A DNA stretch of 64,000 nt from Caenorhabditis elegans (Eukaryota > Nematoda > Chromadorea > Rhabditida > Rhabditidae): contig NC_003283.11 in the NCBI RefSeq assembly GCF_000002985.6, positions 18,229,501-18,293,500 of the forward strand, read 5' to 3'. Numbering within the stretch: the stretch's first letter is position 1; each line of letters opens with the position of its first letter. The translations under genes were made by a program, and so were the position numbers. Positions 1-64,000 of this stretch are shown one piece after another. The notes below the pieces were generated by a model. The model saw only the letters and a list, made by a program, of their open reading frames with translations, made no database searches and was not told the origin of the DNA.

Positions 1-182
1 AGTTTGTGTTTCACTATTTTAAGCACAGCTCACAAGGAAAGTGTTTCAGCTCACTTTTGGACTACCAAATGAAACTGATGCAGTTTGAAAGAGGAACACA
101 ACTAGAAAAAGCCGATGCTATGTTCCTGAAAATTGCTCACAGTGATAATTTTTAAAAACTTTTATGATTTGTAGACTATTCG

Positions 183-1600
183 TACAGTGCACGCAAGTTC
201 TATAGGACACCCCCTAAATTTGCGGCTGTGGGTCTTCCCATAAGTTTTCAAGAAAAACTGTTGTTGTAAATGAATTCAGCATGCCAAATAACCTATAGAC
301 CATTGATTTCACCGATATTGCTCAAAAACTATGAGCATAAGAGCAGAATTTTGAAAAAATGGCCGCGCAACTTCTATGGGACACCCCCAGAATTTCGATA
401 AATTCAGCGAAAAATTGAAATTTTTTCAGATTTCTTCTAAAGTGACTTTGGTTTTTTTATGCATAAAATTGTGCTTTAAGTTGATGTTTATTATATTTAG
501 TTAAACTTTCGTTGGTTGAAACATCAATTTGCTCCGTGGCTCAAGCTTTTGGTAGGTTAAGCTCATAACTTGGCTCATTTTTGAAGAAGCCTGTCTTGAG
601 TCGACACACTGTTTTTAAACATTTAAAAACGGCTTCTCATAAATTTTGAGTTAATTCCGTCCAATTTGCAGAGATTGATGGACATTTGAATGCACCCATT
701 TCTTCCCAGTTCTGTGATCTTACTCAATCAGAAGCTTAAACCTGAGCTCAGCGTTAACCAATTTTAATTTTTCTTATACTGGAATATTACTGATAGTCTA
801 ATATTTCCAATTAAAAATAGTATTACCGCATTACCTGGTTTTGGCTGAATGTTTTCAATTGGAACTGAAATGTCTTCAAAACACTGAGAATTTTGCACTG
901 CGAAGTTCAATTAAAACTTTAGTGACTTTTTTTCAACTTTAGAATAATTTGTCAATCAGAAAACAACGGTGCATATGAACTATTAGACTATCAGTAATAT
1001 TCCAGTATGAGAAACATTAAAATTGGTTAACGCTGAGCTCAGGTTTAAGCTTCTGATTGAGTAAGATCACAGAACTGGGAAGAAATGGGTGCATTCAAAT
1101 GTCCATAAATTTCTGCAAATTGGACGGAATTGACTCAAAATTTATGAGAAGCCGTTTTTAAATGTTTAAAAACAGTGTGTCGACTCAAGACAGGCTTCTT
1201 CAAAAATGAGCCAAATTATGAGCTTAACCTATCAAAAGCTTGAGCCACGGAGCAAATTAATGTTTCAATCAACGAAACTTTAATCAAAAATAATAGACAT
1301 CAACTCAAAGCACAATTTTATGCATAAAAACCACACGTCATTTTAGAAGAAATCTGAAAAAATTTCAATTTTTAATTGAAATTATCGAAATTCTGGGGGT
1401 GTCCTATAGAAGTTGCGCGGCCATTTTTTCGAAATTCTGCTCTTATGCTCATAGTTTTTGAGTAATATCGATGAAATCCATGGTCTATAAGTTATTTGGC
1501 ATGCTGAATTTATTTACAACAACAGTTTTTCATGAAAACTTATGGGAAAACCCACAGCCGCAAATTTAAGGGGTGTCCTATAGAACTTGCGCGCACTGTA
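183..1600. mobile_element. Tc3-like non-autonomous foldback element
   Basis: Two arms of about 620 bp (183 to about 803, and about 984-1600) are near-perfect reverse complements around a short spacer. The outer ends read TACAGTGCACGCAAGTTCTA and its complement, giving a TA flank on both sides as expected of Tc1/mariner elements. The terminal block AAGTTCTATAGGACACCCCC (195-214) closely resembles what I recall of the Tc3 transposase binding site. A second, slightly diverged copy starts 174 bp inside (AACTTCTATGGGACACCCCC, 369-388), and both are mirrored in the right arm. No transposase reading frame is present, so mobility would depend on a transposase supplied elsewhere. Confidence 0.85.
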
Positions 1601-5064
<3,464 letters not shown>

Positions 5065-7215
5065 TCAGATGCACATTTGAATGGAAGTTAACACGTCGTC
5101 TTTTACCGATATCTCGAGTTTCTTTTCTTTGCCTTCCAACACCCATTTGTATTGTACAATCCCGTCAATGGTCTCTGATTTTGGAGGACACCCGATCGAA
5201 TGTATTAGGCTTTGCAAGTCGAAGTTGTTCGAAGTGGAGAGCTTGAAATTTCTTGAAAGTGAAGAAGCAAGGAGTTCCTGTAAAAATATTACATGACGGT
5301 GTTGGCTCACTGAATACTAAAAATTACCTGCGCCAAGAAGAGCACATCTCCAACTGGAATAGTCTCCACGTAAGCTGTCCCTTTCAAAAAATGAATCAAT
5401 TTTCGGATGGACACAGATGCATTCGCTCCTTTAACGACCAACTCAGTGGCATGGTTCCAGTGAGGGGTATCTCTTATTTGATTTAGCGCGAGGGCCTGAT
5501 TCCCATTGTTAACATCACCAACAGTCGCGAAGATCGTAAGTTTTCTCAATTTCTTCGCATCAAGGCAATCCAGAAGCTGAATAAACTCCAGCTCACTGCT
5601 CCCTTTCAGCTCCAAGTGGGCCATAGAAATCTTGTTCCTAAACGAGCCCAGGAAAATTCCAAGATTTTGCATTTTCTCCAAGGTGTATCTCTCGAAATCA
5701 CAATGGAACGTTTCAAAGCTAGGTTTTCGGTTGCTGAAGTTGTGCAGAGATTCTTGACGGTTCAGCCATTCCTTCAATAGGGCCATGTCGGTGCATGGCC
5801 TGGAAATTTCTTCACCATTGCAGAACATGTGAACTATAGCCGAATTTTCATCAAAATGAACATCCATTCTAATTGACCAGCAATGCAATCGGTCACCATC
5901 AAGGTAGATTCGTAGCCCCGTTGAGACGTCTCGGAGTGCCAGTCTGCAATCCAAAAAAAATGGGATGCAAAACTTGCATAATTGATTAGAATTGTTGAAA
6001 AAAAATTCTTCATGTAATTGTTATGGCTGGAGACGCTTTTTGAATTACTCCTTGATAAAACTTACACTGAGCTAAACGGGAGACTTTCCAAAATGTGTTC
6101 AATCACTGGTTGGTGTCCAGTTAATTTTACCAGGTCAAAGGTTGGGATTGAAGATGGATGGGTCTGTAAAAGATAGTTTTAAAAATTGATAAGAAGTGAT
6201 GATTTAGTCGATAATTACGTGGAAGACCTACAGTATGGTAGAATCCCAATGTCTCAATATTTCAGTCTAAAAAATGCGATTATTTAAACAAAATTCACCT
6301 CTTGCAGCATCTGAGCTGACGAAACCCGAGAAAATGTGAATGTCGAGATGTTTTCCAAAAAACCATGCGCCATGCTGATGTAAACGTTTTGATCCTGGCT
6401 GGGGAAAAACCATGTTTGGATGGACCGATTGGCATACACCGGAGCTCCGAATCCCAACAGTTCACAGGCCTGATTTCCATCGAAGGAGCCTTTAAGTACA
6501 AGCTTGCCAAACGAAGATCGAACGCAGTGCTACAAAATCAGAACTATTCATGCCAGATGTAAGTTTTAATACCTCTTTCAAAAATTCGAGGTCACGTCTA
6601 TCGTTTGTTTCCATGATGATGGAGGCATTTGACAATGCAGAGAGTCGTTCCAAAAATTTTGAATTTTTCCACTGCGCAATGCTGCTTGGTGTCTTCAGGT
6701 GTACTTCTTCAAGAGCATCGCGATTGAGCATGGCAACAAGCAAGACCACATGATCCTGAGACTGTTTTGATGGGATCGAAACGACGAACTCGTTAACTTT
6801 GAGTAAGTTCCTTCTCTTTTTAAGAATTAACTCAAGTATTCCTCTATAGAGGCAGTCACCGCTTGTCCCATCGATGATGCTCAAGCATGAAAGGGTATTC
6901 ACGGATGTTAGGAATGGCATCAAATGTTTCTCTGACAGATTGAAAAAGTCTCCGTTCGCAATCAACTCTTTTTTCTCATTCATTCCAAAAATGCAATCTT
7001 TTCCACTTTTTTGGTAGGAAATTTTTATGTTCTTCGTTGCTCCATTCCGGTAAACACCGTAGCTATGCAAAATGCGATGATCCTCAACTGTGACACAAAA
7101 TTTGACAACTGAAGAATTGTCGATTGTTGTCAGTGCCTCAGTCACAAGGGGAGATTGCCTGTAATAATTAAATAATTGAAGCTGTATTTCATTTCTGAAT
7201 CGATTAAACGCACAT
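5065..7215 (-). CDS. F-box/FTH (FOG-2 homology) protein with two FTH units
   Basis: Probable substrate adaptor of an SCF ubiquitin ligase, from the nematode F-box A/FTH (DUF38) family. Exons in gene order: 6573-7158, 6299-6529, 6066-6163, 5328-5943, 5065-5277, all phase-consistent. They encode a first FTH unit (typical FLKEV before an intron, then HCVRSSFGK and FTFSRVSS), then a short exon with F-box residues (VIEHILESLPFSSV followed by LALRDVSTGLRIYL), then a second FTH unit (LLDCLDAKKLRKLTI, HWNHATELVV, FLAQ). The start is uncertain. The best choice is an ATG split by an intron (AT at 7214-7215 joined to G at 7158), giving 581 residues. An alternative is two adjacent genes, but the paralog at 17308-19963 keeps the same exon order and phases, which favours one gene. 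The family assignment rests on recognised FTH patterning. Confidence 0.8.
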
Positions 7216-7617
7216 TTTTTGAGTTGATGATATTACGCTTGTCACGAATAAAGCTATCTGAAAAATGAATTGATTATTACCTGCGGTTAAATATATATAA
7301 AAGAATACATATTCAATCTTTTAAGACAAAATAGATTCCCATTTCCCATAAATCAATATGGAAATGCAAAATTAGGTTGAAAACTTGAAAAAATACACTA
7401 TTCCAGAAGAAAACATCTCCTAAATATCGAAAAAAACCGTGAGAATCGTGCCGATTCCTGATGCTCTTCTCATAAACGCTCCGTAAATCGACACAAGGTG
7501 GCTCTTCCCGCGCCAACACGGGTTCCCGAGTTCTGTAACTGTCTACACTCTCTCTGGAATTATATTTTAAGAAGCTTCGAGACGTTTTGGGAAGAGCCAG
7601 AGAAAAAAAGCAATTAA
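7216..7617. other. Upstream region of the 5.1-7.2 kb gene
   Basis: Contains a short possible upstream exon (about 7214-7259, preceded by TTTTTCAG) and AT-rich sequence. Nothing else is recognisable before the tandem repeat begins. Confidence 0.3.
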
Positions 7618-8545
7618 TGACCGATTCAAATTTTCAAATGATATCGATTGCTGGCACTTTGATTGGGATTGTCTGATATATTTTATCATGCTTAACAGTT
7701 TTCTGAAATAAAAAAGAATCGCTTCATATGATTTTTCCGTACTTTTTAAGTTTTGAAAAAAACAATTTTCAGTTAAAGTTTGCAATTTTTTTAAATAATA
7801 TTCCGTACGAGCTGGCATCCTTTGTTTGGTATTTTTTGATATATTTAATTATGCTTAACAGTTTTCTGAAATAAAATAGAATCGCTTCATATGATTTTGC
7901 CGTATTTTTGAATTTTTGAAAAATACAGCTTACAATTAAATTTTTGCAATTTTTTAAAATAACATTCCGTACGAGCTGGCATACTTTGTTTGGTATTTTC
8001 TGGTATATTTAGTCATGCTTAACAGTTTTCTGAAATAAAAAATAATCGCTTCATATGATTTTCCGTCCTTTTGAATTTTTGAAAAAAAAACAGCTTTCAA
8101 TTAAATTTTGCAAATTTACCTTCCGTACAAGATAGCATATTTTTTTGGTATTTTCTGGTATATTCAATCATGCTAAACAGTTTTATAAAAGAAAAAAGAA
8201 GCGCTTCATATGATTTTCCCGTACTTTTCAATTTTTGAAAAAAACAGCTTCAGGTAAATTTTGCAATTTTTTAAAATTGCCTTCCGTACAAGATAGCATA
8301 CTTTGTTTGGTATTGTCTGATATATTTAATCATGCTTAACAGTTTTCTGAAATAAAAAAAGAATCGCTCCATATGATTTTCCGTCCTTTTGAATTTTTGA
8401 AAAAAATAGCTTTCAATTAAATTTTGCAATTTTTTAAAATACCATTCCGTACGAGCTGGCATACTTTGTTTGGTATTTTCTGGTATATTTAATCATGCTT
8501 TACATTTTTCTGAAATAAAAAAGAATCGCTCCATATGATTTTTGC
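7618..8545. repeat. Tandem repeat, period about 165 bp, 5-6 copies
   Basis: The motif TTAACAGTTTTCTGAAATAA followed by GAATCGCTTCATATGATTTT and later CCGTACGAGCTGGCAT recurs at about 7690, 7855, 8020, 8180, 8335 and 8500. Copies differ by small indels and substitutions. No coding content is supported. Confidence 0.9.
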
Positions 8546-8763
8546 TCATGAATTTTAACTTCGCTGAAATCTGTATTTTAAACTCGCTGAAATCCTAATT
8601 CTCTGGTTTTGAATCAGTTTTCTTTATTCACTTTATTATTTATTGCATTTACATATGTACATATGATCTAACAAAAAAGTATATAAACCTTGTTACGACA
8701 TATAAAAAATATAATTATCTGGGTAGTCTTTTTTTTCTGATTTTTGAGTTTTCTGGTTTTTTG

Positions 8764-9190
8764 TCAAAAATGTGCTGTTACAGCTCGAATATACAAGATG
8801 AGTTTAAAAAAAGTATTGAAAAAGTTAACAACGTTGTCTGGAGCTCTTCCTGTCCACTGCAGCTCGGAATCTTTTACAAACTGCCCGGAAGTCGAGTCTG
8901 AAAATTTATAATTCACCATGTTTAGTGTTTTATTTAAAGTTGACGCTTCTTGTCTTTTATCTACAGACAACTTTTTGGTTAATGACTTTTCTGTAAAAAA
9001 ATTATCCACGGAGATTTGAGCTATCAAAGTGAATTTCGTTACAGTGTTATTTGCATGTTCTCTGAGAGCCCGCCGTGAGCTTGGTTCTAGATTTTTTTTT
9101 CCGAGAAAATGCACGAGTGACCGTTTTAAGACATGAGCTATCGAATGGCATAGATCTCATATGCAAGTTTGATGGGCTCTAGCAGGTAGA
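8764..9190. repeat. Dispersed repeat shared with 51.7-52.3 kb
   Basis: Blocks such as TGAGCTATCAAAGTGAA and GAGAGCCCGCCGTGAGCTTG, with nearby ATGACTTTTCTGTAAAAAA, are shared with 51760-52260. The open frame here (116 codons, minus strand) runs through the repeat and is not taken as a gene. Confidence 0.75.
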
Positions 9191-9491
9191 ACATAGCTCA
9201 CAAGTAACAGATCATCTATATCCACTTACCGATTTTTTGGCTGCAGCAGATTCACAATTCTATCAATGACAAGATCTGGCATGTCATATAGTATTGATTG
9301 CTGAGTATTCAGGCTGGAAGTATATTCGATTTCAAAGCATTCTAGTACACATTCAAATTTATAACTTACTGCATTTCCGTATTCGATTTCTGGGTTTGGT
9401 AGGGCGCTGAATTTTTAACTTTGAGGTTTCTCTCTAATGTCTGCCCGAGTAACTTCTGAAAATAAAAAATTTAATACATATGAACAATTCG

Positions 9492-9929
9492 TTAAAGGTG
9501 AAGTAGCGCCAGTGGGGATTTTGTCTATATTCATTTATAATGATCCAAAACAAGTGAATATCATAATAAAACACTCCAAAAAATTTTAGATTTTTCATAA
9601 TTTCCGGTCAAAGTTTTGGCAAATTGCCTAAATTTTGAAAAATACGAGCTTTTGAGGAAATAAAAAAAAATGTTGCATGCTCCGACCCCTACAATGTTTT
9701 GATACAAATAATTTGAACAAAATTAAAACATGAAAAATGTCGAAAAAATAAATTTTTCTTGGTCGACTTCCAAAATTATGAGTGCCAAAAACTGAGTAAT
9801 TGTCACTTTTTGACAGTAAATAAAAAATTTTCAAAGTTTTTTTGAAAAATTTTATCATGATATTTGGTCATTTTGGGACCAAAGGAGTGGTTTTTGACAA
9901 TTTCCTTACTGGCGCTACTCCACCTTTAA
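9492..9929. mobile_element. TTAA-flanked palindromic MITE (AAAGGTGGAGTAGCGCC family)
   Basis: Ends read TTAAAGGTGAAGTAGCGCCA and its near complement GGCGCTACTCCACCTTTAA. Other members are at 28184-28801, 42753-43180, 49595-50019, 53742-54169 and 59234-59674. No coding capacity. This copy supplies the stop codon that ends the upstream exon of the disrupted F-box gene. Confidence 0.85.
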
Positions 9930-10339
9930 GAACTACCCACAACTTCATCAGAAAACGTCAGTTTATACGTATAATCGATCCCTGTTTTATAAGATTTGAG
10001 TTCATTATTCACAAAGTTTTCCAACGCTTGAATTTGGTGATGCTCAACAAACTTTGATAAATCGGTGATAGAGAATAACTGAAAAAAAAATTACTTTTCG
10101 CATTATGTGGGACAATATTTAAGTAATTTGCCAAAGCCCCCGTTTTTTTTTTAAATTTCAATTTGCCGCATACCTCTTATGTACAAATTTCCCAAAGGTA
10201 TTAGTACATTTGTCAAACAATGGCGAAATATATTGCCTATGTTTAGAGATGGTGAGGTCAACATTTTTACTGCTTTATTATACTCGAAAGAGGATCACCA
10301 GATTTGGTAAACTTTGGTAACTTTTGGTAAGCACTCGGC

Positions 10340-10680
10340 ATTTCGCTACTCTTTGTGCGCGGACGGAGCGCGCTAGTAATTATGTCGCATTCTCTGCGCG
10401 CGCCCGGCGCATTTCATACAAATTTGAAAATTAAATTGCCAACTTGAAATACTGGATGTGTATAAATTTAATTATATTAAAGTCCAAGAAAACAACTTTC
10501 TACAAAAATCTTGAAAAATAACAATTCGCGTCCAGCGCGCATACTATGCGCACCTCGAGCGCCCCCTTCGCGCTACAGGTGCGCGCGCCAGGCGCATTCT
10601 CTTATTTTCGTGCGCCAGGCACAAAACGTGCCCAGGAGTAGCATACTGCCGAGCAGCACGATCAGCTGTCAAACTTACAA
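10340..10680. repeat. GC-rich repeat patch inside an intron
   Basis: Unusually GC-rich for this region, with repeated GCGCGC/GGCGC motifs (for example GCGCGCCAGGCGCATTCTC and GTGCGCCAGGCAC). It lies in the long intron of the disrupted F-box gene and is probably a degraded mobile element. The open frame across it has no family signature. Confidence 0.5.
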
Positions 10681-11635
10681 GTTTAGACACTATAGCTTAT
10701 TAGGCTGGTTCAAAATCAAACATACTTTATCCAACAAACGTTTGCCATTCTTATCCGTTACTTTGATATTCAATGATTTGAACATGTCGGATTGGCAGCT
10801 GACAACCATCGATAGTACGTGACGACTCAAAGATATACTTCGGAATGACAAGTCAATCTCATTCACTTTAAATGATTGCAATCTTGAATCCAACATTTCA
10901 TTGAGTTGTTCCAAGAACTTCACGTTCGTGTCACATTCTGGCACTGAACTTGAGTCTTCCAGCAATTTGATTGATAAAAATGAGAGAACATTGATAGATT
11001 CCAATGAACTTGTTAAATCCTTTATGGACACCGTCACAAAATCCTGATTTTTGATTAATTCTTGATTTTTACCTTCTATTCGCAGACATCCACGATTTCC
11101 ATTCTTCTTGTAGGTTAACTTCACGGGTGACGTCTTTCCCAGGTTGAATATGATAAAAATCAACAATATTAGATCCGTATCCACTTCTATGTGAATTTCA
11201 ACAACTGGATAGTTTTGTATTCGCTTCATTTTTTGTCTGAAAATCGAACATTAAAAATAACAGGATAGATTAAAAAAATCAGCAAAATAGCTATAATCAT
11301 TTAAGAAATTTCTGAAAAATTTCATAACCACTACTGTATTGTAAACGTTTCGATTTTCGAAAAATATCGAATTAAAAAAATTGTGACGGAAGTGCTAAAA
11401 ATGGTGCAATTGCAGAAATTTCCAAAATTTCTAAATTATACAAAATTGTAAGAAACAAAAAATTTTTGGGTATATTTTTGCTGTTGTTGAAGTCTGTACT
11501 TCCATATGTTTTTAATGTTGAAAGGGGGACAGCACTCCCAAAGTTAATAATTATTTTTTGAAAGAATATGAAGATTTTTTTACACAAAAAATATATATAT
11601 AGTTTACTAAAAGCCGACAGAATGACTATCAGTTT

Positions 11636-11890
11636 CTGAAAAACCTTATCAACTTCATACAACTTCAAAAATTCAATGTTAGAGCAATACTGCAGGCCTC
11701 GGAAGTTGTAAGAAAATTTGCTGAAAGTTGTTCGAAGCAAAACTTTAAAGTACCAAAGTTAAAAGTAATGCCGTTAAGTAAGGCGGAGCTTAACCAATTT
11801 CTAAAGCGCCGCCAATCTTTCAAATCAAAAGTTACAAATTCTCTAACTCCAAATTGGTGCTCAAAGATAAGCACAAGAAAACTAATTTAA
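11636..11890 (+). CDS. Unrecognised coding-like exon (partial)
   Basis: After a CTATCAG acceptor an 84-residue frame runs to TAA, containing NVRAILQASEVVRKFAESC and MPLSKAELNQFLKRRQSF, followed by a basic tail. Composition is lysine/arginine-rich and looks protein-like. A related segment (VTILRASEVVKNALLEI) lies at about 1740-1850 on the same strand. No start codon or upstream exon was identified and I do not recognise the family. It may be a gene remnant. Confidence 0.35.
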   Translation: MKNLINFIQLQKFNVRAILQASEVVRKFAESCSKQNFKVPKLKVMPLSKAELNQFLKRRQSFKSKVTNSLTPNWCSKISTRKLI

Positions 11891-13115
11891 TAAATCAGCA
11901 ATAATAAAAAATTATTAAAAACCAAGAGTTTCTTGCAGTACATATTACGGCAAAACTTCACCAATATTTCTCTTATCAGCAAAATTGTGAAGAGGTGGAA
12001 AAGTGTTTTTCACACTTTTATATATGCTTGGCTCGGCAAGTGTAAATGCGCTCTACTGACAACTAGAACCGTGTTTGATAAAATATTGGAATAACCTTTT
12101 TGAGAAACACGTGCCCAAACGTCTAGGTATACGGTAGAGAAATTGCGTACAGGTACCACTTCTCCGGCCTGTAAAAATTTGAAATTAAACTATTTTATCA
12201 AATACTTGAAAATAAAAACAATACTGGCTATGGTTTTCTTTATTGAATTATAAAAGATTCCGCTTCACAGAAAAAATCAATAATATTGAAAAAAATAAAT
12301 ATTTAAAAGTTGTCTTTTTTATTATCATGTAACCAATCATAAGTTTAAAATATCAAGTCATGTGCCTACTGACATTGGAACAAAAAACAATCATCTGAAA
12401 GTTCAATCAATAAGCGCCTGACTTTCCTTGAGAACATTGCCGTTGATATATCTATTTCACCATCTGTCAAGCTTCATACGCATGTTGCATTCCGAGGACC
12501 CTCAATTTTAGCTGCATTTTCAGAAATGCACTTTAAAAATGTTTATAAATGCACTAACACATGTATAATGGACGTACTGAATTCCCAAGGGAGGCTCAAA
12601 ATGACCATAGTTCTACGTCACATAAAATGTAGACCGGCCGTTGGGCCCGATGTCCGTCACCGGCATAATTTCGACCGTTTCCGCCTCAAAATGATGTTTT
12701 ATACAGTTCGGTCACTTTTCGTTTGCCCACAGCCGTTTGTGCAACTTGTTAGCCCGCTCTTGGTTAGCTTTTGTAGAATTTTGGTTTACCTGTGATCAAG
12801 TGCAGAATTACGTGCTGACAGCTACTAAAACGTATTTTATGTGAGCGAAAATAATTTATATAATAATGAAAGAAAGAGTATTCGAGAACAATGTATTGGA
12901 ATGTTTCGAGGGATTGAAGTAGTATCATGTGAGGTATAGATTGCTTGTGAAATCAAGGCTGAGACATTAAGGAAACATTTTAACATATTTTGCAAAGTCA
13001 CACACTGGGAAAATGGTAAACGGGATGAATAGGTTTGTTTTAATATGAACACTAGATTATGATAATATCCGTTCCAGACGCAGAGTACATTGCTTGAGAC
13101 CTGAGTTGTGCCCTC
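11891..13115. other. Intergenic
   Basis: No supported gene. The 89-codon plus-strand frame at 12526-12795 has no recognisable feature. The last part (about 12840-13115) is the 3' flank of the next gene and is duplicated downstream of its paralog (about 24906-25150), sharing for example TTCCCAGTGTGTG and TTGCAAAATATGTTAA. Confidence 0.5.
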
Positions 13116-14221
13116 CTAGTCGACTGTCAATAAAATCGATTGTTCCTGAAAACAGTGTTTTTTTTTCAAAAAGCGAGTTCCCCATTAAATATTCTTACTT
13201 GAGATTCTCGGAGAGCGATAAAAGTAAATTTATGATCCTTGAAGCCATGATGCTGACGATACTCAACACGAATTTCCATGTTGCCATTTTTTGGATAAAC
13301 CCATTGTTTGATGATTCCTTCGCAGGTACTCGATGCCTGTTCAAACACTGCATGGACATTATCAGCGATTTCACCGTCGTCCAACTTGTACTTGAGCACA
13401 AACTTCTTCTCAGATTTCAATCCCAGGAAGTGCTGGAAAATTTTAACTACCTTTTTGGCAAAATTGTATTCCACTAACCTTCTTCAAAAGCTTGAGATTA
13501 AAAATAGTGATAGATTGCATTGTAATCGTAACCTCTGGCAAATGGAGAAAATGTTCAAGTGGTGCAGAAACTATAAATCCCTCAATCAGCAGACTCTTGA
13601 TTCGCTTCCAATGAGGCAACTTCGTGAGACCATCGCAATCCATTTCTTCCTCTTTGTCAGTGCTCAAGTGAATTGATTTTAGAGGTCCTGAATCCAAGGT
13701 CTCAGTTATTGCAATGGCAGGGGCAAACATTGGTTGACCAGAAAACGAGAAAACCAACTCATTGATTTTAAGGGAAGGCTTTTTCGATGAGAGAGTATTC
13801 TTGATTGCTTCAAGAGTCCTAGCTCCCGATTCGACGTCATTGTTAACCAATGAAAAGGACAACTCCGAGATAATTGTGTAAGGAAATAGTATGGTCTTCA
13901 AATGAGAAAAGAATAGTGCCAGATAGTCTTGATTCTTGAAAATCTCCTTACGTCCTTCAAACTCGAAGGTGCAACCGTTTCCAGTTTTCTTGTACATGAA
14001 CTCTTGAGGGTTTTGCTTTCCATCTTTGAAGACCACGTAGTTAGCCGAAATAGAGGTTTCCAGCAAAGTAGTACGAATTATTACAATTTGAGTGAGTTTG
14101 AGAGTTTTCAAGGCCAATGAAGCAACAGAACAATTTCTGAAAGTTTTGAAATGAGGCGAAGGTATGCACAAGTTTTTTTCCGAACTTTCCAAAAACAAAC
14201 TTACTCTTTACACATCCACAT
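13116..14221 (-). CDS. FTH-domain protein without F-box (312 aa)
   Basis: Exons in gene order: 14205-14221, 13479-14136, 13199-13432, 13116-13145. The 939 nt are fully in phase. The first exon encodes MWMCKE and is conserved in the paralog at 23.8 kb, which supports this start. The FTH unit spans most of the protein (PSLKINELVFSFSG, LTKLPHWKRIKSLLI, LKLLKK before an intron, then HFLGLKSEKKFVLKYKL, ending EQSILLTVD). No F-box could be found within or just upstream, so it may act as a stand-alone FTH protein, perhaps binding F-box targets without recruiting SKP1; that is inference. Introns are 46-68 bp. It looks intact. Confidence 0.85.
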
Positions 14222-17200
14222 CTTGTTCACGTTTCGCCAAACAGTTCAGACAAGTTGTAAGGTTGAGTATGGTTCTGAAATTTTTTAATCAGTTTTCAAT
14301 ACATTGTGTATCATTGATAACGTTTCCAACACGAATAAAGTAAACGTATATTGTTGAAAACTATTGCCAGCTGATGTGAGCTTCGCTTTATTCAAAAATA
14401 TGACCGCATTAAATTCGAAGCAAGTTACTTTTTTCTCAGCCTAAAACGGCATTTGCAGGTACACATATGTATTAGACGCAGGATGCGGGAGAAGTGCAAC
14501 AGTTAGAGAAGTGAAACGCATTAAAAAGGATTAAAAATGTTTATTAATTTATTATCGTTATTAGAGAATAGACACATATGTACATATGATAAACAAGAAT
14601 AATTAGACATTTCTACAATTCATAATTAAACTATCGACTGGCGGTTTGAAAACATAAACCGATTTTCATTATTACTAACTTCTATATAACCACAAAAAAC
14701 ATCCAAGAAAACTTCAAAACTGAGAAAAAATGTCAAAACCTATTGAAGGGTGAAAGACTTCGAAGGAACGTTATAATTTTATCAAAACGAATTTCACTTT
14801 ATTATTCCTTTAAAATTACTGAGTTTACCAGAATCTTTACTATGTAGTATTGCCTGCCAGATTATTATTAGGTGCGATACTGACTACTAGGGAAGCAATA
14901 TTCGAGAGTGAAAGACTAATAGAGAATACGATGTTTTTATAAATTCCATTTCAGAATAAAAAAAATATCCATCAATGCAAAATACAATTATTCAAGCATT
15001 TCAATCAACGCGTGTTCGGTAGAGCGCATCTGCACGGTAGAACAGAAATGTGGTTTCAAACTTTGAAGAAAGGTATCAAAAACTGGTCAACACAAACTAC
15101 AGAACTACGGCTTATCAGTTGAAACTGAAGACAGTGCGGGTAGAGAGACCTTTTTATGTAGGAAATCAAATAAAATGAGGAAGAAACAATTCTCATCAAA
15201 TATGAACCTTTTCTACTGGATTTCGATATCTCAGGCAAAATGGAATAGGACACTTGACCTTATCAACAAAATAAATATATGACAGAGTAACTCATATGGT
15301 CAGTAAAATGAAAAGAACTCAGTGATAAGTCTTTTCGAGAAAGAGGTGTGGCGATTAGAAGAGTTCAATTGGAGTACAATTGGTTCAGTTAAAACTAAAA
15401 AAGGAGCGTTGTGATTAATAAAATAACAGATCTAGCTTGGAGATGTCTTTTTTATTATTTATTCATCTCAATTCGCAACATTACACGATTTATACGCGTT
15501 TTCTGAAAAGTTGCAATTTCGTGTGCTGAAAATGTACTGAACACACTTTTTCTCCCCCCAAAAAAAACGAAATTTTTTTCCTTTCATCTTTATTTTTGGG
15601 GGAAAAAAATCCAGCGAAAAAAAAACACGATTTTAGCAAAAAAGTGCTTGGAGCAGCAATCTTTCCCAAAAATAAAAATAAGGTGCTCACTGAAATTTGA
15701 GAAAGGACAAAATTTTATATATCCATAAAAACTTTTCAAACAACCTATGAAAACATGCATTTTATTTTTTTTAGTACAGTTGCGTCGTCATAAATGTATT
15801 TAAATAAAATTTTCAACATTACTAAATAACTTAATAGAAACGGTTCATCACGTTTTTAAAAATTACATTATATATTATCTATGTTTTCTATGTTATTTAT
15901 TGCACCGCCAACAAGACACAGAGGAGATGCAAACTACTCGGTAGACGCTCGGAAAGGAATTGAAATGCAAAAAAAAGTTTCGTTTCTCTGCCAAAAAATA
16001 ATACCAATCGGTGCTTCGTATTGGATACTATGGGGGGGGGGGGGCGGAATTTTTTAAACTACTGATAAAAACACAATATTGATACAGTGTTACGCTTTTC
16101 TGGTCGATAGGCAATTTGGCAGTTGCATAATAATCTCTTTTTCATTAAATCTCCACAGTTTTCTTAATAATAAAGAATTTTTTTCTAAAGTCTGGAACCA
16201 ATTATATAAAAAAATTCAAAAAATCTGTTAATTTAGAAATATTTGTTGATGTTAAATTTTGAAAACTGCGTGCTATAAAGAAGGATATCTCCAGAAAAAG
16301 AAAATGCAAAGTTTGTTATTTTGTTCTGAAATAAGCAAACAGTAGAGTAATTTTTTTTAATCCAAAAAATTAAAGATGATATTTAGTTTATAATTTTTAT
16401 GCAGCCTTTAAATAAGGAACCTGCTAAATACTATAACCAAAAGAGCGCTCATAAAATTTTCAAATGCAGTGACAACTTTCAGAACACGAGAATTATTGTT
16501 TTGTTAATTACATTTGCATGTTCTGGAAGTATATATAGTTACAGAACTATTAAGCGATCAAACTCGAACAGCACACATGGAAGTGGTCGCATGAGAACGA
16601 AAAACTAATTTTGGTTAAAACTGAATTTAAATTTGCATTAATAAAGTTGGCAGCCGAACAACAAGTTTGCGAAAATGTAAAAATGCATGCTCAAAAATTA
16701 TTGCCCATATCACGCTATCAGGAAAATATGTAGAAAAAATGAATGACAAGCCTGCAAACTGATACGCATGTTGTGGAATTCGGGACAATATCAGATAAAA
16801 AGCCTTTTTCTTATCGATGCTTTCAACCGTGAATCTTCCTAGTTTCTTTATCGAACTATTTAAAATAGAGGGTTCATAACAAGTGTAGTTAAAATTGAAA
16901 ATGTGTTTGTGATCAATATTCCTTATATAGCTCAATGCGCAGCCCGTTTGTAATATCGTCAACTTATTGAAACTATTCGTTATTTTTTCCTCGTTCTTCA
17001 AAATTTTAGTAATTTTTTTCAGATGGTATTGTCTGCACAAGCGATATGAGCACTACAAATATGTAAGTTTAACGTGGCAGTCCAGTGTTCAGTTTGTCAT
17101 GACAGTGATCTGACAATCTGACACAATCCAGCGTAAACTTCAAATCAAGCCCCCCCCCCCCCCCCTTCAACCCTTAAGCCCGGGCTTACAGAAGCTTGGT

Positions 17201-17307
17201 AGTACATACTGCAATTTCCGTCTGTCTTTGCTAAACGCCCAGAGAGTAAAATATTCTGTGACATACTCTTATCGATTTTCGCACTGCAGTATATTTCGTC
17301 ACAAAAA
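14222..17307. other. Intergenic between divergent F-box/FTH clusters
   Basis: Mostly AT-rich. It includes a relic of a mariner-type palindromic end (about 14680-14755, resembling the right arm of 54341-55319), a 13-base G run (16032-16044) and a 16-base C run (17150-17165). One unrecognised minus-strand ORF (16627-17040) is listed separately. I see nothing else supportable. Confidence 0.5.
16627..17040 (-). CDS. Hypothetical 137-codon ORF
   Basis: The longest frame in this interval. It contains KNEEKITNSFNKLTILQTGC, then HIFNFNYTCYEPS, then a hydrophobic C-terminal half. It has no signal peptide, no recognised motif, and no paralog in the window. Length and composition are a little better than chance for AT-rich DNA but not convincing. 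Confidence 0.2.
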   Translation of the reverse strand: MCRQYHLKKITKILKNEEKITNSFNKLTILQTGCALSYIRNIDHKHIFNFNYTCYEPSILNSSIKKLGRFTVESIDKKKAFYLILSRIPQHAYQFAGLSFIFSTYFPDSVIWAIIFEHAFLHFRKLVVRLPTLLMQI

Positions 17308-19963
17308 ATGCGTGATCAACACACTCATGATTACAGGTACTCCTCCATCGTGTCGTCGGCGTTGAGGGTCCTTCTCAATTCTCAAATTATTGGAGTAACC
17401 GTCAGAGTTCACGACTGTCGCATTTTGTTTGACTTTGTCGTTTTTCGAAACGGAGACCTAACTTTGTTGAAAATAGAATACGAGAAGGAAGCGTCTGGGT
17501 ACAGATTTAAGATGAATGGAAGAGCAGAACGGATTTGTAGTGGTGACTTCATGCGCTCATCTTTAGAGCACTTCAGACAATTTCTCAGCTCTGTGCATGT
17601 GTGCTCGAGTTTGTCGATCACCACAGGATCAAGCAGTCTCAACACTTTGTATCTGCATCATATCACAGAAATTCTCAGAAAAAGGGAGATCTTGCTTAAG
17701 GTGAACGAGTTCGTGCTGACGGTCCCGTCAAAAAATGGGCATGTCGCCTCGATTTTGTCCTTGCTAGATCCCGACGCTCTCTCTGCTGTTAAGCTGAATA
17801 CATCAGAAATGATGTCAGAGCAACTTCTAGATCAACTTTCTAAATTTCCTAACGCTTCTACGACCATTCAAGCCTCTGATCTCAGTGATCTTTTGTTTTT
17901 GAAAGAGGTTTGTTGTTTTTAAATGCATTTACCATTACCTGAATTTTTCTAGCACTGCGTTCGATTTTTATCCCCATTCGGAAAGTTCATACTCAAAGGA
18001 TCGTTTGATAAAAGTGATGCCTTTGAATTATTCGGTGATCCCATGAATACTGGAAGTTCTGCCCATCAATGGTTCTTCGCAAGCCAAGTAGATGGATATG
18101 ATGTTTGCATTGAGCAGATTGATTTGGAAGAAGGCTTGTCATTAACGTTTTCTCGGGTTCCTTCGACTGAGAAACTGAAAATGGTGAGTGATTTACATAT
18201 ATTATCGATTAAGAAAAAAAAAACTAACCTAGGTTCCATTTATCAAAGTAACATGGCACATAAAAATTAAGAATCAATATTTAACTAATACTTTCCAGAC
18301 ACTCTCATCTCCGAGACCTTCCATAAATCTGGTAACATTTGCTAAACACTACCCACCGATTATGACACCAATCGTTACTAACGCAACCTTCCCAACATTG
18401 TGAGTTTTAAAAGTGGAGTAGAGTCGAAATTTTTTTTTTTGCTTTAAATGACAGAAAATGGACCATAATAACCGAATATAACTATAAAAAAATTTAAAAA
18501 ATTTTCTAAATTTTTTATGATTTTTTCAATTTTGAGAAAATCAAAGAAACGGCTGACAAAATTTGAATTACCGCGCAAATGAGTGACGTCATTTTTGATG
18601 TTTTCTGGCTAAATTCGTCAGTTTTTCTCGATTTTTTTTTCTATATTTAATTTGAAACATTGTTTGTCAATTATGAAACCACTTTTCCGTAAAAAAACTT
18701 GAAAACCCTAAGGAAATCGCCAGAAATGTCAAAATTGGCCTAAAATCTGCAGTTTAATATTTATTATTAATTTTTTTCAAAATAACTATTTTAAATAATT
18801 GACAAACAATGTTTCAAATCAAATATAGAAGAAAAAATCAAGAAAATCGACGAATTTAGCCAGAAAACGCAAAAATATCAAAAATGACGTCACTTACTTG
18901 CGCTGTAATTCAAATTTCGTCAGCCGTTTCTTTGATTTTCTCAAAATTGAAAAAAATCATAAAAAATTTAGAAATTTTTTTAAAATTTTTTTTCAGTTAT
19001 ATTCGGTTATTAGGGTCCATTTTCTGTCATTTAAAGCAAAAAAATTTCGACTCTACACCACCTTTAAACAAGTTTTATAGCCCACCTCAAATATTCCCAT
19101 TGCAGATTGGCCCTCCGAGATGTATCCAGAGATCTTCGAACTTTCATCGATAGACATCATCTACATTATCATCCGATCAGAATGCACGTTTATTTTGACA
19201 CCGATTCTGCGATTGTTCGTATTTCCGGCGATGGCGACGAAGTCACTGGGAACTGCTCCGAGATTTCATCAAGCTGGCTGGAAAAGTATGGCGAAAATAT
19301 TCAATCGTTTTCTTGTGATTTTCACGGTTATTCTTCGCAAAAGATGCAAGAGCTGAAGAACTTCCTACACTCTTCCAAGAACAAGATTTCCATGGCCAGC
19401 TTGAAGCTGAAAGGGAATAGTGAGATAGATAGAGTTCATTGAGCTTTTGGATTGCCTCGATGAGAGAAAATTGAGAAAACTTACGATCTCTTCATCTGCT
19501 GATAACAACTGGAATCAGGTCCTTGTTCTTGACAAAATAACTGAGACAGGTCACTGGAAGCACGCTGTGGACTTGGTTTTAACAGGAGCCAATATTTTGG
19601 TTTCCATCCAACGTCTTCAACACTTTCTTAGAGTGAAGGCTTTCTTGGAGACTATTCCAGTTGAAGATGTGATCTTCTTGAAGAAGGTAGTTTTTTCTTG
19701 AAATTTTCGTGGGAGTTTTACATCGTATCATGCTTTTCCAGGCACTTCTTCCTTCTTCACTTCCCAGAAACTTCGAGCTCACTACTTCCGACAATTTCGA
19801 TTTGCAAAGCCTTTCGATTGGATGTCCAGCATCACGTGAAGGCGGACATCACAAATGGGTTTTCCAAGACGAGAAGGTCCTCGAAGTTACAGTTCATGAC
19901 TGGAAGGACGGAAAGACTCGCATCCAAATGCGTCATTTGAATGATAAATCTTTGGAATTTTGA
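17308..19963 (+). pseudogene. F-box/FTH paralog of the 5.1-7.2 kb gene, frameshifted
   Basis: Exons 17308-17907, 17953-18183, 18299-18399, 19106-19686 and 19742-19963 match the minus-strand gene at 5065-7215 in order and phase; exon 2 is 231 nt in both. It encodes an FTH unit (LLKVNEFVLTVPSK, LLFLKE, then FILKGSFDK and LTFSRVPS), a degenerate F-box linker, and a second FTH unit (LALRDVSRDLRTFIDR, LLDCLDERKLRKLTI, HWKHAVDLVL). Exon 4 has a tandem GATA duplication (19424-19431) that shifts the frame into a TGA near 19439; without the extra four bases exon phase would match the paralog. The intron before exon 4 carries a 660 bp MITE. It could still make a protein of about 420 residues with only the first FTH unit complete. 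Confidence 0.75.
18407..19067. mobile_element. TTAA-flanked palindromic MITE in an intron
   Basis: Ends read TTAAAAGTGGAGTAGAGTCG and CGACTCTACACCACCTTTAA. The long arms are mutually inverted, with AAATGACAGAAAATGGACC matched near the other end. It lies wholly within the third intron of the frameshifted F-box/FTH gene, so it need not affect splicing. Confidence 0.8.
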
Positions 19964-20338
19964 GTTTTGAATTTATTTATGAATAACGTTTTTTTTCGAG
20001 GAACTGATTTTATTAGAACTTGAAAATAAATGGCATTTACTTTACTGCTATAATTTGTTTTTTTTGCATCCTGTCGATTTTTTTTCCATTTCAACAACCA
20101 TTTTATCAGCACAGAACCCTTGGTTTTGTCCAATGAATCCAATTTTTAAGATTTACATGCGTTTGTTTTTAAAATCCGTACAATTGAGCTTACATATTTC
20201 TTATTTTTTCATATCATCCAGGAAAAAAATGATGATAACAAAACTGATATGAATTCAGATAGGTTACAATCGGAAATATGGGGAATGTTTATTGTTTACC
20301 TAATATTTAGAAATATGTTTATGTCTCTTTTTTTTTCG

Positions 20339-20885
20339 TACAATGCGTGCAGCTTCCTATTATTTTTTTTTCGTGTTTCTCTAACTTTCAAAAAAATTTT
20401 AAAGAATTCTCGATGTCAATTGATTCCAAATGTCGAAAATCAAGTCACTTTCCGAAATTTTTATGGAAAAATATATCTTGGAAAATCTGGAATTTAGGAA
20501 AATTATAATAAAACACTTTGGTCAAATGACCTGAAACAAAACGTGAACTGTCTCAAACCACTTTTTTTGATCCCAAAAATTTTCCGTAATATATTTATGT
20601 TGGAAATGGAAAAATGAGACAATTGGATCATTTTGATTCCGAGTAAATTCAATATCTCGTAAAATATCGAAAAATATCGAGGGAGCGCTATGAAGTTGCA
20701 CGTCCCGTTTTTGAGACTTTTCGGCCTAATTTCCGTAGCTTTTGATATTTTCCCATGAACACTCCGGGGAGTGTGCTTTTTTGACATTTGGGATTGGCTG
20801 ACAAGAATAATATCTCGAAAATTTTTTTGGAAACCAGTAAAACTCATAAAAAGTAGGAGGCGCTATAGAAGTTGCACGTACTGTA
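20339..20885. mobile_element. Degenerate Tc3-like inverted-repeat element
   Basis: The right end carries two copies of a Tc3-like site about 167 bp apart: CTATGAAGTTGCACGT near 20689-20704, and CTATAGAAGTTGCACGTACT ending at 20885 with TGTA. The left end TACAATGCGTGCAGCTTCCT at 20339 is a diverged inverted counterpart. No transposase is present. Confidence 0.55.
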
Positions 20886-21319
20886 GGCTGCGAGCTGTGT
20901 TGATGATTGTAGTGACGATAAGCAAACTAATACAGACTATACTGTACATTCGTAGATACACATAACAGTTAGCAATATTGATAGAGTACCACACGTTGGG
21001 AAAGAATGTCGCGCCGTCTAATCACCACTATTTGTGTTGTCCCTCACCTCCTACAAAAAGAGAGACCAGTATTGTAAAAGGTCTCAAAACTGATATTCAC
21101 TGTTTTTTTTCTTTTTGACTTGCACCACTTAAATTTTTTTCGCAAATTTTTTTCATATTTTCATCAAATATATTTGAATGTGAATTGTTTAAAGGTGTAA
21201 TATTGATTGCCAAATGTCACATGGTCTGTAAAATGGTACCTATTGTCAAAACTGACATAACTTTAGAACCTGGTTAGCTACAAGATTTTTACACATATTT
21301 TCAGAAAGTGAAGTTTACT

Positions 21320-21490
21320 CGGCATCTTGCCACAGCTTTCCCTCGCACTTCTACAGTCTACCCTCGCACATCGTCGCACTTCTTCGTACTTTGTCGCGCT
21401 TTATAAGGGTTTACGCGTGTCGCTCTAATTTCCCGCGCGCTCTTCGCACATTCTCGCAGATTGTCGCAGATCTTCGCGCTTTGTCGTACT
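21320..21490. repeat. Short tandem TCGCAC/TCGCGC words
   Basis: About ten occurrences of TCGCAC, TCGCGC and TCGCAG spaced 10-20 bases apart (for example CTTCGCACATTCTCGCAGATT). No coding potential. Origin unknown. Confidence 0.55.
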
Positions 21491-23764
21491 CTGCCATAAT
21501 CTGATTTTCAAGCATAATTCGCGCTGTTGCTGCTTCTGTAATTCACGTATACTTGAGACTGTATTTTCTATATTATGTCGTAAAGAATGTAGTACTTATT
21601 TTGTGGACGCCTATCCAGATGCAATAATATTAGAGCTCGCAAAACTATTATAGGCTGTCATACTAATTTTGAGCAACTTTCTCTGATGACCACAATTAAG
21701 GTATCACACATTTTCATTAAATGCAATAATAGAAATCGCCTTAAAATGACAAATGTTAAAACTTAAAAGTGAAAACTATCCAAAAGAAATGCGCAAATCT
21801 AATAGAAGAGCCTTACAATAATACACTAATTTTACAGTACACCTACACTAACCCTACAGTACTACAACAGAAACTCAAACACATAGTCCTACTAACCGCC
21901 TACCAATATCCCATAAAAAGCCTGAAATTCATTTTACTTAAACTACAGTATCACTACAGTACCCCAACTACACCTCCACTAACATACAAGCCATTTCCAC
22001 CTCAAAAAACAAAGCCTCGTTTTGCTTATAACTATATTAACCGTACGGTATTTCTACAATACTACTACAGTACTGAAGTAATCCTACCAAATACATTTTA
22101 AACTGCATAATAAGGGGGGGGGGGGTTCAAAAATCAAAGTTCAGAATTTAAAATAGATCATCTAATTGAAATTAATTTAATTTTTTTTTGAAAATGAAAT
22201 GTAACATTCAATTTTTAAAAACTACCTTTACAAGTTAAAGTTAATTTTCCCAACGACTTCTCTTCTAAATTCAGATTTCTGAATGTTAATGATTTTCCAG
22301 AATGTGATGGTGTTTTTAGTTAATTCCTAAGTATTACCACCTCAGTTATTCACTTAAATATTCTGTCTATCAAATAAGAGTTAGCAAGGTGGAAACTTTC
22401 CTTTTTTCCTCTACTGATTATATTCCTTTCCTCTAACCTGGCACAATTTTTACTGATAAGAAATATACGACAGAGAGTTGGATATTTTTTCTGATACATC
22501 TACTTTGAAGATGTATAAGTGATTCTCAGAAAACACGATTTATGTTCCAAATTTAACAAACGGCGTATTTAACCATTTCCGCAGTTTTTTCGTTCAAAAA
22601 ACTTATAAAAAACACTCCTAAATTATGTCAGTTATGAAATTTTACAAGTTATTCAAAATGGGTAGCCAGCAAACCGAATTAGGTATTTCCTAACTAAATT
22701 AGGATATGATTTAATTAATTGAAAAGTATTTTTATTTCAGTTATTTTATTTACCTGCTTATTTACCTGATTTGATGATGTTTCGAATTTGAACATCTTTG
22801 AATTCGAAGGATCAAGGTCTGAAACAAAAAAAAATTAGTTTAAAAATAATACAAAATTATTTGATACACCCATAAAATAGTTGTGAGGAAGACTATGCAA
22901 AGCGAATAGAATGGTATGGCGATGATGACTCCTTCTTATCAGTAGTACCTATGCATACGTCACAGCTCATTCAAACATAAAATTCGTACCTTTAAATGAC
23001 GGAGTACGCTATGAAACTTATGGCTCGCTGTTAATGGAACAGAGCTCCACCGGAACTGAATAGAACTAGAAAAATAGCAATTAGGATACTAAAATCTACC
23101 AATGATTTTAAGAATTCAAATTTCAGCGTGGGACGTTATTAATAAATTTTGAATTACTACCTTTGCTAGAATATTTGCGAATAGCTAGAAAACTACTATT
23201 GTCAGAACAATACAATTCCTAGGATACTATACTACCTTTTCTGAAAATTTTAAAACCTTGTACATTTTTTCATCTGATTATGTAGTTTGTAGTTTAGTAC
23301 TTCTGGTTAGATATTTTGAATAAAATGTTTAAGACTATTAAAAATTTTGGAAATTCTGTTTTTTTTTTTGAAAGAATAATAAAATGGAATTCGTTGAAAG
23401 TTTTGAAAATTACGTTTATTCAAAGTTTTACACTACAAGACAGGTTTCAGATAAAATTCGATTATTTTTAATTTAAAAATTAAAAACATTGCCTTGCACC
23501 CAATTAACTACACAACTCGCATAAACTATAAGCTTAATAAGTCAAGCTCAAATATAACAGTTCGTAGTCTATCACGTTGCTTCGAATTAAATAGTAAAAG
23601 CAAATTCCTCTGCTGGCAATAGTATTTCCACAATGTACGTTTACTTTATACTTGTTAAGAATGCTATCAATAAAATTAAAAGTATTGAAAACGAATTTAA
23701 AAAATTTCAGAAACAAACTCAACCCTACAACTGGTCTAAACTGATTGACGAAACAAAAAAAAAG

Positions 23765-24905
23765 ATGTGGATGTGTAAAGAGTAAGTTATTTTCAAAATT
23801 AAAAAAAAAACCTGTACCTACCTTAAGTCTTTGAAAAAAAAACATTTCTGCTTGAATATTCACCTAATTCCGAAACATTTCTTTCAGAAATTGTTCAGTT
23901 ACTTCATTGGCATTGAAAACTCTCCAACTTACTCAAGTCGTAGCAATTCGTACTACTTTGCAAGAAACTTCCATTTCGGCTAACTACGTGGTCTTCAAAG
24001 ATGGAAAACAATACCCTCAAGAGTTCATGTACAAGAGAACTGAAAACGGGTGCAATTTTGAGTTTGATGGGAAAGAGGAGATTTTCAAGAATCAAGACTA
24101 TCTGGCACTATTCTCTTCTCATTTAAAAACCATACTATTTCCTTACACAATTATCTCGCAGTAGTCCTTTACATTGGTTAACAATACCGTTGAATTGGGA
24201 GCTAGAGCTCTTGGAGCAATCAAGAATATTCTCACATCGAAAAAACCTTCGCTTAAAATCAATGAACTGATTTTCTCTTTCTCTGGTCAACCAATGCTTT
24301 CCCCTGCTATTGCAATAATTGAGTCTTTGGATTCAGGAGCTCTGAAATCAATTCACTTGAGCACCAATAAAGAGGAAGAAATGGATTTCGATATTCTCAT
24401 GAAGTTGCCTCATTGGAAGAACATCGAGATTCTGCTGATAAAGGGATTTATAGTTTCTGCACCAATTGAGCACTTTATCCATTTACCAGAAGTTACAATC
24501 ACAATGCAATCTATCACTATTCCAAATCTCAAGCTTTTGAAGAAGGTTAGTAGAATACAATTATCTTTTTTGCCAATAGAAAGATTATTTTTCAGCACTT
24601 CTTGGGATTGAAGTCTGAGAAGAAGTTTGTTCTCAAGTACAAGTTGGACGGCGGTGAGATCGCTAATAATGTCCATGCCGTGTTTGATCAGGCATCAAGC
24701 AGCTGCAAAGGAAGGGTCAAGCAATGGGTGTATCCAAAAAGTGGCAACATGCAATTTCGTGTTGAGTATCGTCAGCATCATGGCTTCAAGGATCATAAAT
24801 TTACTTTCCTGGCTACCCGAGATTTGCAAGTAAGGATATTTAATGGGATACTCAGAAAAAAACTGTTTTCAGGAGCAACAACTGACCTTATTGCCAATCG
24901 ACTGA
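23765..24905 (+). pseudogene. FTH-only paralog of the 13.1-14.2 kb gene, one nonsense codon
   Basis: Exons 23765-23781, 23888-24545, 24596-24829 and 24873-24905. The first three are exactly the same lengths as in the minus-strand paralog (17, 658 and 234 nt), with the same MWMCKE start. An in-frame TAG at 24162-24164 replaces a leucine codon (ISELSF in the paralog, ISQ then stop here). Otherwise the frame is open through LKINELIFSFSG, HWKNIEILLI and HFLGLKSEKKFVLKYKL to EQQLTLLPID. This is either a very young pseudogene or a gene with strain-dependent nonsense. About 240 bp of 3' flank is also duplicated. Confidence 0.8.
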
Positions 24906-25936
24906 TAGGACACAAATCATGTCTCAAGCATTTTGTTAACTTATGTATATTATCATAACCTCGTGTTCTACTTTATACATCCCGCTCTCCGTTTTCCCAG
25001 TGTGTGCCTTTGCAAAATATGTTAACATGTTTCTTTAATGACTCAGCCCTGATTTCACATGCAAACTATACCTCACATAAAACTACTTCAATACTTATAA
25101 ACAATTCAAGACATTGTTCTTTATATGCTAATTATTTAATCTCGAATATAAATACTTGTTCCCATTATAAATACTGTTCACACACAAAATTCTGAGCCGG
25201 AATCACAGTTAAAACGAATTTCTACATAAGCGGACCAATAGCGGCATCACTTTTCTCTATGTTTTTTGATCACCGCATCGTCATGCCGGCTTCAGAACTT
25301 ACATTCCAACACATATGTGCTCTTACATCAGTATTCACAAATTTTCTATTAATGCTCCTAATTCTCACCAAGTCGCCGTCACAATTGGGAACCTATAAGT
25401 GGCTCATGTTGTACACATGTCTATTTGAGCTGGCTTATTCCTCGCTGGACATTTTCGTAGAGCCGGTGAGTTTTGAGTAGTGTGTCAAAAGTTAAAAAGT
25501 ATGTAGAGTTTTTGCATTTTCAGACAATCCGATCATTTCAATCGGTTAGCTACGTTCTTCAACGTTTGAGAAGATCATTGTTTGGCCACGACGCTACATT
25601 CTTTTTTCTGAGTTAGTGAAGCTTACTTGTGATTAACCACTACGAAAACAAATTCAGTGGATTTTGCAGATTCTTCAAGCAAAACTACATAAGAGGTGCA
25701 AAACAAAGTCTTCTTTTTGTTGCCCCAGTCGTTACTGGGGTCGCTTGGGGACTTTTGAGCTGGCTAACTTTGAACGAAACTCCTTCGAAATCGGAGTTTT
25801 TAAAGTAAGATCGTAGATTCCTGAGTCTTGACGATAGAATTTTTTATTAAGTCATCAGACTCTAAATTGTCTGAAAACATCGAATTTCATAATGACACTT
25901 TTTGAAAACATTTTTTTTTACATTAAAATGTGACCT

Positions 25937-26372
25937 TGTCAAGCGGCTGGAAACTAACTTTTTAAAAATTGCCGTCTAATTTTGGGTATACCAGTCAATT
26001 ATATGCATTTTCAACTCGATTTAGGTATGTGGTGTCAAAGTGCCCTGTTTCGGTTTGATCTACATAGATCTACACAAAATGCGGGAAAAGAGTCGCAGAG
26101 TTCTTAACTGATTGTGCTTGGTTAAGAAGGTGATGACGTCACATTTTTCTGGACAGAAAACTACCGCATTTTTTGTAGATCAAACCTCCTGGCATCACGT
26201 GTTTAGGTACATTTAAGGTTGATGGAGAACCAGATTTGCTGAAATTTGGCAACTTCTGGTGATCCATTGTCCTAAAATGTACCTAAATGAAGTTGAAAAC
26301 GCATAATAATTAATTTTCATACCTAAAATTAGACGGTGATTTCGAAAAAGTTAGTTTCCAGCCGCTGTAGGA
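25937..26372. mobile_element. Palindromic MITE with nested second palindrome
   Basis: Outer arms are CAAGCGGCTGGAAACTAAC and its complement near 26345-26368. A related half copy sits at 63686-63870. Inside is another palindrome (about 26047-26200) of the GTTTGATCTAC...AAATGCGGGA family, also seen at 42045-42155 and 36733-36760. Both lie in the chemoreceptor intron. Confidence 0.7.
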
Positions 26373-26439
26373 AATTTTAAAATGTCAATTTGGAGTCTAA
26401 TAAAGCAATTTAAAAAAATTCGACTACACCACCTTCTAG

Positions 26440-26562
26440 GGCTCCCAGCTGACTATGAGTGAGGCGCAAAATGCGGACCTTTTTGGAGCGGCCGACACGT
26501 TCGAGGTTCCGCGCGGCTCTATACATTCGGATATATGTAGTGACCTCATGGGAGCCCTACCA
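26440..26562. repeat. GGCTCCCAG / GGCCGACACGTTC repeat
   Basis: Bounded by GGGCTCCCAGCTGA and TCATGGGAGCCCT in inverted orientation, with an internal GCGGCCGACACGTTCGAGGT block. Relatives at 41548-41830, 58430-58595 and 61925-61995 share the GCGGCCGACA core and the GTTCCGCGC motif. Confidence 0.6.
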
Positions 26563-27894
26563 CCAGGACTGGGACCAAAAAAAAATTCTGGACCAAAAAA
26601 CAAAAAAATGAAATTTTCGAAAAACCAAAAAAACCAAAAAACAAAAAAATGAAATTTTCGAAAAACCAAAAAAAAACAAAAAAAAATTTTTGATGCTCAA
26701 GTTGATTTTTAATGGGGTTATTCAAGTAATGTTGCAAAATGTATTAAAATATATTTATGACGTCACAACTGTGTTAAACTACATGTTTTAATGTATTTTA
26801 ATACAGAATAGTCTCGAGTCGAGACTAGACACGGTAAACATTTTTTTTTTTTTGGATTTTTTATGGTTTTTGGTCCCAAAAACCAAAAAAAAAAAACCAA
26901 AAAATTCCCAGCCCTGCCTACCACCTTCAAAGAGCCTGTGTATTTCCGAGATTCAAAACTAGAGATTGTAAAATAAGATTAATATTTTGTATTACTACGT
27001 GTATTTTGTTCCAGAACACACTTCCAACAACTATACAACATGAAAATCGAGGAATGTGCTTATGTAGCTTTTCATTTTTGGCCTGTAGATGCTCACGGGG
27101 TGACTCATCCAGACGCTATTTCATTTCTTTGTGTAGCTGTGATGTTTCTAATACTGGTAAGTTCTAAGCACCATTCTCTCCTTCACTTCACCAATTTTCA
27201 GGGATCCTCGTTTGCCAGTGTGATCTACTTCGGGATCAAATGCTATCAATACATATCGATCCAACTTGGAAATGTATCCTCACAGTCACAGGCTACCAAG
27301 ACTCTTCAAGTTCAACTTTTCTACTCTTTAATCTTTCAAACCGCAATTCCATGTATTTTCATGTACTTACCAACTAGCGCCATGTTCATTATTCCGATGC
27401 TTGATCTTGGCTACGATATTCGATTTCCGCTTCTTTCCATGACTATTGCAATCTACCCTGCAATCGATCCACTTCCAACAATTTTTATAATTAAGAGCTA
27501 CAGAAGGGGATTGACAGATGTGTTTCGGTGCCGGAAGAGAAATCATGTTGCAGCTAGTAATTCTTAATCTCTGTTGGAATAAATATGATCTTGTATTGTG
27601 TAAAAGACGTTTTTGCTTTTTTTTTTTTGTTTTTAGAGTCTGCAGGCGCCTGTGGATCAAGGATCTTTCAAAAATTGAGAGCTGGAAAGAGTACCATAAC
27701 TATTTCTTAAAAATGAATTAAAGAAGAGTATCAAAAAATTCGAAAAGGTAATTTTCGGTAAAATAAGTATAGAATTTAAAAAAATGAATTTTGGACATTG
27801 AATGAATTCAGAAAAAGAATTTTAGGAATTAATTAAGGTAGAGTATTAAAAAATTAGAAAATGTAACTTTCGGTAAAATGAGTATAGAATTTAA

Positions 27895-28048
27895 AAAAAA
27901 AATCTATACTCATTGTACCGAAAATCTCTTTTTTCTTCAAATTCCAATAACTTCACACGAGCAGCGTCGAGTTTCCTTCTCAAATTGGCTTTGATCTCTT
28001 CAACATGCTCAAAAGTAACAAGAATACGTCCAACTTGAATGTTTTCCA
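27895..28048 (-). CDS. Small 50-residue ORF, unrecognised
   Basis: Starts ATGGAAAACATTCAAGT and encodes a charged, probably helical peptide (VTFEHVEEIKANLRRKLDAA, then LLEFEEKRDFRY) ending in a poly-F tail at TAA. The heptad-like spacing suggests a short coiled coil. No splice partner was found, so it may be a stranded exon. Low confidence. Confidence 0.3.
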
Positions 28049-28084
28049 TTTCTAAATTTGATTTCAAAATTACAATTTCAATTT

Positions 28085-28890
28085 AAAAATTCGCAAAAAT
28101 AGACATGGTAATGGCAACCAATCGAAAAAACATAAAAAATGCTTTTTTTTTTGAGATTACAGAACATTTATTTTTTTATTGGATTAAAGGTGGAGTAGCG
28201 CCAGTGGGGAAATTTCTTCAAAACACGCCTATGGTACCACAATGACCAGATATCATAGAAAAAATTAAACAAAAATTTCTAGTATAATTTTTGAAAATTG
28301 AAAAAATCTCGAATTGCATCAAATTCCTATTTGAGTTACCGCCAATAGTTCGATGTTCGATGGAGCGCGCTTGCATTATTTTAACTTTTATTTATTAATT
28401 TTTCATATTTCTGATTGATTTTTCATGTTTTTTTGAGTAATTTTACTGGAAATTTAATGAAAAATTCAAGATAAATGTAAATTTTTTATTAAAAAGCGGG
28501 CGCTGATGCATAAAACTTTGAAATAGATTACTTCAGGCACTCAAAAAACATGAAAAATCAATCAGAAATATGAAAAATTGATAAATTAAAGTTAAAATAA
28601 TGCAAGCGCGCTCCATCGAACATCGAACTATTGGCGGTAATTCAAATAGGAACTTTGCAAAAACTGAGATTTTTTCAATTTTCAAAAAATCATATAAAAT
28701 TTAGAAAATTTTTTTAAATTTTTTTATCATCATATTCTGTCATTGTGGCCCCATAGGCGTGTTTTAAAGCAATTTTCCCACTGACGCTACTCCACCTTTA
28801 AAAAATTCGCAAAAATAGACATGGTAATAGCAACCAATCGGAAAAACATACTTTTTTTTGAGATTACAGAACATTTATTTTTTCATTCGG
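28085..28890. repeat. Direct repeats of about 95 bp flanking a MITE
   Basis: AAAATTCGCAAAAATAGACA through GAGATTACAGAACATTTATT occurs at 28085-28183 and again, with a few changes, at 28801-28890. The two copies immediately flank the MITE at 28184-28801. The duplication is far longer than a normal target-site duplication. Confidence 0.8.
28184..28801. mobile_element. TTAA-flanked palindromic MITE
   Basis: Begins TTAAAGGTGGAGTAGCGCCA and ends CTGACGCTACTCCACCTTTAA. The arms contain inverted copies of GGAGCGCGCTTGCATTATTT near 28362 and 28600. Same family as 9492-9929, with a longer interior. Confidence 0.85.
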
Positions 28891-29509
28891 AGTTTGTTAA
28901 GCACGACAAATATGCCGAGTTTTCTGAGCTAGGCTCAACCCATTGATGACGTAGTCAACAGACGTATTTAAAAAATATTATTTTATTTATATATAGTAGT
29001 AATGTAGTAATGTAGTAATGATAATGCTTTTGGCAGAATTGAACTAGGTAGGAGGCTTCTATAGATAGTTAGTTCGGGTTTTTCATTGCCAGTTTGAGCG
29101 GTTCTCTTAGTTGTTTCCCCATTTTCCGAAAGACATTGATAATGTGGTTTTGGGGATTTTTCCGTACTTGCCCGAATCGAAATATTTCAAGAAACACATT
29201 TGAATAGCTTTTTAAAAGAACTTTTTAAAATCTGTGTAACATAAGAAATTGTTAGTTTATTCAGACCATCATTATGTTATTTTGACACTGAGCAAAACAA
29301 ACACCTTCAGCTAGATTATAATTTTTCTTCCATGAGAAGTAGAGTTTTCAATAGGGTATCGGCCAAATTGGAAATGAATGCTTTTTTCTGATGCTGCTTT
29401 CTTCCCTTATAGCTTCATTTCAAATTAATTATGAGTTTATTTAAATTTTTTTGAACATTTTTCCAATTATAATTGACGAAGAATTTAAAAAATTAAAAGG
29501 ATTAAAGGA
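28891..29509. other. Intergenic
   Basis: AT-rich, with a short AATGTAGT triplication near 28998. No gene or clear repeat family seen. Confidence 0.5.
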
Positions 29510-29740
29510 CGATCCGTTCTTCAAGTGCTATGCACTGCGGATCTGGGATTCAGGTACACTGCCTGGTGGTGATCCCATTTAAGCCACGTCCTAGCCGGGG
29601 ACTGCGGTCGATAATCCAGTCGTGGATTGCTCCACTTCCCAATAGAGGCTGGGTGAACCTAGTGGGGTGAGGCCGGACTTGAACTCGTGACCTCCAGATT
29701 GCTAGCGGCCACCACTACCGACTGAGCTATCTGCCCCCTA
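29510..29740 (-). mobile_element. tRNA-derived SINE-like element
   Basis: Read on the minus strand it begins GGGGGCAGATAGCTCAGTCG, with an A-box-like TAGCTCAGTCGG (29722-29733) and, about 45 bases on, a B-box-like GAGTTCAAGTCC (29674-29686), the spacing of an internal Pol III promoter. The acceptor and T stems do not pair well, so it is not a functional tRNA. A non-tRNA body of about 150 bp and an AT-rich 3' tail follow. No second copy is visible in the window. Confidence 0.55.
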
Positions 29741-29800
29741 ATAGAATAGACGAAGAATATATCTTTTAATTGCAATATATTCATTTAAACTGATTTAATC

Positions 29801-32800
29801 TCAATCGTCACGAATGGTTGCGTTTTGGGGAACATATGAAACTGGGATACGAAACATCTGAACATGAATCTTCCCGTTTTCCGTGTTAATTCTCAATAGC
29901 AAAACGTGCTCTAATGTGCCTATTAACTTGAAGAACCACTTCCGAACTTTGACCGCATCCTCGGTAACAAGCAGAGGCCGTCCAATAAGCTCGTACAAGT
30001 TCTCCATATCGAAATTTTCGCAAATGAAGAATAGTTTTATGGAAGTGGAAAGGGATTTCTGGAAAAATAATAAATTGTTAAATTGTCAAAGATAAACGTC
30101 CCACCTGCTTCATAAAAAGCAAGTTGTCCACTGTGAAGTTTTGCAGGCAAACTTTTTGGCTCTTGAAATTTCCGAACAATTGATTAAAGTTCAAGGGATC
30201 CGTGTTAAGCACGCACTCAGCCACCACGAACTCCTCTGCAGTTCTCCAGTGACCCGTCTCCGCTATTCGGGCGATCTCTAGTGTTCCTTCATCCTCTTCA
30301 GTGATTTTTGCAAAATCTAGTCTCAGAAGCTTCAACTTTCCGGCGTCGAAACACTCGAGAAGCTCTAAAATTTCCGACTCAGTCCTTCCGGCTAAGATTA
30401 AACATTTCACTTGAAGCTTGGAGCTCCGAATCAGAACTCGCTTTAGTTTTTCTTGCGCTTCTTCATGTTCGCCCGCAACCCAATAGTGAAAACTTCTCAG
30501 GCAATTCTTCTGATCCTTCAACACAAACTGAAGATCTCGCATCAAGTAGTTCAACGGGGTGTCATCTGTCAAATGATGCTCCCGGTAGTTCCGTGTGGCC
30601 CCGTCCGGAGTTAACTCGATGATATCAAGCCGACATCCTATTGGTTGCTTGTAGTAGACAAACAGTGTATGCGCGTTTGACTGGCGGATTCGAAGCTTGA
30701 GATCGTCAGAATTCAAGCTCACGGCAATATCATTTGTTTGGAATTTTGACTTGCTCCGGCTCCGATCAACGAAGTAGCGGAGGTCTTTGCAAACTTTGCG
30801 GAGGACTTCGCTGAAAAAAAAACAATTTTGGAAATTATTCCCAGTAATTGTTAACGCACACTGAGACAAAAGCGCAATTGTCGACAATATTCTTCATGAC
30901 CATCGGGAAGCAGGTGACGAGCCGCAGCATGTCAAATGGAGGGGCGTCTTCCTGTTTTTCCTGGAAAATTTTAAGTCAGTGTGCTTGCTTTTCTTTGTTT
31001 TGGAAGTCTAGCGGCCGACACTTTGGGAGTTTCACCAAAAAATTAGGCTAACTATTAGGCTATGACTTAGGCCTAGGCTTAGGCTTCGGAGACACGATCA
31101 GTCAGTCATTAAACAGCCATTCAGTAACTCACTCTTGTAAAAACATACGCAGGAATCCCTTCGGCTCCACAATGCTGATATCTGATCGCCAATCTATATT
31201 CTCTGTCATCCATAGGAAGATGCCAGTTTTTATGCCCAAACTCCTCACTTCCGTATTCCACGTTTGGTTCTCCGAAAATTTCTTGTGGTCGCCGTGCTTC
31301 CACATCATTTGAATCTTCATCTTCATAACCGTGAAAGTTGATAACCAGACAGAACTTAGTAGTTGAATACGTAAGATTCTCCTTCAACAAAGCCAATTGC
31401 TCAAAAGAAATCGTTGGCACCGTAACACTTGCAAGTGAAAAATTCTCGAAATTTTCCAATGCAGTTGAAAATACAAACGACGAAATGAGGAGCTCACTGG
31501 CACAGTGCCATTGATCCAGGCTCACAAGTAGGTCACAGTCCTCTGTTTCGATTACTGTACCGTGCAATGGCGTGTTGAGTGTTATTCTAACCAATGAGAA
31601 ATGATCGAAGTATGACAATAGAGATGCTGCGATTTTGATGTATGGTTGCTCAAAGAAACTAATCTTGAAGTTCCGAACTTTGAGTTGCCGACGTCGTGAG
31701 CGGAGCATCTCAACAAGATCTTCAAGACACCTTTTATCAATATACTCAGAGTCATCGCATAGATGGACTGAAAATTCTAAAATGACGTTTTGGCCCTCAA
31801 GAATCGTTTTTAAATGGGAAACCGCCAGCGAAACGAAATCCCGATTCCGAACCATTTCCCTTTGATGATCACATTGCAGCCGACAACCGTTCGGGTGGTG
31901 TTGATACTCATGGATCCGTGAAGATCGTTGACCTTGGAGAGTACAGTAAAGACCGACTGTTATACTGGTGCTATATAAAGATAAGCGGACTTCAGCAAGT
32001 TTGAAGGCTTTCGTGGTGTTCAAAGTTGATGGTAGAATCAGTGAATGGGTAGTGTATGAGCTGAAAATTTGAAAATACCTGGTTGCATTTTGTTGAGCAG
32101 AAGGAAACTTATAGAAATGTGATACTTACAGTGGTAATTCAATGGGTTGGTTGGTAAATTCGTGACGTTGATGTTCCTGAAAATATCTGAAATTAGATAT
32201 GCACTTTGGATCCAGAACAGAAATGCGCGCTGGTAGCGCTGGTAAAAATGTTTTTGAAATTCGATTATTTTGAAGAAATTGTTGCAATTTTGCCCAAATT
32301 TGTCGGTTGGCCGTACCAGCCGCGCATCCCTGATTCAGAAATCAGATATTCTATTTTGTGGTACTACTGCCGAGCTCTTGTAGTACTACTGCGGATGCAT
32401 CTATAAACTCGTGGATTTCTCTCCTTGAACTTGTGATCTATTTCGTACCTAGTGCCAACTAACACTTAATGCTCATTCTTTTACAACCAACCTCAACCCT
32501 TTCCACCACACGCTCAAAACTGAATGATTGACCCATCGGGACACACGGGCGGTATTCAATAAGTAGATCAAATTTGGGACCAGGAATCCGAATACGCCAT
32601 TCCATAAGATCATCTTGAATGCGATCAGGTGTTCCAAATTCTTCAAGTAGGTTCTTTGCATTAACATGCTCCTCTTTCGAACGATTGTCGTTGATAGTAA
32701 ACTTGAACGGCGTTGGGGATCCAAGGAGGTGCTGAAATACATAATAGCTGTGAGACCTTAGATAAAATCTAGATAAGAGTACCTCTTTTAAATAAACCAG

Positions 32801-35800
32801 ATCCTCGACTGAAAAATCTTGTAATGTCACTGCTACTTTTGAAAATTTGCTCAATAGTTTGATGGGGATGGATAACAAAAATGATTCTGCTTTGAGCTCC
32901 TTCGTTTTTGTGAAATTTATTTCTGACAACTCCAATTTTGTGTCTTCTATGGAAGTTTTCAATTCGACGACCTCCGGAGAAAGTAGTTCCAATATAGAGT
33001 AGACCTGGTCACTTGGGGATTGCATATTCAAGTTTAGCCTGAAGTTTCTGACATGAAGCATTTGCTTTCGCTGCTTAAGATTTTCCACTAATTTTGTTAA
33101 GCAGCATCCGAAAACTGTTTCATTCGAGTTATTGGGGTCATCGTCTGATCTTGACGGGGATATCTCTTCAGACTCTATTAGCAAAGTGTCAATACTCTCC
33201 ACCGTCTCCAGCACCATATTCAAGTCCTCACAAGAAACTGTCACATAATCCTCGTCGATTACTATCTTGTGAACGTCAAACTCGAGCAGACACCCTTCAC
33301 GGTGATTTTTGTACACGATGTTCTTCCGATAGCTAGTCAGTTCTGAGGAGTAGCTGAACATGATCCGGACCTGGTCCTCTGCAGTGTGAACTTCTAGGGA
33401 GTGGTTTTTGTAAGTTGCAAGGCACTTGATGAATGCCGAGAGTATTTGAGAACGACTGGGGGATGAGCTGGAAGAGAATGCAATTTGTTCCATTACAATA
33501 TGTTTCCTATTGGTATGGCAAGAATCGCGAACAGAGTGTTCCAGTCCATGTTCGTTTTTTTTTGCGCATCGGCCTTGAAATTATTGCTTTCTTGGAAAAG
33601 CGGGCGGTCTGAGGAACGGGTGACGGTGTGGGTGCCATAAAAATAAAGAACATACGGTAATCAAAATCTTACTTGATCCATTCCATCTCAGCCGCCAATT
33701 TTCTTGAGAACACGAATGTGCCATACTCCCGAGGACGACAGAATTTGTGCTTGACCAGAAAACAATTATCTTGATTTGAAATTGCTATGCACCATGTTCG
33801 ATCACATTGCTTTGCACTCTCATAGCTTTCGTGAGCTGGAGGACCGAATAGCTCTAGAAGTTTTTGAGCAACGTTGATATTGTCCTCTGAGGAACGGAGA
33901 TATTGAAGCTTAATCTGCCGCGGGGTATTTGAAGTCAGGAAGTGCTGAAATTTTACATATTTGCCAGTTGTGCAATTATTACACACCTCTTTCAGAAATG
34001 AAAGATCCTCAAAAGAAATCGGTTCGGATATAATTGTGGCACACGAAAAGTGCTTGAAATTCTCCCAACTCTTACTTGACAACTTTAGGGTAGTGTTACA
34101 CATTGCTACCGAAATTGCTCGTTTCCATTGCTCTAAGCCCGCAATATCTTCCAGTTCCATAGCAATTGTGTGAGGTGCTGTGTGGATCGCTATATTTTCA
34201 AGGGTTCCTGGTTGGAAGTACGAGAGCACTGAGGTGATGTAATCAGTGATCAGAGGGTGACGGTTGAAAGATATACAGCAGCCATCGGCTTTTAGAGAAT
34301 TTGATGGGATAGTTTTGTTGAGGCGGTTCATAAACTCTGCATCGCAGGATTCTTCATTAAATCCAAATGAAAAAGATTCAAAAGTCGTCAAATTATCCAG
34401 TAGGTACTTCAAATGTGTCAGAAAAAGAGACATATGATCTAGATTCACAGTCAATGAAGTTCTTCTTTCAGAGACAACTGCCGAGCATCCAGTTTCTAGA
34501 CTCTTGTACTCGAAGTTTTCCACTTTTTTTTCCGCGGTATTCTTGTCAGTATACGTAAAATAAATTAGAATTGAGTCATTCCGAATTACCAGTAAGGCAT
34601 TAGTCTCCTGGCCATTTCTTTCTAGTAGATCAATCGTGTGTGAGTGATAATTGTGCACAGTTTGGCTGAAAAGGAACTTATGATTATGAAGTTATTTAGA
34701 TGATGGCAGAAACGGCGTAAGATCTACCATTAAAGCATCCAAATTGTTCGAACCACAGTGCGGGCAGTAACTATTCTAATTCAATGTATTATTAATGTAT
34801 TATGAACCATGTCCTCAGTTGCAAACGTCGTCATACAAAACTTCTACGACTTTAAAGGGAGGCGCATGGTCTCGACACGCGCGGCAATTTTATTAAAAAT
34901 TTTTGATGTGTCCGCCTTTAATATTACTGTATTAATTTTGCTCGGAAATCTTCATCGATTTTTCTCATTTTCTTCCAATTTCCCGTTTTAATTGTTTCTT
35001 TCCCAACTTTCTGCATTTTATTTGTTTAATATCTAATTATTTTGCATAATAAATGTTTTTTGTACTGAATATGTGTTTTTTTAATTCAAAGGCATAATAC
35101 AGTATTTTTAAAGGCACACACATCAAAAGTTTTAATTAAATCGCCGCGCATGTCGAGACCATCGCGCGTTAATGCGCCCCCTTTAATGTCGTAGAAGTGG
35201 AAAATATACGCACTGTAAGTTTTTCGCAGTTTTCAGAGGGCAAACATTATGAGATATAACTGAGGTACACGGAGACCTTTTTTGTTTTTTTTTCAATCAG
35301 CCAAAGTCGGGAACCAATATCAGCCGCCGACATTTCACGAGTTTCGTGTCCCCACATGTTTAACATGGCAGCGCACCACGCCATGAAGGTAAAACGCTAA
35401 GGGCGTGGCGCGGAACTCGTGAGATGTCGGCGGTTGATATTGGTTGGAGCCTCATTTTGGCGTCATTCCAGAAAACGCCCGAAATCTCACTCATAGATCT
35501 GCTTCACCGATGGTGGTTCTCGCGTAAAGATGATCGACGAATTTCCAGATCTCCGTAAAAACAACTGTATTGAAATATCATGCTCCGTATCCATCACTCT
35601 AAACTTGTAAATTTTGTCTTCTTCTTTGTACTCCACATTGACGGGCTTTCCAAAAATTGTGTCTAATCCCATCTCGTAAATGTCACTGATCATTGGTTGC
35701 TCATCGAATTTCCGATAGCTAATGAGGAATTCACGTGCGTTCGGAGATTCGAGGAAATGCTGTAATTTGTACTTTTTAGACAGAAGTTGATTAAGAACTA

Positions 35801-36864
35801 AAAATAAACTGACCTCTTTCAGGAAAACCATGTCATCAAAGTTTATCGAGTAGAAAATACACGAAACACTTGAAAAATGTGAGATCTCCTCTACAGGTTG
35901 ACAGGAAAACTTGTGAGCGTGACTGAGGTACAACGAATCGATATCCACTACTCTGGCCGATTTCCAAATGTTTGTTTCAACAATTTTGTTGAAATCGTAC
36001 TTCATGTCCTCATCACAATTTGCTTTCAACACTAGAACTTTTGCCTCCACGTGTTGTAGAATCGGCTCAATCGAGTTGTTTAAGGTGACCCCGTGGAAAT
36101 GCACCGAGAACCTTTTCAGTTTCACATTTTGGTTTCGGGATTCCATCATTTCACTCAATTCTTTTAGAAACAACATTTCAGTGTGCTCGTCAGTCGTTTC
36201 CGATATCAGCCTTGCTCTCAGATCACAAATAAACTGTATTGATATATAAGAAACCGGGATTTTTGATGCAAATATCGAGTGTAAATGCCTCATGAAGACA
36301 AAAAAGTAGTCAAAGTTATCGATCAACTCTTTTTTGTTGTCAGAAACAATCCAACCATCCTCTTGATAGACTATCGTGACCCTGGAAGGGGTACTCCTGG
36401 TGTAGATAGTCAAACGGATTGTGCATATTGAAACTGTGATTCGGATTCCGATTCTCGTAGAGTTTTGCAGGCGTTTTAGGGTAGAGGTTAAAATTTTGGA
36501 GTGAGCGAGGGCGCGACTGAAAATTTTCTGGGTTTTTGGGGCTATCTATTAAGAAACTTTTAAAAAAATTCTCTGATTTTCTATTTGCGCTTGAAATCGC
36601 GATTTTCATTTGCGTCCCTATGAGTTGTTTTAGATGCGTGCCTAAATAAATTCTCATTGGAGCGCGTTTGCCTCTTTTAATTTTCTCCATATATTTTTTA
36701 CTTTATTCACGTGGTGTTGGAGTGTCTCATTGCGATTTGATCTAGAAAAAATGCGGGAATTTTTCCCCAGGAAAATGTGACGTTCCCACATTTCAAGCCA
36801 ATACTCACGTTTTCCGTTCAAACCGAAACAATAACTGGGACAGTCTTCGAAATAAATTGTCCAT
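29801..36864 (-). CDS. Very long multi-FTH protein with one F-box (1647 aa model)
   Basis: Twelve exons join with all phases matching: 36809-36864, 35814-36516, 35491-35759, 33987-34665, 33673-33944, 32783-33467, 32492-32731, 32130-32176, 31133-32060, 30860-30960, 30105-30810, 29801-30058 (4944 nt). Five FTH-type units follow one another (about residues 19-343, 343-660, 660-968, 984-1293, 1327-1647). A single F-box exon (FPMVMKNIVDNCAFVSV then EVLRKVCKDLRYFVDR) precedes the last unit. Units repeat SFLKE or DLVYLKE before an intron and HFL or HLLGSP after it. The junctions 35491/34665 and 33673/33467 use GTGAGA and GTAAGA donors one or two bases before in-frame stops, so separate shorter genes remain possible. 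The start (MDNLFRRLSQ at 36864) is my choice. Presumed SCF substrate adaptor or multivalent binder; function unknown. Confidence 0.6.
34754..35217. mobile_element. TA-type inverted-repeat MITE
   Basis: Ends CACAGTGCGGGC and ATACGCACTGTA. Inner arms CTTCTACGACTTTAAAGGGA and its counterpart CCCTTTAATGTCGTAGAAG are followed by GGTCTCGACACGCGCGGC and GCCGCGCATGTCGAGACC. It sits in the long gap between FTH units 1 and 2 of the multi-FTH locus. Confidence 0.75.
35305..35450. mobile_element. Small palindromic MITE
   Basis: Left arm AACCAATATCAGCCGCCGAC, right arm GTCGGCGGTTGATATTGGTT, with about 75 bp between. It lies in the same intron as the neighbouring MITE. Confidence 0.8.
36580..36780. repeat. 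Dispersed GGAGCGCGTTTGCC repeat fragment
   Basis: TTGAAATCGCGATTTTCATT and TTGGAGCGCGTTTGCCTC are shared with 46815-46915 and, inverted, with 47090-47190. Next to it is a GATTTGATCTAGAAAAAATG fragment of the family at 42045-42155. This explains the open frame over the interval. Confidence 0.7.
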
Positions 36865-37791
36865 TTTGTTCAGCAGAGATACCTCGTGACAATCACACGT
36901 TTGTAATTTTTCCTTATCAAATTTTGCGAGAATTTCTTCGATAACAAACTGCTATATAGCAATTAAAAGTGCACCAATGTACATTAATGGTTTTTTTTTA
37001 ATTACATGCTGTATAGCACTATTGAATTCTAGAAAATTCAGTTTATATCGCTTGTTTAAGTATATATAAAAGCCGACAAACTTGCCGAAAATTTTCTGAA
37101 ATTGGATAAATATTGAAAATGGAGAAGGAATTATGCATACACATGTATAACTTTTCATTATTTCTTTCTAAACGTATTTTTTGTAATCGGTCAATCAAAA
37201 ACCTACTCAAGAATTTACATATCAGAAAATTGTAATTGAATGTGTTTTTTCACACCTGAGAGTGACTGTTGAGGTATTACAAATAAGAAAAAAGTATTGG
37301 TGAGTCGTCGATTCGTCGCCACATTGAGTCATATGTCACATGACTCGCGTTAAAATGCGATACTTACAGCTTCCCTGGACATAAACATGGAAAACCAAGC
37401 AAATGAAATTTATGAAATAATCTATTAATAATTATGCTCAAAAATTGCTAGCTTATTTGCGATTGAAGCTCCTCTCCACGTATTCAAAGCCTACGCTCAT
37501 TTAGCGATCACAAGTTCAAGTTCTGTCAGCCCAGCTCTAATTATGAGTTGGCTTACATCAAATCCCAGATTCGCAATTCATAATGTTTGAAGAAACTTTT
37601 TAAATCAGGATGCATCGAATCATAAGGCCTTCGTGAACATATTTTTCAAAGAATTTTATTTTCATTGAGGAAAATTGAAAGGTGTAATTTTTGAACATCT
37701 AATAATAAACACTCTTTGATAGCAAATACACTTAATTGTTTTTTTAATGAGAAAAAGGAAAAAAATCGAGAGAAGTGTAAAAAATCCTAGA

Positions 37792-39344
37792 TCAATTCAT
37801 ATCTTCTCGTCGTTTATAGATAACCACGGTACAGTCTGAACCAACAGCGATGATCTCAATATGAAAACCCCCAAATTGAATCGGTCGGGGTGCAATTGAA
37901 ATATCAAAGGCTGGATTGAAAAACTGGCCGATCTCAATTAAATTATAATGCATAAAGTTGAGAACTGCAACTTCAAATGTGCTAGATTCCATGAGAATCT
38001 GTTAAATATATGTGTAGTTGGAATATGATTGTTCTAAGCTTACATCTCGAATTTTGATCAACTCCTCTGTTGTCAGTATAACCAACCTGACGATGCAGCT
38101 TGTCAAGTGCAAGAAGCTATCAATAGGGATGTTCATAAAGATATCGCCTATCACATCAAACTTTTCCAGATGTTTCCATTGCTCCAATTCCACAATATTC
38201 TGAAGTGGGACTGTATCCGGACGAGATCGAAGTACGAACTGATATGGTTTGGTGAACCTAATTGAGACTTCTTTCAGAGTACCAGATTTTGTTAATCGTA
38301 CTATCGAAACTATTTCCTCACAGCGAATGTCGATGAATTGCAGGCTGGTGACCAACAATGGACTCACTTTTGCCAGCTCGATAGGAATGCTCTCGGAGCC
38401 CGCGAAAAGTACACCCCAGGCTTGCTGAGTCTCGGTGATAACCAGAGTGTCAAGTGTGAAAAATGGGCTTTTGAGAATACTCGACAGCGTCATGATGGCC
38501 AAGCTCAGGTTATTTGATTTTTCCATTGCTCCGCCATTTTCCACGAGACGCCCGTTTTCATAAAGACCAACTATAGAGTCTGTACGATTCAGAAAGGTGT
38601 AGATCATTGAATGAGTGGGGGATAACGTTAGGATGGTGTTGAAGTATCCCGCGGAAAGAGTGATCGTCTTGAAGTTCCAGTCCAGGGAGTCGATGGCGTT
38701 GCGGAACACGCTGCAGACACGGCGGAAGGGGAATCTAGAATTCGGGCAAGTTTTGGCGTGTTTTTGAAGCTTGGTTCAGAATTTTGTTGCCGAAAATTCT
38801 TGTTCGTAGGCCTGCTACAATTTAAACGCGCAATTTCAGCAGGATAGATCATAGGGCTCAAAGTGCGCTGCTCACCGTTCAATCGGCTCAATTTCCATCA
38901 AAATCTTCCGTACAATCTCAACCGGCATGGTCGAGAGCTGAAGAGCATTCGGATCAAACCTGCAGCATCAATATTAAGAGAGATATTCAAAAAATTAACC
39001 AACTTCTCTCCACTGTCCAGCTCCAATTCCCCCTTTCCAAGCTTATGAAAGAAGTAGTCGAACTCTCTGATGTTCATAAACTCCTCTCCAAGTACTTCGG
39101 ACAAGGCTTCGTAAGCTTCAAAGACATCGTTTCCCTTTGCATACTCCAAAAGCATGCAGCCACGAAGGGCAATCTTGCTGGCGAGCAAGCGTTCTGCAGG
39201 GGTCGGAAGCTTCTGCTCGAGTTGTGGTGTTTTGTCCAATAGATTTGAAGCTTCAACGGCCTCTTGTTTTAGCCCAGGTTCTGGATTTTGCGAGTCTTGG
39301 TCAATTCCAGCTGCCAAGAAATCGGATTCATTTGACTTTTCCAT
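37792..39344 (-). CDS. F-box A family protein: HTH-48, F-box, FTH (434 aa)
   Basis: Likely SCF substrate adaptor. Exons in gene order: 39000-39344, 38876-38937, 38044-38734, 37792-37998; 1305 nt, all phases agree. Residues about 59-112 (LRGCMLLEYAKGNDVFEAYE, EFDYFFHKLGKGELELD) match the Mos1-transposase-type HTH-48 domain often found at the N-terminus of these proteins. The F-box follows (STMPVEIVRKILMEIEPIER then FPFRRVCSVFRNAID). The FTH domain fills the C-terminal half (VELEQWKHLEKFDVIG, PIDSFLHLTSC). For exon 2 I chose the CTCTTCAG acceptor at 38938 because it keeps the frame; the earlier CTGCAG acceptor leads to a stop. It appears intact. A SKP1-like gene lies 0.8 kb upstream on the same strand. 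Confidence 0.85.
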
Positions 39345-40115
39345 TATTCTGCAAAAATTCAGTTTTCCAGTAAAAAAAATTTACAAAAGAGCTAAATCAT
39401 GATATTCAAGCACAACATTGAAACTGATCATCTTGTCATAATTTCGAAAAGGTGGCGTAGTTATAGCAACAGACGAGTAACAATAGGCTCAGTGGAGACG
39501 CAGCTTGTCCTTTCTGACTGATATATCACTTGATGCCAATCTTCTTCCACTCATTAGTATGTTTTCCAGTGTACATAATATCATGTTTTTTGAAAAAATA
39601 ACGGGATTGATAAAAGTGCAGACCACTTCCAAATGACATAGGTTTTATTCGGAAGTTTGAGGAAGTTTAATAATAAACTGAAATACTTACGAGGAAAATA
39701 CTTAAGGTCATTTTTAGACTTCAAAACATAACCGATGCCCACGGCCCAAGAAATGGTACATGTACGCAATTTGTCTACCGTATATCTGGACGTTTGGGCG
39801 CGTTTTTCTCAAAAACAGGAGGTCCAACATTTTTGTGATTTATATACAAAATTTTCGAAAATGAATTAAACATTTTTTGGACTAAAGCTTTTTCCTTAAA
39901 CCGTGCCCACGCCTGGCTAAACTATAATTATTAGTAGAGCGCGTTTACACTGATGTACCCTTTGCTGGACCGTGATGCCATTTATTTCAATTTTTAATAT
40001 TACATTTTAATTTAAATATTAATTTCATATTAATATTAAAATTTATTACAATTTATTATAAGAAAAAAACATGATTGAACGAGTTAATAACCAATTATCA
40101 TGGCCATGGTCAAAG
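39345..40115. other. Intergenic
   Basis: Upstream region of the HTH/F-box/FTH gene and 3' region of the skr-like gene. I see no further gene or repeat. Confidence 0.5.
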
Positions 40116-40659
40116 TCATGACCAATTATCTGATCGATCTTCTGCACTCGAATGTTTGTTTGAAACGCCAAACCTAGCACGAATTTGACTTGGAGTATTA
40201 TTCTTCATCATATTAGCAATAAATTGTGTTGTGACATCAAAAAGATTTTCGATATTCAAATAATTTGCAGCCTGGAAAACAGGTTACATAAACTTTAACA
40301 GTTCCAAAATATCTACTAACCAACACCAAATCGAATAATGTATTCTGGTCAAGTTTAAGAAACTCGGAATCCCATTCACCAATCTCTCCATTGAGTAGGG
40401 GTCTTGGGGTACCTTGGTGCTCACAGTATTCGATTATTTTTTCGAAAATCTTCGCGTCGACTTTTGTTAATGGAATTGCATCCATTTCCGGCTGATACGT
40501 TTGAAGAAAGTCTGTTAGGACTTTTGATTCATTAGCTACTCTTGGAGAGACCTGAGGAAATAGAACTGTGTTTGAAATCAATATAGAAAAGTTTAAACTC
40601 ACAATAAACTCTATTCCATCGCAAGTTGAAATTTTGAGAGCGTGCTCCTAATTGCTCAT
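40116..40659 (-). CDS. SKP1-related (skr) protein, with an in-frame TAG near the start
   Basis: SKP1 links cullin to F-box proteins in SCF ligases. Exons 40603-40659, 40321-40551 and 40116-40271 encode a recognisable SKP1 fold: N-terminal ALKISTCDGIEFI, a BTB/POZ-like region (AIPLTKVDAKIFEKIIEYCE), then WDSEFLKLDQNTLFDLVL and the F-box-binding C-terminal helices (AANYLNIENLFDVTTQFIAN, NNTPSQIRARFG). The only nearby ATG (40657-40659) is followed three codons later by TAG (40648-40650). Either the true start lies in an upstream exon joined at CAATTAG, or this is a pseudogene with a single early lesion. The remaining frame is open to TGA at 40116. It lies just upstream of an F-box gene on the same strand. 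Confidence 0.7.
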
Positions 40660-41073
40660 TGTTAATTCGATTTTGAAGCAAAATGACGGAGTGAATGAGT
40701 TTCAGGGTTTTTGTAACAATATCACCTAACTGTTTGCCTCTTCTTCCTAAGAGTTTTATCAAATTTGCGTGCGCAAACTGGCATAAATTTCGAAATTGAT
40801 TAACAAGAAGAATGTTAAACATATTTTCTGAAAGTAAAATTTATGAAAAGGTTTTTGATACTTTTCAACAAAATAATGTTTTTTTTTTCTTTTAGATATA
40901 ACAGTTTGCATCTAAAACGGTTATTGTGTTCGATTTTGTTTTTCCTATCACCTGTTGTAGGATACCCCCCCCCCCCCCCCCACTCTGAAATAATAATAAT
41001 AAGGTCTTTAGGGATATCTCATAGCATTACCTATATCAAATTCGTTATTAGTCTATTGTAAAACCTATTATAC
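40660..41073. other. Short intergenic interval
   Basis: Upstream of the skr-like gene; holds a 17-base C run (40965-40981). No further feature. Confidence 0.5.
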
Positions 41074-41547
41074 ATGCTTTTTCAAATTTTCGAACTCACA
41101 TTCCAACAGGCATGTGCTATTATTTCCGCACTTACTAATTCTCTATTAATGTTCCTGATTCTCACCAAGTCGCCGCCACAACTAGGAACCTAAAAGTGGC
41201 TCATGTTAGGCACATGTCTATTTGAGCTGGCCTACGCGTCGTTGGATATTTTCGTAGAACCAGTCGGTTTTTCGAATAGTTTCAAAAATGCACAAAGGTT
41301 TTTTTTAGTCAGTTCGTACATTCCAATCATCTTGTTATCTGGTTCAAGATTTGAACAAGTCTAGGTTCGGTCACGATATTACATTGGTCTTATTGAGTGA
41401 GTTTTTGTGCTTCAAATTGTATTCGAAAGTCACATCACATATACTTTGATTAAGAATCACATTTCCAGCAGTCTACAGTTCATGCTACGGCTCGTCAATG
41501 TCAGTTTTCGCGTGCCACTTCATTTATCGTTATGGTGCAGTAAACAT

Positions 41548-41830
41548 GTGAGTAGGGCTCCCAGGAGGTCGCCGGCGTCACTCACGCCGCATGCATCCGT
41601 ATATATAGTGCGGCGCGGGAACCCGAAAATGTCGGCCGCTTCCAAATAACCAGCTTTTCGCACTACTTTTGCGCACACATCAAGCTACTCGTTTCACGCC
41701 AAACTGCGGAACCCGGAACGTGTCGGCCGCTTCCAAATAACTAGCTTTCGCACTTCACTGCACACACAGAGCGGCGCGCGGCGTCGGCGTGAGATAGGCA
41801 TGAGACTTGCATTTTGCGTCTTACTCAACT
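41548..41830. repeat. GC-rich GTCGGCCGCTTCCAAATAAC repeat in an intron
   Basis: GTCGGCCGCTTCCAAATAAC occurs twice (near 41631 and 41730). The ends are an inverted pair, AGGGCTCCCAG at 41553 and CTGGGAGCTCT near 41829. Belongs with the GCGGCCGACA-core repeats at 26440 and 58430. Confidence 0.65.
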
Positions 41831-42044
41831 GGGAGCTCTACGAAGCACTCCTTGATTTTGCAGAAATTTCATGCAAAAGTATATATCTGGTGTAAAACAA
41901 GGCTTTCTTTACTTGGCTCCAATTCTCACGGGCTTGATTTGGGGCTCAATGTGCTGGTTTACATTGGGAGAGTCTTCACCGAAGTCTGAATTTTTGAAGT
42001 ACAGAACATTCGTCAGATACACATGGTGTCGGGCTGTCCCATTA

Positions 42045-42155
42045 GGGTTTGATCTACAAAAAATGCGGGAATTTTCTCGACCATGCGATATCAGTTGAAA
42101 AGTCTGCGTCTGAATTCCCGCAACTCTTGCTGATCTACGTAGATCAAACCAAAAA
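42045..42155. mobile_element. GGTTTGATCTACAAAAAATG palindromic repeat
   Basis: Left GGTTTGATCTACAAAAAATG then CGGGAATTTTC; right GAATTCCCGCAACTCT then GATCTACGTAGATCAAACC. A compact palindrome within the second chemoreceptor pseudogene. The same family occurs at 26047-26200. Confidence 0.7.
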
Positions 42156-42752
42156 GGGACAGCGCGTGCAGATGTGAGCTCATAATTTCTATTCTAGAAT
42201 TGCAGAGTATATTTCCAAGAAGTGTTCAATTTAAAAATTGAAGAATGTGCGTATCTTGCATTTCACTTTTGGCCTGTTAATAGTGACGGTGAAACTCGCC
42301 CTGATCTAATGTCATTTTCGTGTGCTGGTGTGATGTTTCTAATACTTGTGAGTTGGTTTTGAGTATTCTCCTACTTCACAGGATTCCCTTCAGGGGTCTT
42401 CATTTGCTAGTGTAATTTATTTCGCCATCAGGTGCTATCAATACATATCAAACCAGCTTGGAACCCTACCAACACAGTCACAAGCTCTCAAGTCACTTCA
42501 AGTTCAACTCTTCTACTCTCTAATCTTGCAATCCGCAATTCCATCTTTTTTAATGTATTTACCTGCTACCATCGTCTACATTGTTCCAATGCTGAACTTT
42601 GGCTACAACGTGGAGTTTCCGCTTCTTTCGGTTACTATTGCAATCTACCCGGCAATTGATCCACTTCCAACGATGTTTATAATTACGACCTATAGAAGGG
42701 GGTTGATTGACATGCTTCGTTGTCGGAAGAAGAATAACATTGCAGCTAGTTC

Positions 42753-43180
42753 TTAAAGGTGGAGTAGCGCCAGTGGGGAAATTGTTAAAGATCACTCCTT
42801 TGGTCCCAAAATGACTAAATATCGTGAAAAAACTTTTCAAAAATTTTTTGAAAATTTTTTATTTACTGTCAAAAAGTGGCAATTACTCAGTTTTTGCCAC
42901 TCGTAATTTTGGAAGTCGACCAAAAATTTTTTTTTTTCGACATTGTTTGAATTATTTGTATTAAAACATTGTAGGGGTCGAATCATGCGGAATTTCTTTA
43001 AATTTCCTCAAAAGCTCATACTTTTCAAAATTTTGGCAATTTGCCAAAACTTTGACCGGAAATCTTGAAAAATCTAAAAATTTTTGTATTTTTTGGAGTG
43101 TTTTATTATGATATTCGGTTGTTTTGGATCATTATAAGTGCATTTAGACAAAATCCTCACTGGCGCTACTCCACCTTTAA
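42753..43180. mobile_element. TTAA-flanked palindromic MITE
   Basis: Starts TTAAAGGTGGAGTAGCGCCA and ends TGGCGCTACTCCACCTTTAA. The left TTAA contains the stop codon of the chemoreceptor pseudogene. Same family as 9492-9929. Confidence 0.85.
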
Positions 43181-43388
43181 CTAATAAAACTCCATGTCAA
43201 ATATTGATTCTTCTGTTTTCTTCTACTTTTCCGTACTTTCTGAAAATTATTAGTTTTTACCTCAAATGTTTTTTATGATCTGCAAGTTTTCGAACACCTT
43301 TTCTAATGATTATTACGAAACTCTGTAAACTGTAACAAAATTTTATTTCAAAAAAAAAACATATGGAATTTTTTTCAAACAGGAGCAG

Positions 43389-46300
43389 CTAGAATACAAA
43401 AATTATTTTTTTCGGAACACTTTCTATATTTATGTCAATGTAATCCAATAACAGAATGAAAAACGAGCAGGTTATCACAGCGTTATAGTGACGAACGTTA
43501 TTCCAATCTATTCCAGGGATGATACATTCTGAGTTAAGCTCTCGGGACAATGCCGGGCTTTCCTGAAAAATAAACTAATTGAACATTAGAAGCCCAACAA
43601 ACATTTAAATTTGTACTCACATAAAAATTAAATGGACTGGCAAAGTTTGCAAAGTAGCGATTCAGCGTTTGAAATAAAACGAGAAATACGATGAGAAAAA
43701 TACATCTGATTGTATACGAGAAAGTGAAGGAACTCCATTCGAAGCGGATTTTTTGAATAATATAAAAGAATAGATAAATAACTAGTTGTCCTTTGGCTGA
43801 AAAGTAGATGGCGGAATGAACTGATATTCCAGAGTGCAAGAATGTTACTATCGAACTGAAAATTTCAATTTATTAACAGGAAATATACCGAATGGATACC
43901 TTTTCACAAAGTTTAGGCTTTAAATATTAAGATAATTGCCTTAAAAACTAAAAAATCAACGTGAACGATGAGATATCTATCTTTCAGTTTAAAGTTTGAA
44001 GTTTGGATGGTTTTGAACGTATATACCCAAAATGAGCTGAACTAAACGAATTTCGTAATGAAACTTCTCAAAAAATATTTCAAAATTTTTTTTTGGCGGT
44101 TCAAACATTCGAAAATACTACACTGATTGTAGCTAAAATCTCTATTTTTTTCACTTTTCCGTGTAATTTTCTCATTTAATTTCGTCGATTAATGTACATT
44201 TTAAACCGATAGGTAACTTAAAATCATCAAAATTGGTTACCTATCTGCTTAAAATGTACCATAATCAAGTAAATTAGGTGAGATAAACTACCAATATATG
44301 CATAAAAGGAAGATAACTTTTTTTAAAGTCAAATTCGAGCAGATGCGACACGGAAAAATACCGAAATTCAATATTTTACTGTAATTTTTTCAAAATTTTG
44401 AACCGTCATTAAAAATTGTTGAAAACTTTTTTGAGAAGTTTCATTACGAAATTCGTTCATTTCAGCCTATTTTGGGTCTAGTCCTCCACTAAAAATTGAT
44501 TTGCGAAGAAAATGTATTCTTCTGTGATTTCTATCTCTAAAATATTCTGATGTCATTACCATATAATCGCGTATCCAATTGATATAAATACATATGACAT
44601 TTTTGAGTTCAAAGGCCGGCGCTTAACGTTTTTATCATCTTCCAATACTTTTTGCTGAGAGCTTAACGGTGTGCATATCCATTGGTGGCTTTGTAATCCG
44701 GATGGTCTCTTAAATTATGTATAGTTGTAATGTTTTATTTATAGTACATGTTCCTGAATAATTTCATCAGTGGTTTTCAAAAATCAAAAAGTTCTGTGCA
44801 CGATTATTAGAGACTACAAAATAATAGAAGCTACAAAAAGCAAGACTTTTGGAGAAAAATTGGTAAATTGCAGAAAAGCCAAGTTGTTTTTAACGGTATT
44901 TTCTGGGGCACTCTAAAATAAAACTTACTTCATAAAAATATTTATAAGCAAAATATCCGGTAAAACCAATTGAACATATAGAAAATACTATCTTGATGAT
45001 AAGCCTCAATGATGAATCCACAACAAACATCTGAAATTTGGTATTGAGTCAATGTTTTAAATTACAACAACTTCCATTTTCAGACAATGAAATAAATCCC
45101 AAAATAGATGAGACTGTGATTATATACAACTGTTGCCATTTCCGAACCCCATGACGTTTTGAATAAATCCACAGAAGAGCTGAGTATTGAAGCCACAATA
45201 TTGTATAGTCATCTGTAAAATTAGAAAATAATCCAACACTGTTAACAGTTGTAACTTACAAAATTGTAACATGGACTTTTGCTGACAATTGTTCAATATT
45301 GCAGAGTACACACCCAGGGCAACCAATCCTAACAAACAAACAATTTTTGGAGCATCACGTTGCTGGATTCCACGAGAAGTTGGGAACCTTGGAATTTCAT
45401 ATCGGAATATTTGTTTTCGAAAAACGATAATCAAGTTGATAATTCCCAGCACAGCAAGACTGCTGGCACTTGTCATTGAATTGAATGAATTAAATCCAAT
45501 AACATTTAATGAACAACGGTAGTTCAAATAACATGTATCTAGATTTGTTTTGTTCGCTTTTTGCAATCTGTTTTGGAATAATGTGGTAAGAGCTGGTAGA
45601 ATTGATCCAAATAATTGGAAAAACAAGAAACTGAAATTATTTGTAAAAAATTTTTCTTCGTTTCTCAAAGAATCGCTCAACTAACTTGAAATATTTTGAA
45701 TCTTTTACGAGACGTTGTTTTTGATATTCTTGATGGCTAACTATCATATTTGGTTCTTTAAACAAATCAACTTTATCAATAATTACACTGGCTTCGGAAT
45801 CCGATCCTTCAAAAATGTCGGGCTCATTATTCTCATGGCTGTCCAAGTATTTGTAGTTCAAAAATGCTGTAAGTTATTTTGAAACAGTGAAAAATATGCG
45901 TGATTAGTGCTCAATAAATTTCAAAAAAACTTACTTATAACTAAAACAATTGATATGCTTGCAGCATATACCAATAAAGGAATCAAAGATACAACAGCAT
46001 TTTCTAAAAAAAATCTATTTTTAGAGGCACTATAAAAATTGAAAAAAAAATATTTAAATATTTACCTTCGTCTGGAGTCACCGAAATAAAACTTATTTTG
46101 ACTCTGTGGGGGTTGTTAGTTGTATCAGAGATTAAATCTGAAAGATAAATATTTAATGATTATAACATCTATTTTTAGAATATATTTGCCCAGTGAGTTC
46201 CGACATATTGAGTCATCTGGATTAACGACGACAGCCAGATGAAATTGAGAACCAATATCGCTTTTCTAGAATCGAGAATAGAATTACTGTAGTTTTATAA

Positions 46301-48194
46301 GTCTTTTTAAAATGTGCTCACTTTAATTGGAAATCCTGCAAATTTTGTATATGATTGAAAAAAGTAATCTTCGCCTTGCTCCACCAAACCTGATCTATCA
46401 AATAATGGACACTGAAACGTAAATTTTTACGTAAAATTTTTGTTTGAATTTAAAGGTGGAGTACCGAAATCTGGGAAATATTTTTAAATGACTCCAAATT
46501 TTACCCTGATTCCGAATATCTATGTGAAAAAATTCAAAAAAATTTCCCTGATTTTATATGATTTTTTGAAAATTGGAAAAATCACAGTTTTCACCTAATT
46601 TATTTTGAATTTCAGGGAAATTTTTTGGAATTTTTTAATCATGCTATTCTGTCACTGTGACCCCATAGGCGTGTTTTAAAGCAATTTCCCCACTGAGCTT
46701 AGTCCACCTTTAAAGGAGGAGTACCGAAATTCGGGAAATATTTTTAAATAACTCCAAATTTTACCCTGATTCCGAATATCTATGTGAAAAACTCAAAAAA
46801 AAATCCCCAATTTTATACTTCAGCTTGAAATCGCGATTTTCATTTGTGCACCCATAAGCTTTTTCAAATTCGCGCCGAAAAAATTATCGTTGGAGCGCGT
46901 TTGCCTCATTACATTTTCTCCAGATACTTTTACTTTTTTCAGTTTTTCAGCTACTTTTGTTCTGTTTTGTCGAATATTATCGAATTTTTATTGAAAAATA
47001 TACCTACTCATTCGTTTCAATCGAGCCTTTTTTTAGCATTAAAATGAACGAAAATATCAGAAAAACTAAAAAAAAGTAAAAATATATGGAGAAAATTAAA
47101 ATGAAGCAAATGCGCTCCATGGATAATTTATTTCGGCGCGAATTTGAAAAAGTAGACCGGGGCACAAATGAAAGTCGCGATTTCAAGCTCAAATACAAAA
47201 TCAGGGAAATTTTTTTTTGAATTTTTTCACAAAGATATTTGGAATCAGGGTAAAAATTTTTTTGTCATTTAAAAATATTTCCCGGACTACATATTTTCAA
47301 TAGTGCTATCAGTTGTGTAATGACTTACTTCAACTCTTCGTGCAATCAGTTTCCCGCAAATAGAACTGTCCGAAAAAGCCCTAATATTAACTTTTTCCAC
47401 ATTTTCAGGGAACGTATACCTGAATCAAATGAAAATTTAGTGAATTTCAGTTGATAAATTCTTACAGATAATAACGAGGCTCTGGTGGACTTGTATGGAC
47501 TTCGAATTGGTTTGATCTGTTCATGAGATTAATTAACTTTTAAAATCGTTTTTTTCTCAAAACACTAGCTAACTTCTTTACAGCAATTTTATTAAAACTT
47601 ACCCAATATGGAAGTTCTTTACAGGTTTTACACGAATACTGAAAACTGTTGGATCTGAGTTAGCAATTGATATGTAGACTGAGTGTACAAGCTAAATGAA
47701 TATTCGTCTTCATTTTTCAAAAATATATTCACAGTTAAATATATTCGTACCTGTTCAGTCGGCATTATATCATCACACAATGTATCCGAAGCATACCAAT
47801 ATTCGAATTTCTTTCTATTGTCCCATTGAACACGAGATAGCTATAATTCAAATAAGTTTTAGTAATTATATTTTTTTTTCTTTTATTATAACTTACTGAC
47901 ATACTATGAACAGTTTTTCCTCGAACTATAGTGGCGGTCAACGGATTTTTAAGTGGCGAATTTTCAGCTGTTAAACAAATTCGAATAGCTGGAGGCTAAA
48001 ACTAGTATTTATATACTTCACAGTAGTTAGAGAAACCTTACCGGATTTGGGATGTCTAGGAGCACACGGAACAATGTTGTGGATAGATTTCCTTTTGTGG
48101 TCCATTCTTTGAATGAATCGCCGAATTTTAAGTCTATAAACTCTTCAGGGCAAATCAGCGGGAAAATGCAGACAGAAACAAAAACATTGAGCAT
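43389..48194 (-). CDS. SID-1 family multi-pass membrane protein
   Basis: Family members carry double-stranded RNA or take part in cholesterol uptake. Exons in gene order: 48042-48194, 47897-47995, 47751-47840, 47603-47691, 47466-47516, 47329-47419, 46322-46411, 46190-46265, 46066-46137, 45935-46003, 45686-45866, 45260-45630, about 45090-45212, 44929-45030, 44560-44654, 43621-43855, 43389-43562; about 720 residues. It has a signal peptide (MLNVFVSVCIFPLI), an extracellular region of about 250 residues, TM1 (AVVSLIPLLVYAASISIVLV), an acidic cytoplasmic loop, then the family core: LDTCYLNYRCSLNVIGFNSF, YSAILNNCQ, YDYTILWLQYSALLWIYSKR, then RRPLNSKMSYVFISIGYAII, and ECIIPGIDWNNVRHYNAVIT near the end. 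Odd points: intron 8 has a GC donor (46188-46189), and the 3' end of exon 13 has no consensus donor in the needed phase. It could be the third SID-1 paralog known in C. elegans besides SID-1 and CHUP-1. Confidence 0.8.
44016..44480. mobile_element. Palindromic MITE in intron of the SID-1-like gene
   Basis: Arms GAATTTCGTAATGAAACTTC and GAAGTTTCATTACGAAATTC, with outer ACCCAAAATGAGCTGAACT and the inverted CATTTCAGCCTATTTTGGGT. A partial relative is at about 50345-50450. Confidence 0.75.
46450..47290. mobile_element. Two abutting MITEs in intron 6 of the SID-1-like gene
   Basis: The first (46450-46713) starts TTAAAGGTGGAGTACCGAAA and ends AGTCCACCTTTAA. A second element begins at the same TTAA (46710) with AAAGGAGGAGTACCGAAATT and has an inverted interior (TTGGAGCGCGTTTGCCTC near 46888 against ATGCGCTCCATGGATAA near 47110), ending near 47290. 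Together they explain the large size of this intron. Confidence 0.7.
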
Positions 48195-48504
48195 TTTCAG
48201 CAGCGAAAAAATCTCGAGAAAAAACTCGCTATTTATAGCTGAAATTTAGATATTTCAAAAACAAGTTGCTGAAAGTACCAGCCATCACTCTGATTCATTC
48301 TTATTCAAATATTATCTCCAAGTTGAGAATCGCAACATCATGCACAGAAAAAAGATTTTCAGAACAAATAAATCTTACAAATCTTCTAGATCTTTCTGCA
48401 TCATTCCAGAGTTTTCCTGGAATTTTCTGAAATTTTTTTTTGATATTCCCGCTATAATTGTTTCTCAGAAAACTTTAATTTCCCTCCAAAAAAGTGGTTT
48501 TTTT

Positions 48505-48817
48505 ACTCTGGAGTCCAAGGACAAGTTCAAATACTTTCCATTTTAAACAAAAATAGTTCTTGTACTCAGATCAAAAAAGTTCATAGAAAATCTCTTACCA
48601 TTTGTTATCGTTTGTGATCTTCAAGATACACCATCTTTATCACAGACAGAACTATCCGGTTCTATCCAAAAAGTTTCACGATAAAACACGAATCAGGCCG
48701 TTATGAAACCAAGAGACCAATTATTATCAAAATATCTGTCAAGCGAACATCAGTTTTTAACTGGAAATCTTGGCATGTATCTGTAAAAAAAAAGTTTCAG
48801 AAAATTTTGAATGTGAT
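48505..48817. repeat. Dispersed repeat, copy 1 of 3
   Basis: About 300 bp containing CAGACAGAACTATCCGGTTC and AACCAAGAGACCAATTATTA. The other copies are at 50018-50355 and 52463-52750. The skr fragment lies about 100 bp downstream of this copy only. Confidence 0.8.
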
Positions 48818-48910
48818 AAAAAATGTTGGTGGGAAATTTACTTTTATTGAGAAAACATTTTTGGTGGGAAATTCAAAATTCTCCAGGAATTTCAAATAAT
48901 TTTTTTGCAG

Positions 48911-49173
48911 GTCTCTTCAAAAGTAATTAATCAATCAAAACTCCTAACCGACGTGCTTTACATTTATCAGCAAGACACGGACGTACTTCCTTTATCAAAA
49001 GTCGACGCAAAGACTTTCGAAAAAGTGATCGAATACTGTGAGCATCATGAAGATGAGGAATGGGATTCCGAGCTTTTTATAGTCGATCAGAAAACTTTAA
49101 TCGATTTGGTTTTGGTAAGTTGATTTTTTTTTCATCTTTCCCAAAACTTCCCAAATTTCAGGCTGATAATTGA
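48911..49173 (+). pseudogene. Truncated SKP1-related (skr) fragment
   Basis: One exon (48911-49114) aligns with exon 2 of the skr-like gene at 40.3 kb: LPLSKVDAKTFEKVIEYCEH, then WDSELFIVDQKTLIDLVL, flanked by TTTGCAG and GTAAGT. The next exon begins at 49162 with Ala-Asp-Asn and then TGA, where the other gene reads AANYLNI, so the F-box-binding helices are lost. No counterpart of the first exon (ISTCDGIEF) is seen upstream. A dead duplicate, inverted relative to the other skr locus. Confidence 0.75.
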
Positions 49174-49594
49174 CCAGTTTTCTTATTTTTAAATCCAATT
49201 TTCCAAAGTGTCACATTTTTAAATTGCGTCGATTTTTCTTCTTGTAAATTTTAAATGAATTTGAAAATAAAAATTATACATTAGATTTTTTCTTTTTTTC
49301 GGAAAAAGGTTTTGTTCAATTTTCACAAGAAGATCGAACAAAATTAACAAAAATTCAACCTCAATTTTTATAAAACTTTGTGAATTCAGATAATTGGTAT
49401 GTTTTGCACATTAAAAACCTCCCTTTTTAAATAATTTCCAAAATTGAAGTTTTTTCTTTTTCTTTGAGACAACTCAAAGAAAAAACATCGAATGTTGCCG
49501 AAAAAGTATCAAAAACCTTTCCCTAAAAAATTTTACTTTTAGATAATATGTTTAAAATTCTTGTAGCTAATGGTTGTAAAATGAATGCACTTAT

Positions 49595-50019
49595 AACAAT
49601 CCTAAAATGAATGCACTTATAACAATCCAAAAAAACCAAATATCATAATAAAACACTCCAAAAAATTTTAGATTTTTCATAATTTCCGGTCAAAGTTTTG
49701 GCTGCCAAAAATTGCCAAAATTTTGAAAAATACGAGCTTTTGAGGAAATTTAAGGAAATGTCGTATATTTCGACCCCTACATTGTTTTAATACAAATAAT
49801 TTAAACAAAATTGAAACATAAAAAATGTCGAAAACAATTTTTATTTTGGTCGACTTCCAAAATTATGAGTGGCAAAAACTGAATAATTGTAACTTTCTTT
49901 TTGGCAGTGAATAAAAAATTTTAAAATTTTTTTGAAAAGTTTTATCATGATATTTGGTCATTTTGGGACCATAATAGTGGTTTTCCACAATTTCCCCACT
50001 GGCGCTACCCCACCTTTAA
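49595..50019. mobile_element. Palindromic MITE, left end truncated
   Basis: The right end TGGCGCTACCCCACCTTTAA and the interior (ATTTCCGGTCAAAGTTTTGG, GGTCGACTTCCAAAATTATG) match 9492-9929, but the left AAAGGTGG end is missing or replaced by a repeated AAAATGAATGCACTTATAAC. Confidence 0.75.
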
Positions 50020-50355
50020 GTGGTTCATGTATTATTCGAAAGTCTATGGACGAGTTCAAATACTTCCTATTCCAATGACGAATAGTTCCTGTACTCAGAT
50101 AAAAAACTTCACAGAGAAATCTCTGACCATTAGTTATCATTTGTGATCTTCAAGATACATCATCTTTATCATAGACAGAACTATCCGGTTCTATCCAAAA
50201 ATGTCACTACAAAACACGAATCTGACCGTTGTGAAACCAAGAGACCAATTATTATCAAAATATCTGTCAAGCAAAAAACAGATCAGTTCCCTGAACTGGA
50301 AAACTTAACTTGTATCTGAAAAAAAATGTTTCAGAAAACTTTGAATGAACTGAGA
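50018..50355. repeat. Dispersed repeat, copy 2 of 3
   Basis: Shares GAACTATCCGGTTCTATCCA and GTGAAACCAAGAGACCAATT with 48505-48817 and 52463-52750. It begins beside the MITE right end. Confidence 0.8.
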
Positions 50356-50919
50356 CAAACGAATTTCGTAGTGAAACTTCTCAAAAAATATTCAAAAATT
50401 ATTTATTTATGTCGGTTCAAAATTTTGAAAAAAATGCATTAGTTCCAGCTAAAATCTCAAAAGTGTTATGTATGTAGATGAACATTATTTTGTACGTTTT
50501 TGTACATTTTAAAGCATTTCTTGTTGAATTCCACTAAATCTGAACTGATTTGAGAATTTGATGAATTTTTTCCAATAGCTTTATCTGAGATCATGGAAAT
50601 CCGTACTTTTTTTTTCAAATTTTCATACAAATTAATTTTTAAATATGAAACTAACAATGTTATTTAAATGTCGGCATAGCTTATTTGAAGTACATAATAC
50701 AAAGTTTTTCACAATTCCAAATTCGATGTATTTTTTCACGATCTCATCCAACTCTGCTCCATGCACTTCCAGACTCCTACCCTCTGCACCAAATTTGAGC
50801 CAGCTTGATAAAAAAATTGAAAAATTCCGGGTCCGCTACCAAAATCGAACTGTTCGAACAATGGTGCTAAAAATTGATTATTATTTGTATGGTTTTTTGT
50901 TTGAAAAAAATTCTTACAT

Positions 50920-51096
50920 TTATAACATTTTCCCAATTTGAGTGGATACAGTTGGAGTCTGACCTGCAATCGCCTCCGCCACTTTTCCAGTCGTTCCGGC
51001 AATCACGACTGAATTCTTCTTGCCCCATCGCTTGTTGACCGCATTCGTGAAAAGTTTAATGAGGAATGTTTTTCCCGTCCCGGCGGCTCCATTCAC
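50920..51096 (-). pseudogene. PIF1/Helitron-type helicase fragment
   Basis: A 58-residue frame contains a perfect Walker A motif (NGAAGTGKTFLIKLF) followed by SVVIAGTTGKVAEAIAGQT, which matches motif Ia of PIF1-family helicases and of Helitron replicases. The frame ends in TAA. Downstream (50670-50860, minus strand) another short frame may be further decayed sequence. No Rep domain or Helitron ends were found. I read it as a fossil of a Helitron or of a PIF1-like gene. Confidence 0.6.
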
Positions 51097-51759
51097 TTAT
51101 GATTTGCTTCTGAAAACGAGAAATTGAATAATTTTTTTTTAATTATAGAAACAATAGATTTTTGGAAAAAAAAAATCTTGATTGAGAATTTGAAAAATTT
51201 TTTTAAATATTATAATTTTAGAAATGGATTTAGGTATCCGATTTGAAGAAGACCTTACGTTTTTTTGAATCGTCGATCTTGTTCAGAAGTTGTTGCACTG
51301 TTGCTTGTTGTGTGCAGAATTCCAGAATAAAATTTAGTGGAGAAAAATTTAGACAGATGAACAACACACAGTCGTCCTGAAAATTTAGTGATGAATGTAA
51401 CTCTCTCAGCTATTTAAATACTACTGTTATCTATCATCTTGAGCACCGCCTACATGTATATAAATACAATGTCATTAGCACCTCAAACCGTTCTTCTTTA
51501 ACAATGTTATTGCAACAAAGAGTCACATGTAATTGACACCTCATTACGTATAAGATCCATGCATAATCGTTCCTTTATGTATTTATCAATCAACAAATCT
51601 TCAATAAACAAGTTTTTCATTGACAAAATAGAGAAAATGAAGACGAAACGTTGTAAAAATTGATGCAAAACCAAGCTCCCGGCGGTCTTTCAAATATCCT
51701 AAAATGGCACTGTAAGGAAGCATTTTAAGGATCTAACGAAGCAATTTTCCAATTTCACT
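51097..51759. other. Intergenic
   Basis: AT-rich, no gene recognised. May contain diverged remains of whatever carried the helicase fragment. Confidence 0.4.
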
Positions 51760-52260
51760 TTGGTAGATCATATCTCAGCGGATAAATTTTTTACAGAAAA
51801 GTCATCAACTAAAAAGTTGTTGATATTGTTGTAAAAAACAAGTTTGTAGTCGACAATTTTTTACCAAAAAATTTTTGTTTGAGATAAAAGCATTAGAATA
51901 GCAATAACATCATGAAAATAACAACAACAGTTGCCGCACTTCACGCGCTTTTAACTCAAACGAAAATTTGTTGGTAAAAAATTTTCAACTACAAACTTGT
52001 TCTATAAAACAATATAAACAACTTATTAGTTGATGACTTTTCTGTAAAAAATTAATCCGCGGATATATGAGCTATCAAAGTGAACTTGGAAAATTGGTTC
52101 TTCAATGATTCGTCAAAGTGCTATTTTCAGGATTTTTGAGAGCCCGCCGTGAGCTTGGTTCTGGAGTTTCGCCGCTAAAAATTCACGAGTAACCGTTATA
52201 AGACATGGGCGGCAAAGATCTCATACACAAGTCCGATGGGCACGGTTCCCTAGTCAGTTG
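51760..52260. repeat. Palindromic dispersed repeat, related to 8.8-9.2 kb
   Basis: Inner arms TTTTTACAGAAAAGTCATCA (near 51788) and TGATGACTTTTCTGTAAAAA (near 52031) are inverted. The right part, with GAGAGCCCGCCGTGAGCTTG, matches 9059-9079. Confidence 0.75.
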
Positions 52261-52462
52261 AAAACAGTGTCTTTGCATATGCAAACAGTTATATCTCAAA
52301 TTAAAAAACATATGATTTTGTTGGAAAAATCTCAAAAACTTTTCCCTAAATTTTACTTTCAGAAATAATGTTTTAAAATCTTGAAGCTAATCAGGTTCTA
52401 AAATGACGTCAATTTTGATCAGAGGTACCCTAAATATTTCGGAGTAAGGTCCTTTTTTAAAT

Positions 52463-52750
52463 GGTATATGGTTTATTCGAAAGTCCAATGACAAGCTCAA
52501 AAACTTCCTATTTTTACGAAAAATAGTCCCTGTACTCAGATCAAAAAAGTTCATAGAAATTTTCTGACCATTTGTTATCATTTGTGATCTTCAAGATTCA
52601 CGCAGACAGAACTATCCGGTTCTGGCCAAAAGATTTACGATAAAACACGAATCAGGCCGTTATGAAACCAAGAGACCAATTATTATCAAAATATCTGTCA
52701 AGCGAACATCAGTTCTCTGAACTCGAAAACTTGACTCTTATCGCAAAATT
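52463..52750. repeat. Dispersed repeat, copy 3 of 3
   Basis: Shares GAACTATCCGGTTCTGGCCA and GTTATGAAACCAAGAGACCA with the copies at 48.5 and 50.0 kb. Confidence 0.8.
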
Positions 52751-53494
52751 CAAATTTTCAGTCAATTTTTGGCGGGAAATTCAAAATTTCAGTCAATTTT
52801 CAAAAATTCAAAACTTTTAATTGCAAAATTAAAAAAAAAAATCCCTCCGCCTAATGAAAAATTCCCAGCGTTTCTCCAAAATTCAGAAAAAGAAAAATTC
52901 TGGCAAAATTGAAAAAAAAAACTTTTTTCTGAGAAAAAAAAAGTATTTTTAAAAACCTTCTAAACATTTATTTTTCTAAATTTGTTCAAATGTTTCGAAT
53001 TAATTTATCCAACGTAGTGTCGACAAATTACTCACAGAAATTGTGCCTAACGCATGCTAGATGATTCAAAAAACCAAAAAGAAATAGAAGAAATTCAGTA
53101 CTGAATCAAAAAAATCTTGACAAAAATTGAAATTTCTATAAAAAACTATATTCACTGATTCGTTTAATTGCACCAAATAAGGTGTTCTAATATGCTCTCA
53201 GAAAATTGACTGACAAATATGCTTGACTTTGCTCGTTTCTGAGATTACAGCCCGCGCTCACAGATCGTACCCTTTTCTCTAATAACGTCTCACTGACCAA
53301 ACTGCATTCTATTTCTATTAGATGCTAGAAAAATCAATCAAGACATTTTCTTTTGCAGTTTTAATATGACAACGAGTCTTTTGTTGGAACTACGTCATTT
53401 CAACCAAAAAAAACGGCCACCCCCTCCAAAGACTGGTCTTGATTCTTTAGGATCACTTAAATCAGATTTTCGAATTATCGTTCGTCAAGTTTCA
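52751..53494. other. Upstream region of the C-type lectin gene
   Basis: AT-rich. A TTTTGCAG acceptor at about 53359 and an in-frame ATG at 53366 allow an alternative, longer N-terminus for the lectin. I prefer the ATG at 53495 because a signal peptide follows it directly. Confidence 0.4.
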
Positions 53495-56400
53495 ATGCTT
53501 TTTGTAATATTATCGCTGCTTTTGTTATCACACACCACCCAATCATGTATGCGGATGGTACCACCAGATGATGTATCTATAACTACACCGGTACCTACTG
53601 ATGATCCTGACAACCCTGTAACGGAGCCGATGGTAACTGATCCAACTGCTCCAACTGCTCCCACAACAGAGGTACCAATATGTAAGTGAAGTTTGGGGTT
53701 TTTGGTAGAACTAACTAATTTGTAGCTATGTATATTCAAAATTAAAGGAGGAGTAGCGCCAGTGGGGAAATTGTTAATTTGTGTCCCAAAATGACCAAAT
53801 ATCATAATAAAACTTTTCAAAATTTTTTTGAAATTTTTTTATTTACTGTCAAAAAGTGGCAATTACTAATTTTTTGCCACTCATAATTTTGGAAGTCGAC
53901 CAAAAAAGAAATTTTTTTCGACATTTTTTATGTTTTAATTTTGTTTAAATTATTATGTATTAAAACATTGTAGGGTCAAAACAAGCGACATTTCTTTAAA
54001 TTTCCTCAAATGCTCGTATTTTTCAAAATTTTGGTAATTAGCCAAAACTTTGACCGGAAATTATGAAAAATCTAAAAAAATTTGGAGTGTTTTATTATGA
54101 TATTCGGATGTTTTGGATCATTATAAGTGCATTTAGATAAAATCCCCACTGGCGCTACTCCACCTTTAAGTTTCAATTAAAAATAAACAGCGACCAAAAA
54201 ATTAGAAGCGACCAAAAAATTTGGCCAAAAAAAATTTCTTTAAAGCAAATAAAATTTTGAAAACGTCTCAAACAATTCCGAAAACTTTTGGCCATCTATT
54301 TTAGTGAAAAAACCGCCTAACAATTATTTCAGGTCAATTATTAGGGTGATAAATAAGTTTTGTCGTTTTTTTTCAATTTTGATTTTTTCTTGGATATTTT
54401 TTTGTGGATATATAGAAGACAGTTAGTTATGACAAGCCTATCAATATCAGCCATATCCGGCACCGTTAAGATTATTTCCAACTCCATACTCTGACAATCG
54501 AAAAAAATTCATTTTTCCGATTTTTGTCATTTCTTTGGGAAATCAAAAATTTAATACACCTAGAGGCAATGAACCATTAGTTGAATACGTTTGTGTAATA
54601 ACATCCTCATACATTGCGTATTGATAGAGCAATAGCTGTTGAAAGTGCCGAAAATGCTTGCAAAAATGCCTTTTTTAACTTTGAACGGCGCTAACTCTTG
54701 AAACGTGAAAGAAATAAAAAATTGATCAACTACAAAATTAACAAACATTTCAAGCGCTACAATGTATTAGTTAATGACTTTGTTGTATCTTTTGCCGTTA
54801 CTGAGTTAGAGTCAGTTGAAGCACACTATGTCGAAATTTTGATAAAAACATTTTTTCTCAATTTTCCCATGTAGCTTCAAAATGCTTAGCTTCAAAATTG
54901 TAGCGCTTGAAATGTTTGTTAATTTTGTAGTTGATCAATTTTTTATTTCTTTCACGTTTCAAGAGTTAGCGCCGTTCAAAGTTAAAAAAGTCATTTTTGC
55001 AAGCATTTTCGGCACTTTCAACAGCTATTGCTCTATCAATACGCAATGTATGAGGATGTTATTACACAAACGTATTCAACTAATGGTTCATTGCCTCTAG
55101 GTGTATTAAATTTTTGATTTCCCAAAGAAATGACAAAAATCGGAAAAATTAAATTTTTCGATAGTCAGAGAATGGAGTTGGAAATAATCTTAACGGTGCC
55201 GGATATGGCTGATATTGATAGGCTTGTCATAACTAACTGTCTTCTATATATCCACAAAAAAATATCCAAGAAAAAGTCAAAATTGAAAAAAAACGACAAA
55301 ACTTATTTATCACCCTAATATGTTCTACATAGTATCCATTAATGAACTTTTTTTTAGCATCAACGGCGACTGAGCCTGTAACAACAGCGAGTAAGTTGAA
55401 CAATTAAAAATTAAAACAATTTTGTAACTTTCAGTGCCGTGCCCAACAGACTGGATGATGTTTGACAGGCCCAGTGGAGCATGGTGCATGAAGGTAAGTG
55501 TTTCAGTAACGTTGAAATATGTATCAAAAAGTCGAACTCACAGGTGTTTAAAACCGAGAAGGTACTTCCTGGGATTGCCGCTGAGAGGTGTGAAGCAGAG
55601 GGTGGAGTTTTGAGTGGAATTCAAAATCAAGAGGAATTAGATTATATAACAAGTAGGTACCTTTTATTTTTCAACTCGAGGCGTTGTAAAGTCAAAAAAT
55701 TATATGCCCATCGTGGTGAAACCCATTTTGGCGGTATTCAAATTTTTTCCAGAACAATTTTGGCGGGAATTCAATTTTCTCCAGAAAATATATAGCGGTA
55801 CTCAAATTTCTTCAGACACATTTTGGCGGGAATTCAAGTTTCTACAAAAAAATTTTGGCGGCAGTTCAAATTTCTTCGAAAATTTTGAATTCAAATAGTT
55901 CCAGAAAAATTTTGGCGGAAATTCAAATTTTTCCAGAAAAGTTTTGGTGGGAATTCAAATTTTTTTAGAAGACTTCTTCCCTAGAAAACTTTTACTCGAT
56001 TTTTCCAGACGGAAGTGTCTTTGAAATTCGAGATATTTCTCAAAAGGTCTTGAACCTTCTAAACTGGCAAATTCTATATAGCTCATGGACACCATCGCTA
56101 TGGAGCAGCGAGGTGTATTTTAGAGTATTTCCCCCACGGGCGATACCCCAAATTTAAAACTCTTGCAGTATATTATGATTTTAGACTCGTATAGTGCATT
56201 TGGTGAACCGTTTGATGCAATCTGGATTGGAGCTCAAAGAACAACTGCATGTTTGGCTTCAGTGCAAACCGCGACATGTACTAAAGATAATTCTTTTGAA
56301 TGGACAGACATGTCAACGACCGGCATTGACGGATTTCTATGGAGTGGTGCAGACCCGAACAACGGAGGGCCTGCTCTCAAGTAAATTTGATGTTATATGT

Positions 56401-56940
56401 ATTAAGTATTGGCGGGTTACTACTATCCTGGAAAAATTCATAATTATAGAAACGACAAAAAAAGTACGAAAAATGTCATTTACAACGGTAAAAAATTTTT
56501 AAAAAAAGCGATAAAAGTCAGCAAGCGCGCTCCTATAATTATGAACACGCCAGAAGACTGTGCGTCAAGTATTTTTCTAAAAATGAAATCTATGGGAATT
56601 TTTTTGGTATTTTTTAAAGAAAAATATTACTTTCAATACAATTGGAATTGAAAGCGTTTCGAGAAAATTAGTCAGAAAACCATTTTTCGTAATTTAAAAT
56701 TAAAAAGTTTTTTGGAAGCCCGCGTTAAAATTAAAGCTGAAAACCTTGAAACAATCATAAAATTATTATTTCTAATTCTAAAATAATTTCAGTGAACACT
56801 GCGTCATCGCGTTCGTGGATGGTCCCAGACTGGCTGATATATCGTAAGTTTACGAACAGCAATCATCCGAATTCAGATATTTTTTTTTCAGATGCGCAAG
56901 AGATTTTGACGGATATGTGTGTGGAACAGCGGCAGTATAA
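53495..56940 (+). CDS. Secreted C-type lectin-like protein (227 aa)
   Basis: Exons 53495-53681, 55358-55390, 55435-55493, 55544-55652, 56185-56380, 56793-56843 and 56892-56940 total 684 nt, all in phase. A signal peptide (MLFVILSLLLLSHTTQS) leads into a Thr/Pro/Asp-rich linker. One C-type lectin domain fills the rest: CPTDWMMF, GAWCMK, ERCEAEGGVLSGIQNQEELD, then AIWIGAQR, FEWTD, GFLWSGADPNNGGPALNEHC and CARDFDGYVC, with the expected cysteines present. Classical EPN/QPD sugar-binding motifs are not seen, so carbohydrate binding is unproven. Such clec proteins are often intestinal and pathogen-responsive. For exon 5 I chose the TTTTAG acceptor at 56184 because it keeps the frame. Intron 1 (1.7 kb) is inflated by a MITE and a mariner-type palindrome. 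Confidence 0.85.
53742..54169. mobile_element. TTAA-flanked palindromic MITE in lectin intron 1
   Basis: Starts TTAAAGGAGGAGTAGCGCCA and ends TGGCGCTACTCCACCTTTAA. Same family as 9492-9929. Confidence 0.85.
54341..55319. mobile_element. Mariner-type palindromic element in lectin intron 1
   Basis: Arms of about 425 bp (54341 to about 54767, and about 54894-55319) are near-perfect inverted copies. Termini are TTAGGGTGATAAATAAGTTT and AAACTTATTTATCACCCTAA, flanked by TA on both sides, in the style of mariner TIRs. Open frames in the arms (62 and 72 codons) are mirror images and not genes. Confidence 0.85.
55726..55965. repeat. TTTTGGCGGGAATTCAAATT tandem repeat
   Basis: Five to six degenerate units of about 40 bp, each with TTTTGGCGGGAATTCAA, in lectin intron 4. 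A similar array is at 60519-60785. Confidence 0.8.
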
Positions 56941-57164
56941 ATTTCAATACCGGTATATTATCATTTTTTGATTTTCGCATACTAGGCAAGATTTCCAGTG
57001 GAAAAAACAATAAGAAATGAGAAACCACAGAGAAAGCAACTAATTTATTTTTCACAGAATTTTGTACCCACAAAATGATCCAATTAACGCATAATTACAA
57101 GTATCGTCAGATATTGCTGGGGAATTCGTATTTCGTATAATTAGGCAATTGTAACTCCGCAGAT
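56941..57164. other. 3' flank of the lectin gene
   Basis: Short AT-rich interval; nothing else recognised. Confidence 0.4.
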
Positions 57165-57430
57165 CGCTCCTCCTGGAGCGCGGACGGGGCGCGACTAGAT
57201 TACGGGTTCGCGCTCCAGTCACACGTTTTTTCGCGCTCCTTCCGCGCCACGTTTGCGCTCTGATCGCGTCCCATAAAATTTCGTAAGAATTTTTCAAATT
57301 CGGAATGCGCGCGGAGCAAACGCGATTGGAGCGCGGACGTGGCGCGTAAGGAGCGCGAAAAAAAGGGTGACTGGAGCGCGAACCCGTGATCTAGTCGCGC
57401 CCCGTCCGCGCTCCAGGACGAGAGATTTGC
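57165..57430. mobile_element. GC-rich palindromic repeat
   Basis: Arms CTCCTGGAGCGCGGACGGGG and CCCCGTCCGCGCTCCAGGA, with repeated GGAGCGCG words and a short AT-rich centre. Strongly GC-rich against its surroundings. Confidence 0.8.
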
Positions 57431-57469
57431 CGAGAAGGCTTGGAGTTTGAAAATGATCCTATTTTAGCA

Positions 57470-57873
57470 TACCGTATATTCTCTATTAGTAAGGCGCCTC
57501 TATTAGTTTTGCACCTCTAATAGTTTTGCTCTTCTTCATTTGTTCCCTATTTTTAGCATTTCAAAATTTGCATTATAAAATCGTTTTACAAATCAGGAAA
57601 ATTCTTCCAGACTTGGTATAACAAGTCAAAATCGGCAAAATATGAGTACAACTCGGACAGTTTTGCGTATCAGCCTTAAAATTCCTCCATTTTGGTTTAT
57701 AAGTTGTTATTGAAATTGATGATATTTTGCCATAACTTAATGGAAAACATGAGAAAAAATCTGTTTGAAAATTAGTTTTGCACCCTCTATTAGTTTTGCA
57801 CCTCCATTAGTTTTGCATCGAATTAGGTGTCCGAAAATTAGTTTTGCACGTCTTACTAAAAGAGGATATACGG
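57470..57873. mobile_element. TA-flanked inverted-repeat MITE (TTAGTTTTGCACC)
   Basis: Ends TACCGTATATTCTCTATTAG and CTAAAAGAGGATATACGGTA, with several internal TATTAGTTTTGCACC words. The right boundary coincides with the truncated end of the lectin pseudogene. Confidence 0.75.
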
Positions 57874-58892
57874 TAGGTTGAATTGAGAAAAGTCGTGGAA
57901 GTTGTGTAGCCATCAGTCCATCGGTAAGTTGTGCACGGAGTTGTCGGGCAATTTCTCTCTCCACCAATGTTGATTCCATACCGAGAAAACGATACCCCTG
58001 TCATAAAAATTGATAGCATTTTCAGAACTTAGATCACAAATTACATACCTTTCATCCATGTATACTCCTCAATCGACGCGATTCCTGTCCGTACTGCATT
58101 TTGCTCTTCGCATTGCGAGTTAGTATTATTTAATGATGCGCTTGTAGTATATATGCGTTTCATTCAAACAACAGTTCCATCGTCCCGTTCAAACCTCTTC
58201 CAGCCAGTTCTGCAGCTAACAAACTTCCATCCGAAGGTGGTTCTTGTCCAAGAGTACTTTTCGCCAGTTGATGAGGCTAGTGAGAATTTGAGATTGGTGT
58301 AGGATGCCGGGCTCGTGTTATTGGGGATGTTGGAGATGTCTGTCTGAATGGAGATTTTTGAGTTTTGTTGCAAGTTAACTGGAATGGTTTCTTGTATTTA
58401 AGGCTTCCCCGGGAGGCAGGCGCGGTTTCAAGACCTGATGCCTGCCTGGCTCGCCTCAATCTTGGACTATGGCGAGAAGTCAATGGCTTGGTGTTTTCCC
58501 TCACATAGTGCGAAATTCGCGTTTTGCGACGCGGCCGACACTTTTCGGGTTCCGCGCAGCACTATAGAAAGGCGAGGCTTGCGAGGAGCCCATTTTAATC
58601 AAAAAAAGTTTATCTCACCCACCTTAAAAACTACGATACCCCTACTAGAACCGTCTTCAACAAATATTGATTGATTTTCCGCCAATTGATCATGATACCA
58701 ACAGGATCCATTGAAGTATGCTAGAGAACAATTCGGATTCACATAACACCCATTTGTGCATTCTGTGAGTGTCATGAAGTTTGCTGAATTAGTAACAATG
58801 GCATTTGTGACTTTTCCGTGAATTTGCACCATTTTAACGTCTTGGCTCATAAATAATGGTAGAAAAATGAGCAAATAAATATGGAATTGCAT
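57874..58892 (-). pseudogene. PAN_3(CW)/C-type lectin gene, nonsense codon and MITE truncation
   Basis: Exon 58623-58892 encodes a signal peptide (MQFHIYLLIFLPLFMSQ) and a PAN_3/CW domain (VKMVQIHGKVTNAIV, CTNGCYVNPNCSLAYF). Exon 58049-58343 continues (SPASYTNLKFSLASSTGEKY) into a C-type lectin start (FVSCRTGWKRFERDDGTVV), where TGA (58164-58166) replaces the expected Cys codon before Met-Lys. The frame then reopens (NAVRTGIASIEEYTWMK) and the exon at about 57874-57997 adds GINIGGERNCPTTPCTTYRW before meeting the MITE. Two lesions, so the lectin domain cannot be made; a secreted CW-only product of about 150 residues is possible. A repeat (58430-58595) sits in intron 1. Confidence 0.75.
58430..58595. 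repeat. GCGGCCGACACTTTTCGGGT repeat in an intron
   Basis: Contains TGCCTGGCTCGCCT and GCGGCCGACACTTTTCGGGT followed by TCCGCGCAGC. Related to 26440-26562, 41548-41830 and 61925-61995. Confidence 0.6.
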
Positions 58893-59063
58893 TAATACAA
58901 AATCAAGAAATATAATACGTTTTTAAAGTCCTATGAACTCTCATCGTTTCTTCCCATAATTCTTGCTCCACTGAGCCGGAACATCAATTTCATTTCGCTG
59001 ACTTCCTTTTCAAAAAATTGAGATTTTTTCTGAAAACCACCTTTTCAAATTTTCGAAACTCTT

Positions 59064-59943
59064 AAAGGTGGAGTACCAAAATTTGAAATTTAGCTTTTTT
59101 AGATCCAAAATGACCCAAAACTACAAAATTTTATAATAAGACGTTCTAGAATTTTTCCAAAAAAAAAGTTATGGTCGCTTAAAGTTTTGGAAAAAATGGC
59201 CTATTTTTAGCTAAAATCTCAAATTTTGGCAACTTAAAGGTGGAGTAGCGCCAGTAGGGAAATTGTTAAAATCCACTCCTATGGTCTCAAATGACCAAAT
59301 TTTATAATAAAACTTTTCAAAAAATGTTTGAAAATTTTTTATTTCCTGTCAAAAAAGTGGTAATTACTCAGTTTTTGCCACTCATTATTTTGAAAGTCGA
59401 CCAAAAAAAAAATTTTTTTCTACATTTTTTATGTTTTCGTTTCGTTTAAATAATTTTTATTAAAACATTGTATTGTAGGGGTCAAAACATGCGTCATTTC
59501 CTTAAATTTCCTCAAAAGCTCGTATTTTTTAAAATTTTGGCAATTTGCCAAAACTTTGACCGGAAATTATGAAAAATCTAAATTTTTTGGAGTGTTTTAT
59601 TATGATATTCGGTTGTTTTGGATAATTATATGTGCATTTAGACAAAATCCCCACTGGCGCTACTCCACCTTTAAATAGATTTAGATACTACCTGTCCTGT
59701 TTTAATTACATGACATTTCGGCAATTTCAGTCAAAATCCGCCTTTCACCTTAGATAGGCGTCTCAAACATGCCTATTATTATAATAAAACCCTCCAAAAA
59801 TAGTCTATAAGGTTAAAACTTTGTGCGCCCATAACTTTTTAATAAGAGCTTTTCAGAAAGTCTCATTACGAAATTTAGTATTTTTGGGTTATTTTGGATC
59901 AAAAAAGATCAAAAAAATCTCAAACTTCGGTACTCCATCTTTA
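59064..59943. mobile_element. Outer MITE of a nested pair
   Basis: Left end TTAAAGGTGGAGTACCAAAA (59064), right end TTCGGTACTCCATCTTTAA (to 59943). It is interrupted by the complete MITE at 59234-59674. Confidence 0.7.
59234..59674. mobile_element. Inner MITE of a nested pair
   Basis: Ends TTAAAGGTGGAGTAGCGCCA and TGGCGCTACTCCACCTTTAA. The interior matches 42753-43180 closely. It is inserted inside the outer element, so it is the younger of the two. Confidence 0.85.
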
Positions 59944-60057
59944 ATTTAGCTACTCCGTAATATTTCAAACAAAAGTAGCGTAGACTCACAAACTACCAAG
60001 ACAACAAGCCATTGACTTTTCTTTCTTTTTTCTTATTTTAGTTCAAAAAATAACTAA

Positions 60058-61117
60058 ATGCCCAACTTTTACATCTTCCTTTGCCTCCTCTTTCTCCTCC
60101 TAATTCCAAAATCCACGTGTGATGTAAAAATGATGGAGCTATTCGGCAGAGTTACCACTGCTGCTTTATCCATCCCTACTTCATATGGAACTGTCGAAGA
60201 TTGCATTTTAACATGCTACGCCACTCCTGACTGTCTTTTGGCATATTTTAGCCCGAGGTGCTATCAGTATAGCTATTTAACGGTGAACCAGTTATTGATC
60301 GTGGAAGAAGGTAGCAGCAGCATTGTGGCTTATAAAGTAAGCTTGGTTCAGCTGCTTTTTAGGCCCAAAACGGCCTAAAACTAGTGAACTGCAAAATGTT
60401 ACGTTCTGAAAATTTTCTAAAAAAATGTTATGATGGTTCAATGTTTTGCCTATTTTTTAAGGCGAAAACCTAAAAGTTTAGTTTCTAAGAGCTTTAGCAG
60501 GAAACTCAAATTTTTTAAAATCAAATTTTGGCGGGAAGAAACTATTTTTTGAGAACAATTTTTGGCCGGAAATTCAAATTTTCTAGGAAAAAATAGCGGG
60601 AAATTCAAATTTTAAGACAAAAAAAAATTTTTTGGAGGGAATTCAAATTTTTTGAGAACAGTAATTTGGCGAGAATTTCTATTTTTCGGAGAAAAATATT
60701 TTAACGGGAATTCAAATTTTCTGATAAAAAATTTAGGCGGGAAATTCAAATTTTTAGGTAAAAACTTTGGCGGGAATTTCAAAAAATACTTCGTGGAAGC
60801 TTAGAAAAAAAATCTGGAATGTTCTAAAACTTTTTGAAAAATTCATGACAGTCAAATAAAAATTTGCGTCCGCAATTTGTGTCTCTGTTCTTGTTTTGAA
60901 CCGCCATGATTTTTTTTTAATTTTCAGAACGTCTTATTGCAAAATTTGGAACTTTTAGGCTACTGTAGGTAAACTCGTGTCTTAAAAATTTCAGACAACC
61001 CTCCCAAATGCCACATGTCCAGCTTCTTACAAAAATGTCAATTTCTCCATAATCTCTGAAACAGGAGATCTACACTCTTGGAAGAGAACTCCAACCGGCT
61101 GGAGCTTCAACACATAA
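60058..61117 (+). CDS. Secreted PAN_3 (CW) domain protein (133 aa)
   Basis: Exons 60058-60336 and 60995-61117. A strong signal peptide (MPNFYIFLCLLFLLLIPKST) is followed by a PAN_3/CW domain (VKMMELFGRVTTAAL, DCILTCYATPDCLLAYFS, then YLTVNQLLIVEEGSSSIVAY). A C-terminal extension (CPASYKNVNFSIISETGD, SWKRTPTGWSFNT) ends in TAA where relatives continue into a lectin domain (compare the pseudogene at 57.9-58.9 kb). It is therefore a CW-only member of the lectin-associated family, perhaps derived by loss of the lectin part. Cysteines of the domain are kept. Likely extracellular; ligand unknown. The 658 bp intron holds a tandem repeat. Confidence 0.8.
60519..60785. repeat. TTTTGGCGGGAAATTCAAAT tandem repeat
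   Basis: About six degenerate units of 40-45 bp with GGCGGGAA and ATTCAAATTTT, in the intron of the PAN_3 gene. Same kind as 55726-55965. Confidence 0.75.
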
Positions 61118-61216
61118 ATTTCACTTTCCATAAATTTCACTTTCAGAAAATATGTTCATAAATCCAGTCTTGGCCTGTACATTTTTACAGCTCTTTCGAG
61201 TAATAATTTTGGCATA

Positions 61217-61433
61217 ACTATCAAGCTTTGATAGACTTGATTGATTCCTTTCGTATTTGATTTGTGACATAGATCAATTTCCAGTGATGTCCAGACAAAA
61301 CATATTATTCCGAAATTCAATAGTATATGTCACAAAACAGTAAATACAAAGGGAATATCTGAAACTCCAGTATAACATGTTTTTATTGGATATCTCTTTT
61401 GTCAGTGTCCCATATAAAAAGAGCCCTGTAATA
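61217..61433 (+). promoter_or_regulatory. Promoter conserved between the twin small secreted genes
   Basis: A TATAAAA box at 61413-61419 lies 15-21 bases before the ATG, so the untranslated leader must be very short. About 180 bp upstream is an inverted pair of GATA sites, CTATCAAGCTTTGATAG (61218-61234), which would suit an ELT-type GATA factor. Both elements, and most of the sequence between, recur upstream of the second gene (62880-63083). Confidence 0.6.
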
Positions 61434-61848
61434 ATGGGCACATCATTCAACATGAATTTCATCGTCTGCCTTCTCGCACTCATCGCCTGTGTTGCAAACT
61501 TTGGGTTCTGCCAGAATATTCATGATGCGGCCTCAAATATTATTGGACACGCAACAGGAGCTATTGGAGATGCCGATGTAGCTGCTTCTGCAAACTTGAG
61601 ACTCTCCCATGGTCATGATGACTCAGATGACTCAGATGTTGATTTTGTATTTTTTTTTTTGAATTTTTAGTTATAAACAACAAAAATAACTGTTTCAGGA
61701 GCATGATCATGATCATAATGATGCAGATAATCGACACATTTATCAAGGAACAATTCTAAACGGTTTTGGTGAAGTTATACACGACGGTGTTCTTGAAGGA
61801 GGAGCTGATAATAAGGGACATTTCGGCACTGATGTCATTGTTGGATAA
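61434..61848 (+). CDS. Small secreted His/Asp-rich protein (120 aa)
   Basis: Exons 61434-61646 and 61699-61848. A signal peptide (MNFIVCLLALIACVANFGFC) precedes QNIHDAASNIIGHATGAIG. The junction region is acidic and histidine-rich (SHGHDDSDDSDVD, EHDHDHNDADNRH), then comes a Gly-rich tail (LEGGADNKGHFGTDVIVG). The His/Asp cluster suggests metal binding; that is inference. I do not recognise a family. A close paralog lies 1.65 kb downstream with the same first-exon start and promoter. An AATAAA signal follows the stop at about 61890. Confidence 0.75.
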
Positions 61849-61924
61849 GCAATTCGAGCTCCTTGGCAAATTCTGATGTATCTTTTGGAAATAAACATAT
61901 CCAACATTGGGAATCCATTTTCTT

Positions 61925-61995
61925 TCTTTGTCGTAATAGTAGGAATCCCAGCTGAGTGAGGCGCGAAATGCGGTCCTCACGCTGGCGGCCGATCA
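61925..61995. repeat. Fragment of the GCGGCCGA-core repeat
   Basis: AATCCCAGCTGAGTGAGGCG and TGGCGGCCGATCATC match part of 26440-26562. Short remnant only. Confidence 0.5.
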
Positions 61996-62021
61996 TCATT
62001 ATAAAACTAGTAGATTTTTTT

Positions 62022-62504
62022 TATCTGTGAAGTAGCGCAAATGGAAAAATTGTTTTAAAACACGCCTATGGGACCACAATGCCTAAATATCGCCATGGAG
62101 CGCGCTTGCACTAATTTTCTTTTTTTTTTGTTTTTTATTGGAAATTTAGTGAAAAATTTTAATGCAAATTGTTTCAATAACATTTAAACCAGCGTTACAA
62201 CAAATAATTACTGTTTTCCGATGAATAATTAATTACACAGATTTACGCTTTAATGTCCGTTTTTTAATCAACAATTTACGTCTATTTTTTTCACTAAATT
62301 TTTAGTAAAATTACACTAAAATCATGAACAATTACTCAAAAATTAGAAAAATTGATGAATAAAATTTAGGTTTTATCAACTTTCAAAAAAATTATATAAA
62401 AATTTTGAAATTTGTTTTAAATATTTTTATCATGATATTCGGTAATTGTGGTTATATAGGTTAGTTTTAAAGCAGTTTCCCCACTGGCGCTACTCCACAG
62501 TTAT
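62022..62504. mobile_element. Degenerate palindromic MITE
   Basis: Left GTGAAGTAGCGCAAATGGA, right CCACTGGCGCTACTCCAC. The interior has TGGAGCGCGCTTGCACTAAT, as in 28184-28801. An eroded member of the TTAA family. Confidence 0.65.
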
Positions 62505-62879
62505 AGTTAATAGATATACTGTCGCCAAAAAAACGAGGGGTCTCGTTAGGAATTTGGCACCAAAACTGTATATTAAAAGATTGTTGATCAGTTTTGGCAA
62601 TTTTCTAGCATTTTCCCTTGTTTTCAATAATTTCTTTGTCAGAATAATGTCAAATAATGTCAAGTCAGAAAGTTGAAATGGAAATTAGAAGCATTTCGTC
62701 AAAACTTCATAAATTGTGCCTATTTTTTCCAGAAATTAGAGTATATTAGAACTTATAAACCTATGCGGGTTTTTTTTCGATGTTTTTTTCAATTATTTAC
62801 AAAACTTCGACAGAAACATTTCGTCATAGGTTTTTTAAAGTCGGTGCGTACAAGGTAGTCTCCAATACTTTTGACATAA

Positions 62880-63083
62880 CTATCAAGTTTTGATATACTA
62901 ATTCCTTCCGTATTTGATTTGTTACATACATCGTGCTATCCAGACAAAAATATTATTTTAAAAATTCAATAGTATATGCCACGAAAACAGTGAATACAAA
63001 AAGAATATCTGAAACTCCGGAATAATATGTTTTTATTGGATACCTCTTTTGTCAGTGTCCCATATAAAAAGAGCCCTGTAATA
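62880..63083 (+). promoter_or_regulatory. Promoter of the second twin gene
   Basis: CTATCAAGTTTTGATAT at 62880-62896 and TATAAAA at 63063-63069 occupy the same relative positions as in the first gene. The last 60 bp before the ATG are nearly identical (TTGTCAGTGTCCCATATAAA). Confidence 0.6.
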
Positions 63084-63444
63084 ATGGGCACATCATTCAA
63101 CATGAATTTCATCGTCTACCTTCTCGCCCTTATCGCCTGTGTTGCTAACTTCGGGTTCTGCCAGAATATTCAGGATGCGGCCTCAAATATTATTGGACAA
63201 GGAACAAGAGCTATTCGAGGATTTTCTCTGTTTTTACCACATTATGTACTTTTTTCTAAATTTTAATTTGTAAAAAATAAAATTAACTGTTTTTCAGAAC
63301 AATGGTCCTCTTCTTGTGTTCAAGCAAGGAGGAGCTACAAACGGTATTCTTGAAGGCGGGGCTGAAAGCGACGGTCTTTTTGAAATAGGAGTTGGTAATC
63401 AAAGAGATCATGACACAGATTTCATTGCTGAATCAGCAATTTGA
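63084..63444 (+). CDS. Small secreted protein, paralog with divergent mature part (102 aa)
   Basis: Exons 63084-63245 and 63298-63444. The first 30 or so residues match the twin at 61434 almost exactly (MNFIVYLLALIACVANFGFC, then QNIQDAASNIIG), then diverge: no His/Asp cluster, and a second exon with LLVFKQGGATNGILEGGAES and HDTDFIAESAI. The LEGGA motif is shared with the twin. The GTACTT donor is weak, so an unspliced product ending at the TAA near 63264 (about 60 residues) is an alternative. Confidence 0.6.
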
Positions 63445-64000
63445 GCTCCTTTACAAATTCTGTTATCTTCTACCTTTTTGGGGAATAAATATATCGAACA
63501 TTGGAAATCCATTTTCTTTCTTTTTTAAAGGTAATGTAGTTGGAAATGTTTTTATTATTTCATTAAACTCAACATTGTCTGAAAACGCCGAATTGCATAC
63601 TGAAACTTCTTGAAAACTTTTCAGAAAAACGTTATGGCGGCTCAAAAAATGATCTAAAATTAGTTAAAATATAAAATTTGATCGACTTGTCAAGCGGCTA
63701 GAAACTAACTTTTTTTAAATCACCGTCTAATTTTGGGCATTCAAGATAATTATCTTCCGTTTTCAACTTGTTTTAGATGAACTTACGGTCGATTGATCAC
63801 CAGATTTGGTAAAATTCGGTAACTTCTGGTGATTTATCAACCATAAAACGAAAAAAAAGTTCGACTAAACTAGCTTTAAAACATAAAATTTATAAATTAG
63901 AGTAACAATTAAAATTTCTGTAAAAAGAGATTTTTTTTGTCATTTGGATAGTACTAAAAAAGACCATCGGGCTGTGATACCTCTTGCTGTAATCTCAGAA
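63445..64000. other. 3' end of the window
   Basis: No gene. 63686-63870 is a partial copy of the AAGCGGCT...GTCTAATTTTGGG MITE seen at 25937-26372; its partner arm would lie beyond or has been lost. Confidence 0.5.

Follow-up and report, generated by a model that had tools for sequence, protein, structure and literature searches.

F-box genes of nematodes form very large, fast-changing families. In the F-box A1 (fbxa/FTR) family, of which FOG-2 is an example, members are described as having an N-terminal F-box followed by an FTH/DUF38 domain (PMC539060, PMC8665587, PMC12062965). The F-box A2 family carries a Mos1-type HTH, an F-box and an FTH domain in that order. LRR-type F-box proteins (Skp2, COI1, TIR1 and FBXL3, the last in structure entry 4i6j) are also among the closest known systems. 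The locus described here, termed array I, lies at C5:18,259,301-18,266,364 on the minus strand of the window, which is the whole stretch of 64,000 nucleotides that was analysed (C5:18229501-18293500, C5 being its contig). With the F-box A1 family it has in common the FTH domain, an extra intron inside FTH and an F-box split by a phase-2 intron, the latter found both in unit U5 of array I and in L003, the one ordinary gene compared. Unlike the A1 members as described, array I has, in its best gene model, five FTH units and an F-box exon after four of them, rather than an N-terminal F-box and a single FTH; its units also belong to a clade apart from 20 ordinary units, and its F-box scores below the Pfam cut-off. 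The F-box A2 family likewise combines F-box and FTH with an additional N-terminal part, but in array I that part is FTH and not HTH. No description of multi-FTH chains was found in the accessible parts of the literature searched, which does not prove that none exists.

Array I consists of 12 exons with compatible phases that join over positions 36864-29801 of the minus strand into 4944 nt, equal to 1647 codons and a stop, and no internal stop was found across the 12 exons. The single 1647-residue join proposed in the initial annotation was thus borne out. In 5' to 3' order the exons measure 56, 703, 269, 679, 272, 685, 240, 47, 928, 101, 706 and 258 nt. The plan of a unit is an exon a (F-box half or remnant, leaving in phase 2), an exon b of about 700 nt (phase 2 to 0) and an exon c of about 260 nt; U1 and U5 are a-b-c, U2 and U3 are b-c, and U4 has an exon a followed by a fused b+c. 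The features are as follows.

36809-36864, minus strand: U1 exon a, 56 nt, start codon and 18 residues, phase 0 to 2; length, start and donor the same in paralogue VI
35814-36516, minus strand: U1 exon b, FTH, phase 2 to 0
35491-35759, minus strand: U1 exon c, donor GA/GTGAGA overlapping TGA; VI keeps REPPSVKQ and donor GA/GTGAGT
34666-35490, minus strand: U1/U2 intron, 825 bp, with inverted-repeat elements at 34840-35198 and 35312-35445
33987-34665, minus strand: U2 exon b, FTH, phase 2 to 0, without in-frame start
33673-33944, minus strand: U2 exon c, terminal donor AA/GTAAGA
32783-33467, minus strand: U3 exon b, FTH, phase 2 to 0
32492-32731, minus strand: U3 exon c, phase 0 to 0
32130-32176, minus strand: U4 exon a, 47-nt linker exon, phase 0 to 2, without F-box match; 47 nt and the same phase in VI, congruent modulo 3 in paralogue VII
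31133-32060, minus strand: U4 exon b+c, FTH, phase 2 to 0; b/c intron absent in array I and present in VI; the exon with a predicted fold
30860-30960, minus strand: U5 exon a, first half of the internal F-box, phase 0 to 2
30105-30810, minus strand: U5 exon b, second half of the F-box and FTH
29801-30058, minus strand: U5 exon c, holding the stop codon, with AATGAA at 29785

All five long FTH exons (b) are entered in phase 2, confirming the uniform start phase claimed earlier, and the junctions between units are of two types: U1 to U2 and U2 to U3 pass in phase 2 directly into exon b, and U3 to U4 and U4 to U5 enter a small exon a in phase 0.

The Pfam FTH profile (PF01827) matched all five units of array I above its cut-off of 22 bits, with scores of 36.6, 56.6, 41.0, 56.3 and 47.7 bits, and in a profile search of the joined protein the U1-U4 part scored 180.8 bits in four stretches. 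The F-box spans exons a and b of U5 and reached 13.5 bits against a Pfam cut-off of 20.5. The claim of five FTH units with one internal F-box stands for the FTH units and, in the best gene model, for the position of the F-box before the last unit, and falls short on the F-box score. HTH_48 gave no match in the joined protein, and the U1-U4 part gave FTH and one sub-threshold match only. U4, the sole unit modelled, was predicted to fold into a leucine-rich-repeat-like arc; comparison with leucine-rich-repeat folds gave middling Z values, Foldseek returned no match at E 0.001, and a sequence search of solved structures returned a single match at E 0.12, to ribonuclease inhibitor (LRR). No Rfam family or tRNA gene was detected in the window.

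Two paralogues of array I were found on the same contig.

C5:17,278,736-17,285,265: VI, five units ordered as in array I, 1 Mb from it
C5:17,499,415-17,505,007: VII, units U2 to U5

At the junctions, copies I, VI and VII have retained the donors and acceptors, and exon lengths are likewise conserved. The inter-unit spacers of VI are 370 bp (U1/U2), 46 bp (U2/U3), 567 bp (U3/U4a) and 58 bp (U4/U5), with splice sites at either end of the U2/U3 and U4/U5 spacers; those of VII are 302 bp (U2/U3) and 58 bp (U4/U5, before the F-box exon). A spacer of 46 or 58 bp is too short to accommodate, plausibly, both the 3' end of one gene and the start of another. Read by eye, the 302-bp spacer of VII looks like the U2/U3 intron with an inserted palindromic element. 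Arrays I and VI are 65-80% alike in blocks that lie within exons or stop no more than about 10 bases from exon edges; short b/c introns are bridged by two of these blocks, the inter-unit gaps by none. Exon length modulo 3 agrees between VI and array I in 12 of 13 exons, the U4 exon of I being split at an arbitrary point for this comparison and U3b of VI agreeing despite two frame-breaking changes that, by eye, cancel in length.

Donors and acceptors at the unit boundaries were scored with approximate splice matrices. On this strand of the window, the four boundary acceptors were at the 97.0-99.7th percentile among AG sites, and the donors of U2, U3 and U4 were at the 98.7th, 98.9th and 96.8th percentile among GT sites. 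The donor scores at the unit ends were 7.8 (U2), 7.9 (U3, at -30) and 6.5 (U4), with a weaker 3.7 for U1, too low to be listed in the percentile ranking; the terminal units U5 and W (W belonging to relative II, below) scored -0.8 and 2.2. As a control, 40 ends of FTH genes from other parts of the genome were scored, two of them near-copies of each other, and the first stop in frame downstream of the FTH match was counted as the end of the gene; a donor scoring at least 6.3 was present in none of the 40 within -12 to +2 of the stop and in one of the 40 within -30 to +3. U2, U3 and U4 exceed this threshold of 6.3, and U1, U5 and W do not. The initial annotation had placed the donor of each unit a base or two before a stop, which is correct for U1 and U2 and incorrect for U4 (9 bases before) and U3 (30 bases before).

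The best reading of the locus, and a well supported one at the level of sequence, is a single gene, because the join is open and phase-compatible, five FTH units are present, the junctions are kept in paralogues where two of the inter-unit spacers measure just 46-58 bp, and constraint acts at the protein level in those exons that allowed a comparison. We consider it likely that array I is one 12-exon gene encoding a 1647-residue FTH-FTH-FTH-FTH-(F-box)-FTH protein, a putative F-box/FTH multivalent SCF adaptor. The single-gene interpretation made at the outset is supported by the short spacers with splice sites at both ends in VI (58 bp also in VII), by the lack of upstream starts for U2 and U4 and by the conservation of the junctions across copies. 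The U1/U2 and U3/U4 junctions, with their long gaps, have weaker evidence than U2/U3 and U4/U5.

At these longer gaps the chain might be broken, such that U1 is a short gene of its own (ending in IYE and a stop) or U1-U3 and U4-U5 are separate genes, and alternative splicing or read-through may yield both forms; we judge this unlikely. The 825-bp U1/U2 gap contains two AATAAA hexamers, both inside the span of the inverted-repeat element at 34840-35198, and the U1 donor is weak. When alternative first exons (an ATG with a right-phase donor scoring >2.5) were sought in the gaps, five weak ones were found in the U1/U2 gap and none in the gaps U2/U3, U3/U4a, U4a/U4b and U4/U5. The 567-bp U3/U4 gap of VI holds one AATAAA, U4a has an in-frame ATG in VI and VII, and an F-box-less single FTH gene (unit X) is located near array I. 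Against a break, exon b of U2 lacks an in-frame start upstream in all three copies (I, VI and VII), and within the U2 exon no in-frame ATG precedes codon 55 in any of them; exon b of U4 has none upstream in I and VI, where in VI one occurs 15 codons into the exon. The corresponding ATG positions for U3 and U5 are 33493 and 30930. In addition, VI preserves the U1 donor together with the residues preceding it, and U4a, which has no ATG in I, retains its 47 nt and phase in VI and its length modulo 3 in VII. Five poly(A) hexamers were tested, and none was present in the U1/U2 gap of VI or in the U2/U3, U3/U4 and U4/U5 gaps of array I. MITEs had been claimed for both big gaps; MITE-like inverted-repeat elements were found in the U1/U2 gap only, the 315-bp gap having just a 14-base pair at its edges, and no such element was found where the 205-, 172- and 292-bp gaps lie.

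At the U4/U5 junction the question is whether U1-U4 encodes a four-FTH protein without F-box and U5 is an ordinary F-box/FTH gene whose start codon is ATG 30930 and whose trans-splice acceptor is 30960. This ATG in U5 exon a stands 30 nt past a strong acceptor and is present in VI too, the 172-bp gap would suit an operon spacer, and the layout of U5 is that described for ordinary F-box/FTH genes. Such a division into two genes nevertheless appears very unlikely, given that the gap is reduced to 58 bp in VI and VII, that the ATG is ATT in VII, that PPFD immediately upstream of it is identical in I, VI and VII, that the gap in array I lacks all five tested poly(A) hexamers and that the F-box exon of relative II has no in-frame ATG at all.

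Array I is the sole intact five-unit copy found. VI is frame-broken in U1b and U3b, and VII is broken in U4b and had no U1 match in the stretch read; lesions also occur in relative III and in unit Z'' of relative IV. These lesions would fit a dead array, in which duplicated F-box/FTH exons are still open but are not made into protein. We regard this as highly improbable in view of the 1647 codons that run over 12 exons without a stop and of the dN/dS values, which as pairwise estimates take in past and present constraint together. The dN/dS was 0.23 between I and VI (bootstrap 0.19-0.28; 1174 codons, 11 exons; frame-broken U1b and U3b of VI excluded) and 0.26 between I and VII (0.18-0.32; 662 codons, 6 exons; U1, U4b/c, U5b and U5c of VII excluded). 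Single exons ranged from 0.10 to 0.35 where a value was obtained, U4a against VI giving none, and the lowest values belonged to F-box exon a (0.12 against VI, 0.10 against VII), indicating from sequence comparison that this exon is under strong constraint.

Further units in the window were sought by scans with profiles of the five array I units.

6573-7158, minus strand: relative II, unit Z exon b, related to F-box-less units
6299-6529, minus strand: relative II, unit Z exon c, phase 0 donor
6066-6163, minus strand: relative II, internal F-box exon a, phase 0 to 2, F-box 16.3 bits, below cut-off
5065-5943, minus strand: relative II, unit W, exons b (5943-5328) and c (5277-5065), FTH
17337-19963, plus strand: relative III, units Z'-W', exon phases as in II until W' exon b, which is frameshifted

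The 135-bp gap of array II between Z and the F-box exon contains no ATG, though one occurs in Z exon c, a few codons short of the donor. Between Z-W and Z'-W' the dN/dS was 0.32 (0.20-0.45; 402 codons, W' exon b taken only to the frameshift and W' exon c excluded), with synonymous sites near saturation (dS 1.48). An HTH at 38901-39380 and an FTH at 38002-38775 were also noted, and a gene of the HTH/F-box/FTH type seems to lie just upstream of array I.

Searched with the Z-W protein, the genome yielded 28 matches, those of the window itself included; counts of relatives from this search are lower bounds, and additional five-unit arrays may exist in the genome. The following relatives lie outside the window.

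C5:17.62 Mb: IV, Z''-W'' (Z'' with an in-frame stop) and Y''-W3
C5:17,594,757-17,598,647: VIII, two FTH units, then an F-box unit
C5:17,371,932-17,376,475: IX, two FTH units, then an F-box unit

In Y''-W3 of IV, 44 bp without ATG separate the FTH exon c from the next module. The F-boxes of VIII and IX score 25.9 bits each, above the Pfam cut-off, and their phases are again 0, then 2; since the gaps from FTH exon c to the F-box exon are 501 bp in VIII and 761 bp in IX, these two loci say less about fusion. IX also contains a 44-nt exon (phase 0 to 2) 92 bp past its first unit and before the second, which resembles U4a. Altogether, FTH units flank an exon at the F-box position in nine places (I, II, III, IV twice, VI, VII, VIII and IX), with the Pfam F-box above cut-off at two (VIII and IX), below it at two and unmatched at five, VI and VII among the latter; where Pfam gave no match the F-box exon is named from position and likeness. 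An F-box in U1, in exon a of U4 or in exon a of Y''-W3 was considered and not supported, with no Pfam F-box match. Ordinary tandem F-box/FTH genes were also considered as the cause of the close spacing; the closest-spaced FTH loci read were L049, a 773-bp perfect tandem duplication, and L050, decayed fragments, neither of them a comparable chain.

To place the units, a tree was built from 17 units of array type and 20 ordinary FTH units. The 17 array-type units fell on one side with support of 100/98. U5 clustered with W, W' and W'' (96/92), W3 being outside on a long branch, and U1-U4 clustered with the X, Y and Z types (85/62, an open fork). Given this grouping, the split between units without an F-box and units that follow one probably predates the separation of the loci. 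Small a exons persist ahead of both U4 and the second unit of IX. Duplication of an exon block within one gene, as first suggested for the array, is only partly right, and the separation of U5 from U1-U4 in the tree together with the surviving a exons fits a fusion of entire tandem a-b-c gene modules at least as well. We infer such a fusion, its source being tandem F-box/FTH genes, each made of a (F-box half), b (rest of the F-box and FTH) and c (end of FTH), which came to be spliced together. A donor would have been gained at or just before the stop in the last exon of one module and joined to exon a of the next, or to its exon b directly, and the upstream F-boxes would then have decayed to short linkers or disappeared.

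In the resulting protein the remaining F-box would bind a Skp1-related protein and the five FTH modules, with an arc predicted for at least U4, would hold substrates, so that the product may serve an SCF ubiquitin ligase as an adaptor that is multivalent or takes several substrates. Array I supplies concrete junctions that can be tested in a model animal. The internal position and weak score of its F-box suggest that surveys for N-terminal F-boxes above a profile cut-off would miss such cases. If the single-gene reading is true, tandem gene families can become multi-domain proteins through a splice donor gained at the stop codon, and five substrate domains per F-box alter the stoichiometry assumed in the usual description of an adaptor with one F-box and one substrate domain. 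We put forward tentatively, as a possibility only, that array I and its relatives represent a class of ubiquitin-ligase adaptors, naturally polymerised F-box/FTH chains that arise when tandem genes are spliced to one another and that share a single F-box among two to five substrate-binding arcs. Such chains may bind repetitive or multimeric targets (e.g., pathogen surfaces) by avidity, or several different targets at once.

The region at window 38002-39380 (-) is probably an F-box A2-type gene (Mos1-type HTH, F-box and FTH) lying immediately 5' of array I, the chain of five FTH units. An HTH_48 match (Mos1 transposase-type HTH, 54.4 bits) was observed 5' of an FTH unit there, and the F-box found in this unit by profile scan was very weak (11.0 bits). 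The window also contains two open frames that belong to the Skp1 family, both matching Skp1_POZ:

40240-40647 (-), Skp1_POZ frame, 38.7 bits, about 3 kb from the F-box array
48851-49120 (+), Skp1_POZ frame, 33.7 bits, about 12 kb from the F-box array

Small signal-peptide-like proteins (MNFIV..ANFGF) were found at 61-63 kb of the window, and a protein resembling them is encoded near G000:C5 17286400, just 5' of array VI, a paralogue with all five units:

61344-61667 (+), small signal-peptide-like protein
62994-63263 (+), small signal-peptide-like protein

Among the repeats, telomere-like GCCTAA repeats were contained in the intron between units U4 and U5 (window 30961-31132 (-)), and a long CA/TG microsatellite was located at window 3970-4160. 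Just past the array (window 29640-29740 (-)), a tRNA-like sequence with an extended tail was seen by eye, for which ARAGORN and Rfam searches of the window gave no call; it is possibly a tRNA-derived repeat. A repeat of about 430 bp was present in five copies, 82-87% alike:

9492-9930, repeat copy
42750-43185, repeat copy
49610-50020, repeat copy
53742-54169, repeat copy
59233-59674, repeat copy

Outside the array, X (window 12754-14374 (-)) and X' (23609-25244 (+)) form an inverted duplication, 79% alike, each with one FTH unit and no F-box. In X', a TAG lies in frame at 24162-24164. As judged by eye, X and X' both seem to splice from a donor closing the FTH exon to a short last exon. Downstream of a further FTH unit, Y, a two-exon F-box with a good score (33 bits) was found at window 8825-9313 (-), with a stop shortly past it; this F-box module is decayed. 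An FTH gene on C3 holds a 773-bp tandem duplication with 100% identical copies (L049:1665-3209), which is a recent case of FTH unit doubling.
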